From Gammaproteobacteria bacterium (GTDB taxonomy: Bacteria; Pseudomonadota; Gammaproteobacteria; SZUA-152), in contig JAKEGK010000285.1 of NCBI GenBank assembly GCA_022627515.1, positions 1 to 40,484 of the forward strand: 40,484 nt of DNA. The letters run 5' to 3'. This document shows positions 1 through 40,484 of this stretch, in pieces. The position numbers and the translations under genes are program-made. The first letter of the stretch is position 1. Each line of letters begins with the position of its first letter. The notes under the pieces were generated by a model, which was given only the letters and a program-made list of their open reading frames with translations, ran no database searches and had not been told where the DNA came from.

Positions 1-1
1 A

Positions 2-154
2 CTAAGAAACCTGCTGACGCCTGATAAACATCCGCAAGCGGCTGGAAAATTATCATTGATTGGAGAAATCGAGCATCATCCCTGGCATGTGCGCATACAT
101 GGCCGCCGGACTGCCTTTTACGACACCCATATTCTGGCTTGCAGTAAGTCCTAG
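2..154 (+). CDS. C-terminal end of an unidentified protein (5' truncated by window edge)
   Basis: An open frame runs in from the left edge and ends at TAG 152-154, leaving the last 50 residues of a protein. The tail contains a stretch rich in His and aromatic residues (EHHPWHVRIHGRRTAFYDTH) and then ends ILACSKS. The pattern of two alternating hydrophobic strands near the C-terminus would fit the terminal beta hairpin of a class I SAM-dependent methyltransferase, but that is only a guess from shape. It converges with the Sel1-repeat gene on the other strand, with about 40 bp between the two stop codons. The family is not recognised. Confidence 0.45.
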   Translation, partial: LRNLLTPDKHPQAAGKLSLIGEIEHHPWHVRIHGRRTAFYDTHILACSKS

Positions 155-194
155 CTTGGCAAACTCCTTTCGCCGGTCTCTGTGTTGTTGCTAA

Positions 195-1100
195 TTAGGG
201 GCAAAGTTTATTGCTCATTAATTTCTGATTGGCAAATATACCCGCATCAGAATTTTCACCTGGGGTGTTAAACAGTGAATTACAATATGAAGCTTTAAAC
301 TGGATCTGGTGCAGCGCTTCCACTGCCTGATAGTTTCCGTTTTGAGCCGCTTTTTCAAACCATATGCGCGCTTTTTCCTGACTGGATTCCACGCCCTTCC
401 CGTAAAAATAGGACATGCCCACATTATATTGCGCGTGAGCGTTATCCTGGCTCGCCGCTTTCAGGTACCAGTTAAAAGCGGTTTCGTAATTCTGTTGCAC
501 CACGGAACCCTTACTGTACATAACTCCCAGATTACGCTGCGCCGTTGCATGTCCCTGCCCGGCGGCTTTCTGGTACCAATACAATGCTTCTTTCTCGTCA
601 TGGCCTGCGCCTTTGCCAAGATAATACATGGTAGCAAGATTATTTTGCGCCTGCGCATAACCCTGTTCTGCGGCTTTACGATACCACTCCTCTGCCTGAT
701 AATAGTCTGCTTCAATCCCTTGCCCCCATTCGTAGGCGTATCCCAGACTGTTTTGCGCGGCAACATAACCCTGCTCGGCGGCCTTACGGTACCAGAAGAC
801 AGCGTCACTGGATTGCTTCTGCTTGTCCAGCACTCTTGCGTACTGAAACTGAATACGGGCATTGTCTGGTTGCCGGTTGATTTCCCGGCCGCAATTTTTC
901 ATTGCGGCGCTAACATCCAGTTGATCCCAGTTCACACCAGCGGATAATTTTTCTGGATCGGCGGGGTGGGCGGCAAGGGCATCGCACCGGGTGACTTCCG
1001 ATGGCAATTGCGGTTTACCTGACGCCATCGACGAGTTTGAGTAAATTGCCAGAAACACAAATGACAGGAACAAAAGCTCTACTACGGATATACGGCTCAT
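195..1100 (-). CDS. Secreted Sel1-like TPR repeat protein
   Basis: The protein begins with a hydrophobic export signal (MSRISVVELLFLSFVFLAIY, ending near SMASG). From about residue 100 it carries a run of five Sel1-type repeats of 36 residues, each with the pattern WYRKAAEQGYxxAQNxLGxxY. Sel1/TPR solenoids are protein-protein interaction scaffolds; periplasmic members often act in signalling or envelope processes, but no specific partner can be inferred here. I chose the ATG at 1100. An ATG 54 bp further upstream (1154) is in frame but would bury the signal peptide behind 18 polar residues. Neither start has a convincing Shine-Dalgarno. The tail after the repeats contains two Cys residues, possibly a disulfide. 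It is monocistronic as far as can be seen. Confidence 0.85.
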   Translation of the reverse strand: MSRISVVELLFLSFVFLAIYSNSSMASGKPQLPSEVTRCDALAAHPADPEKLSAGVNWDQLDVSAAMKNCGREINRQPDNARIQFQYARVLDKQKQSSDAVFWYRKAAEQGYVAAQNSLGYAYEWGQGIEADYYQAEEWYRKAAEQGYAQAQNNLATMYYLGKGAGHDEKEALYWYQKAAGQGHATAQRNLGVMYSKGSVVQQNYETAFNWYLKAASQDNAHAQYNVGMSYFYGKGVESSQEKARIWFEKAAQNGNYQAVEALHQIQFKASYCNSLFNTPGENSDAGIFANQKLMSNKLCP

Positions 1101-1456
1101 TGACTTTCGCTCATGGTGTTGAGCGCCTACTGCTATGAATACAACTATCTTCATCCTAGCATGACTAATTTTTAATCATATAAGTTTTTATTACTCTACA
1201 GATCAATAAGTTACAAATTATTATAGAATTTGCTTCTAACTGACCCAAAGCTAATTTTGAATTTCAGATGTAACAAATTGTTCAATTCGTTTATTTTTTA
1301 AACTAGAGTTTTGTAAGCTGTAGTATAGTATGCCGTTACGCAATTCCTTGGGGGGCATAGTTCTTTTACCTGGATTGCCGCGCTCGCTTCCGGTTTCGCT
1401 GACGCACCGTACCGGGCGAACAAATAAATAACTATAAGGGGGAGGTATCGCAGCTG
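1101..1456. other. Divergent intergenic region between Sel1 gene and arylsulfotransferase-like gene
   Basis: This stretch is AT-rich between about 1150 and 1340 and must hold promoters for the genes on both sides. A good ribosome-binding sequence (GGGGGAGG, around 1438-1445) lies before the ATG at 1457, at slightly long spacing. No RNA gene, clear terminator or perfect palindrome was seen. Confidence 0.5.
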
Positions 1457-3097
1457 ATGCGTTACTTTTGTCTGGATATTACCAAATCGTCATATCTGGC
1501 CGCTCAATTGATTTGTTTGTCCGCATGTCCGTCATTGTCCGGCTGTACGGACAGTGCCGGCAATCCACACCTCACGGCGCCGCTCTTCGTTTCAGATCCG
1601 GTCATTGAAATGGATCCCAACCTGAATACGCCCCTGGCCGGTGTGCTGGAGGTGGCAACCGATATCCCTGCCAGAGTTCAAGTTGAAATAAACAACGGTG
1701 AAAAAAACCGGACAATCGAGTTCCCCGGATACCGGACAGAGCATAGGCTGCCGGTGCTGGGATTACATCCGGGTAAAACGCACGATATCAGAGTTCAAAT
1801 CATCAGCCGGGAAAACCAGCGCACAACGTTCGATAAATCCTTGCGGGTAATCACGGATCCTTTGCCTGAGGGATTCCCCCGGCTAGTTGCCAATAAAAGC
1901 GAACCGGACAAAATGGAACCGGGATATACATTGTTCGATATCATCCCGGAAGGCAGTAATTCCGAATTTGGCGCGCTGATTGTTATTACTGATGCCAGCG
2001 GCGCTGTTGTCTGGTACCAGACCGGTTCCCGCTACACCGATGCGCGGCAAAACGCCGACGGTAATCTGTTATTTCTACAGGGCAGCGAGTATATCGAGAT
2101 GGACATGCTGGGTAATACGATCCGTGAATGGAAAGCCATGGGCAAATCGAAGAAATCCATCAACGAGGTGGCGGTTGCGACACCTTCGTTCCATCATGAA
2201 GTCTTCCCCATGAACAATGATGATTTCCTGACGCTAAGTATTGAAACACGTATTTTCAAGAACTATCCAGCCGATGCCTGGAAGCCCAACTCGCCCACTG
2301 AAACAACCAGGGTAGCGGGTGACTTGGTGGTGGAATTTGCGCCCGACGGATCCATTATCAATGAATGGCCGCTGCTTGATTTACTCGATCCTTACCGGAT
2401 TGGTTACGATTCCCTGGAAAAATACTGGAATAATTTCTTCGGCGCCGAGACGCGCGACTGGTCCCACGCCAATTCGGTGATTCACGATCCGCGTGATGAC
2501 TCCATCATTGTTTCTGTCCGCCACCAGGATGCAGTGGTCAAATTCAGCCGTAAAACCGGCAAACTGGTCTGGATACTGGGTTCCCATGATAACTGGGATA
2601 GCAATACATTTGGCAGGTATCTGCTGAAACCTCTGAATGACCGGCAGCATTTCTTTCCATACCACCAGCATTCCCCGATGGTGCTGCCTAACGGTAACTT
2701 GATGCTTTACGATAACGGCAATTACCGCGCGCAACCTTACGGCAAGATTGTGCCCTACACCGAGAATTTCAGCCGGGCTGTTGAGTATGCGATTGACGAG
2801 CAGAACATGACAGTAGAACTGGTATGGGAACACGGCCAGTTCACTGAGAAAAACGTTTTTTCCGCCGCCCTGGGTGACGCTAACTACTTGCCGAGAACCG
2901 GCAACATATTAATTACCCATGGTAATGTCTACGAGAAAAAATCCAGCAGTAAACTTTCAGCGCAGATTATTGAAGTCACCCATTCAACGCCGGCCAAAGT
3001 ATTATTCGACATGATTATTTTCGATGGCACAGACGATCCGGAACGGGGCTGGCGGGTTTACCGCAGCGAAAGGATCGCCAGCCTGTATCCACAATAG
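1457..3097 (+). CDS. Arylsulfotransferase (ASST)-like lipoprotein
   Basis: The 546-residue protein belongs to the bacterial arylsulfate sulfotransferase / ASST fold family (six-bladed propeller with an N-terminal beta domain). Visible landmarks are an N-terminal Ig-like beta domain (about 45-135), propeller blades with NxxGNLLF-type turns, HHE at 246-248, DWSHAN with His337, RHQD at 355-358, and HQHSPMVLPNGNLMLYDNG with His405. The last resembles the segment carrying the catalytic (sulfo-)histidine of AssT. A Cys30 in LSGC suggests a lipoprotein signal, although the region before it contains further Cys residues and is less hydrophobic than usual. If active it would move sulfate between phenolic compounds in the periplasm; many family members have unknown acceptors. 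No dsbL/dsbI partner genes are adjacent, unlike the enterobacterial assT locus. A GGGGGAGG sequence precedes the ATG. It converges with the propeller/PKD lipoprotein gene. Confidence 0.85.
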   Translation: MRYFCLDITKSSYLAAQLICLSACPSLSGCTDSAGNPHLTAPLFVSDPVIEMDPNLNTPLAGVLEVATDIPARVQVEINNGEKNRTIEFPGYRTEHRLPVLGLHPGKTHDIRVQIISRENQRTTFDKSLRVITDPLPEGFPRLVANKSEPDKMEPGYTLFDIIPEGSNSEFGALIVITDASGAVVWYQTGSRYTDARQNADGNLLFLQGSEYIEMDMLGNTIREWKAMGKSKKSINEVAVATPSFHHEVFPMNNDDFLTLSIETRIFKNYPADAWKPNSPTETTRVAGDLVVEFAPDGSIINEWPLLDLLDPYRIGYDSLEKYWNNFFGAETRDWSHANSVIHDPRDDSIIVSVRHQDAVVKFSRKTGKLVWILGSHDNWDSNTFGRYLLKPLNDRQHFFPYHQHSPMVLPNGNLMLYDNGNYRAQPYGKIVPYTENFSRAVEYAIDEQNMTVELVWEHGQFTEKNVFSAALGDANYLPRTGNILITHGNVYEKKSSSKLSAQIIEVTHSTPAKVLFDMIIFDGTDDPERGWRVYRSERIASLYPQ

Positions 3098-3166
3098 TTT
3101 TTGGTTATCATTGGCGCTGTTTAAATATGGCGCGGTCTGAAAGCATGCAATACGCCAATCGTGGCT

Positions 3167-5992
3167 TTAATGCTGATGATGCGCATGATGTTCTTCATGC
3201 TTTCCATGATGTCCGCTTGTCCGCGGTTTGTGATGCGATGCATAGCCTCCCGTGGCCTTGTAGATATAAACTGCGGTTTCTTTTTCGCACTGCCCGTGCT
3301 TTTCCTTGTGTTTGCCGTCATGCGTTTTTTCGGGGCAGCTTTTTTCATTTACTTTAAGCAGCTGAACCTGTTCGCTTGCCACCCGGTTGCCCAATGCCAG
3401 TTCTATATTGACCGGTTGCATCGCATCAAGCCGGGACAAATCCGCCTTGTGTTTTGACAGCTTGATAAAGCCGGCGGCCGGATCAAGTTTGATATGCATA
3501 TCCTTTTCATGATATATCAACCCTTCCCCGTCATCATCCGGGACAAATACCGCAAAAGGCTGCTCAACCAGAACCACTTGATTTACAGACAACCGCACCC
3601 TGTCTTCCGGCATCAGGGTGGCGGCCGGCAAATCAAATGCCGCCTTGATCTGAATCTGGTCTTTAAACGGTTTTTTGTTATTGATTTCCAGTTTGACAAA
3701 TTGATTGATGAATCCAAATGACGCACCTGCCACGACCTGCACCGTACCCTGCACCGCAAACTCGCCATCACTGACCGTTACCGTCACATCATACACACCC
3801 GCCTGCGTGAATTGATGCACAGGATTAATATCAGTGGCGGATAATCCATCCCCGAAATCCCAGAAGTAACCTAACGCATCACCGTTTTCGTCAACCGCGT
3901 TTGCAGTAAAACTGACTGTCAGGGGAACCGGCCCGCTGCCGGGGCTTGCGAGCGGTTGCACGGTGGGCGGCATATTCGGAGCTTGCGGCGCTTCCACATT
4001 GATGGTTACCGATGCCTGGCCGGTTTGTCCGAAATCATCCATGACCGTTAATACCACGGTGTATTGTCCGGGCTGGTTAAAAACATGGGTATCGGACACC
4101 TCACCACTCATATTCTGCAGGCTATCGGGATCATTAAAATTCCATTGATAGACCAATTGAGTGGCTTCCGGATCACTGCTGCCGCCGCCATCAAACACCA
4201 CCGTCAACGGCGCGTCGCCACTCACCACGGACGCATTGATCACCGCCAGCGGCGCCATGTTTTGCACAACGCTGATGAGAATCTCGTCTGGCACGCTGTC
4301 AATTTCCCCGTCATTGACGGTCAGGGATATCGCGTATTCGCCCGGCAAATCCGGCATAAACGAAGTGATTTCGCTATTATTCAGAGTGATTGCGGCGTTA
4401 CTGCCCTGGGGCGCCGCCTCAACAGCCCACAAGTAAGTTAACTGCGGCGCCGGCACATCAGGATCACTGGAGCCGCCGCCGTTCAACGTTACTGATTCAC
4501 CTAGAAATATCTCAACATCATTGCCGGCATCGGCAACTGGCGCACGATTGGGTTGAATCAACACATGCGCGAAAATGTCCCATGACCCGTTTGAATCTTC
4601 CGGCGCCAGATTGTCGGCGCCGGAACCGAACACCACATAGTGACCGCCGGCGCTTAACACCGGGATAAAACTGCTGGCATTGCCTTGCCCGCCTTCTGTG
4701 TTGATACTTGCCAATGACGTTTGCCGCAATTCTCGATCATGCAGAAAAATATCCCAGGCATTGTTGGCATCGTTGCCCGTCAGATTATTCGCCTGCGAAT
4801 AGAACACGGCATAGCGCCCGCTTGCATCAATGGAGGGCATGGAAAAAGTGGTTGCATTACTCTCATCACCATTGCTGTGAATGCTGATCCGCGAGGTTGT
4901 ATTGTGGAGCAGGTCACGCGCGAAAATATCATGCGCGCCGTTACTATCATTTTCCACCAGATTGCCGGCAGCGGATTGAAACACAACAACTCTGCCGTTA
5001 CCGCTGATTACGGGGGTGACGCTGCTGTTGTTTGCCTGCTCTCCCGCATTGCCGACACTGATCCGGTAAGTGCCGCCCAACACGCGGTCCCGAATAAAAA
5101 TATCGCTGGTGTTGTTAGAATCATCCGCTGCGAGATTACTGCTCTGCGATTCAAACACAACATAACGTCCATCATCACTTATCGACGGATTCCGGCTGAT
5201 TCCATTGCCTTCCTGTTCCGCGCTGTTGATACTGATGCGCTCGGTAAGATCCGTTTGTGAATCATATAAATAAATATCCGTCGCGTTATTGTTATCGGTA
5301 TCAGGTGATAAATTGCTTGCATTGGATTCATACACAATATACCGCCCGTCGGCGCTGATATCCGGCGCATCACTGTCATTGTTGGCTTGCACACCGTCCC
5401 GGTTGAGACTTATGCGCGTCAGGCTGCCGCTGATCAAATCCACGCGAAAAATATCCGCCACCTGATTTGTGTCATTTTCAACAAGATTGGTGGACGAAGA
5501 ACTGAACACCACAACGGTCCCGTCATCGCTTATAACCGGATCAATACTGGCGCCATCGCTGTCGATTCCAGACTCAGGTTCGCTCAGACGTATGGTCGTT
5601 TCATTGCGCCGGTCGCGCAAAAAAATATCCCAGGTGGCGTTGTTATCATTAAGAGTCAAATTCGACGCGATGGAATCAAATACGACGTAACGCCCATCGG
5701 CGGAAATACTGCCATTAATGCTGTTGGCGTTGGATTGCTGCTCATTGCTATCGACGCTGATTCGCATGGTTTCCCCCAGCAAATCCGGCATCGCCATGGC
5801 TGTCGCCAGCGTGTAGTCCTGCGCTTCGGTTGCGGGAGGTGTATCGGTGATAGAATCTGACTGGCTGACTGGCGCTGAGGAATCAGAGGGATTCTCTGCC
5901 ACGACACCTGCATTGTCAGACTGCCCGCAGGCGGTTAAATGAAAGACAAACGCGACAACGGCGGATAGCATTACTATACGGCTGGCCCGCAT
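3167..5992 (-). CDS. Large lipoprotein: TolB-like beta-propeller, three PKD domains, His-rich tail
   Basis: This 941-residue protein starts with a lipoprotein signal (lipobox LTAC, Cys22). Residues about 70-478 form seven PD40/TolB-like repeats of about 58 residues, each with a (S)xDGRYVVF strand, an (A/S)NLxxxDxN turn and a DIFxRD strand. This predicts a seven-bladed propeller. Three PKD-type Ig domains follow (about 480-575, 577-672 and 674-757), the third with the typical YFWDFGDG motif. A further all-beta region (about 760-890) has no family I recognise. The last 35 or so residues are strongly His-rich (HHGKHEEHHAHHQH), suggesting metal binding. The ATG at 5992 has AAGGAG ten bases upstream. 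Such proteins are usually surface-exposed binding or adhesion proteins; the ligand here is unknown. The repeats also create long shadow frames on the plus strand. Confidence 0.85.
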   Translation of the reverse strand: MRASRIVMLSAVVAFVFHLTACGQSDNAGVVAENPSDSSAPVSQSDSITDTPPATEAQDYTLATAMAMPDLLGETMRISVDSNEQQSNANSINGSISADGRYVVFDSIASNLTLNDNNATWDIFLRDRRNETTIRLSEPESGIDSDGASIDPVISDDGTVVVFSSSSTNLVENDTNQVADIFRVDLISGSLTRISLNRDGVQANNDSDAPDISADGRYIVYESNASNLSPDTDNNNATDIYLYDSQTDLTERISINSAEQEGNGISRNPSISDDGRYVVFESQSSNLAADDSNNTSDIFIRDRVLGGTYRISVGNAGEQANNSSVTPVISGNGRVVVFQSAAGNLVENDSNGAHDIFARDLLHNTTSRISIHSNGDESNATTFSMPSIDASGRYAVFYSQANNLTGNDANNAWDIFLHDRELRQTSLASINTEGGQGNASSFIPVLSAGGHYVVFGSGADNLAPEDSNGSWDIFAHVLIQPNRAPVADAGNDVEIFLGESVTLNGGGSSDPDVPAPQLTYLWAVEAAPQGSNAAITLNNSEITSFMPDLPGEYAISLTVNDGEIDSVPDEILISVVQNMAPLAVINASVVSGDAPLTVVFDGGGSSDPEATQLVYQWNFNDPDSLQNMSGEVSDTHVFNQPGQYTVVLTVMDDFGQTGQASVTINVEAPQAPNMPPTVQPLASPGSGPVPLTVSFTANAVDENGDALGYFWDFGDGLSATDINPVHQFTQAGVYDVTVTVSDGEFAVQGTVQVVAGASFGFINQFVKLEINNKKPFKDQIQIKAAFDLPAATLMPEDRVRLSVNQVVLVEQPFAVFVPDDDGEGLIYHEKDMHIKLDPAAGFIKLSKHKADLSRLDAMQPVNIELALGNRVASEQVQLLKVNEKSCPEKTHDGKHKEKHGQCEKETAVYIYKATGGYASHHKPRTSGHHGKHEEHHAHHQH

Positions 5993-6323
5993 TACAAAGA
6001 ATCTCCTTGAGACGCATTCCTTGACTTAAGTTCCGGAAATCTTGGGAAATATGGCCTGAATTAACAGATAGTTATGCGTTCCACGGTATTGTGAATCCCC
6101 TCATTCACAACGCCCGGGCAATGCATACGGAAGGCCGCCCCCTGGCTTTGACTATACCTAAAGCGTAACCTATTTACTAGCGATAAGCCAATACCGTAAT
6201 AAGCTTACAACGTGCTGGCGGGATTGGGAAAATGGAAAAATGTTTACCTCTAGCGGCAATTACTCGCAGCTGACTGCTGTTATACGCAAGAATCGTCAAT
6301 CTTGAGGTTGAATCTATTGATAA
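5993..6323. other. Intergenic region between pilin and propeller lipoprotein
   Basis: This stretch carries the 3' end region of the pilin transcript and the promoter region of the 941-residue lipoprotein, both on the minus strand. I see no reading frame with coding character, no RNA gene and no hairpin followed by a T-run convincing enough to call a terminator. Confidence 0.4.
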
Positions 6324-6755
6324 TTAGTGACGGCAATTTTGGGGGAGATATTTGTTGTCGACCGTGGTTGCCGCTGTATTGCAGCTCCACTGAACCCCAT
6401 TGGAATTTGCCGTTCCGACCAGCGCAAGATCTCCCGTGGCGCCGGTATTTTGCAGCGTATAGGAAATGGTCGCGGTGGTCGCGGTCGTCGAAAAAGCGAT
6501 CGCACTGATATATTGGCTCTGCGCAATATCTGTATTGATATTGGCCTGAGCCGTTGAGGCTGGCATATGGCCCGAAGACATGTAGTAATCCGATATGCCG
6601 TTTTTGGCGGAATCGGCCATCACTAGTACTTCGGAAATTTTTGACCGCGCGGTGTAGGATTGATAGGCGGGCAATGCAATTGTAATTAAAAATCCAAGTA
6701 TTGCCACCACAATCATTAATTCTATAAGAGTAAACCCTTGCTGACCGTTGTTCAT
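6324..6755 (-). CDS. pilA: Type IV pilin, PilA-like major pilin
   Basis: The 143-residue protein has a textbook type IVa prepilin leader: a short polar leader ending in Gly7, then [20 protein letters not shown]. Glu5 of the mature protein is present, followed by [14 protein letters not shown], the usual start of the globular domain. Two Cys residues near the C-terminus (in WSCNT and QNCRH) form the expected disulfide-bounded D-region. Prepilin peptidase would cleave before Phe8 and methylate it, and the subunit would polymerise into a surface fibre used for twitching, adhesion or DNA uptake. A GGAG lies about nine bases before the ATG. No pilus assembly genes are nearby, which is common for pilA, whose motor genes are usually elsewhere. 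The head domain is Thr/Ala/Ser-rich and probably variable. Confidence 0.93.
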
Positions 6756-7477
6756 CGGAACGCTCCGTTTCTTTTAAACTCTTGCGAGTTTGTCGAACAA
6801 TTAATATTGAAGCTGTCATTAATACAGGACAACCGTTTGTTATGAATACTGGCAACACTTTTGGCGGTACTGCTTATTGGTCTTGCGCGTAAAACGTGTT
6901 TGTAAAAACTTTAGCAAGATCACAGGCAAATAACCGCAGCACCGTATAAGATTATATTCGCAATTTGCGCATAACGTTGTTGCTTTGATCACAGAACAAT
7001 TACCGCCGTTTCCCGGAAAATACCAACCAGTTAACAACTGCTACATGTAGCGGCTGGAACGCATAAGACCATAGCAAGCATACAACACTAAACAGAAAAA
7101 TATTTGTATTTGGGAAAGACGGCACATGCAAGACTACAACTGCGGCACCTTTTATTTATGAAACAGATCACGTTTTGCCGCCAATGGCTCCGGCGCCATA
7201 AAATTTGCCCGCGCATAGATTGCCGCGCGTTTTACATTAATCATATGGATTGTTAGTTACGGGGATCTTTCCCGGCCTGGGCAAGTTTCCAGCCACGCTT
7301 TACGCGCTCATCCGGAATTTTATCAGTTCCATTATATACCTCCCGCACCGGGCGTTTTATATGCCACTCACCTCGTCCGTTTTTATCTCAAACCGCACCT
7401 TGCACGGCTGCAATGTGCTAATATGCATTTCTGCCGTAAGCACTGCTATTGGTATTTCAGGGGAGTACAGGGGGATA
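6756..7477. other. Long divergent intergenic region upstream of pilA and an outer-membrane barrel gene
   Basis: This is 722 bp without a supportable gene. The frames seen on either strand have no family-like sequence. An imperfect direct repeat is visible: 6918-6937 and 6987-7006 both begin GATCACAG and end ACCGC (15 of 20 matching, 69 bp apart), possibly regulator sites for pilA. I looked for a sigma-54 (GG-N10-GC) promoter for pilA and found no convincing match. Confidence 0.4.
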
Positions 7478-8017
7478 ATGAACAAAAACCGCAAACTGTT
7501 TGCATCGCTCATGGTTTCTTTTCTTTACACTTCGGTCGCGCAAGCTGATGACCGCAACAGAAACACCAATTTTTTTCTTACGCTGGGCCGCGCCTTCATC
7601 GAGGAAGATGACTTCAAAGACGAGATGACTTCTCTAAAGTTTGGAACCGGTTACCGCTTTTCGGATTACGCAGGATTTGAATTATTCTATATCTATTATG
7701 GCGAGATATCAGAACGCGATAATCTCGGCAACAATAGCTCACTCAAAGCCAACGCGCTTGTTATAAACGCCATCGCAGTGTTTCCTGTAAATCCTTCATT
7801 GGATATCTATGCGAAAATAGGCATGTCCAGCTGGGATGCGGAACTTGAATTAACTAACATAGCGACTGCGTCGGCAGAAGGAACCGATCCGGTATACACC
7901 CTGGGTGCTGGTTATAACATTGACCACGACTCTACCATCCGCTTCGAGTATGAAATATCTGATTATGAAGGAACTGAATTCGGCGTAATTTCAACCGGTT
8001 TTCAGCATAACTTCTGA
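7478..8017 (+). CDS. Small outer-membrane beta-barrel protein (OmpA-like/porin-family fold)
   Basis: The 179-residue protein starts with a cleavable signal (MNKNRKLFASLMVSFLYTSVAQA, cut before DDRN). It then consists of alternating amphipathic strands with turn residues, for example NTNFFLTLGRAF, MTSLKFGTGYRF, AGFELFYIYYG, PSLDIYAKIGMSSWDA, PVYTLGAGYNI and TIRFEYEIS. It ends in a terminal aromatic strand GVISTGFQHNF, with the C-terminal Phe typical of substrates of the Bam machinery. This matches the eight-stranded outer-membrane barrel superfamily. The ATG at 7478 follows AGGGGGAT at good spacing; in-frame codons further upstream would add about 76 residues of non-signal sequence and are rejected. 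The role is unknown; related proteins act as adhesins or structural barrels. Confidence 0.8.
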   Translation: MNKNRKLFASLMVSFLYTSVAQADDRNRNTNFFLTLGRAFIEEDDFKDEMTSLKFGTGYRFSDYAGFELFYIYYGEISERDNLGNNSSLKANALVINAIAVFPVNPSLDIYAKIGMSSWDAELELTNIATASAEGTDPVYTLGAGYNIDHDSTIRFEYEISDYEGTEFGVISTGFQHNF

Positions 8018-8332
8018 AACCTGTCGCAAAATCAGCGTGCGTCTGTGAGGCCGGGCTAAAAAGCATGAGAAAGCGGAGTTTTACGGATGGAAATGCTTAT
8101 GCCCCGCGAGGACAGAATGTCCGGTGCGATTTACACGCCAGTCTGCTCTCGGGCAGGCACTCACTTCGCAGCACTTGAATTTCCTGTTCACTGTAACAGT
8201 GTAATTTAGGTTCTTTATTCATGTAGTATCGGATGGCGCTACAATTTTGAGACAGGTTCCAGCAAAATTGGGTATAGAAATTGATTTGCGGTTGCGCGTG
8301 CACGGATGACGCATTCGCGTCAAGCTGGTAAT
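8018..8332. other. Convergent intergenic region
   Basis: This is 315 bp between the stop codons of the barrel gene and the M16 peptidase gene. The frames here look like non-coding noise. A bidirectional terminator would be expected, but no GC-rich hairpin with a T-run was found. Confidence 0.35.
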
Positions 8333-9856
8333 TCAGCTATTGCGCGGGCGGCGCAACCTGATTTTCCTGACCAGCCGCCACGCTGCCGCCAATATCAATC
8401 CCATCATCAGCAACACCAGCAGGTAAAACTGGGTATAAGTCAGGGTTGGGCGAACGACGGCAACTACCAGATTATCATCATTCAGGTAAGCAGCGGTGGC
8501 GCCTCGAACCGCTTCGATAGACACCTCTTCGATCAGGTCCTCATAATTTTCGTATTTCCCGTAGCGTTTGATGTCTTCTACGGTCAACGCGTAGTATTCG
8601 GCGAAGGAACGGTTGGATTCATAACCGCGCGCGGAGTTGAGCAAAATTTTTTGTTTCACGTTTCCGAGGCGTTCCTGATCAAGTTTACCTTGCCGGTATT
8701 GCGCAAGCGCATTTTTAATCAATTCAATGCTCTGTTCTACATCGTCCAGTTCCGAATCGGTTTCCAGGATGAACGCGCCATAGTCATCATATAAATAGGT
8801 ATAAGCATTGGGCGCGTACGCCATCCCCGTTTCAATCCGCAACTGATTGTATAATTCAGTCTGGAAATAATTCTCCAGCACATCCAGCGCGTAATAATGG
8901 GATGAATACAGTCCACCGGTTCGATATATGAAATAAATCGTCGCTTCTGCACCAACGAGAGGATCCCAGCGCCCTTCGATAATTCCCGGCGCTCCTTTAA
9001 ACGCAGCGGGCAACGGCCGTGGTTTGACACCGTCAAGAGTGCGCCGTGGCATGGCGCCAAAGGTTTGCGTGATGAGCTGTTTTGCCCGGTCCGGTTCAAA
9101 ATCGCCTACCACGGCCAGGGCCATATTTGCCGCCACATAGTAGTCGCGGTATGCCTGCAGCACCTCACCACGCGTCACCGATGAGTTCTCATCCAGCCCC
9201 GGGCACTGATAATCGATGCCGGGAAAAACCGTATTCAATGCACGCGCCGTTGCAGACTGAATAATTGAGTTTTTATACAACCACTCGCGCAGGCTGGAGG
9301 GTTTGCCACCGCTTTCCCTGAACACAATCCTGCGTGACCTTTCCACATTCTCTTCGCTTATCGTGGAGCCGGTTATAATTTCATGCAGCGTTATTAATCC
9401 AACATCCATGTGTTTGCTGAAAATCTCCAGTGAATACAATGTATAGTCACTGGAGGTTTCGGCATTCCAGGAACCGCCATGCGACTCAATCAAATGTTCG
9501 AGTTCGGTTTCCGAATGCAATGTTGTGCCGGTAAACAGCAGATGCTCAAGAAAATGGGCGGTTTCGCGTTTGCCGCAGGGAAAGTTTTGATGGCCGATAT
9601 TGACATTCAATTCAACAGCCACACTCCTGGCGCCATGGCGCGGTTTCAGGATCACATGCATGCCATTATCCAGGACATAATGATCCAATTCATAAAAACC
9701 CGGCTGGGAATATTCGCTGGCTGTAACTTGAAAACCAATGACCACGCTCATTACCGCTATAAGATGGCGCGCTACTGTGCTAAAACAATCGCGCAAATTA
9801 GATATTGTCCGCAACCGCGTTTGCGCCGGTTTTTTAAAGTCGCTGTCAAAATCCAA
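8333..9856 (-). CDS. Membrane-anchored M16 family zinc metallopeptidase
   Basis: This 507-residue protein is an M16 (pitrilysin/insulinase-type) peptidase. The inverted zinc motif HFLEH lies at about 101-105 and the third ligand Glu181 follows in ERSRRIVFRE, at the family spacing. A typical N-domain opening (LDNGMHVILKP) and a second, inactive M16 domain (about 225-430) follow. The C-terminus has one hydrophobic helix (FYLLVLLMMGLILAAAWRLV) followed by Arg-rich residues, so the enzyme should be tail-anchored in the inner membrane. An N-terminal hydrophobic stretch (about 31-46) may be an export signal, placing the catalytic domains in the periplasm. The reported start is TTG at 9856 with GGAG upstream; ATG at 9751 is an alternative that would begin at MSVVIGF. 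Bacterial relatives degrade peptides or process exported proteins. It stands alone rather than as the usual M16 pair. Confidence 0.85.
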   Translation of the reverse strand: MDFDSDFKKPAQTRLRTISNLRDCFSTVARHLIAVMSVVIGFQVTASEYSQPGFYELDHYVLDNGMHVILKPRHGARSVAVELNVNIGHQNFPCGKRETAHFLEHLLFTGTTLHSETELEHLIESHGGSWNAETSSDYTLYSLEIFSKHMDVGLITLHEIITGSTISEENVERSRRIVFRESGGKPSSLREWLYKNSIIQSATARALNTVFPGIDYQCPGLDENSSVTRGEVLQAYRDYYVAANMALAVVGDFEPDRAKQLITQTFGAMPRRTLDGVKPRPLPAAFKGAPGIIEGRWDPLVGAEATIYFIYRTGGLYSSHYYALDVLENYFQTELYNQLRIETGMAYAPNAYTYLYDDYGAFILETDSELDDVEQSIELIKNALAQYRQGKLDQERLGNVKQKILLNSARGYESNRSFAEYYALTVEDIKRYGKYENYEDLIEEVSIEAVRGATAAYLNDDNLVVAVVRPTLTYTQFYLLVLLMMGLILAAAWRLVRKIRLRRPRNS

Positions 9857-10479
9857 AAATTATCTGCTCCACGAATACTGTAACGTTAGCGCCGCAGACC
9901 GGCATTTGATATACCGCCCGCCAATTATAGAAAAATTGTTCGTTTTATAGCCATCATGAAAGATTGCCTGCTCTTAGCTCTGGCGTAATCTAATTATCCT
10001 TTCGCCACCCCTTATTGGTGATAATTCACCCATTATTGGCTGGTCCTTTGATATCACAAGAAAAAATAAAAACAATTCCCTGCCAATATTGTAAACTATT
10101 GCCTACGGTCTGTAGTCATTGATTGCAAACAATGCAGCCAGCTCGTCCATTGAAAACCGGTCACGGGCCACGCCGGTTATGATATGCCAAACCCGGCGAC
10201 GGACCCTGCATTGCTGGTACACGAAATCGGTTACCATTGACTCCGGTCATGACATTTTTCACGTTATCGTTGTTATATATAAAAATTATCAATGACTATT
10301 TGCGCTGTGCGCATTGGTTACTACGATGCTAACGATAACCTTAAGCTATAATAATAAAGGTTCATCCATGTTTACATTTGGCGTCAGTTTGTTTTTCCTG
10401 TCATGGGCGCATGGCTTCAGCCGTTTCAGTTCCAATCATAGCAACCCGTATAAATTTGGCAAAGGATGGTGGCATTAGG
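9857..10479. other. Long divergent regulatory region between M16 peptidase and AAA ATPase operon
   Basis: This is 623 bp with no supportable gene. It contains the direct repeat described separately (10006-10039) and an imperfect hairpin around 10156-10172 (ACCGG ... CCGGT). The sequence around 10180-10260 superficially recalls a GEMM cyclic-di-GMP aptamer but lacks the conserved core. An AT-rich block at 10260-10360 probably holds the promoter of the ATPase operon. Confidence 0.4.
10006..10039. promoter_or_regulatory. Direct repeat CACCC(C/A)TTATTGG, two copies 21 bp apart
   Basis: CACCCCTTATTGG (10006-10018) and CACCCATTATTGG (10027-10039) differ at one base and start 21 bp apart, about two helical turns, so a regulator could bind both on the same face. 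GGTG/CACC between them also forms a short inverted repeat. The site lies about 150 bp upstream of the M16 gene start and 440 bp upstream of the ATPase gene, so it more probably serves the former. Confidence 0.4.
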
Positions 10480-12987
10480 ATGTATGAATCATTCTATAAT
10501 CTGCACCCAACCCCTTTTCGGTTAACGCCTGATCCACACTTTTTTTATGAAAGTGATACTCATAAACGGGGCCTCGCCTATCTTCGATTCGCTTTCTACC
10601 AGGAAGAAGGATTTGTGGTTATCACCGGCGCTCCTGGCACAGGTAAAACCGAGTTAATGTTAAACCTGATAACTGAACTGCCGCGTCACAAGGTCACACT
10701 CGCCAAGATCGTCACGTCCAACCTCGATGCTGATGATCTGCTGGATCTGATAGCCGCGTCATTTTTGATTAACCCGGAACATTTAAGCAAAGGCTCTTTG
10801 TTAAAACGGCTGGAAGATTATTTTATTCACCAGGCGCGCAACGGCAAACACGTGCTGCTGCTGATTGACGAAGCGCATAACTTGTCCGTCAAGTCCCTCA
10901 CCGAACTATCCATGCTGTCAAATTTTCAGATCGATGAAAAACCGGTAATGCAATGCTTTCTTTTAGGTCAGGATCCGCTTGAAGAAAAACTCAATATTCC
11001 CGGATTGATGCATTTAAAGCAGCGCGTGCTTGCTTCAACCCGTTTGGAAAGCCTGACCCAGCAGGAAACTCGCGAGTACATCATGCATCGATTGCTAAAA
11101 TCCGGCTGGGACAACAACCCGATTATCCGTGATACGGCATACACGCTGATTTATTACTATTCCCAGGGTGTTCCACGTCGAATCAATTCGCTCTGTGGCC
11201 GCGTACTGTTGCAGAGCTATCTTGACGAAAGGCGCGATATCGGGGCAGATCTGGTGCAGCATGTCATTGAAGAATTACAGGACGAACTGCTGGAACACGA
11301 GGCAGCTATTGACCCAAACTTCGCACAGACACAAAAGGTTTTCGTCGCGCCTTCAAGTCCGCCAGACAACAAGGGTATTGGCAATAACCTGAGCATCAAC
11401 GACAGCGGCATTACCAACAACGGCAAGCCATCATCACTGCCGCAATCACCGGCGGGACAAACAGTGTCGATGGATAATAACAGCGTCAATATCAAAAACA
11501 TCCCCGAATTTATTAAAAAGAAGGAAATCAACTTCACCCGCAATAGTGCGCCAACTTCAATGCTGATATCCCGTTCCAATGCGATCAGCACTGCGTTAGC
11601 GCGCGATGAGACCGAGCCTGATGAAATTTCCGCGCATGTACCGCGCATGGATCCCGTACCTGTAAACGTCGGCAGCGAAAGCGATCTGAATAACATCCCG
11701 CATGTGAAACCATCAATCAGCCCTATAGTAAAGGACCAATTGCTTCACCCCACCGTCGGCAAATCCATGCATCAGGAGCAGAAAAAACGGGTGAGCGGAC
11801 TGGTCGACAAGGAACTCCAGGCGCTCGCTTCGTTGTGTGAAGCGCCCGAGTTCACTCAATCACTGAGGACAAAACAGAATCCACCCGCGGCCATCAAGGA
11901 ATATTCACCGGATGCGACGCCGGTCAAGAAAATAATTATCGATGATCTTGCGTATGAGCAATTTGAGCGCGAGGGACCACCGGACATAACGCCTGATATA
12001 GCCGGGGAAAAACCGGTAAACGCCGCGCAAGAACAGCATTGGCGGCCGCCCGTTACCGTATTTCTTATCCTTGCGGGTATGGGACTATCTCTATACTGGG
12101 GCTATGACAGTAATACTGAAATCGTCGCCAAGAACTCCGGGGGCCGGTCAATCAGCGCCATGAGTGAAACCAGTGTTATAGACCTGTTCACGCCACAAAT
12201 TCAGACCACGCTGATCGAAACCACCGGCACACCGGAGCGAGAACACATTATGGAATTTATCACAGCGCCTGATGCCGGGCGGATAACCGAATTCACGGAT
12301 GCCAGTCCGGATATGGTTACGGATAGCGCCAATGAGCCGCCTGCCACTACGGTTAGCGCCGGCGCCGCCAGCGCCAACCTGCCGCCAGAGAGTGGCGGGC
12401 ATACCGGGTCTGATACAGCCGCGGCTCCGAATAATCCGCGTAAAGTGAAAGCCGTTGCATCCGCGCGCAGTCCGATTGTGGGCGCGCCGCTCGCATTGGA
12501 ATTAAACTCAGCATCGCATACCAGTCCTGCAAATTCCCAAAACCTTGGAAAGACTGACAGCCCTTCGCAGGTCACAGCCCTTTCAGACCAATCTGTTCTG
12601 AATACGCAGGCTGCTTCGATTATTTCCGGAACCGATTTGAATAGGTTGTTATCCACGCTGTCCATCGCTTATGAAAACGGCAATTTGCAGCAATTGATCA
12701 GCACATTTGCCAATGATATCCGCAGTAGCGATGGAACCGGCCGCCAGCAAATGGAAAACGACTACCGCCGCTTGTTCAATATCACGGACACCCGCCAGCT
12801 GAATATTCACGATATCAGCTGGTCGCAGCAGGATAAACAAATGCTGGGCAAAGGTGATTTCCAGGTGCGTGTTCGCGAGAAAGGCGCCGCCAAATACACA
12901 ACCTATGAGGGTACAATCAGTTTGGCAGTGGCAAAAGAATCGAATATTATTGTTATCAAACAACTCGACTACAACTATAACAACTAG
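10480..12987 (+). CDS. ExeA/XrtA-associated-type AAA ATPase with transmembrane segment and periplasmic NTF2-like tail
   Basis: The N-terminal 270 residues match the ExeA/GspA and XrtA-associated ATPase family: MYESFYNLHPTPFRLTPDP opening, Walker A GAPGTGKT (50-57), Walker B HVLLLIDEAH (124-133), and the QGVPRRINSLCGR sensor-2 region. A long low-complexity linker (about 285-520) follows. A single membrane helix (about 525-545, VTVFLILAGMGLSLYWGY) and a Ser/Thr/Ala/Pro-rich periplasmic stretch come next. The last 115 residues (from LNRLLSTLSIAYENGN) look like an NTF2-like cone-fold domain. In ExeA the periplasmic part binds peptidoglycan to help insert an outer-membrane secretin; here that module is replaced. 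The ATG at 10480 gives the canonical N-terminus; an upstream in-frame start would add 34 unrelated residues. It is first in a run with the outer-membrane barrel (63 bp gap) and the Ig-like lipoprotein (58 bp gap), suggesting a trans-envelope assembly. Confidence 0.85.
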   Translation: MYESFYNLHPTPFRLTPDPHFFYESDTHKRGLAYLRFAFYQEEGFVVITGAPGTGKTELMLNLITELPRHKVTLAKIVTSNLDADDLLDLIAASFLINPEHLSKGSLLKRLEDYFIHQARNGKHVLLLIDEAHNLSVKSLTELSMLSNFQIDEKPVMQCFLLGQDPLEEKLNIPGLMHLKQRVLASTRLESLTQQETREYIMHRLLKSGWDNNPIIRDTAYTLIYYYSQGVPRRINSLCGRVLLQSYLDERRDIGADLVQHVIEELQDELLEHEAAIDPNFAQTQKVFVAPSSPPDNKGIGNNLSINDSGITNNGKPSSLPQSPAGQTVSMDNNSVNIKNIPEFIKKKEINFTRNSAPTSMLISRSNAISTALARDETEPDEISAHVPRMDPVPVNVGSESDLNNIPHVKPSISPIVKDQLLHPTVGKSMHQEQKKRVSGLVDKELQALASLCEAPEFTQSLRTKQNPPAAIKEYSPDATPVKKIIIDDLAYEQFEREGPPDITPDIAGEKPVNAAQEQHWRPPVTVFLILAGMGLSLYWGYDSNTEIVAKNSGGRSISAMSETSVIDLFTPQIQTTLIETTGTPEREHIMEFITAPDAGRITEFTDASPDMVTDSANEPPATTVSAGAASANLPPESGGHTGSDTAAAPNNPRKVKAVASARSPIVGAPLALELNSASHTSPANSQNLGKTDSPSQVTALSDQSVLNTQAASIISGTDLNRLLSTLSIAYENGNLQQLISTFANDIRSSDGTGRQQMENDYRRLFNITDTRQLNIHDISWSQQDKQMLGKGDFQVRVREKGAAKYTTYEGTISLAVAKESNIIVIKQLDYNYNN

Positions 12988-13050
12988 AACCCATCGCAAG
13001 ATTTACAAACGCAAAGGTTTTTTATTGGGTTCTAATCACATCGGCCGTGC

Positions 13051-13722
13051 ATGGGGAATAGCCTTACCTTGAAAAAAATTATCACTCACAAGTTTGGCGG
13101 CATAATCAGCATCATCCGGATTGCCGCCTTGGCGTGTCTTTTGTGGAACACGCAACAGGGTTACGCCGCGCCACTGGGATTGCCGCACAATACGGCAAAA
13201 ATCGGCTACAGCGCCGCTTATGCGTATGTATCAGTTGATGATCCTGACGGGAACAGCAAAGACGATTGGGCGGGACAACCACTTAATATTGTTTACACGG
13301 ACTGGTTGTTCAGCGATGTAGAACCATTCAGTGATTTAAAGCATTGGACGGAAATATTCTACTTTAAAACATCGCTGGATGCGGATGAAATTAACATCGG
13401 GCAGAATCTGGAAAGTTTCGGCATCCGTTTTTCCCTGCAAAAAAGTTTCCGTCTCACGGCGTCCTGGTCACCCTGGTTCGGCGCGGGAATTGACTTTGCC
13501 AGAACCCGCTATACCGCCCGCCACACCAGGGATGCCAACGGCTTTCTGCTGCAAAGTTTTGCTGACCGTGAAGATACCGGCGCCTCGCTGCTGCTGAATT
13601 TTGTCAGCGAATGGTCACTGCAAGAAGATTGGTCGCTGGCGGCAAAGCTGGAACAGTCATTCCCTGTAAACGAGGATATTTCACAATTTTCCGCGGCGGT
13701 TGTGCTGCTCTACCGCTATTAG
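13051..13722 (+). CDS. Outer-membrane beta-barrel protein of unknown function
   Basis: A 223-residue protein with a signal peptide ending around GYAAP. Alternating strand-like segments follow (KIGYSAAYAYVSV, LNIVYTDWLF, WTEIFYFKTSL, SFGIRFSLQKSF, RLTASWSPWFGAGIDFA, SLLLNFVSEWSL, WSLAAKLEQSF), with a final strand FSAAVVLLYRY ending in Tyr. This is the pattern of a small outer-membrane barrel. ATG 13051 gives a longish polar n-region (MGNSLTLKK); a TTG at 13069 would give a more usual signal start MKKII. It lies 63 bp after the ATPase and 58 bp before the large lipoprotein on the same strand, so the three are probably co-transcribed. The barrel is a plausible outer-membrane partner for the ATPase protein's periplasmic domain. 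No specific family recognised. Confidence 0.7.
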   Translation: MGNSLTLKKIITHKFGGIISIIRIAALACLLWNTQQGYAAPLGLPHNTAKIGYSAAYAYVSVDDPDGNSKDDWAGQPLNIVYTDWLFSDVEPFSDLKHWTEIFYFKTSLDADEINIGQNLESFGIRFSLQKSFRLTASWSPWFGAGIDFARTRYTARHTRDANGFLLQSFADREDTGASLLLNFVSEWSLQEDWSLAAKLEQSFPVNEDISQFSAAVVLLYRY

Positions 13723-13780
13723 CACACTAATGTACTATAACTGAATATCAGGAAATGATGTGCCGTACAGGATTCCGCTA

Positions 13781-16753
13781 ATGCATAAACCAGTAGGGAA
13801 TTGCATTGTGCATCTGCTGACACTGTTAATAGCAGGATTGACAACAGGATGCAGCGATGAAACCAGCCTTCCTCCGGAACGCCCCAAAAGCGTTGTCAGC
13901 GGCAAAGTTGTAGACGGCGTTGTATCAGGCGCACAAGTTGCGCTGTATACCATCGCAAATGGCGCGCGTGGCGGGCGGCTTGCCACCGCGGTCACGAATG
14001 ACAATGGCAACTATTCCGGCGAAGTTCAGGCGCCAAGCCAGCTGATTTTAATTGAAGCAGGCGGTGGCAGTTATACGGAACAGGCAACCGTAACCACGGT
14101 TACGATTCCGGAAGGTCAGGTCCTGCGATCAATTGCGGCATATCAGTCCGGACAACCACTGGAAGCCATGGTCACACCGTTGACGCATTTGGTGGCCGGA
14201 CTGACTTTGTATAAGGCGGAAAACGGCGCCCCGTTGTCACAGGCATATTCAGAAGCCAAAACGGCCATCGACGAATTCTTTACCATTGATACTTCCGCCG
14301 TCACTCCAATTGATATTACCAACAGCGGCGGCACGGTCAATGGCGTCAGCAGCGAAGCGCTCTATGGATTTTACCTGGCGGGTTTATCCAGCTGGAGCGC
14401 GTGGGCAGGCGACAGGAACAATGTCACGCCGCACACCGTTTATCATTCCATTGGCGTCACCCAGATCATGTACAATGATATACACTCCGATGGCAAGCTC
14501 GATGGCATTGGTTTCGATCTTAACCGCAACAACCTGATGCCGCTTGCGGTTGGCGTTGTACCGCTTGACACGGAAACGTATCGCGCCATTTTTTCGCTGC
14601 ACCTGCTGGCGGTAGCGAATATTCCGGCTAACACGACAAACCTCAAACCCGGTGATTTGCAGCTCACCGCCGAAGACCTGGCTACCAAATCAAGCGTCCT
14701 GTTTGCGGATCAGGACACTCTCGATATTAACAACCAGGCTCCAACACTCAGCCCCGCCCAATCCCTGCAACCAGCCTATGGCGGTGTCATGACATTGCAA
14801 CTCAACGTCGGGGGTTACCTGGGGGCGCAAACCATCAGCACCAGCATCGACGGCAACTTTCTCGGAGATCTGCAAAACACTGTCAATCCGCAACTGGTCA
14901 TTGACACGGCGGATGGCTACTCCGACGGTGAGCATATTATCAATCTGTCCGCCACCGATGCCCTGGGAAATACCGCTTCCACAAACGTTATAGTGGCATT
15001 TGATAACACCAACCCTATCGTCAACGTCACATCACCGGGCATAACCAACATCGCAACACCGGTCATTCGCGGCACCTACAGTGATAATTTGTCCGGTGTG
15101 AGTTCGATCATTGTAAACGGGCAAAGCGCCACGCTGGACCAGAATGGCAACTGGGAAGCGCAGGTTGCCATAAATCCCGGCGAAAATATTATTCCCGTTA
15201 CCGTGGTTGATAATGTCAACAACCAGGCCGGCATTGAATCCACGGTGTTCCTGGACATCGTTCCACCGGTCATTGATACGGCCAACGGCCATAGCAGCGC
15301 GCGTTTTTCTATTGGCAACGGTGGATACATTACAGCGCCACTCCAGACTGTTAATGAATCCATAGCACTCTACCTAGAAACTAACCGGCTTGAGCTGAAC
15401 GGCACGCCGATTCAACGGGCGCAGCTGGATAGTAACTTGATCCCCTACTTTGCCTTTCTCATAGCAGACGAGCGGGAACCCGGCGACCCCACGCCATTTG
15501 CGGATATCACGGCGCGTGTGCGCTATGAAAAAAACGGCGTCATACTGGAAGACTGGCGCGTGCTGCCTCCACCCATCAGCGGCGATGAGTACCTGGTTCC
15601 CCTGGCGAGTGAAACCCTGACAGCGCAATGGCATCAGGCAATCCCGGCCGATACACATGCAGTCCGCGTGCAGGTCAGCGATCCCGCAGGCAATTTCACA
15701 GAACTGGCGTTCACCTTCCGCGCGGATTTTTATGTACCCTCTTTGCCGGCGAACGAACCTGTTATCCAGGATCTCAATCCCGTCAGTGGCGTGGCATTTG
15801 ACGATCGCGCATCGTTGCGCAATGCGGAGCTGGAGACGATGACCTATACGTTCACCAATCCGGGCTCCAAAGCAGTGTTTATTCAACCTGCCGACACCAG
15901 TACACACACCGCGGCGCAAACAGTCGCGGAAGAACTGCGTCATCACCGGGTAACTAAAACCACGGCGGCACAATGGCGGGTTGGATTGGCGGCATCCCAG
16001 GATAATAATGATTGTCCCGTATTTGACGGGACTTCCTGGCAGGAGAACATAACTTCAATCTGGAACTGGAATGGCGCCGACTGGGAACGCCATTCTCCCA
16101 GCGAAATCATCTTCAGCCCGGTTGATGAAGAAATTTTTACGGACGATCTTGCCTCCTTGCCAATATCCTCCGCATGGGCGCCGACCGCTGACTTCGATAG
16201 CTTTCACTCGCATGCACGGTCCGGTTCATTGGAATTCGATGAAGACTATAAATTATTTATTCCATTAGGCACTCCTGCATTGGTAGTAAATGCGACTGTC
16301 GGAAACCAGCCTTGTCCGGACCAGCGCAACTTTGACCAGCGCGAAGTTTACAGTTATGTATCGCTGGCCGGTTATCCGCGTGATGAAGTGACTAACCTGG
16401 ACCTGAGCGGCCTGCCGGATTTCAGCACCACAGGCTTCACTGTGATTGTGAACGGCAACGCGGCCGAATCCGTGCAACCGGTTAATGGCGGATGGTATTT
16501 AATTCCGGCGAATGCGGAGGTCACCATCACCAAGCGCGTCACCACACCCGCGCTGACGTTCTATAACGATAATTTTGACGTTAATGCTTCGTATACGGTT
16601 CCCAGCCGGCGGGATTTAAGCATTTCCTGGTTTGTTAACCGGCATCTGGAAATTTCCATGATTCATGATGCGGGCGAGGTCAATATTCCTGATATGCCGC
16701 AGCGGCAAACCATCTCTGGTGCTGGTACGGCAAATTACCAGATTAACCGGTAA
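13781..16753 (+). CDS. Very large surface lipoprotein with Ig-like/carboxypeptidase-regulatory-like domains
   Basis: About 990 residues. The signal peptide ends in a lipobox LTTGC (Cys24 from ATG 13781). A carboxypeptidase-regulatory-like beta sandwich follows (SGKVVDGVVSGAQVALYT ... NDNGNYSG). After a middle region (about 130-310), two Ig-like modules appear, including NPIVNVTSPGITNIATPVIRG ... VNGQSATLDQNGNWEAQVAI, which is the pattern of bacterial Ig-like domains of the glucodextranase-B/Big_9 kind. The C-terminal half (about 510-990) is beta-rich and not recognised. GTG at 13760 is an alternative start with a better-spaced AGGAA; both place the same lipobox. The gene is last in the ATPase-barrel-lipoprotein run. 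Probably a cell-surface structural or binding protein; no enzymatic motif is visible. Confidence 0.75.
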   Translation: MHKPVGNCIVHLLTLLIAGLTTGCSDETSLPPERPKSVVSGKVVDGVVSGAQVALYTIANGARGGRLATAVTNDNGNYSGEVQAPSQLILIEAGGGSYTEQATVTTVTIPEGQVLRSIAAYQSGQPLEAMVTPLTHLVAGLTLYKAENGAPLSQAYSEAKTAIDEFFTIDTSAVTPIDITNSGGTVNGVSSEALYGFYLAGLSSWSAWAGDRNNVTPHTVYHSIGVTQIMYNDIHSDGKLDGIGFDLNRNNLMPLAVGVVPLDTETYRAIFSLHLLAVANIPANTTNLKPGDLQLTAEDLATKSSVLFADQDTLDINNQAPTLSPAQSLQPAYGGVMTLQLNVGGYLGAQTISTSIDGNFLGDLQNTVNPQLVIDTADGYSDGEHIINLSATDALGNTASTNVIVAFDNTNPIVNVTSPGITNIATPVIRGTYSDNLSGVSSIIVNGQSATLDQNGNWEAQVAINPGENIIPVTVVDNVNNQAGIESTVFLDIVPPVIDTANGHSSARFSIGNGGYITAPLQTVNESIALYLETNRLELNGTPIQRAQLDSNLIPYFAFLIADEREPGDPTPFADITARVRYEKNGVILEDWRVLPPPISGDEYLVPLASETLTAQWHQAIPADTHAVRVQVSDPAGNFTELAFTFRADFYVPSLPANEPVIQDLNPVSGVAFDDRASLRNAELETMTYTFTNPGSKAVFIQPADTSTHTAAQTVAEELRHHRVTKTTAAQWRVGLAASQDNNDCPVFDGTSWQENITSIWNWNGADWERHSPSEIIFSPVDEEIFTDDLASLPISSAWAPTADFDSFHSHARSGSLEFDEDYKLFIPLGTPALVVNATVGNQPCPDQRNFDQREVYSYVSLAGYPRDEVTNLDLSGLPDFSTTGFTVIVNGNAAESVQPVNGGWYLIPANAEVTITKRVTTPALTFYNDNFDVNASYTVPSRRDLSISWFVNRHLEISMIHDAGEVNIPDMPQRQTISGAGTANYQINR

Positions 16754-16798
16754 CGCTTTTTGACAGCGGCGCGCTTAACTATGGCTTGGTGACTGAAC

Positions 16799-16820
16799 CT
16801 TACAGTTGCATAAATTTTGC
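16799..16820. repeat. Left copy of an inverted repeat flanking the patZ-like gene
   Basis: CTTACAGTTGCATAAATTTTGC-like sequence here is the reverse complement, with one base gap and one mismatch, of 19880-19902 (GTAAAATTTTATGCAACTGTAAG). The two copies face each other across 3.1 kb containing the patZ-like gene and one copy of the structured repeat. Confidence 0.55.
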
Positions 16821-16890
16821 TATAACTATGCAGTTTTTCCTAGACGCATAGTGTATTAAACACAATGTGAAGTCACCGCATAAAGTCAGG

Positions 16891-17003
16891 GCAGTGAAGG
16901 GATTGCGGTCCTTTGAGACACGCTGTAAATACCTCCCTGTAAGCTCAGCGGCGGCATCCCTGCCGCCGACGGTCTCAAATTCCCGCATTCCCTTCACTAC
17001 TGC
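16891..17003 (+). repeat. Structured repeat element, copy A
   Basis: A conserved core at about 16918-16972 (CACGCTGTAAATAC ... GCCGCCGACGG) contains an inner hairpin with arms CGGCGGC and GCCGCCG around ATCCCT. It is enclosed by an outer stem: left arm 16891-16917 (GCAGTGAAGGGATTGCGG, then TTTGAGA) pairs with the right arm 16973-17003 (TCTCAAA, then CCGCATTCCCTTCACTACTGC) with few mismatches. The whole can fold into one long imperfect stem. It sits between the Ig-like lipoprotein gene and the patZ-like gene. The other copies are at 27068-27164 and 40082-40185. Confidence 0.85.
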
Positions 17004-17058
17004 GGCTTAATTGAAAGCGATATTTTCTGCAACACTGGAGTGAACACAGGAAAACGAA

Positions 17059-17763
17059 ATGGGACCCCATTACCTGGACCGATTGTTTGCGCCAAAGGCC
17101 ATCGCCGTGTTTGGCGCCAGCGCGCGCAAGAACGCGGTCGGCGCGCGCCTCTATCAAAATCTGCTCGATGCCGGATTTCCCGGTCCGGTCTACCCTGTCA
17201 ATCCCAAGTACCCGGAACTTCACGGCAAACCCTGCTACCCCGGCATTCGTTCCATCAGTGACAACATCGATCTGGCCGTCATCACCACGCCCGCCGCTAC
17301 TGTGCCTGAAATTATCCATGAGTGCGGCGAACATGGTGTGCGCGCGGCCATCGTGATTTCCGCCGGCTTTGGAGAAGGTAACGGCGAAGGTCAGCACTTG
17401 CAGGATCAGTTGTTGCGGGAAGCGTCCCGTTACCGGATGCGCATCATGGGGCCTAATTGCCTGGGATTGATTCGCCCGGAGAAACACCTCAATGCCACGT
17501 TCAGTAAAAACATGGCGCAACCCGGACCGCTGGCATTGGTATCGCAGTCCGGCGCCTTATGCACCGCGATACTCGATTGGGCGGCGCCGCGCAATATCGG
17601 ATTTTCCACGGTGGTTTCCCTCGGCAGCGCCAGCGACATTGATTTTGGCGATGTGCTGGATTATCTGGCGCTGGACCCGGCGACACAAAGCATCCTGTTA
17701 TATATAGAAGGCGTTGGCGACGCGCGCAGTTTCATGAGCGGCCCGCGCCGCCGCGCGGCTTAA
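17059..17763 (+). CDS. patZ: PatZ/Pka-like acetyltransferase, N-terminal fragment (frameshifted gene)
   Basis: The 234 residues match the N-terminal part of the NDP-forming acyl-CoA-synthetase-like protein acetyltransferases (PatZ/Pka/YfiQ). They comprise a CoA-binding Rossmann domain (about 8-130: AIAVFGASARKNAVGARLYQNL ... IDLAVITTPAATVP ... MGPNCLGL) and the start of the succinyl-CoA-ligase-like domain (LALVSQSGALCTAILDWA, VSLGSASDIDFGDVLDYL). The frame then ends prematurely after FMSGPRRRAA. The following bases read in the +1 frame as RAAARLKPVVVVKVGR, the expected continuation, so a net two-base loss (or one-base gain) at about 17742-17744 splits the gene. Fragments total 889 residues, the size of full-length PatZ. 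An AGGA lies eight bases before the ATG. Whether the shift is real or a sequencing error in a GC-rich run cannot be told here. Confidence 0.8.
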   Translation: MGPHYLDRLFAPKAIAVFGASARKNAVGARLYQNLLDAGFPGPVYPVNPKYPELHGKPCYPGIRSISDNIDLAVITTPAATVPEIIHECGEHGVRAAIVISAGFGEGNGEGQHLQDQLLREASRYRMRIMGPNCLGLIRPEKHLNATFSKNMAQPGPLALVSQSGALCTAILDWAAPRNIGFSTVVSLGSASDIDFGDVLDYLALDPATQSILLYIEGVGDARSFMSGPRRRAA

Positions 17764-17767
17764 ACCG

Positions 17768-19735
17768 GTGGTAGTGGTCAAGGTTGGCCGTCATGGTGAA
17801 GGTTCGCGCGCTGTAATATCCCATACCGGCGCATTGGTCGGCTCTGATGATGTGTTTGGCGCGGCGTTGCAGCGCGCGGGCGCCGTGCGCGCCATGACGA
17901 TCGAACAATTGTTTTCAGCGGCGCAGTTGCTGGCGACGCACAACCGCGTCAAGGGCAACCGGTTGGCCATCGTCACCAATGGCGGCGGTCCTGGCGTCAT
18001 AGCCACGGACCGCGCCATTGACCTGGGACTCACGCTCGCCCAGTTTGATGAAAGCACCGTGCAGGCGCTGAACAAACTGTTGCCTGAACACTGGTCGCAC
18101 GGCAATCCGGTCGATATTCTGGGTGACGCCACTGAACAACGCTATGAAGGCGCCGTCCAGGCCTGCCTGCAGGATAATAATGTTGACGGCGTCATCGTGA
18201 TGCTGACCCCTCAGGCCATGACGGAACCGACGTTGGCGGCCAGAGCGGTAATTGCAGCGGGCGAAAATCGGCACAAACCGTTACTCACCTGCTGGATGGG
18301 AGAATCACAAGTCAAAGAGGCCTGGAACCTGTTTGCCGAACACAAGATTCCCTCGTTTCCGACACCGGAAGCGTCCGTTGAGGCTTTTTCCTATCTTGCC
18401 AATTATCATCGTAACCAGTTATTGCTGCTGCAGGTTCCCGCGCCGCTTGCCAGACGCAGCGCGCCGGATGCCGAAGGAGCGCAACTGATTATTGATGGCG
18501 CGCTGGCGGAACACCGCACGATACTTAACAGCCTGGAATCAAAAGCCCTGTTAACCGCCTTCGGTATTCCTGTCACCACCGCCATTGAAGCGCATTCGGC
18601 GAACGAAGCCCTGGTCGCCGCGGAATCGCTGGGATTTCCGGTCGCCATGAAAATCAGCGCATCCAAAATCTCGCACAAATCCGATGTGGGCGGCGTGCGC
18701 CTGAATATTAACGACGCTCATACGGTGCGCAATACTTATAATGCAATGGTAAACACCTTACAAAAGCAACATTCAGACAGCCAAATCAGGGGCGTCACGG
18801 TGGAAAAAATGGTGAGCAGCCCCAATGGCCGCGAATTGATTATCGGCATAATTCGTGACCCTGTGTTCGGACCGGTTATCAGCTTCGGTTCCGGCGGCGC
18901 CGCGGTTGAAGTGCAACGGGACCGCGCGGTGGCGCTGCCGCCATTGAACACTTTTATCGCCAATAACCTGATCGACTATACCCGGGTAGCGAAACTGCTG
19001 GGCAATTTCCGCAATCTGCCCGCGATCAACATGCATGCGCTGATACAGGTGTTGTTGCGCGTGTCAGAAATTGCCTGTGAACTGCCGCGCATCCAGGAAC
19101 TGGATATTAATCCCGTTGTGGCGGATGACAAAGGCGTGATCGCGCTCGACGCGCGCATCGTGATTAATACACACATGACACAACTCAAACCTTATGATCA
19201 TATGGCGATACATCCGTATCCGGCGCATCTGCAAACCCGCTGGCAACTGGCCGATGGCACGGATATCAGCATCCGCCCCATCCGGCCGGAAGACGCGGAA
19301 ATTGAGCAGGCCTTTGTGCGCGACCTGTCACCCAAAGCGAAATATTTCCGCTTCATGCAGGCGCTGCGGGAATTGACGCCGGAAATGTTGATTCGCTTTA
19401 CCCAGATTGACTATGACCGGGAGATGGCTTTTATTGCGGTTCTGGAACAGGATGGCAAGGAGCTGGAAGTCGGCGTGGCGCGTTACGCCACCAATCCGGA
19501 CGGCGAAAGCTGCGAGTTCGCGCTGGTGGTGGATGATGAATGGCAGCATAAAGGCATCGGTTCGCGGTTAATGACAATATTGATGACAACCGCGAAAGCG
19601 CGGGGATTCAAAGCCATGGAAGGAGAAATCCTCGCCGATAATCGTCAAATGCTCAACCTGGTGGATCATCTGGGATTCAGCACTTCAGTCTCGGCGGAAG
19701 ACGCGCATATCGTCAACGCCGTCAAGCAACTTTAA
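17768..19735 (+). CDS. patZ: PatZ/Pka-like acetyltransferase, C-terminal fragment with ATP-grasp and GNAT domains
   Basis: This 655-residue segment continues the preceding fragment in the +1 frame. It holds the second CoA-ligase-like domain (NRLAIVTNGGGPGVIATDRA, with HGNPVDILGDA), an ATP-grasp domain (about 255-470: KALLTAFGIPVTT ... GFPVAMKISASKISHKSDVGGV ... QELDINPVV) and a C-terminal GNAT domain (about 495-655: ISIRPIRPEDAE ... EFALVVDDEWQHKGIGSRLM with the acetyl-CoA loop QHKGIG). In E. coli and Salmonella the GNAT domain acetylates lysines of acetyl-CoA synthetase and other metabolic enzymes, while the synthetase-like part senses acetyl-CoA. The isolated C-terminal half would keep the catalytic domain but lose the sensing half. 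Translation from GTG 17768 would need its own initiation; no strong Shine-Dalgarno is visible. Confidence 0.8.
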   Translation: MVVVKVGRHGEGSRAVISHTGALVGSDDVFGAALQRAGAVRAMTIEQLFSAAQLLATHNRVKGNRLAIVTNGGGPGVIATDRAIDLGLTLAQFDESTVQALNKLLPEHWSHGNPVDILGDATEQRYEGAVQACLQDNNVDGVIVMLTPQAMTEPTLAARAVIAAGENRHKPLLTCWMGESQVKEAWNLFAEHKIPSFPTPEASVEAFSYLANYHRNQLLLLQVPAPLARRSAPDAEGAQLIIDGALAEHRTILNSLESKALLTAFGIPVTTAIEAHSANEALVAAESLGFPVAMKISASKISHKSDVGGVRLNINDAHTVRNTYNAMVNTLQKQHSDSQIRGVTVEKMVSSPNGRELIIGIIRDPVFGPVISFGSGGAAVEVQRDRAVALPPLNTFIANNLIDYTRVAKLLGNFRNLPAINMHALIQVLLRVSEIACELPRIQELDINPVVADDKGVIALDARIVINTHMTQLKPYDHMAIHPYPAHLQTRWQLADGTDISIRPIRPEDAEIEQAFVRDLSPKAKYFRFMQALRELTPEMLIRFTQIDYDREMAFIAVLEQDGKELEVGVARYATNPDGESCEFALVVDDEWQHKGIGSRLMTILMTTAKARGFKAMEGEILADNRQMLNLVDHLGFSTSVSAEDAHIVNAVKQL

Positions 19736-19798
19736 ACAGGCTTCTGATACATTGCGCCTGGAAAAATCCATCTTACTCCTGATTGATTTAACCTTCGC

Positions 19799-19902
19799 GT
19801 TGCATAAAATTTCGCATTCAATTAAGCGTTAAACCAATATAATGCTAAATGCGCTTCTTTTTAAGGGAATTCATTAGATGTAAAATTTTATGCAACTGTA
19901 AG
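19799..19902. repeat. Inverted repeat pair GTTGCATAAAATTT / AAATTTTATGCAAC
   Basis: GTTGCATAAAATTT (19799-19812) and AAATTTTATGCAAC (19883-19896) are perfect 14-bp reverse complements 70 bp apart, in the convergent gap between the patZ-like gene and the leftward lipoprotein gene. The right arm, extended to 19902, is also the inverted partner of 16799-16820. The arms could help transcription stop or mark the ends of an inserted segment. Confidence 0.6.
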
Positions 19903-19931
19903 ATTAATACAATGGCTGCCGCCAGGGGCGT

Positions 19932-20480
19932 TTAAAGTCGCAGTTTTGACAATTCCAGCACTGCTTCTTCTATGCTTTGCTTCACGGAACCTTCATTGGC
20001 CCAGGTATACCGGTTGGCGCCGCCCAGTTCCTCGCGTGCTTTTACCGATACTTCATGAGCAGTGCGCTTCTGATAAACGGATTTCAGCGGCTGACGTTTC
20101 ATCAATATCCAGTTCATCGGCACGACAGTAGTAATGGTTGCCGTTGGCGTACCCAACACATTGGATTTGAACACCACCACTTCGAGCAGATAGTCAGCCT
20201 GCTCCATCGAAGCCAGGGATTTGAACAAGCCACTTTTTATGATGGAGGATTCGATTACCTGCAACAGTCTCCCGCGGTCAATATCATCCTTTTTGCCTTT
20301 GGATGAACTGAGGCTCAATTCGCCCTTCACCACTACGTTCACACTGTATGGATGCCTGTTGACAATCGTCAATTCAGCGGGCGTCATATTTTCCACTTTT
20401 ACGGTTCTGCTGCACGCGCTTAACAGTAACAGGGCAATACTCCATACAACGACCGGGTGGCTTCGAAACCGGCTATGCAT
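19932..20480 (-). CDS. Small lipoprotein, unknown function
   Basis: A 182-residue lipoprotein with lipobox LSAC (Cys23) and a mature mixed alpha/beta domain. Visible segments are LTIVNRHPYSVNVVVKGE, GRLLQVIESSIIKSGLFKS, ADYLLEVVVFKSN and PMNWILMK, with a helical C-terminus. The layout, with a residue class of the kind 'ALxxSxxxSGLF ... DYxLxVxV', is shared by several gammaproteobacterial DUF lipoproteins involved in envelope maintenance, but I cannot assign a named family. It starts only six bases after the rhlB stop codon, so it should be co-transcribed with, and perhaps translationally coupled to, rhlB; no separate ribosome-binding site is seen. That pairing with an RNA helicase is probably not functional. 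Confidence 0.75.
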   Translation of the reverse strand: MHSRFRSHPVVVWSIALLLLSACSRTVKVENMTPAELTIVNRHPYSVNVVVKGELSLSSSKGKKDDIDRGRLLQVIESSIIKSGLFKSLASMEQADYLLEVVVFKSNVLGTPTATITTVVPMNWILMKRQPLKSVYQKRTAHEVSVKAREELGGANRYTWANEGSVKQSIEEAVLELSKLRL

Positions 20481-20486
20481 GGCGAA

Positions 20487-21767
20487 TTAGCGGGCCGCGC
20501 GTTTTTTATGCGAATGTTTCTTTGATGAAGTTTTATTACCCGTTTTTTTACCGCTAAACCGTTTTCGGGGCGCGCGTTGCAACGGCGGTTTTGGTTCGAC
20601 CAGCAGTGCAGGATTGACGTTTTTTACGGGAATCTTATGGCCAATATATTCCTCGATATCCGACAGGGAAAAGGAATATTCCTCGCAGGCAAAGCTGATA
20701 GCGTCGCCGGTTGCACCAGCGCGCGCGGTGCGGCCAATCCGATGCACATAGTCTTCCGCATCCTGCGGCAAATCAAAATTAAACACATGACTGACTTCGG
20801 GAATATGCAATCCGCGGGCGGCAACATCCGTGGCAATCAATATCGGCAGCGTGCCTTCGGTAAACCGCTTGAGCAGGCTGCCGCGCTTCTTTTGTGGCAC
20901 GTCGCCCGACAGCACGCCGGCGTCGTATCCGTTCGCGCTGAGATAGCCATGCACATCCTCCGCGGCGCGCTTGGTGTTGACAAACACCATGGTGCGCGTC
21001 ACGTCATGCCCTTTCAGCAAACCGAGTAGTAACGGTATCTTTTCTTCCGTGGCGGGAAAATATATGGCTTCCTCGACTTTTTCCGCGGTGATCTGTTTGG
21101 ACTCAATCACTATCTGTTTCGGGTTATTCATATGCTCATAAGCAAGCTCTGAAACCCGGAAAGACAAGGTTGCGGAAAACAGCATGCCCAGGCGTTTCTC
21201 GGGTTTGGGCATGCGGCGCAACAGGAAGCGGATGTCGGCGAGAAAACCCAGATCAAACATGCGGTCGGCTTCATCCAGCACCATGACCTGAATCGCCTTG
21301 AGATTGAAAACATGTTGCTTGAAATAATCAATAATGCGGCCGGGGGTGCCGATCAGGATATCAACTCCCTCCTCCAGTTGTTTACGCTGTTGTTCATAAC
21401 CGGCGCCGCCAAAAACGACGCTGAGGCGCAACCCGGTATATTTTCCGAGCTTTTCCGCATCACTGTGAATCTGGATCGCCAGTTCCCGCGTTGGCGCGAT
21501 AATAATCGCCCGCGGTTGATTGGGTTGACGATCGGGCGCGGCCGGTTGACGCAATAACCGTGCGTATGTGGCTATCAGGAACGCGATCGTTTTTCCCGTC
21601 CCGGTCTGCGCCTGTCCTGCAACATCCTGGCCGGCCAGGGTTAACGGTAACGACTCTGCTTGTATTGGCGTGAAATGGGTAAAGCCGGCTTCCTGCATGC
21701 TTCTTAAAAGCGGTTCAGGAATATTCAGTGCGCCAATGTCGGTTAACTGCTTCTCTGTTGTATTCAA
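20487..21767 (-). CDS. rhlB: DEAD-box ATP-dependent RNA helicase, RhlB-like
   Basis: This 426-residue protein has the full DEAD-box motif set: Q motif GFTHFTPIQ, Walker [24 protein letters not shown] in [22 protein letters not shown], and [10 protein letters not shown]. The C-terminus ([19 protein letters not shown] followed by an Arg/Lys-rich tail with [11 protein letters not shown]) matches RhlB rather than the other E. coli helicases. RhlB unwinds structured RNA for the RNase E degradosome and binds it through this basic tail. The start at 21767 is TTG with only a weak purine-rich tract upstream; no ATG lies in frame before the conserved Q motif region. That would suit low or regulated initiation. 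A small lipoprotein gene follows after six bases. Confidence 0.9.
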
Positions 21768-22120
21768 TGTCGGTTCTTTTCTTTTTTCAGGTTATCGGAA
21801 TTTCACACCAGGTTGAAGCATGGCGCACTCCGCTGGCAATAATTTCACAAGCAAATCAGGAATAATCAGGAAGGATTGCTACCGCGGAATTAATCCAGAT
21901 CATTTGACCTGTCATATAATCAACTTGTCTGCACATATAATACCACATTATGAATTTACAAGGTGTCATACGGGTTGCGGATGCCGGATTTATAGGCATC
22001 ACTGCTTTTACCTGCCTGACCGGTTAGCTGTGTAACTGGTTATTAATTGACAAAAATCAACCATCTGTTTACCTCGCGTGATTTGCTTCCGCAACCTATG
22101 GCAGGCCAGCCGGTTCAATA
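21768..22120. other. Intergenic region upstream of rhlB and the quinone-reductase remnant
   Basis: 353 bp of AT-rich sequence without a supportable gene. It should contain the rhlB promoter and a rather long untranslated leader. No clear operator, hairpin or RNA gene was identified. Confidence 0.35.
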
Positions 22121-22410
22121 TTGAGTAAGCACATTGTCAATATCCAGGGCCATCCAGCCGTCACCCCGGCGCTTTGGCCATGCGCTCGCGGCCGCCTATG
22201 CACAGGGCGCACGCGAAGGCGGGCATGAAGTGCGGACCATTCAGATTGCCAGCCTGGAAATCCCGCTGCTGCGCTCAGGAGAAGATTTTAATACCAGTGA
22301 AGCGCCCGCCGGAATAAAACAATGCCAATCAGATATTCAATGGGCCGATCATATCGCGTTGTTTTACCCCCTGTGGCACGGCGCTATGCCCGCCCTGTTA
22401 AAAGGCAGGG
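22121..22410 (+). pseudogene. Remnant of NAD(P)H:quinone oxidoreductase-like flavodoxin-fold protein
   Basis: From a TTG at 22121 the sequence reads KHIVNIQGHP, the first strand of a flavodoxin-fold quinone reductase. A two-base loss at about 22157 changes the frame, after which PSPRRFGHALAAAYAQGA, GHEVRTIQIASLEIPLLRS, EDFNTSEAP and WADHIALFYPLWHGAMPALLKG continue the same family match. The match then stops abruptly at about 22405, where family members continue with the FMN-binding loop and C-terminal half. Only about 95 of about 190 residues are left, so the gene is broken twice (frameshift and 3' loss). Its end overlaps the 3' end of the leftward flavoprotein gene, suggesting a deletion joined the two. 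Confidence 0.8.
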
Positions 22411-23509
22411 GAGGTTCTTTGCTATGTAAAAAGAACCGGTCCAGCAAAATACGGCGGCTGAGAAAACGGCTGGTCAGCACCTGCTTCGCGAGCGCGCGTT
22501 TGATTTGTGCTGGAAACCATCCGTCTTGCGTCTGTTTTACACCAAACCGAGTTGCAATATTATCAAGGTAGGATTGCAGATTACGTTCACAATAGTCGCC
22601 ATCGGCATCCAGAATCACTTCTGCTGCCATCAGGCCGGATTCCACTGCGGGACGAATGCCTTCCCCGCTTTCGGTATACGCCAGACCGGCTGCATCCCCG
22701 ATCAGCATGACACCGTCATCAACCAGTTTGCGGAATGCATGGCCATACAAAAGATAAGCGTGTCCCTTGAGTTTTTCCGGCGCGTCCCCGGGAATTTTGC
22801 TTTGCTGTTTGAATAACGCAACAAAGTCCAGGGCAGATTGGGAAATTTTCCCGGTATCTTCACGGCCAACTCCGATATTCAGGAAATTCCCCTTGCGGAA
22901 TAACCAACCGTAACCGGACAAATCCGGGTAAAAAAATAATTCAGGGGTATCCGCCTTGACCGGACAGTTTGCGGCTTGTTGCGGCGTCATTTCAAACTCA
23001 ATTTCCTGCGCCGCCACCGAACGTTCTGATCTGCCGACGTTTGCGCCGAGAAAACGCGCCACGGGACAGAAATGGCCGCCCGCGCCAACCAGCATGGACG
23101 CCCGTATGCTGTTATTGATGATCCAAACGTCATCAGTGTGTTGCAGGTGCTTCAGCGGTTCGTTGAGTTTCAGGCGGGCGCCCGATCGCAGCAGCAGGTA
23201 ATGATCGAACTCACAACGGCGAATACCATAACTGACGGTATGGTCATATTGATGGTGAAGATAAGGTCCTTGCATGACGCCGGTATAAAAGGCCCGGATA
23301 TCCTGGCATACCCGGCCTTTGCGGTAATCATCAAGATCAATCGCGAGCGCTTCGGCGACCGCCGGTGTGATCCAGCCGGCGCAAACTTTGTCGCGCGGGA
23401 ACTGGCTTTTATCCAGAACAATGACATCCTTACCGGCAGCTGTCAGGCGCTTTGCACAGGATGAACCGGCCGGTCCGCCACCCACGATCAGGACGTCGCA
23501 TGTTTCCAT
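22364..23509 (-). CDS. FAD-dependent oxidoreductase, geranylgeranyl-reductase family
   Basis: A 381-residue flavoprotein with an N-terminal dinucleotide-binding motif (CDVLIVGGGPAGSSCAKRL), a family-typical FPRDKVCAGWITP segment, the ATG-like GAGG region (LVGAGGHFCPVARFLG), and the second FAD motif GVMLIGDAAGLAYTESGEGI. These define the geranylgeranyl-reductase-like branch of the PHBH fold, whose members reduce isoprenoid double bonds or oxidise lipids. The gene overlaps the upstream methyltransferase by 22 bp with its own AGGA nine bases before ATG, so the two act together with high likelihood. The last 15 or so residues (KEPPLPFNRAGIAPCHRG) are encoded by DNA that reads, on the other strand, as the end of the quinone-reductase remnant. 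The native C-terminus therefore appears replaced. Confidence 0.82.
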   Translation of the reverse strand: METCDVLIVGGGPAGSSCAKRLTAAGKDVIVLDKSQFPRDKVCAGWITPAVAEALAIDLDDYRKGRVCQDIRAFYTGVMQGPYLHHQYDHTVSYGIRRCEFDHYLLLRSGARLKLNEPLKHLQHTDDVWIINNSIRASMLVGAGGHFCPVARFLGANVGRSERSVAAQEIEFEMTPQQAANCPVKADTPELFFYPDLSGYGWLFRKGNFLNIGVGREDTGKISQSALDFVALFKQQSKIPGDAPEKLKGHAYLLYGHAFRKLVDDGVMLIGDAAGLAYTESGEGIRPAVESGLMAAEVILDADGDYCERNLQSYLDNIATRFGVKQTQDGWFPAQIKRALAKQVLTSRFLSRRILLDRFFLHSKEPPLPFNRAGIAPCHRG

Positions 23510-24828
23510 GCTTTCGTGTCCTGCTTGACGTTGGCGTTGTCAGAATACAAATGAGCGCGCGTGAGCGGCAGGTTATTATTACCCGGCCGCGCGAAAAGCA
23601 CTTGAAACAGGTTAATATCGCCGTTTAGAAAATTGGCCCTGGAGCCCGCGAGGTAGAGCTGCCAGGTGCGATAGAAATTTTCATCATACATCCGGCAGAT
23701 TATGTCTTTCTGGCTTTCATAACGTTGCAGCCAGTGCAAAAGAGTTTGTGCATAATGCAGGCGCAGGTTTTCCACATCAAGGATGTCAAAACCGCGCGGT
23801 TCGAACACCTCCATCATTTGCCGCAAGGTAGGCGTATAACCGCCGGGAAAAATACGCTTCACCAGCCAGGGATTCATGGGTTCGGGTTCCACCTGGCCAA
23901 TGCTGTGCAGTAAACCCCGGCCATGCTCACGCAGGCTGCGGTCAATGACTTCTCCCAATTGCCGGTAACAGGCAGTGCCCACATGCTCCAGCATGCCCAC
24001 CGAAACAAACACATCACGGGTTCCGGTAATGTTACGGTAATCGTCTTCGACAAATTGAACCTGGTCCTGCAAACCCAATTGCTTCAGGCGCGTGTTGGCT
24101 TCCACGATCTGTTGATGGGAGACATTATAAGCCTTTACCTTTACGCCGAAATGTTTTGCCATGTGCAACGCCAGCGCTCCCCAGCCGCAACCCGCTTCCA
24201 CGACGGTTTCGCCGGGCTGTAACCTCAACTTGCGGCACACATAATCCAGCTTGGCAAATTGCGCCTGCTCCAGCGTAGCAGAGGGATCGGGATAATACGC
24301 GCAGGTATATACCAGCTCCTTGTCGAGCCATAGTTTATAAAAGTCATTACCCACATCGTAATGGTGATAAATATTGGTCCGCGCGCGGGCCAGTGAATTA
24401 TTGCGCTGCTGACCCAGCACTCTAGTCAACGTTCTGCCCAGCCAGTTCTTCTCATGCATTTTGGGCCGGTAGTGATAGGCGGTCATGATGAACTCGACAA
24501 GATCACCTTCGATCTGCAGATTACCGGCGCCGAATTCTTCGCCGAAACTGAGTTTGGGATTTGCGATAAACCGCCATATCGCACCGCGGTTGCGGAATAC
24601 CATGCCCAGCCTGGGCTTCCTGGCGGTAGAGTAGGTTGTCGTTCCATCGGGATAAGTGATGAAGATGGGTGGGTCACCCAGCATGTTCAGCGCTTTGCGC
24701 ATCAGCTTTTTTTCCAGAACCAATGCGGATGAAGGTTTTAATGCAGGCGGTTTATCAACCCGGGGCGCAGCACCACCTTTATTGGTTGAATAAGGTTGCG
24801 TAACGAAGTTGGTATCGTCGGGTTTCAT
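23488..24828 (-). CDS. cfa: Cyclopropane-fatty-acyl-phospholipid synthase-like methyltransferase
   Basis: 446 residues. An N-terminal lipid-binding domain (about 40-140) precedes a class I SAM methyltransferase domain with motif I VVEAGCGWGALALHMA. Further Cfa-family hallmarks are NIYHHYDVGNDFYKLWLD, YTCAYYPDPSATLEQAQ, VSVGMLEHVG, FPGGYTPTL and the C-terminal YDENFYRTWQLYLAGSRANF. Cfa enzymes transfer a methylene/methyl group from SAM to unsaturated acyl chains of membrane phospholipids, often in stationary phase or stress. Here the gene overlaps a geranylgeranyl-reductase-type flavoprotein, so the product may be further reduced or oxidised rather than a plain cyclopropane. GAGGTG seven bases upstream supports the ATG at 24828. 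Confidence 0.9.
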   Translation of the reverse strand: MKPDDTNFVTQPYSTNKGGAAPRVDKPPALKPSSALVLEKKLMRKALNMLGDPPIFITYPDGTTTYSTARKPRLGMVFRNRGAIWRFIANPKLSFGEEFGAGNLQIEGDLVEFIMTAYHYRPKMHEKNWLGRTLTRVLGQQRNNSLARARTNIYHHYDVGNDFYKLWLDKELVYTCAYYPDPSATLEQAQFAKLDYVCRKLRLQPGETVVEAGCGWGALALHMAKHFGVKVKAYNVSHQQIVEANTRLKQLGLQDQVQFVEDDYRNITGTRDVFVSVGMLEHVGTACYRQLGEVIDRSLREHGRGLLHSIGQVEPEPMNPWLVKRIFPGGYTPTLRQMMEVFEPRGFDILDVENLRLHYAQTLLHWLQRYESQKDIICRMYDENFYRTWQLYLAGSRANFLNGDINLFQVLFARPGNNNLPLTRAHLYSDNANVKQDTKAWKHATS

Positions 24829-25119
24829 GCTTGCACCTCGTCCCTCTTTTGTTCTGAGTTGTTCTGAATTTATGCAGAGCCTAAACCAGGATATCTACTG
24901 CAACTACTGCTTTGGCACTTATTAATTAATAAGTTTCATAACATTTTAACGCGCCAAAAACCGGTGCTGTCAATAAGGCGTAACCTGCCTTTTATGAAAA
25001 ACAGGTAAAAGCAACACGTTGATTATGTATTTATATTAATCAACCCATTTCGCATTTCATTGCGCTATCTCAAGGAGTCAACTTATAAATACTGCAAATT
25101 CAGAAACTGCCGGTTTATG

Positions 25120-26334
25120 TTATTCGTAGCGCAGTGCTTCAATGGGTTGCAGGCGAGATGCCTTGCGGGCCGGGTGCAGTCCGAAGAAAATGCCCACAAG
25201 CGCGGCGAAGGAAAACGCCAGTACGATAGACCATGGCGTGACACTGACTGGAAACTCGGAGAATCTGGAAAGCAGCACTGCGCCGCCAAGACCAAAAAAG
25301 ATTCCGATTACGCCGCCGGCAGCGCTGAGCAATAACGCTTCGAGCAGAAACTGCCAAAGGATATCGCGCCGCCTGGCGCCTAAAGCCATACGAATGCCGA
25401 TTTCGCGGGTGCGCTCGGTGACGGACACCAGCATGATATTCATGATGCCGATACCACCAACCAGCAATGAAACAGATGCAATGCTGCCAAGCAGCCAGGT
25501 AAATACCTTGGCGCTTTCTTCCGAAGTTTTCGCCAGTTCCGCGCGGTTAAACACCCTGAAATCATCCGGTTGGTCTTCCAGCAAACGGTGCCTTTGCCGT
25601 AATAATTTTTTCACCTCCCCCATCACCTGGTAAGTCGCCTCGCGGCCCGCTGTTTGCACTTCGATGCTGTCAACGTAGTCGATGCCCATGATCTTGCGCT
25701 GCACGGTCGTCAATGGCGCCACCACCCGGTCGTCTTCATCTGAACCCCAGGCCGAAGCGCCTTTCACACTCAGTATGCCGCGCACCTGGCAGGCAACTCC
25801 CTTCATCACGATAGTTTCACCAATAGGGCTGGCAAGGCCAAACAATTCACGCGCCACGGTTTGTCCCAGCACACAAACATGATCCGCGCTGACCACGTGC
25901 TGCTCGGTAAAAAACTCCCCTTCGGTCAACGGCCAGTTCCTGACGCTGATATACTCCGGTGTTACACCTTCCACCACCGTGCCCCAGTTGGCGCCACGGT
26001 AGCGCACCTGAACTGATGTGCGCACCGCCGGTGAAACCGCAATCACGCCGGTAATGTCCCGCACCGCTTCGGCATCCGTCCGCATCAGTGAAGTTACGCT
26101 GCCCATACCTGTCCGGACACCGCCACGCGTTACCGATCCAGGCCGGATTACGAGCGTATTGGCGCCCATGCTTTCCAGTTGCTCAGCGATACGTTTTTGG
26201 GCGCCGGCTCCAATGGAAACCATCGCAATCACGGACGCCACACCGATAATCACGCCCAGGGTTGTCAGCATGGCGCGCGATTTATTACGCCACAGCGCCA
26301 TCAGTGCGAGGTGCAATACAGCCGCCCAGTTCAT
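25120..26334 (-). CDS. MacB/LolE-type ABC transporter permease
   Basis: 404 residues with the FtsX/MacB topology. One N-terminal membrane helix follows ALMALWRNKSRAMLTTLGVIIG, then a large periplasmic domain (about 45-270). Three C-terminal helices follow, containing GGIGIMNIMLVSVTERTREIGIRMALGARRRDI, the classic coupling-helix segment of this family. Such permeases do not carry substrate through the membrane but convert ATP hydrolysis into periplasmic movement, driving MacA-TolC type export. Its ATG overlaps the stop codon of the ATPase gene (ATGA), so the two subunits are translationally coupled. In E. coli MacB the ATPase and permease are one chain; here they are separate. Confidence 0.9.
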   Translation of the reverse strand: MNWAAVLHLALMALWRNKSRAMLTTLGVIIGVASVIAMVSIGAGAQKRIAEQLESMGANTLVIRPGSVTRGGVRTGMGSVTSLMRTDAEAVRDITGVIAVSPAVRTSVQVRYRGANWGTVVEGVTPEYISVRNWPLTEGEFFTEQHVVSADHVCVLGQTVARELFGLASPIGETIVMKGVACQVRGILSVKGASAWGSDEDDRVVAPLTTVQRKIMGIDYVDSIEVQTAGREATYQVMGEVKKLLRQRHRLLEDQPDDFRVFNRAELAKTSEESAKVFTWLLGSIASVSLLVGGIGIMNIMLVSVTERTREIGIRMALGARRRDILWQFLLEALLLSAAGGVIGIFFGLGGAVLLSRFSEFPVSVTPWSIVLAFSFAALVGIFFGLHPARKASRLQPIEALRYE

Positions 26335-27014
26335 GACGACGCCTCCAGGCGTCCGTCGCGCAGTATCACCATGCGCTGCGCCCGCGCCGCAACATCCGCT
26401 TCATGAGTAATTAACGCGATCGTCAAGCCCTGCTCCGTGTTTAACTTGTCAAGCAAGGTCAGTAGTTCCGCGCTGGTTGCCGAATCCATGTTACCAGTGG
26501 GCTCATCGGCCAATAACAATGAAGGCTGAGTCACCAGGGCGCGCGCAATCGCCACACGCTGCTGCTGGCCGCCTGACAACTGATTGGGCAAATGATAGAG
26601 ACGCTCGCCAAGCCCGACCAGTTTCAACATTTCCTCTGAGCGGCTGCGGCGTTCGCGCTTGTTTATACCGGCGTATATCAGCGGCGTTTCCACATTTTCC
26701 AATGCCGTGGTGCGTGGTAACAAATTGAAATTCTGGAACACGAAACCAAGTTCCCGGTTACGGATTTGCGCCAGTTGACCACCGCTAAGCTGCGTAACAT
26801 CCTGGCCATTGAGCCAGTAACGCCCCGCATCAGCGATATCCAGGCACCCGATAATATTCATCAAGGTAGACTTGCCTGAGCCTGACGGCCCCATGATGGC
26901 CAGGTACTCTCCCTGTTCAAGAACCAGGTCAATGCCGCGCAAAGCATGCACCTGCACGCCATCGAGGGCGTAGGTTTTATGCAGGCCTTCGATTTTTATA
27001 ATCTCACGTGTCAT
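26331..27014 (-). CDS. MacB-type ABC transporter ATP-binding protein
   Basis: 227 residues with the complete ABC signature set: Walker A GPSGSGKST, Q-loop FVFQNFNLLPRTTALENVETP, signature LSGGQQQRVAIARAL, Walker B LLLADEPTGNMD, and the switch His in LITHEADVAARA. The sequence belongs to the LolD/MacB/FtsE-like branch that drives mechanotransmission permeases. It follows the membrane-fusion-protein gene on the same strand after 320 bp, a gap occupied by a structured repeat, and overlaps the permease gene by four bases. No strong Shine-Dalgarno precedes the ATG. Confidence 0.92.
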   Translation of the reverse strand: MTREIIKIEGLHKTYALDGVQVHALRGIDLVLEQGEYLAIMGPSGSGKSTLMNIIGCLDIADAGRYWLNGQDVTQLSGGQLAQIRNRELGFVFQNFNLLPRTTALENVETPLIYAGINKRERRSRSEEMLKLVGLGERLYHLPNQLSGGQQQRVAIARALVTQPSLLLADEPTGNMDSATSAELLTLLDKLNTEQGLTIALITHEADVAARAQRMVILRDGRLEASS

Positions 27015-27067
27015 AGCGGCGTGACGCCTGGTTCCACCTTGTCACTTTTGTCAGGCACGTTGCGCAA

Positions 27068-27164
27068 CGCCCGGAGGTGCTTGCAAGGCACGCTGTAATT
27101 ACGTCCCTGTACGCTCGACTGCCGCATCCCTGCGGCAGACGGCCTTGCAATTCCCTCCCGGGCG
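27068..27164 (+). repeat. Structured repeat element, copy B, inside the macA-ATPase gap
   Basis: The same core as copy A (CACGCTGTAATTACGTCCCTG ... GACGG) has inner arms CTGCCGC and GCGGCAG around ATCCCT. Relative to copy A, two positions in each arm changed together so that pairing is kept. The outer arms are CGCCCGGAGGTGC-TTGCAAGGC and GCCTTGCAA-TTCCCTCCCGGGCG: a sequence unlike copy A's arms but again self-complementary. It lies between the membrane-fusion-protein gene and the ABC ATPase gene of one probable operon. Confidence 0.85.
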
Positions 27165-27334
27165 ATGCTCGAAGACTTGAAAAAGTAACAAAGCATTATC
27201 GGTTAAGTCCCTTGAAATACGATTTTCGGTAAAGCAATTGCCCGATCAAGCAGCCATGGTTTAATTGGCTTTGTCTGTTTCACCAGGCGCCATTCGCGTC
27301 ATAGCGGTAAATCTGAGGGCAGGCAGAATTAACG

Positions 27335-28528
27335 CTAGAACAACCTTAAACCAAAGCGGCGTGTTTGCTCTTCATCCCCGCGCTTTGGCGGTATGGCTAC
27401 CAGCATATTCTCTTCCAGGCCTTCAGCGGCGATTTCCGTTTCTTTCTCACCGATAATGCCCAGAGTCACCGGCAATGGCTGCAGCGTTTCTCCCTGGATT
27501 AACCAGATCAACCCTTCATTGCGTTTTATTTTGTTGCGTATGGTTTTCAATTCCTGATCCGGCCAGTCCGGAACAAAACGCAGCGCCGTATTGGGCACCT
27601 TTAAAACTTTTTCCCGATGGCCCACCTCGATGGAAACTGTCGCTGTCATGCCCGGCTTTAAGGCAAGGTCCTTGTTATCGACATAAATAATGCAATTGTA
27701 TTTGACGACTCCCGCCTCCACTTTCGGATCCAGCCGCACCTGGGCGACAAGGCCGGAGAATTTCCGGTTAGGGTAGGCAAACACCGTAAAGTGCACCGGT
27801 TGTTGTTCGGCAATGGAACCTATAAACGCCTCATCTACTTCGGTTTCGATTTGCATCCGGGTAAGATCCTGAGCAATGGTGAAAAGCGTCGGCGCCTGCA
27901 GACTCGCCGCAACGGTCTGCCCCACATCCACATTACGCGAAATAACGACACCATCAATGGGCGCAAAGATAAACGTATAGGCCAGATTTACTTTCTCCCG
28001 GTCACGCGCCGCTTTTGCCTGGGCCACGGTAGCATTTCTAACCTTATGCTCGACCACGGCTGTGTCATAGGCGAATCTGGCGACATCGACATCGCTTTCG
28101 GAAACCAGACTTTTCTTTTGCAATTCCTGTAATCGTTCCAGCTGACGCCTGGCGTCCAGCACGCCCACCCAGGCTTTATCGCGGGCGGCTTCGGCGCTTG
28201 TCAGATTGGCTTGCGCCTCGGCCAGCCGCGCCTGAAACAAGGCCGGATCGATTTGCGCAATGAGTTCGCCTTTTTTCACCTGGCTATTGAAATCGGCGTA
28301 GAGATGTTGAATCGTGCCGGAAACCTGGCTGCCGACCTGCACGGTTATGACCGGGCTCAAGGTGCCAGTAGCGGACACGCTGGAAGCAATGTCCCCTCGC
28401 AATACCTTGCCCGGGGAATACGCGGGTCCGGTATCCTTTTGATCCTTGCCGGTGAAGAACCATATCCCGCCCGCAAGTAGCAGTGCTACCGCGGCGGCGG
28501 TGATCCAGAACGAACGGCCAACGGTCAT
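27335..28528 (-). CDS. macA: MacA-like periplasmic adaptor (membrane fusion protein)
   Basis: 397 residues: an N-terminal membrane anchor (FWITAAAVALLLAGGIWFF), a lipoyl/barrel-sandwich half (VQVGSQVSGTIQHLYADFNSQVKKGELIAQID), a coiled-coil hairpin (about 105-190, ARLAEAQANLTSAEAARDKAW ... LERLQELQKKSLVSES), a second lipoyl half (APIDGVVISRNVDVGQTV), and beta-barrel and membrane-proximal domains. This is the order in MacA/HlyD adaptors that link an inner-membrane ABC pump to a TolC-type channel. AGGAG six bases before the ATG is a strong ribosome-binding site. With the separate ATPase and permease it forms a MacAB-type tripartite exporter; TolC is not in the window. Substrates of MacAB systems include macrolides, lipopeptides and virulence factors; the substrate here is unknown. 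Confidence 0.9.
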   Translation of the reverse strand: MTVGRSFWITAAAVALLLAGGIWFFTGKDQKDTGPAYSPGKVLRGDIASSVSATGTLSPVITVQVGSQVSGTIQHLYADFNSQVKKGELIAQIDPALFQARLAEAQANLTSAEAARDKAWVGVLDARRQLERLQELQKKSLVSESDVDVARFAYDTAVVEHKVRNATVAQAKAARDREKVNLAYTFIFAPIDGVVISRNVDVGQTVAASLQAPTLFTIAQDLTRMQIETEVDEAFIGSIAEQQPVHFTVFAYPNRKFSGLVAQVRLDPKVEAGVVKYNCIIYVDNKDLALKPGMTATVSIEVGHREKVLKVPNTALRFVPDWPDQELKTIRNKIKRNEGLIWLIQGETLQPLPVTLGIIGEKETEIAAEGLEENMLVAIPPKRGDEEQTRRFGLRLF

Positions 28529-28813
28529 AATAACTCCTGTGAAAATCCACCTGTTCTCCAGGTTCAGTGTATGACTATATCATCTTCTCCGTAGTTCGGG
28601 ACCGGAAGCTTACTCCAGCGCCTGCGCATTTTGCTGCGTAATAATTTACTCCGGGATTGCCGATGGCATATTGACAGGTATCAACGGCGCAAAACCACGG
28701 CCAGAATAGGATTTGACAGCACGGCTTCCAGTGCGCAGCGGGGAAAACCTGATGCACGCGGCAGATATCGATTGGAGATTTTGCCGGTACGGAATATATT
28801 TGAACGCCGAGGG

Positions 28814-29602
28814 CTACAGGAAAAATTCCTGAATCAGCAGGATAATGATATCGATGGCAATCAGCCAGATGATGATCCATTCCAGCATCGAGGAATGGGC
28901 ATGCTTTTGTTCGTCGGCAATCATCTCCAGCAGATCCTGGATCGTTTCCAGTTTCTTGTTCAATACTTCGATCCTGGGCCGGATTTCCAGGTAATCAGCA
29001 ATCAGGCTGTAATAATACTGCAATTCCGGATACTCCCAGAAGAATTCCGGCACATCCAGTAAATCAAAATGCAGCGAGACGTCGCTTTTGGTCAGATAAA
29101 GGAAACCACGCAGCTTGGCAAGATCCTTGCGCCGCAAACCGGACCGGCCTGTGCTGGCGATACTCTCGGGAATATGCACCGTGGAGGTAATGGTTTTTTG
29201 CACGCTGGATTCAAACTGGCCCAACTTGGTCGATTGCGCAATACCATGCGAAACGGCCAACCGTGAAAAAATGTCATCATCGTTTAAGGTAATATGATCA
29301 TTTTTAAGTGACACCTGCGGCGCATTGAGTTCATAGGTAAACTCATCGTCCAGCACATCCGTCATTGGCTCACGGGCAAATTCCTTCAGCACCCCCAGCA
29401 ACGCATTCCGATCAATCGTTGATACGCGCCAGAACACCGCCACACCATAATCAAATATAAAAACCTCGCCGTTCTGCCAGTTCAACTGCAGCACATTGCG
29501 ATATACCGAGGCGCCATTTGCCTGCGCCAGACGATCACGCAACGCCGGAAAATCATAATATCCGCACTGGCATATGGCGTACACATCAGAGGTTTTTTCC
29601 AT
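28814..29602 (-). CDS. RMD1/YagE-type (DUF155) membrane-anchored protein
   Basis: The 262-residue protein has the features of the RMD1/DUF155 family: a beta-rich N-half with GEVFIFDYGVAVFW, then DEFTYEL and the central VSHGIAQSTKLGQFESSVQ region. The C-terminal half is largely helical, with LRGFLYLTKSDVSLHFDLLDVPEFFWE and a coiled-coil-like stretch up to about 230. It ends in a single hydrophobic helix (about 239-260, LEWIIIWLIAIDIIILLIQ), as in many family members. Eukaryotic relatives include yeast Rmd1 and mitochondrial RMND1; the biochemical role of bacterial members is unknown. It starts 24 bp after the ATP-grasp ligase gene on the same strand, so the two probably form one transcript and this protein may anchor or scaffold the ligase at the membrane. 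Confidence 0.85.
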   Translation of the reverse strand: MEKTSDVYAICQCGYYDFPALRDRLAQANGASVYRNVLQLNWQNGEVFIFDYGVAVFWRVSTIDRNALLGVLKEFAREPMTDVLDDEFTYELNAPQVSLKNDHITLNDDDIFSRLAVSHGIAQSTKLGQFESSVQKTITSTVHIPESIASTGRSGLRRKDLAKLRGFLYLTKSDVSLHFDLLDVPEFFWEYPELQYYYSLIADYLEIRPRIEVLNKKLETIQDLLEMIADEQKHAHSSMLEWIIIWLIAIDIIILLIQEFFL

Positions 29603-29626
29603 GGAGGGTAGAATGATGGTAATCGG

Positions 29627-31099
29627 CTAGCGCCGGCGCGCAACCATGCGGCGTAAAAATTCTTCCATGATTTCCACGTAAAGTTGTTCACCGAGGTATT
29701 TGTCTTCGACACCCGACTCAATGCTGGGATTGTCGTTCACTTCAATCACTACCGCGCGATCATCCGATTGCTTGATATCCACGCCGTAAAAGCCATCACC
29801 GATGAGGCGGCTCGCCTTGGTGGCCACATCCAGCACCGGCTTGGGCACTTCAAAAGTTGGCAGGGTGTCATAACCGCCGGCCTTGACTTCCTTACTGCCG
29901 TATTGGTAGATCTGCCAGTGGTCTTTCACCATGTAATAACGGCAGGCGTATAAAGGCTTGTTGTTCAGCACGCCGATCCGCCAGTCGTAACCGGTGTAGA
30001 GAAACTCCTGCGCCAACAACAAAGCTGATTTTTGCATCAACGCCTTGCTCTCTTTTTCCAGTTCCTGCAGGCTTTCCACCTTGACCACGCCACGGGAAAA
30101 GGAACCATCCGGAATTTTCAGCACCATCGGAAAACCGATACTGTTCACCAGTTGCTGCAGGGATTCTTCCGAAGTGCTGTTCAAAATCTCGGTGCGCGGG
30201 GTGGGAATATTATGGGTTTGCAACAGATCCGCCAGATAGATCTTGTTGGTGCAGCGCAGAATGGAAGTGGGATCATCAATGACCACCAGGTCTTCAGCTT
30301 CCGCTTTTTTCGCAAAACGGTAAGTGTGGTGATCCACCATGGTGGTTTCCCGGATAAACAGGCCATCGTATTCCGGCAAGCGCACATAATCTTTTTTGCC
30401 TATGAATTCAGCGGCAATACCCAACTGGTCCGCGGCTCGCACAAACCGCTTCAGGGCTTTGGCATCGCTGGGGGGCATCTTTTCTTCAGGATCAACCAGT
30501 ATCGCCAGATCATAACGGTAAGTTTTGCGTGACTTCGGACGGCGCCACATCTTGCTGCTGAACTTTTCAAAGGTGTTGGCAAAGGCTTCCTGCTCTTCGG
30601 GGGACGTCAATTCAACCAGCGATATGGGTTTGATGCTCTTGATCGCCCAGGTTTTCTTGAAATTCAGCACAACTTCCAGTATCGGGCAGGGAATACGCTC
30701 GAATACCTCGCGCGCCAGCGGCAGTAATTCCTGCTGCAAACAATCGCCAAACCAGCAGCGGAACGCGCGGGTATCGCCATCCGCCGCCGCCGGCAACTTG
30801 ATCAGTTGTTTTTCCATATCTTCATCTTCAAGTTGCAGAACGGCAAGCGACTTACGGCCCACGTCATTCAAGGTGCGCACCGACGGCAACACATGGTGCC
30901 CGCGCGCTTCAGCCAGCAGTGAACAATAGTAACCGGTGCTTAAATATTTATAACGCCGGCTCAAATTGATGACGCGCACTCTGCCGTGATCCGATTTATG
31001 AACACGGTGTAAATAGTCATCAAAGGTAATTACATCCTGGCTGGGATAATAGGGTGACCAGTCCTTTAAGTTATCCACTACGACAAAAAAATCCGACAT
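29627..31099 (-). CDS. RimK-like ATP-grasp ligase with RLAN-type N-terminal domain
   Basis: 490 residues. The N-terminal half (about 1-200, MSDFFVVVDNLKDWSPYYPS ... RVINLSRRYKYLSTGYYCSLLAEARGH) matches the RLAN (RimK-like ATP-grasp N-terminal) family. The C-terminal part (about 285-490) is an ATP-grasp domain with KIYLADLLQTHNIPTPRTEI, FPMVLKIPDGSFSRGVVKV, the AQEFLYTGYDWRIGVL strand, and metal ligands Asp441 and Glu453/Asn455 in VIEVNDNPS. RimK-type enzymes form amide bonds between a carboxylate (often the C-terminal Glu of a protein) and an amino acid, using ATP. The start is ATG 31099; an in-frame ATG at 31120 and longer reading would cut into the operator palindromes. It is divergent to a DUF2817 peptidase, GNAT-C39 and DUF1704 genes, which defines the module. 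Confidence 0.88.
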   Translation of the reverse strand: MSDFFVVVDNLKDWSPYYPSQDVITFDDYLHRVHKSDHGRVRVINLSRRYKYLSTGYYCSLLAEARGHHVLPSVRTLNDVGRKSLAVLQLEDEDMEKQLIKLPAAADGDTRAFRCWFGDCLQQELLPLAREVFERIPCPILEVVLNFKKTWAIKSIKPISLVELTSPEEQEAFANTFEKFSSKMWRRPKSRKTYRYDLAILVDPEEKMPPSDAKALKRFVRAADQLGIAAEFIGKKDYVRLPEYDGLFIRETTMVDHHTYRFAKKAEAEDLVVIDDPTSILRCTNKIYLADLLQTHNIPTPRTEILNSTSEESLQQLVNSIGFPMVLKIPDGSFSRGVVKVESLQELEKESKALMQKSALLLAQEFLYTGYDWRIGVLNNKPLYACRYYMVKDHWQIYQYGSKEVKAGGYDTLPTFEVPKPVLDVATKASRLIGDGFYGVDIKQSDDRAVVIEVNDNPSIESGVEDKYLGEQLYVEIMEEFLRRMVARRR

Positions 31100-31158
31100 G
31101 AGCGTATCCCGAAAAGTCATACGATTGCCCGCATTGTCATGAATAGCGCTAAAATTCT

Positions 31159-31186
31159 CAACAAATATTTTTTGTTGTTGCAACAA
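31159..31186. promoter_or_regulatory. Overlapping CAACAA/TTGTTG palindromes in divergent promoter
   Basis: CAACAAA-tattt-TTTGTTG (31159-31177) and TTGTTGCAACAA (31175-31186) are perfect inverted repeats that share a half-site, giving three TTGTTG-type half-sites in 28 bp. They lie centrally in the 144-bp gap between the ATP-grasp ligase and DUF2817 gene starts. Their position fits an operator that controls both divergent transcripts; no regulator gene is encoded next to it. Confidence 0.55.
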
Positions 31187-31243
31187 TCAGCGCCACTGTA
31201 TGATAAATCCGTACCTTGTGTTATTACTGCACACAAACTTATT

Positions 31244-32347
31244 ATGAAAAATAACATCAATCTTTCCTGTTTCCCGGCCAGTTACACCAGCGCACGGCAG
31301 CACTTGTTGCAAACCCTGCAGCAAATTTCCGGCCAGCTAACGCGGCGCCACCAGACGTTTAGTCACCCCTTAACCGGTCCTAATGGACAGGCGCTGCACC
31401 TGGACTGGCTCTGGCTGGGACAAAATGAAGCACCTGAAAACATTCTGGTGCTGATTTCCGGCACCCACGGCGTGGAAGGTTTTACCGGCTCGGCAATCCA
31501 GTCTCACTGGCTGCCCTATCTTGCGGAGCAACTGGCAAAACATCCGGAACTGGGGGTGATCATTATACATGCCCTGAATCCATGGGGATTTGCTTGGCTG
31601 CGGCGCTATGACCACGAAGGCATTGATCTGAATCGTAACTTTATCGACTTTAATGCCACGCTACCTCAGAACAAAAACTATGATTTGATTCACAAAGATT
31701 TATTTTGCGATACATCAAGGCAAGTGGCTGACACTCTGGCATACTGGAAATCAAAACTGGGCCATGAGGACTTCCACGCCGTGATTACCCGCGGGCAATA
31801 CCAGCACCCCGATGGCCTGTTTTATGGAGGCGCCTCGCCCAGTTGGTCACGCCAGGTTCTGGAGCAGGCCTGCCGGACCACGGCGTTGCAGAACGCCCGG
31901 CGCATTGCCGCCATTGATTTGCATACCGGACTTGGTCCCTACGGCCACGGTGAAGTGATTAATGATCATCAGCCCGGCAGCGCAGGTTTTAACCTCGCTT
32001 GCCAATGGTATGGCGCCAATGCCCAGTCCGCCCTGTTGGGTGAATCGTGTTCGCCGCCCAAAAGCGGATTAGTCGATTATTTCTGGCATGATCTTATCGG
32101 CGGCCGCGGTTGTTTCGTGACGCTGGAGTACGGCACCTACAGCCTGGAAAAATTGCTTACCGTTTCCTGTGAGGAACAACGTTACCATAATAGTTATGGC
32201 CAAAACCTGGAACAACGCACTATCAATCATGCCGCGGTTACAGCGATACATGATTTTTTCTATCCCAAGGATCACGTATGGCGGGAACTAGTGTTGTTCC
32301 GCGCAGGCCAGGTCATCACCATGGCCCTGCAAGGCATATTAAAATGA
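31244..32347 (+). CDS. DUF2817 family M14-type zinc carboxypeptidase
   Basis: 367 residues with the M14 zinc-peptidase pattern. The ligands are His75/Glu78 in GTHGVEGF and His227 in AAIDLHTGLG. Substrate-carboxylate residues are Asn130-Arg131 in GIDLNRNF, and the catalytic-glutamate region is Glu295 in FVTLEYGTYS. DUF2817 belongs to the M14 superfamily together with succinylglutamate desuccinylases and tubulin deglutamylases, so removal of an amino acid or acyl group from a C-terminus or amine is likely. ATG 31244 was chosen; an in-frame start at 31139 would read through the divergent operator. The stop codon overlaps the next gene's start (ATGA), indicating translational coupling with the GNAT-C39 protein. 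Confidence 0.87.
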   Translation: MKNNINLSCFPASYTSARQHLLQTLQQISGQLTRRHQTFSHPLTGPNGQALHLDWLWLGQNEAPENILVLISGTHGVEGFTGSAIQSHWLPYLAEQLAKHPELGVIIIHALNPWGFAWLRRYDHEGIDLNRNFIDFNATLPQNKNYDLIHKDLFCDTSRQVADTLAYWKSKLGHEDFHAVITRGQYQHPDGLFYGGASPSWSRQVLEQACRTTALQNARRIAAIDLHTGLGPYGHGEVINDHQPGSAGFNLACQWYGANAQSALLGESCSPPKSGLVDYFWHDLIGGRGCFVTLEYGTYSLEKLLTVSCEEQRYHNSYGQNLEQRTINHAAVTAIHDFFYPKDHVWRELVLFRAGQVITMALQGILK

Positions 32348-33453
32348 AACAGATACATATCAGGTCCGCTGACAAAAATGACCTGGATCGCCTGGTGGAA
32401 ATCGAAAATACCTGCTTTACCACTGATATCCTGTCACGCCGCAGTTTCCAACGTTTTATCCGTCCCGGCGCCCACGACGTCAAGGTTGCGGAACTGAATA
32501 ACGAGATTGTGGGTTATACCCTGGTGTTGTACCGCACCGGCACCAGTCTGGCGCGCATGTATTCCATTGCCGTCATTCCGGAGCAACAGGGGAAAGGCAT
32601 TGCCCGGAGGCTCATGGAGGCCGCTGAACAGGCTGGCCGTGAACGGTTTTGCGCTTTTATGCGCCTGGAAGTCAACGTCAACAACGCGCCTGCTATTCAC
32701 TTATATAAAAAACTCGGCTACCGCCAAATAGGCATGATTGAGAATTACTACGATGATGGCAGTGACGCCCTGCGCATGGAAAAACGGATCTATGCCGGTC
32801 TCGTACGAAGGGGCACGGTAACCCCCTATTATGAACAGACCACCGATTTTACCTGCGGTCCAGCCGCTCTCATGATGGCCATGAAAACCATTAACCCGGA
32901 CTATGAAATGGTGCGGCAGGAAGAACTGCAAATCTGGCGCGAAGCCACCACGATTTTCATGACATCCGGCCATGGCGGCTGTTCGCCGCACGGCCTTGCA
33001 TTAAGCGCCTGGCAGCGCGGATTCCAGGTTGAACTCTATATTAATCAACCCGGTCCGCCCTTTCTCGACGGTGTGCGTGATTCCGACAAAAAAGCCGTGA
33101 TCGAACTGGTCCATGACGATTTTATTGCGCGCATTAAAGCAACCGGTATTAAATTGCATGTGGAGGACATCTCACCCGACAAACTGCTGGATATCCTGCG
33201 CAGCAGCAAAGCCATTATCGCCCTGATCAGCACCTGGCGCCTCAACCGCAACAAGGCGCCGCACTGGGTGTTTGTCGCCAATGCGGATGAACATTTTGTC
33301 TATGTCAACGATCCGGATATCTCCGACGAAGGCGCGTGGCTATCAGAAATCGACTATATCCAGGTACCCATTAGCATTCCCGAATTCATCAACATGGCAT
33401 GTTTCGGGCAAAGCCGTCTGCGCTGTTTATTAACGCTCGATAAAAAATCGTAA
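32344..33453 (+). CDS. GNAT acetyltransferase fused to C39-like cysteine peptidase
   Basis: 369 residues in two domains. Residues 1-150 form a RimI-like GNAT domain with the acetyl-CoA loop EQQGKGIARRL (80-90) and VNVNNAPAIHLYKKLGY. Residues 155-360 form a papain-fold C39-type domain with catalytic Cys171 in TDFTCGPAALMMAM, upstream Gln165, and the His/Asp pair His307 and Asp323/325 in APHWVFVANADEHFVYVNDPD. C39 domains usually cleave after double-glycine leaders of exported peptides, but here there is no ABC transporter; the fusion to an acetyltransferase is typical of RimK-like ligase neighbourhoods. The short polypeptide MAGTSV... upstream in the same frame is rejected because ATG 32344 overlaps the DUF2817 stop. 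The next gene follows 68 bp later. Confidence 0.88.
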   Translation: MKQIHIRSADKNDLDRLVEIENTCFTTDILSRRSFQRFIRPGAHDVKVAELNNEIVGYTLVLYRTGTSLARMYSIAVIPEQQGKGIARRLMEAAEQAGRERFCAFMRLEVNVNNAPAIHLYKKLGYRQIGMIENYYDDGSDALRMEKRIYAGLVRRGTVTPYYEQTTDFTCGPAALMMAMKTINPDYEMVRQEELQIWREATTIFMTSGHGGCSPHGLALSAWQRGFQVELYINQPGPPFLDGVRDSDKKAVIELVHDDFIARIKATGIKLHVEDISPDKLLDILRSSKAIIALISTWRLNRNKAPHWVFVANADEHFVYVNDPDISDEGAWLSEIDYIQVPISIPEFINMACFGQSRLRCLLTLDKKS

Positions 33454-33521
33454 AAGAAAGCGTGCATAAAGTCAGTATAAAATCCGTAATCTCACCTTGA
33501 TCCCCATTCCTGAATCAGTAC

Positions 33522-34859
33522 ATGGCTGCAAACACCTACCGTGAGAAACTGAAAACCCTGTCCGATCAGTTGGTTGCCATTCAGCGGCCCATTATGATCC
33601 TTGATGCCATCAAGTGGCCGCGTCATGTGCAGCAGCAATTTATGGACAATGGGGCCCGTAATTTGCCACCAATCGACACTGCTTATTACGAACGGCAACG
33701 CCTGTCTTTTGATCCGCAGGCAAAGCAAAATGAGCTCAAACAACTGCAGCGGTCGATCAATAAAAACCTGGGCAAACATGATGCGCTGGGAAAAATATTA
33801 CGCCATACAGTGGATCAATACCGTATCGTTATCGACATGCTGGCGCAACGCGGGAAAAGCGGATTCCTGCCACTGAGTCAGAAGTTGTACGGCAGTGCGC
33901 AGGATCATTTACGGGGCGACCGCAAATCGATTATTGAGCTGGGTGAACGCCTGTGCCATATTTTTTCCCTGCCAGCCGCGGCGCATCTTGCCCGCCCCTA
34001 CCCGAAAAAACTCTCGGCGCAGGAAGCTGTAAATACTCTGCAAAAAAAACTCAGCGGCTACTTCAACGACGCCGGCTACAAAGTCTGCCTCAGTGACGGC
34101 ATCATTTCGGATGCCTCGGCGGGTGGAGACACTATTAAGATCAACAGCAACGCCAGCTTTTCCGAACTGGATTTAAAAGTACTGGAAGTGCATGAAGGCT
34201 GGGTGCATGTGGGCAGCACGCTGAATGGCCGGCGCCAGCCATGGGCCACATGGTTAAGTGTGGGTTCACCGCGCATCACCGCTACCCAGGAAGGACTTGC
34301 CATAATCATGGAAACGCTGACGTTCAGTTCGTTTCCCAACCGCGCGCGCCGCATCAGCGACCGGGTCGTCGCCATCGACATGGCCGAAAAAGGCGCGGAT
34401 TTTATCGAAGTCTACCGGTACTTTGTAAACAGCGGGCTCAGTGAACACGACAGCTACATTATCGCGCAGCGCACTTTCCGCGGCGGCCAGGTAACCGGCG
34501 GCGCCTGCTTTACCAAGGATCTTTCTTATGTGAAAGGTTTTGTGGAAACCGTCAACTTTATCCGCAGCGCCATTCTCAGCGGTGTGCCGGAAATTCTGCC
34601 CATGCTGTTTGTCGGAAAAGTCACCCTGGATGATTTGCCCAGTCTCTATGAACATTCCCTGGAAGGGCTGGTCAAACCACCCGCGTATTTGCCGCCAATG
34701 TTCCGCGACCTCAATGGCCTGTATACCTGGTTTGGTTTTTCCAGCGGCATGACCCTGGTGGATCTGGGGCGGGTAAAACGCCATTTTGAAAAATTGTTTG
34801 CCACTTTGCCCGCTGTCAGTCCGTTGATTGCGGCGGAACCGGATGTTGAAATCGATTAG
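33522..34859 (+). CDS. DUF1704 family QEGLA-motif metallopeptidase (MATCAP-like)
   Basis: 445 residues of the DUF1704 family, annotated in databases as 'flavohemoglobin expression-modulating QEGLA motif protein'. The metal motif HEGWVH (224-229, HExxxH type) is followed by TQEGLA (255-260), the family's second signature, where Glu completes the zinc site. In animals this family (MATCAP/KIAA0895L, TMCP) comprises carboxypeptidases that remove the C-terminal Tyr or Glu of tubulin; bacterial members lack a proven substrate. The gene is third in the rightward transcript after DUF2817 and GNAT-C39. No strong Shine-Dalgarno is seen before the ATG, consistent with coupling or weak initiation. There is a large N-terminal helical region (about 1-170). 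Confidence 0.87.
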   Translation: MAANTYREKLKTLSDQLVAIQRPIMILDAIKWPRHVQQQFMDNGARNLPPIDTAYYERQRLSFDPQAKQNELKQLQRSINKNLGKHDALGKILRHTVDQYRIVIDMLAQRGKSGFLPLSQKLYGSAQDHLRGDRKSIIELGERLCHIFSLPAAAHLARPYPKKLSAQEAVNTLQKKLSGYFNDAGYKVCLSDGIISDASAGGDTIKINSNASFSELDLKVLEVHEGWVHVGSTLNGRRQPWATWLSVGSPRITATQEGLAIIMETLTFSSFPNRARRISDRVVAIDMAEKGADFIEVYRYFVNSGLSEHDSYIIAQRTFRGGQVTGGACFTKDLSYVKGFVETVNFIRSAILSGVPEILPMLFVGKVTLDDLPSLYEHSLEGLVKPPAYLPPMFRDLNGLYTWFGFSSGMTLVDLGRVKRHFEKLFATLPAVSPLIAAEPDVEID

Positions 34860-35124
34860 CCGGTTGATACTTAATAAATCGAATTCGAAGGCAGATTCTC
34901 AAATCGTTTCGAACATTTTTTATGGATCTTTTTTTTCGCGTAGCCTGTTCGAACCAGCATTCGCAAGCGGCAAGTAAACGCAATTAAATCCGGTTGAATG
35001 GAAACATAAAACCACTGTCAGAACCGTGTTGGCATTGCCAGTTTCGCAGCATTCTCATTCATTTGGTAATAGCGGTAAACACGCGCCGCGCCAAAATGGT
35101 ATTCCAATCTGATATTCATTGGTC
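34860..35124. other. Intergenic region before the hydrolase-thioredoxin gene
   Basis: AT-rich with T-runs at 34915-34921 and 34930-34937. TTCGAA occurs twice (about 34884 and 34908) and could pair, but no strong terminator hairpin is present. It probably holds the promoter of the following gene. Confidence 0.35.
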
Positions 35125-36399
35125 ATGACGAAAAACAAATTTTATTGCTTCTTCATCCTGCATATCGCCCTGGTAACTACTCCGGTGTATGCCGGTGCGA
35201 ATAACACAAGCCAGGAACATCAGATTACCGCCAGCGACGGCACCGAACTTGCCTTGACCCGCTACCCCGCCAAAGGTGAACACCTGATTATCTGGATCGC
35301 ACCCGGTTACAGCGTCCAGGAAAGATCCGTGCAAGCCGCTCTCCAGCTGGCGGAAAACGGAATCGAAATCTGGGAAATTGACCTTGCCGAAGCGATGTTC
35401 CTTCCGCACAGCACGGAGCTGATGCGCGAGTTTTCCGGCGAATACGTCGCGGATCTGATACAGGCGGCGTATAAGGCAACCGGCAAAAAAATTCTCCTGA
35501 CTGCGCAGTCCTATGGCGCCATTCCTTTGTTGAGCGGCGTGCGCGCCTGGCAGGCACGCCAACCCGGCACACCTTATGTCGCCGGCGCGATATTGTTTTC
35601 ACCGGACCTGTATACCACGGTTCCTTCTCTCGGAGAGGAGCCGGAGTATCTTCCCATTGCTTCCGCAGCCAATATCCCTATTATGATTTTTCAGGACGGG
35701 CTGCGCGGTAATCGCTGGTATGTCGACAAATTGATAGAAACCCTCGTTTCCGGCGGCAGCCAGCCGGTGCTGAAAATCCTGCCCGGTGTAACCGGACTGT
35801 TTTACAGCGAGGATCATGCCCCGGCATCGTTACAGGCGATCGCGGATTTGCCGCGTGAAATTAAAGCCGCTGTGCGGCTGCTGGAAAAAATGTCCTATCC
35901 TCTGGCGCCGGCGCCCTTGAAAAAACAATTTCAGCCGGTGGGCAGCGGCATTGATATCCGGTTGAAGCCGTTCAAGGGTAAATTCCCGCCATATCCAATC
36001 GATCTTCAGGATGCGTTCGGAACGCGTTTTCAGCGCAGCGACTATAAAGGGCGGATTACAGTAATTAATTTCTGGGCCTCATGGTGCCCGCCCTGCGTTG
36101 AGGAAATTCCTTCACTCAACCGCTTGCGGGACAAATTGCGGAATGCGCCTTTTGAACTGATTTCCGTTAACTACGCGGAAAGCCCAGATACGATTCTGGA
36201 ATTTTTAAAAAAGGTTGATGTGAATTTTCCCGTACTGCTTGACGAGACCGGGCAAGTGTCCGCACGCTGGAAAGTGGTGGCTTTTCCATCCACCTTTATT
36301 ATTGGCCCCGACGGCAGAATTCATTACGGCGTCAACGCCGCCATACATTGGGACAGCCCGGAAGTTGTCAGCTCATTGAAATCGCTAGTCAGGCAATAG
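35125..36399 (+). CDS. Exported alpha/beta-hydrolase fused to TlpA/ResA-like thioredoxin
   Basis: 424 residues with three parts. Residues 1-24 are a signal peptide (FFILHIALVTTPVYAGA). Residues about 30-250 form an alpha/beta-hydrolase-like domain with a nucleophile-elbow-like ILLTAQSYGAIPLL (Ser129) and a His near FYSEDHAP (231). Residues about 285-424 form a TlpA/ResA-type thioredoxin domain with the active site WASWCPPCVEE (Cys321/Cys324), cis-Pro in AFPST and FIIGPDGRIHYG. TlpA-type domains reduce disulfides in the periplasm, for example on apocytochromes c. The hydrolase half lacks the strict GxSxG, so it may be a binding rather than catalytic domain. The ATG at 35125 is preferred over a TTG two codons upstream. 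It is monocistronic and converges with the small secreted protein. Confidence 0.85.
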   Translation: MTKNKFYCFFILHIALVTTPVYAGANNTSQEHQITASDGTELALTRYPAKGEHLIIWIAPGYSVQERSVQAALQLAENGIEIWEIDLAEAMFLPHSTELMREFSGEYVADLIQAAYKATGKKILLTAQSYGAIPLLSGVRAWQARQPGTPYVAGAILFSPDLYTTVPSLGEEPEYLPIASAANIPIMIFQDGLRGNRWYVDKLIETLVSGGSQPVLKILPGVTGLFYSEDHAPASLQAIADLPREIKAAVRLLEKMSYPLAPAPLKKQFQPVGSGIDIRLKPFKGKFPPYPIDLQDAFGTRFQRSDYKGRITVINFWASWCPPCVEEIPSLNRLRDKLRNAPFELISVNYAESPDTILEFLKKVDVNFPVLLDETGQVSARWKVVAFPSTFIIGPDGRIHYGVNAAIHWDSPEVVSSLKSLVRQ

Positions 36400-36513
36400 C
36401 TAACAGGCGCCATAATCCGGACACTGATTCGTATTCCCTGACCGCTGCTCTTGTTCGACCACCGGCATCCGCGATCGCCGCCAATGCCGGCATCGAATCA
36501 AAAACCAGTAACA

Positions 36514-36978
36514 TCAGTTGTGCTTGTTATTCTTTTTGCCGTTTGCCTTCGCCTGCTGCTGCTTCATTTTGCCAGGCGGGTATTTCGCCTTGTGCTCAGA
36601 ATGTTTTGTGTAAGGTTTATCGCTGTCCATATCAATACTGATATGCGAACCAAGGCTCACTTTAAGGCTGCCTGGCAGCGCAGCTGATAACTTCCATGCG
36701 CCATCCGAAAGATAAAAATAAACATCGCGGCCGGTATCAAAATAGACCTGCGCGTCCGGGTAATAATGGTAACTGTGCTTCGCGCGATAACCATGAGCCG
36801 GCGCATGATCCGGCGGTCCGCTTTTCGCCGGACTGCTCTTGGCAGGCTCTGCTACGCCGTCTCCTATTTTGATGCCAATATCAAGATCCAAAGCGTTTGC
36901 CTGAGGCGCACCCGCCAGTAACACCATGGAAAGTCCAAATGCCATCATATGACTGAAGAAAATTCCAGTTTTTTTCAT
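36514..36978 (-). CDS. Small secreted protein, Gly/His/Lys-rich, unknown function
   Basis: 154 residues. The signal peptide MKKTGIFFSHMMAFGLSMVLL ends at QANA-L (about residue 29). The mature region carries a conserved-looking block HSYHYYPDAQVYFDTGRDVYFYLSDGAWKLSAALP followed by LKVSLGSHISIDMDSDKPYTKHSEHKAKYPPG and a Lys/Asn/His-rich tail (MKQQQAKANGKKNNKHN). Proteins with this block are common in gammaproteobacteria as short secreted proteins of unknown role; the His and Lys richness may mean metal or polyanion binding. ATG 36978 has AGAGG nine bases upstream. An in-frame start 99 bp further upstream would add an unlikely N-terminus. Confidence 0.75.
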   Translation of the reverse strand: MKKTGIFFSHMMAFGLSMVLLAGAPQANALDLDIGIKIGDGVAEPAKSSPAKSGPPDHAPAHGYRAKHSYHYYPDAQVYFDTGRDVYFYLSDGAWKLSAALPGSLKVSLGSHISIDMDSDKPYTKHSEHKAKYPPGKMKQQQAKANGKKNNKHN

Positions 36979-37177
36979 CGCTAAACCTCTTTTATTGTTT
37001 ATAGCCGTGTTCTTATATCGGCTGGAACATAAAGGTGCATTAATAGAGATTAACGAGTGATTTATATAAACGTGCACTTGATCGCGTCACATCTTTTGTG
37101 TGACGCGTGTCACGACTCGCGGGAAGCCAGGATATCAGTGTTGATCTTCGCGGCGCACTAGCGTAGGGCAGCCACAT

Positions 37178-38566
37178 TTATGGCCAGATGCCGCGAATCA
37201 GGGTTGCCTTGGTTACCCGCTCGATGGCGATAATCATCGCGATGGTGCGGAAATCCGGCGGATGCGGACGTTGCTTGGCCGTTGCGTTTTCTGTTGCAGC
37301 CGGTTCCTCGCCCACGACAAATGACTGCCAGCGGCTAAACACATCGTCAACCGCGTGATACATTTTATTCTTGAGCTTTTCCGTGATCTCTTCCAGGTCC
37401 CATTGTTCATTCGCCTGATTTTGCACCCATTCATAGTAACTGACCGTAACACCACCGGCGTTAACCAGAATATCGGGCAGTACATAAATGCCTTTTTGGT
37501 AGAGAATATCATCCGCTTTGGGAGTCGTGGGATTGTTCGCCGCTTCGACGATCAGCCTGGCTTTTATATTATTGGCGTTGCCGCCATGAATCTGGTTACC
37601 CACCGCGGCGGGCATCATGATGTCACATTCCAGTTCCAGCAATTCCGCGTTGGTAAGGGACAAGGTGCCCGGCATGCCTACCACCGTACGGTGTTCCGCC
37701 TTATATCGCTCGACTTCATCCGGGTCCAGGCCCTCGTCCCTGTAAATACCGCCCTGGCTGTCACTGACGGCGATAACCCGGGCGCCTCGGCGATAAAACG
37801 CGCGCGCGGCAACAGACCCGACATCCCCAAAACCCTGGATTACGATACGCGCGCCGGCAATTTCCAGGCGGTCCGGAATAAGCGCCTTCGACAGAAACCG
37901 CTCCGTCGCGTATACGCAGCCATTGCCCGTGGCGTCGATACGGCCATAGGACCCGCCCATTTCGATGGGTTTGCCGGTAACAACCGGCCGGTTGTTATAA
38001 CCCGGATGCAGAATATCGTAGGTGTCGAATATCCAGGCCATGGTCTGTTCGCTGGTGTATAAGTCGGGCGCGGGTATATCCTTGTGCGGCCCGATCACGT
38101 CAAACAACTCCGAAGTAAAACGCCGGGTAATGCGCCGCAGTTCTCCTTCGCTTAACGCCTTGGGATCGCATACCACTCCGCCTTTTGCGCCGCCAAACGG
38201 TATGTTCACCAGGGCGCATTTCCAGGTCATCAGCTTGGCGAGCGAAACCACTTCTTCGCGCGTGACTTCAGGATGATAGCGAATGCCGCCCTTGCCGGGA
38301 CCAAATACCCGGTTATGAATAACCCGGAAACCCTCAAAACTTTTTACCGATCCATCATCCAGCTCGACAGGAAAGTTGACAATCGTTGTGCGCTTGGGTT
38401 TTTTCAGGAAATCGATCAGGCCTTTTTTCAGATCCACAATATAACGCGCGGCGCGGTCAAACTGCAATTCACTGATGTACACAGGATCAAGGTTCTCGCT
38501 GTCAGCAATGACTGTTGTATTGGCAGGCGCGTATTTTCCGGATGTTTTGTGTTTCTTGTCTGACAT
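37178..38566 (-). CDS. Glutamate dehydrogenase (Glu/Leu/Phe/Val dehydrogenase family)
   Basis: The 462-residue protein has the family hallmarks: catalytic-lysine regions GPGKGGIRYHPEVTREEV and MTWKCALVNIPFGGAKGGV, the IPAPDLYTSEQTMAWIFDTY segment, and a Rossmann domain with GFGDVGS (245-251) followed by VSDSQGGIY. It catalyses reversible oxidative deamination of glutamate to 2-oxoglutarate with NAD(P); the cofactor type cannot be read with certainty. A Lys-rich N-terminus and a charged insertion near the C-terminus (EEPAATENATAKQRPH) are somewhat unusual. The HxlR regulator gene lies 42 bp upstream on the same strand, so the two may be co-transcribed. The assignment to glutamate rather than to leucine or phenylalanine is by overall resemblance. 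Confidence 0.92.
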   Translation of the reverse strand: MSDKKHKTSGKYAPANTTVIADSENLDPVYISELQFDRAARYIVDLKKGLIDFLKKPKRTTIVNFPVELDDGSVKSFEGFRVIHNRVFGPGKGGIRYHPEVTREEVVSLAKLMTWKCALVNIPFGGAKGGVVCDPKALSEGELRRITRRFTSELFDVIGPHKDIPAPDLYTSEQTMAWIFDTYDILHPGYNNRPVVTGKPIEMGGSYGRIDATGNGCVYATERFLSKALIPDRLEIAGARIVIQGFGDVGSVAARAFYRRGARVIAVSDSQGGIYRDEGLDPDEVERYKAEHRTVVGMPGTLSLTNAELLELECDIMMPAAVGNQIHGGNANNIKARLIVEAANNPTTPKADDILYQKGIYVLPDILVNAGGVTVSYYEWVQNQANEQWDLEEITEKLKNKMYHAVDDVFSRWQSFVVGEEPAATENATAKQRPHPPDFRTIAMIIAIERVTKATLIRGIWP

Positions 38567-38608
38567 AGTCTTGTTATTAATTCCTGACCTTTGTTAACGA
38601 TATTGAAC

Positions 38609-38923
38609 CTAGTGCTCATTCATTTCAGACTGGATTTTTTCCACTACGTCGATGATTTCCAGAAACTTCCTGCCAAACGGCGTAAAATGATATTCGACGT
38701 GAGGCGGCGATTCCGGAAATACTTCCTTATCGATGATGCCAAACCTGGAGAGCTTGACCAATCGCTCGTTAAGCACCTTGGTAGTCAGACCGTCAACCTG
38801 CCGCTGCATTTCACCTGGCCGGTTAATCCCGTTGCGGATTAAATGCAGTACGGAAAGCGACCATTTACAGCCGATAATGGATTCCACCATGCGTCCGACG
38901 CTGGTTTCCTTTTCCTGGTTCAT
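38609..38923 (-). CDS. HxlR-family winged-helix transcriptional regulator
   Basis: 104 residues with the HxlR pattern: a Cys-Lys-Trp motif (IIGCKWSLSVL, Cys18), then RPGEMQRQVDGLTTKVLNERLVKLSRFGIIDKEVFPESPPHVEYHFTPFGR, a winged helix with the beta wing VEYHFT. In several Firmicute members (YodB, HypR) the equivalent N-terminal Cys is a redox or electrophile sensor; whether Cys18 acts so here is inference. The gene is directly upstream of the glutamate dehydrogenase (42 bp gap) and divergent from the small-ORF/DUF2024/cytochrome P460 run. An inverted repeat lies just upstream of its start and could be its operator. Confidence 0.88.
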   Translation of the reverse strand: MNQEKETSVGRMVESIIGCKWSLSVLHLIRNGINRPGEMQRQVDGLTTKVLNERLVKLSRFGIIDKEVFPESPPHVEYHFTPFGRKFLEIIDVVEKIQSEMNEH

Positions 38924-38962
38924 ATTTTTAATTCTTTATAAAACATAATTTTGCACCAAAAA

Positions 38963-38975
38963 GTAAGTGACTTAC
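38963..38975. promoter_or_regulatory. Candidate HxlR operator GTAAG-TGA-CTTAC
   Basis: A perfect 5-bp inverted repeat with a 3-bp spacer, 40 bp upstream of the HxlR start and about 80 bp upstream of the divergent small ORF. The reverse strand reads GGTAAGTCACTTACTTTTTG, in which a second CTTAC/TTACT half-site is visible. Divergent placement beside the regulator gene supports autoregulation; no experimental site is known to me with exactly this sequence. Confidence 0.5.
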
Positions 38976-39057
38976 CATAAAGTGCCGTCTTTTCAAACCA
39001 TGATTTCTGTGAATAATAATCTGCTGTGATAGCAAAGCAAAGAAAAGGAACCAAATA

Positions 39058-39150
39058 ATGCAGATCCAAACGATGTTTTATCATACAGACGATCCCTTCC
39101 GGCTTGATGCCACAGCCCTGATAACCGGGGCATGTGGAGACAAGAAATGA
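39058..39150 (+). CDS. Small ORF (30 residues), possible leader or remnant, coupled to DUF2024 gene
   Basis: A 30-codon frame starts at ATG 39058 with AAAGGAA eight bases upstream, a better ribosome-binding site than most genes in the window. Its TGA overlaps the next gene's ATG (ATGA). The peptide begins MQIQTMFYHTDDPFRLDATA and ends GDKK. The TMFYHTDDPFRLDATALI stretch weakly recalls the N-terminal edge of AlaX-type alanyl-tRNA editing proteins, whose typical opening is KLFYxDPYLxxFxAxV. It could therefore be the truncated start of such a gene, or a short peptide translated only to couple the downstream gene. Being only 30 residues, it cannot hold the editing domain. Confidence 0.5.
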   Translation: MQIQTMFYHTDDPFRLDATALITGACGDKK

Positions 39151-39425
39151 ATATTGCGGTATTTGACACCTATGTAAAAAAACGTGACGGCGCGATCCTG
39201 CACTTTGATGTGCTGGTTCCGGAAAACAGCGGACAACATGCGGAAAAGTTCGCCAGGCAATGGCTGGCAATTATCGGCCTGCCGGATGATGCGTTTGATC
39301 TTCAAAGTTGCCGGTATTGTCATAGTGAAAGCCCGAAACCCGACGTCATGCAACAGATCCGCAGCCAGGGATATTATATCCTGCAAATGGAAGGCTGTCC
39401 CTCACCTGTGCATTCACCTGAATAG
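39147..39425 (+). CDS. DUF2024 family protein
   Basis: 92 residues, matching the DUF2024 family by its opening MNIAVFDTYVKKRDGAILHFDVLVPE. The remainder, with QSCRYCHSESPKPDVMQQIRSQGYYILQMEGC, contains a CxxC-like pair (Cys-Arg-Tyr-Cys-His). The family's function is unknown; its members are small cytoplasmic proteins. The gene begins inside the stop codon of the 30-residue ORF and is followed 29 bp later by the cytochrome P460 gene, so the three are probably one transcript. Confidence 0.8.
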   Translation: MNIAVFDTYVKKRDGAILHFDVLVPENSGQHAEKFARQWLAIIGLPDDAFDLQSCRYCHSESPKPDVMQQIRSQGYYILQMEGCPSPVHSPE

Positions 39426-39454
39426 ATTGTTTGCATATTTTAAAGGAGAACACC

Positions 39455-39931
39455 ATGAAGCGAATGCTATTGAGTTGTGTGGCTTTATCGTTGTGCATCA
39501 GTGCCACGGCCTTTTCGGATGAGAAAGTGGAATACCCAAAGGATTATCGCGAGTGGACACATATAAAAACACTCACCTTGCATGAAGGCCATCCGCTGGA
39601 AAATCCGTTCAAGGGGATTCATCATATTTACGCCAATAAAAAAGGCCTGGCAGGCATTAAAAGCGGCAAGTTCAAGGACGGCTCGGTCATTGTATTTGAT
39701 CTGCTGGAAAGTGTAACCCAGGACAACGCAAGCGCCGAAGGTAAACGGATTCTGGTCGGTGTAATGGTAAAAAACAAAAAACGCTTTGCGCAAACCGGTG
39801 GCTGGGGCTTTGAGGCGTGGGCGGAAAGCAGCACGGATAAACGTTTGACCAATGATGGCGGACGCTCCTGTTTCGAATGCCACACCTCGCAAAAAGACAA
39901 CGATTATGTATTTAGCAAATGGCGCGACTAG
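39455..39931 (+). CDS. Cytochrome P460 family protein
   Basis: 158 residues with a signal peptide (MKRMLLSCVALSLCISATAF, cut near FS-DE). The family pattern follows: YPKDYREWTHIKTLTLHEGHPL, FKGIHHIYANKKGL, SGKFKDGSVIVFDLLE, GVMVKNKKRFAQTGGWGFE and a C-terminal heme-c binding motif CFECH (139-143) then DNDYVFSKWR. Cytochromes P460 bind heme covalently through CxxCH and, in nitrifiers, an additional lysine cross-link; they oxidise hydroxylamine or nitric oxide. Many other bacteria have members of unknown role, and Lys72 or Lys74 is a possible cross-link residue here but cannot be assigned by eye. AAGGAG seven bases before the ATG supports the start. Together with the HxlR regulator this suggests redox or reactive-nitrogen control. 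Confidence 0.9.
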   Translation: MKRMLLSCVALSLCISATAFSDEKVEYPKDYREWTHIKTLTLHEGHPLENPFKGIHHIYANKKGLAGIKSGKFKDGSVIVFDLLESVTQDNASAEGKRILVGVMVKNKKRFAQTGGWGFEAWAESSTDKRLTNDGGRSCFECHTSQKDNDYVFSKWRD

Positions 39932-39939
39932 CCCGTAAC

Positions 39940-39971
39940 GTGCGGCAACGATCTCATTTATTGCCGCGCAC
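39940..39971 (+). terminator. Hairpin after cytochrome P460 gene
   Basis: GTGCGGCAA and TTGCCGCGCAC pair over about 9 bp with a two-base bulge and a 12-base loop, beginning nine bases after the stop codon. No T-run follows, so a Rho-independent terminator is uncertain. Just downstream CTATCGTTAGCTT occurs twice, 23 bp apart (39974 and 39997). Confidence 0.35.
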
Positions 39972-40081
39972 CGCTATCGTTAGCTTACTCGCACGACTAT
40001 CGTTAGCTTCACTGCTGTCCCGTAAATGTTGCTCATAACCAGGTTAAATTTCGAGATTTACTGGTTTTACTAAGCGCTGAA

Positions 40082-40185
40082 GCAGGTGAGCCATGGATTT
40101 ACAAAACCGTCGGCGGCAAGGATGCCGCCGTCGAGCTTACAGGGATGTATTTACAGCGTGTTTTTTAAATCCATGTCTCACCGGC
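40082..40185 (-). repeat. Structured repeat element, copy C (reverse orientation)
   Basis: Read on the minus strand, the core is CACGCTGTAAATACATCCCTG ... GCCGCCGACGG, with inner arms CGGCGGC/GCCGCCG around ATCCTT. The outer arms are GCAGGTGAGCCATGGATTTA (left, plus strand) and TAAATCCATGTCTCACCGGC (right), complementary with few mismatches and unrelated in sequence to the arms of copies A and B. The plus strand continues with ATTTTT after the right arm, so the folded element could act as a terminator between the convergent cytochrome P460 and transporter genes. Confidence 0.85.
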
Positions 40186-40291
40186 ATTTTTAATACCCGA
40201 GATCTGTTGGCGTTAGACAGTCACTGAACTGCAATATATTTTGTGGGACAGCAGTACGTTAGTTTAATAGTTGATTCAATTACGGGACACA

Positions 40292-40484
40292 CTATTTGAC
40301 GAGAAAACCGCTCGGCAAGTGCTGGATATCAATATCCAGCACTTTTGGCAGCACAATCATTATAAACAGCGTAATCAGCAAAGTCCCTAACAGATTCAGC
40401 GCAAATCCTGCTTTAGCCATCTGCGGAATGATAACGGCGCGGCTGGCAAATACAATCGCGTTGGGGGGCGTGGCGACCGGCAGC
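40292..40484 (-). CDS. SLC13/DASS-family transporter, C-terminal end (cut by window edge)
   Basis: The last 63 residues of a protein whose start lies beyond the right edge, ending at TAG (40292-40294). The segment LPVATPPNAIVFASRAVIIP is the characteristic motif of divalent anion/sodium symporters (SLC13/DASS), and FALNLLGTLLITLFIMIVLP is the final membrane helix. Members import dicarboxylates, citrate or sulfate with sodium. The substrate cannot be told from this fragment. Confidence 0.85.
   Translation of the reverse strand, partial: LPVATPPNAIVFASRAVIIPQMAKAGFALNLLGTLLITLFIMIVLPKVLDIDIQHLPSGFLVK
40317..40344. repeat. Perfect 13-bp inverted repeat in the transporter's last codons
   Basis: AAGTGCTGGATAT (40317-40329) and ATATCCAGCACTT (40332-40344) are perfect reverse complements with a two-base loop. 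The palindrome lies inside the coding sequence about 25 bp before the stop codon and encodes part of KVLDIDIQHL. It could form a tight hairpin in the mRNA. Confidence 0.8.

Follow-up and report, generated by a model that had tools for sequence, protein, structure and literature searches.

A bacterial RLAN-RimK ligase and its peptidases: a candidate module for modifying peptide or protein ends

What might a bacterium do with an ATP-grasp ligase encoded back to back with three peptidases? In the 40,484-nucleotide stretch of gammaproteobacterial DNA analysed here (the window), an RLAN-RimK ligase and a DUF155 protein on the minus strand diverge from DUF2817, GNAT-C39 and MATCAP proteins on the plus strand. 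A first-pass annotation read these five genes as a writer-and-erasers system reminiscent of the enzymes of the tubulin code. Our analysis suggests that four of the genes recur together across many bacteria, that the module probably attaches amino acids to one end of a protein or peptide and trims them off again, and that the fifth gene is a rare local addition.

Locus layout

The five families and their divergent arrangement proposed in the first-pass annotation were borne out: all five genes lie between 28814 and 34859, and Pfam assigns each far above its cut-off (Table 1). Alignment of homologues, together with the sequence, was used to correct gene starts. The likeliest start of the RLAN gene is 31102 rather than a TTG at 31186, that of DUF2817 is 31244 rather than 31139, and that of GNAT-C39 is 32344, where the gene overlaps the DUF2817 stop (ATGA). 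The short gaps between RLAN and DUF155 (24 bp) and between GNAT-C39 and MATCAP (68 bp) make two divergent transcription units likely. A promoter search of the divergent intergenic region gave one weak promoter-like hit, which lies on the minus strand and does not rise above chance. The PADLOC anti-phage defence models matched none of the five genes, and a defence reading was dropped on this basis. Plasmid and phage searches gave distant matches and two annotated neighbourhoods.

Table 1. Features of the ligase-peptidase locus (window coordinates)
Feature	Coordinates	Strand	Evidence
DUF155 protein (RMND1/Sif2-Sif3/Mrx10 family), C-terminal membrane helix	28814..29602	-	Pfam PF02582, 163.5 bits
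RLAN domain + RimK-type ATP-grasp ligase, 491 aa	29627..31102	-	Pfam RLAN PF14401, 152.4 bits; RimK PF08443, 47.9 bits
Divergent intergenic region, about 140 bp, presumed promoter region	31103..31243	.	sequence
DUF2817 zinc carboxypeptidase-like, M14-type motif HxxE...H...E	31244..32347	+	Pfam PF10994, 299 bits
GNAT (RimI-like) N-acetyltransferase fused to DUF3335 C39-like cysteine peptidase, 369 aa	32344..33453	+	Pfam GNAT PF00583; DUF3335/C39-like PF11814, 277.6 bits; NCBIfam
MATCAP/DUF1704/QEGLA HExxxH metallopeptidase; non-conserved extra gene	33522..34859	+	Pfam PF08014, 444.2 bits

The enzymes and their conserved neighbours

The catalytic motifs, judged intact from the sequence at first pass, are so. 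In the ligase, ATP-grasp residues Lys329, Asp442, Glu454 and Asn456 are invariant across 48 RLAN homologues. Its AlphaFold model (pLDDT 89) has ArgX/LysX, D-Ala-D-Ala ligases and RimK as best solved neighbours. Since the listed Foldseek alignments span some 300-325 columns against proteins about 270-320 residues long, they appear to cover the ATP-grasp part, not the RLAN domain. Among these folds, ArgX/LysX (with LysW) and RimK (with RpsF) modify a protein C-terminal Glu; D-Ala-D-Ala ligases, which act on small molecules, rank almost level with ArgX and RimK. The enzyme falls below both RimK equivalog cut-offs (NF007764, 40.1 bits against 331; TIGR00768, 94.2 against 143.4). It can be ruled out as the genome's RimK, since a separate true RimK sits at C177 and scores 224.2 bits against 47.9 for the RLAN ligase. 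We found no known product for the RLAN ligase family.

In the GNAT-C39 protein (AlphaFold pLDDT 91.5), C39 residues Gln165, Cys171 and His307 are invariant in 35 homologues and Asp323 is kept in 34 of the 35. Transpeptidase rather than peptidase activity is also conceivable for the C39-like domain. The GNAT domain is closest to N-alpha-acetyltransferases; its match to RimI is marginal by TIGR01575 (86.9 bits, cut-off 86.4) and below cut-off by NF007025 (43.4 against 173). Residues H75xxE78, R121, N130-R131, H227 and E295 of DUF2817 are invariant in eight proteins. Its best solved-structure match is weak (E 0.015), and an MpaA profile finds it at E 3.3e-4, yet at 19.7 bits against a cut-off of 157. 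Profile comparison on small alignments matched it to the M14 peptidases of neighbouring loci at a probability of 14.6. A single fold family for DUF2817, M14 and N-formylglutamate amidohydrolase, which we presume to be plausible, fits the motif; it was set aside at probabilities of 14.6 and 2.9 on these small alignments. MATCAP carries the HEGWVH and TQEGLA motifs and belongs to the QEGLA family (NCBIfam TIGR02421, 382.8 bits, cut-off 338.65). The tail of DUF155, LEWIIIxLIAxxIII, is conserved among RLAN-linked DUF155 proteins.

Gene neighbourhoods were surveyed in 274 genomes of the class, counting genes within 10 kb of RLAN as near. The RLAN ligase family occurs in 63 of these genomes, and in 43 together with DUF3335 (10.1 expected, p=1.6e-33). 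Seen from the other side, 43 of the 44 genomes with DUF3335 have RLAN, and 40 of the 44 have it within 10 kb. The ligase and GNAT-C39 are a near-obligate pair. When co-directional they mostly abut or overlap, which points to co-expression. DUF155 is a genuine, recurrent partner of the ligase: it lies near RLAN in 9 of the 274 genomes (0.14 expected; co-occurrence p=1.5e-6) and adjoins it in L134, L137 and L138, loci of another class. DUF2817 is near RLAN in 5 of the 274 (0.03 expected) and in five loci of another class or classes. All four genes are present, as GNAT-C39 > RLAN > DUF155 plus DUF2817, in three loci of one family from another class of the phylum. The window's locus has two features of an RLAN-RimK/GNAT-papain-like system: (i) RLAN fused to a RimK-like ATP-grasp domain; (ii) an adjacent papain-like peptidase, which in such systems is of the DUF3335 or lone C39-like type and often carries a GNAT. 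A second layout (layout B) has a lone C39 peptidase instead of GNAT-C39, plus GCS2 and N-formylglutamate amidohydrolase; comparison of the DUF3335 C39 group with the lone C39 group gives a match at E 7.9e-09 and a probability of 95.8.

Two further neighbours were recorded. A glutamate dehydrogenase gene is close to RLAN both in the window and at three loci elsewhere, two of which belong to a single genus. Genes for HlyD, an ABC ATPase and a MacB-like permease (a MacAB-like exporter) lie downstream of the module; they are not conserved near RLAN and were rejected as part of it.

Possible functions

Strong conservation of the ligase/peptidase pairing, with DUF155 as a genuine partner, makes some ligate-and-trim or ligate-and-mature function well founded. 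To the more specific reading, a cytoplasmic ligase-peptidase module that modifies peptide or protein ends, we give a probability of about 0.5. The ATP-grasp enzyme would activate a carboxylate and join one or more alpha-amino acids to it. That carboxylate is most likely the C-terminus of a protein or peptide encoded outside the locus, and the likeliest amino acid, on indirect grounds, is glutamate. The C39-like domain would cut the same chain, and the RimI-like GNAT would acetylate its amino end. DUF2817, here reinforced by MATCAP, would remove residues from the carboxyl end. Such trimming would oppose ligation, so that chain length would be set by their competition, as in RimK/RimB. DUF155 would probably tether the machinery, or else its substrate, to the membrane. 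RimK/RimB is an independently tested precedent, in which glutamylation is paired with an opposing peptidase (PMC11957791).

A narrower form of this reading, which we hold to be doubtful, is that amino acids form a reversible C-terminal tag on a bacterial protein, either cytoplasmic or associated with the membrane and possibly ribosomal. The ligase would set the tag, papain-like and zinc carboxypeptidases would work against it, and MATCAP would act as an extra eraser in some lineages. The ribosomal hint comes from the RimK-like ligase and the RimI-like GNAT, whose relatives are tied to ribosomal proteins. RMND1-family (DUF155) relatives are tied to mitochondrial ribosomes.

The leading alternative, somewhat less probable than end modification in general, is that the product is a metabolite, a small N-acylated oligopeptide like N-acetylglutaminylglutamine amide, which the module would both build and degrade and which would serve as an osmolyte, storage peptide or signal. 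The GNAT would cap the amino end, the ligase extend the chain and the peptidases recycle it. The fusion of a GNAT to the ligase's partner, the D-Ala-D-Ala ligases among the nearest folds, the recurrent glutamate dehydrogenase and the lack of a conserved protein substrate gene nearby all favour it, and the GCS2 and N-formylglutamate amidohydrolase of layout B suit a small-molecule pathway equally. Its difficulty is that the nearest GNAT relatives target protein amino ends and that ArgX and RimK, also near in fold, target protein carboxyl ends; moreover TIGR03103, from the acetylglutaminylglutamine system, matches the GNAT at only 22.4 bits against a cut-off of 569.

Maturation of a ribosomally made peptide, in which the C39-like domain would cut a leader, the GNAT cap the new amino end and the ligase modify the carboxyl end, is already weakened and improbable. 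C39 peptidases classically cleave double-glycine leaders (PMC10318531), and an exporter lies downstream, but that exporter is not a conserved neighbour and many loci have an abutting pair with no space between. ORFs of 22-90 aa within 5 kb of RLAN, compared across loci, yielded no conserved precursor candidate: apart from a cold-shock-like protein and small groups of close relatives, none recurred.

It is likewise improbable that all five genes form a single conserved set of writer and erasers comparable to the tubulin code: MATCAP shares a probable operon and gene order here and in L004, has RimK-like and RimB-like genes next to it in 2 of 20 other MATCAP loci and is fused to N-formylglutamate amidohydrolase in L122, but it co-occurs with RLAN at chance level (10 of the 274 genomes, 9.0 expected) and, among these genomes, lies near it in the window's own only, L004 being the one further case. 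This rules MATCAP out as a core member and makes it a rare local addition. The conserved co-localisation that the writer-and-erasers proposal implied holds for RLAN, GNAT-C39, DUF155 and DUF2817 and fails for MATCAP; the proposal is supported in part. The tubulin-code parallel is weakened because it rests on this non-conserved gene; it also leans on DUF2817, whose relationship to M14 is weak by sequence. To our knowledge, a tubulin substrate is not to be expected in such a bacterium.

Relation to known systems

Iyer et al. 2009 (doi 10.1039/b917682a) reportedly predicted peptide-ligase systems of an RLAN/RimK-like ATP-grasp protein, a papain-like peptidase and a GNAT, so this kind of system is already known. 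The ligase family, the DUF3335-GNAT fusion and the proposal of peptide ligation with peptidases are the same as here, and the general ligase/peptidase idea predates the present finding. The DUF155 link and the recruitment of MATCAP appear less charted. Their work is cited in PMC10318531, which does so when describing the DUF3335-GNAT fusion, and in PMC12239564 and PMC4431377.

RimK/RimB/RimA (PMC11957791) likewise sets a RimK-type ATP-grasp ligase against a peptidase in C-terminal modification. However, RimB is a retropepsin-like aspartic protease, whereas the peptidases here are papain-like and zinc enzymes, and the RLAN ligase is not RimK. The Rlo operon of Pseudomonas aeruginosa (PMC12239564) also unites a cytoplasmic ATP-grasp protein, a membrane protein and a peptidase, but its secreted retropepsin-like RloA and inactive transglutaminase RloB belong to families absent from the module. 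ArgX/LysX, among the nearest solved folds, add an amino acid to the C-terminal Glu of the carrier protein LysW; the module has no LysW-like protein and no arginine/lysine pathway genes. The eukaryotic MATCAP/TMCP tubulin carboxypeptidases, C-terminal carboxypeptidases and deglutamylases (PMC10499314), share the HExxxH family of the MATCAP gene, which here falls outside the conserved module.

Should the module indeed make a reversible C-terminal tag, it would stand alongside RimK/RimB among the rare bacterial systems of this sort. The DUF155 family is related to RMND1, a human mitochondrial disease protein, and its recurrent genetic partnership with a peptide ligase offers a testable lead for both.

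Gene content and active sites

Sequence, Pfam and NCBIfam bear out the five genes of the module as members of the families named in the first-pass annotation: a DUF155 protein, an RLAN-RimK ligase, a DUF2817 protein, a GNAT acetyltransferase fused to a DUF3335 C39-like peptidase (GNAT-C39) and the DUF1704 metallopeptidase MATCAP. An ATGA overlap joining DUF2817 and GNAT-C39, and a gap of 24 bp between RLAN-RimK and DUF155, make it likely that the module forms two operons diverging from an intergenic region of 140 bp. Promoter and terminator scans of the locus returned nothing clearly exceeding chance.

Features of the window and of compared sequences
Feature	Sequence	Position	Strand	Remark
Five-gene module	window	28814-34859		
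RLAN-RimK	window	start 31102	-	revised; most likely start
DUF2817	window	start 31244	+	revised start
GNAT-C39	window	start 32344	+	revised start
HlyD adaptor, ABC ATPase, MacB-like permease	window	25120-28528	-	downstream of DUF155, same strand
Glu/Leu/Phe/Val dehydrogenase	window	37178-38566	-	near module
ATP-grasp_5/GNAT protein	window	17059-19735	+	acyl-CoA-ligase type acetyltransferase; possibly split or frameshifted
Separate upstream ORF	window	17059-17763		other frame; may hold N-terminal part of ATP-grasp_5/GNAT
Second MATCAP (L002)	window genome G000, contig C117	6822-7883		
MATCAP fused to N-formylglutamate amidohydrolase domain	L122, another MATCAP locus	1059-3074	-	

Alignments with homologues from the compared loci bear out the proposal that catalytic motifs are intact. 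ATP-grasp residues Lys329, Asp442, Glu454 and Asn456 of RLAN-RimK are invariant (48 homologues), as are Gln165, Cys171 and His307 of the C39 domain (35 of 35 GNAT-C39 homologues; Asp323 is kept in 34) and the DUF2817 zinc motif (8 of 8); the window MATCAP carries both HEGWVH and TQEGLA. AlphaFold models of RLAN-RimK (pLDDT 89) and GNAT-C39 (pLDDT 91.5) are confident. A fold search with the predicted structure placed ArgX/LysX, D-Ala-D-Ala ligases and RimK nearest the ligase part. RLAN-RimK is not the genome's RimK: its sequence score falls far short of the RimK equivalog cut-off, and the same genome encodes a separate RimK.

Conservation of the associations

Among 274 gammaproteobacterial genomes, RLAN occurs in 63, DUF3335 in 44, MATCAP in 39, DUF155 in 37 and DUF2817 in 11, after exclusion of four weak DUF3335 matches, one weak DUF155 match and fourteen genomes whose DUF2817 matches were all weak (trimmed by eye at a large score gap, some exceeding Pfam's own cut-off). 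RLAN and DUF3335 share 43 genomes (10.1 expected), lying <10 kb apart in 40 and on different contigs in three. RLAN and DUF155 share 21 (8.5 expected, p=1.5e-6). Nine genomes hold RLAN and DUF155 within 10 kb (0.14 expected; not all independent, since two genome pairs share a genus) and five hold RLAN and DUF2817 near each other (0.03 expected), chance figures that presuppose ~3 Mb genomes and randomly placed genes. Proximity aside, RLAN-DUF2817 co-occurrence over the 274 genomes is not significant (p=0.13).

GNAT-C39, whole or in part, adjoins RLAN in most of 34 named loci, with DUF2817 between them in five; in some loci the GNAT seems to lack the C39 domain. Neighbour clustering and Pfam define two layouts with homologous C39 groups. 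Layout A combines GNAT-C39 and RLAN, in some loci with DUF155 and with DUF2817 or an M14 carboxypeptidase (the latter in L041, L043, L053 and L064). Layout B runs from a lone C39-like peptidase through RLAN and GCS2 to N-formylglutamate amidohydrolase, accompanied by DUF155 in L065 and L073. Beyond Gammaproteobacteria the RLAN/GNAT-C39 pair recurs in other parts of the phylum, where three loci of one family (L134, L137, L138) unite GNAT-C39, RLAN, DUF155 and DUF2817.

Other neighbours were also observed. An ArgE-like M20 peptidase adjoins the pair in L040, L052, L061, L079, L084 and L085, which may reflect gene order shared with arginine genes. The Glu/Leu/Phe/Val dehydrogenase family recurs near RLAN in L039, L072 and L075, the last two of one genus; the HlyD, ABC ATPase and MacB-like genes are not conserved near RLAN in other loci. 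On Pseudomonas aeruginosa plasmid pZYPA1927 (L151), an RLAN-RimK homologue (50.8% identity) lies close to a glutamate/aspartate ABC transporter and a gamma-glutamyltransferase; GNAT-C39 is absent from the annotation nearby.

MATCAP as an occasional partner

MATCAP, included in the five-gene tagging system originally proposed, is not a core part of the module. It shares 10 of the 274 genomes with RLAN (9.0 expected) and lies near it in the window genome only; among the 34 named loci it is present in L004 alone (Spongiibacteraceae UBA5047), in the window's gene order and with no DUF155 beside RLAN. Neighbours of 20 other MATCAP genes included none widely conserved, and 4 kb around the second MATCAP of the window genome held neither RLAN nor other module genes. 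MATCAP is nonetheless occasionally linked to RimK-type loci, because RimK-like and RimB-like (Zn_protease) genes adjoin it in two different genomes (L107 and L108; Pfam RimK 215.7 and Zn_protease 92.3 bits in L108) and because of the L122 fusion. Other MATCAP proteins of ~630-670 aa in the survey may share this fusion; that of L119 has no match to the amidohydrolase family. Such links fit a C-terminal trimming role; eukaryotic relatives act on tubulin, taking off residues at its C-terminus as well as polyglutamate (PMC10499314).

Predicted function and precedents

Beyond the gene pairings and motifs, which are directly observed, we infer a mechanism, including its substrate, the amino acid that is added, its reversibility and the direction in which the peptidases cut: the ligase would most likely lengthen a carboxyl end by at least one amino acid, the C39-like domain and DUF2817 would cut, the RimI-like GNAT would cap an amino end and DUF155 would serve as membrane anchor. 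Genes beyond the module differ between loci and no small ORF near RLAN is conserved across them, so the substrate is probably encoded elsewhere or is a metabolite. Alternatively, though less probably, the module may make and degrade a small N-acylated oligopeptide metabolite; the chief support for this reading is layout B, with GCS2 and N-formylglutamate amidohydrolase beside RLAN.

Neighbourhoods of this ATP-grasp/peptidase/GNAT type were reportedly predicted by Iyer et al. in 2009 to serve in tagging or in the synthesis of peptides. DUF3335-GNAT fusions are described in PMC10318531, which cites Iyer et al. 2009. Experimental work on RimK/RimB (PMC11957791) and on Rlo (PMC12239564) provides precedents for an ATP-grasp protein accompanied by a peptidase that opposes it or is associated with it. 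Because these precedents exist and full-text searches, with most subscription journals outside their coverage, gave no description of the exact gene combination, we regard the module as a known kind of system with new features: the family-level idea is old, and the quantified DUF155 link and the recruitment of MATCAP are, as far as could be checked, undescribed.

Follow-up and report, generated by a model that had tools for sequence, protein, structure and literature searches.

A bacterial MATCAP-family predicted metallocarboxypeptidase and its possible link to ATP-grasp amino-acid ligases

The MATCAP gene and its surroundings

The window—the whole stretch of 40,484 nucleotides of gammaproteobacterial DNA that was analysed—encodes a protein of the MATCAP family, whose gene, motifs and neighbours are compiled in Table 1. 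The open reading frame and its two motifs, HEGWVH and TQEGLA, lie exactly where the original prediction had placed them. The protein matches the Pfam profile PF08014 (MATCAP) with an E-value of 4.5e-133 and 444.2 bits (cut-off 27) and the NCBIfam profile TIGR02421 (QEGLA) with 382.8 bits, compared with a curated cut-off of 338.65. In addition, 29 related loci show 59–69% identity to the window gene across the matched segment. Given these matches and relatives, the open reading frame and its motifs are not a product of chance, and the affiliation of the protein with the MATCAP family is secure. This membership is not new, since Pfam already calls PF08014 MATCAP; name and kinship are in the databases, and the window gene adds a further member to the family. 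Bacterial TIGR02421/QEGLA proteins bear the same motifs, and the window protein—being one of them—shows no difference. Viral contigs that were scanned held no relative of it.

Table 1. Position and annotation of the MATCAP gene, its motifs and its neighbours in the window
Feature	Position	Strand	Remarks
DUF155 (RMND1/Sif2-Sif3) protein	28814..29602	-	adjoins the RLAN ligase
RLAN + RimK-like ATP-grasp ligase, divergent	29627..31186	-	probable start ATG 31099
DUF2817, M14-like by HxxE-type motif (read from sequence)	31139..32347	+	probable start ATG 31244
GNAT acetyltransferase fused to C39-like peptidase domain DUF3335	32278..33453	+	probable start ATG 32344
MATCAP-family predicted metallocarboxypeptidase, class A	33522..34859	+	445 aa, ATG start; PF08014 / TIGR02421 QEGLA
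HEGWVH codons, residues 224-229	34191..34208	+	aligned to human MATCAP1 H280/E281/H285
TQEGLA codons, residues 255-260	34284..34301	+	Glu257 aligned to human E316
C-terminal TlpA/ResA-like thioredoxin domain	35119..36399	+	~290 N-terminal residues without Pfam match
Protein with signal-like N-terminus (read from sequence)	36514..37077	-	187 aa; no Pfam/NCBIfam match

Upstream of the MATCAP gene and on the same strand, the DUF2817 gene is followed by the GNAT–DUF3335 gene. The stop of the former and the start of the latter overlap as ATGA at 32344–32347, and a gap of 68 bp separates GNAT–DUF3335 from the MATCAP start. The ATP-grasp ligase—referred to as RLAN ligase—is divergent from the MATCAP gene, with these two other reading frames in between. 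It scores under the RimK-family cut-off (94.2 versus 143.4 bits) and far under the cut-off for S6 glutamate ligase (NF007764; 40.1 versus 331 bits), and hence is not RimK. A relative of the DUF155 protein is also found near MATCAP at another locus, L027.

A canonical RimK is encoded elsewhere in the window's own genome, together with two tandem retropepsin-type Zn_protease genes (contig C177:1173-3089). The same genome bears a second MATCAP-family gene of class C with the motif HEAFVH (contig C117:6822-7883; L031/L048), which scores 291.3, under the QEGLA cut-off of 338.65, and has no ATP-grasp gene nearby.

Active site and predicted fold

The residues H224, E225, H229, Q256, E257 and G258 are unchanged in 22/22 diverse family members, and R317, R320, K332, D333 and Y336 are likewise invariant across this set. 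A profile built from these 22 members recovers human MATCAP1 (7z5g, E 1.1e-13; 7z6s, E 5.8e-12), and the motifs are in register in the corresponding alignment: H224/E225/H229/E257 equal human H280/E281/H285/E316, the numbering being read off this profile alignment. It is this diverse profile alone that recovers the human enzyme; neither a single-protein phmmer search nor a profile from close relatives only does so. H224 and H229 are the first two predicted metal ligands, E257 is the predicted third and E225 the putative catalytic glutamate. For human TMCP1, passages of PMC10499314 report that the exchanges E281A and E316A strongly lower the activity, and that TMCP1 and TMCP2 strip C-terminal residues and also polyglutamate. 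Activity data for bacterial MATCAP members were not found in our literature searches.

An AlphaFold model of the window protein, built from 28 sequences (mean pLDDT 83, pTM 0.84), has human MATCAP as its top match in the PDB (Foldseek E 2.6e-6). In VIA-align, 306–309 residues align to human MATCAP with a Z of 22.7 and an rmsd of 3.3, followed by a DUF885 protein (Z 16.1) and two putative lipoproteins (Z 13–14), and M32 carboxypeptidases match the model at Z ~9–10. The model is thus most like human MATCAP, at 22.7 versus 16.1 for the next fold, and a fold unlike MATCAP was not obtained. The kinship proposed in the original prediction is thereby backed on three levels—by the profile, by the aligned catalytic and metal residues and by the predicted fold.

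With human MATCAP1/TMCP1 and TMCP2 (KIAA0895L and KIAA0895), the window protein shares the Pfam family, the fold, the HExxxH motif with the EG glutamate and the conserved downstream R, R, K-D and Y positions. However, the identity to human MATCAP amounts to ~18% over 306 residues, and the motifs read HEGWVH and QEG in the window protein and HEIGTH and EEG in the human one. Human MATCAP acts on tubulin, whereas a tubulin substrate and microtubule binding would not be expected in the window's host.

M32 carboxypeptidases bear an HExxH motif. The window protein carries HExxxH, with the glutamate of the downstream EG aligned as third ligand, and lacks the M32 motif; its likeness to M32 is limited to the fold. 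M32 carboxypeptidases and DUF885 lipoproteins have the helical metallopeptidase fold in common with it (Z ~9–16), but their fold scores stay below that of MATCAP, the identities are 7–15% and the chains are longer. The HExxxH motif is common to M49 dipeptidyl peptidase III, and no DPP III is among the fold matches listed—families outside this comparison are not counted as excluded. We consider it highly probable that the window protein is a metallocarboxypeptidase.

ATP-grasp ligases beside the MATCAP classes

Family members can be split into three classes by motif and gene context, whereby the classes and several of the contrasts were set after the data had been viewed. Class A carries HEG[WL]VH in proteins of ~440 aa and includes the window protein. 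Class B carries HE[IVL]G.H in proteins of mostly ~650 aa, many of which contain or adjoin an N-formylglutamate-amidohydrolase domain (PF05013), and class C carries HEA..H. In a tree of 58 chosen rows—the human segment among them—class A forms a single clade (99/100), and neither class B nor class C comes out as one clade. A broken copy (G027), a fragment with a stop (G347) and two loci without the motif (L027 and L055) are left unclassed; the truncated L026 is yet counted as class A, and L101 and L103 at contig ends as class B. An origin of the eukaryotic enzymes from class B was considered: the class B members L052–L054 carry HEIGTH like the human enzyme. With a very long human branch of unsure placement in the tree, no such origin is claimed.

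In class B, an ATP-grasp gene is directly adjacent on the same strand in 19/24 loci, which are not 19 independent events, with one genus repeated among them; the corresponding number for class A and C survey loci is 0/42 (Fisher 2.5e-12), as detected by small home-made HMMs that other ATP-grasp families may escape. For the class B loci L095 and L099–L103, five of six belong to one genus, and all but one have the ATP-grasp gene or come from that repeated genus. The class B ATP-grasp gene is glutathione-synthetase/RimK-like, with GSH-S_ATP and RimK domains in the two that were scanned. Annotated records of rhizobial plasmids—including pSymB of Sinorhizobium meliloti—display the order N-formylglutamate amidohydrolase, QEGLA and glutathione synthase/synthetase in 4/4 cases, and annotated records of Vibrio, Pseudoalteromonas and Legionella show no ligase adjacent to the MATCAP-family gene; two stretches from Photobacterium are unannotated. 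At L095 (G201), a class B MATCAP gene without ATP-grasp neighbour adjoins an AstE_AspA (succinylglutamate desuccinylase/aspartoacylase) gene.

Repeated association of MATCAP-family genes with ATP-grasp ligases of several kinds is possibly new and may have been described already. Our literature search did not find the class B operon described, and it may already be in print. The treatment of amidoligases by Iyer et al. in 2009 is said to discuss ATP-grasp/peptidase neighbourhoods.

For class A, the connection to a ligase gene is looser. The original prediction took the ligase near the window gene as a clue to the substrate. The RLAN ligase is indeed present and divergent, but it is nearby in only 12/29 nearest relatives, where its gene has the divergent orientation seen in the window and stands two or three genes upstream. 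Eleven of these 12 are Spongiibacteraceae, and the RLAN-linked rows make up one sub-branch of the tree (94/91), to which the window row is close without being firmly inside. RLAN anywhere in the genome is found in 4/17 unlinked nearest relatives, whose whole genomes were searched; this is close to the background frequency of 25/114 Gammaproteobacteria. MATCAP is present in 16 of these 114 genomes, and the two genes lie side by side in the window genome only. Within three genes, an ATP-grasp gene occurs at 0/16 HEGLVH loci and at 15/43 HEGWVH loci (13 of the 15 being RLAN). Most class A loci are without a nearby ATP-grasp gene, and the RLAN ligase is an occasional partner, not an obligate one.

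RLAN as an obligate class A partner was initially a candidate, with 6/9 class A versus 19/105 other genomes bearing it (p 0.0034); in the phylum set, it is present in 6/6 HEGWVH genomes. The 4/17 unlinked relatives and 4/16 HEGLVH genomes rule this out, and the association vanishes among RimK-positive genomes (p 0.19).

Polyglutamate systems and the proposed trimming function

RimK is present in 9/9 class A survey genomes versus 37/105 others (p 1.7e-4) and, in the phylum set, in 22/22 class A genomes versus 133/376 others. Both sets overlap by the window genome, which leaves 30 distinct class A genomes, all of them RimK-positive. The corresponding numbers are 9/10 for class C and 7/15 for class B genomes. 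This co-occurrence of RimK and class A may partly reflect clade or shared ancestry, since genomes with RLAN are RimK-positive as well (22/25). At four loci (L023, L042, L058 and L075), RimK lies within five genes of the class A gene: directly divergent at L075, in one and the same gene order at L058 and L023—with a GGDEF-EAL regulator, a response regulator and a sensor kinase in between at L058—and together with Zn_protease and one further gene at L042. The linked RimK scores above the S6-ligase cut-off in 3/3 scanned and is an extra copy at L058 (three per genome) and L075 (two per genome). L058 and L075 are located in the Shewanella-like genomes G468 and G396.

In P. fluorescens, rimK shares a transcript with rimA, which encodes a phosphodiesterase, and with rimB, which encodes the protease; cutting by RimB requires five or six glutamates, as stated in passages of PMC11957791. 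An exopeptidase acting on short tails would complement RimB. MATCAP as a substitute for RimB is ruled out as a general rule: a RimB-type Zn_protease is found in 9/9 class A genomes, and hence a deglutamylase is already at hand in them.

A second putative polyglutamate system is met at the class B loci L099, L101 and L103 of genus g240, which reads as alphaproteobacterial from its relatives—the same phylum as the window's host and another class. Here, the class B MATCAP and ATP-grasp genes run into an RloA–RloB–RloC-like cluster, in which genes for Zn_protease, a 7TM inactive transglutaminase and ATPgrasp_ST come after the ATP-grasp gene in the same orientation. At L099, the ATPgrasp_ST gene is TIGR02291 above cut-off, and the transglutaminase gene matches RloB below the strict cut-off. 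The RimB–RimK and Rlo systems share with the proposed MATCAP pairs the combination of an ATP-grasp ligase and a glutamate-removing peptidase, and some genomes have RimK or Rlo-like genes next to their MATCAP genes. However, RimB and RloA are aspartic endopeptidases, whereas MATCAP is a predicted metallo-exopeptidase, and the window ligase is RLAN-type, unlike the RimK of the rim locus.

We favour a cytosolic metallocarboxypeptidase that trims the residues added by ATP-grasp amino-acid ligases, a reading to which we assign roughly even chances. H224, H229 and E257 would hold the metal and E225 would activate water; tails or peptides that an ATP-grasp amino-acid ligase has built would lose residues—most likely glutamate—singly from their C-terminus, making ligase and carboxypeptidase a write-and-trim pair. 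Two candidates for the ligase partner of the window gene are the RLAN-RimK protein, encoded divergently from it, and the S6 glutamate ligase RimK, encoded on contig C177. We infer the enzymatic activity, the C-terminal exo-mode, the preference for glutamate, the identity of the partner ligase and the substrate. The idea of a ligase-derived substrate is plausible, but for the window gene it is weaker than originally implied; better support for the ligase link comes from other branches and the wider family, with the class B operons, RimK in 30/30 class A genomes and the few loci at which RimK lies near a class A gene.

As the main alternative, the protein might be a general cytosolic metallocarboxypeptidase with an M32-like housekeeping role in peptide turnover, to which the ligase neighbours of class A would be incidental. 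The common fold of the M32 carboxypeptidases (Z ~9–10), the majority of class A loci being without a nearby ligase and the 13/17 unlinked near relatives without RLAN would suit such a role. We nevertheless regard it as rather unlikely, as class B is tightly tied to ATP-grasp ligases (19/24), RimK is found in all class A genomes and eukaryotic MATCAP relatives, according to passages of PMC10499314, target specific acidic tails.

Clearly less probable is the production or recycling of a small peptide metabolite by MATCAP together with the RLAN ligase, GNAT–DUF3335 and DUF2817, in place of the trimming of protein tails. RLAN and DUF3335 do lie within ~3 kb in 17/18 Gammaproteobacteria with strong DUF3335 matches, and the ATGA overlap in the window, with the MATCAP gene 68 bp further on, points in the same direction; yet the RLAN–DUF3335 module usually comes without MATCAP—they are co-located in 1/16 survey MATCAP genomes, which is the window's—and class A MATCAP often comes without RLAN. 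For a mainly regulatory protein that modulates flavohemoglobin expression speaks the NCBIfam name alone; the single paper found in one literature search to mention QEGLA does no more than use this name. The catalytic residues are intact and invariant and no flavohemoglobin or NO-regulation gene family is among the neighbours scanned, which makes this role very improbable.

If the pairing of ligase and trimming carboxypeptidase is functional, it would provide a substrate for many entries named "flavohemoglobin expression-modulating QEGLA motif protein". A metallo-exopeptidase would then join the aspartic endopeptidases RimB and RloA in bacterial polyglutamylation, and the way in which the tubulin code pairs ligase with carboxypeptidase would have a bacterial precedent. 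That the wider family often stands beside amino-acid-adding enzymes suggests an old add-and-remove cycle. More speculatively, and in our view improbable in its full extent, bacterial MATCAPs might serve as erasers in a prokaryotic cycle of amino-acid tagging that is widespread and possibly tied to osmotic stress, and the eukaryotic tubulin code would reuse its enzyme pairing. The writers would be GSH-like ligases in the class B operons and RimK or RLAN-RimK for class A, attaching glutamate or other residues to the C-termini of proteins or peptides, and MATCAPs would trim these. The tubulin code in turn would combine ATP-grasp TTL/TTLL ligases with MATCAP/TMCP, a pairing that would have existed before in bacterial operons.

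Passages of PMC12239564 describe a joint role of RloA, RloB and RloC in the hypoosmotic tolerance of P. aeruginosa and the cleavage of polyglutamate by RloA. In Photobacterium damselae at 1% NaCl, sections of PMC10308900 give a 38.4-fold increase for A0J47_RS17020 ("GshB") and a 27.5-fold increase for A0J47_RS17025 (QEGLA), with RimK in the top 20 according to the text; the consecutive tags of GshB and QEGLA would fit a class B pair.
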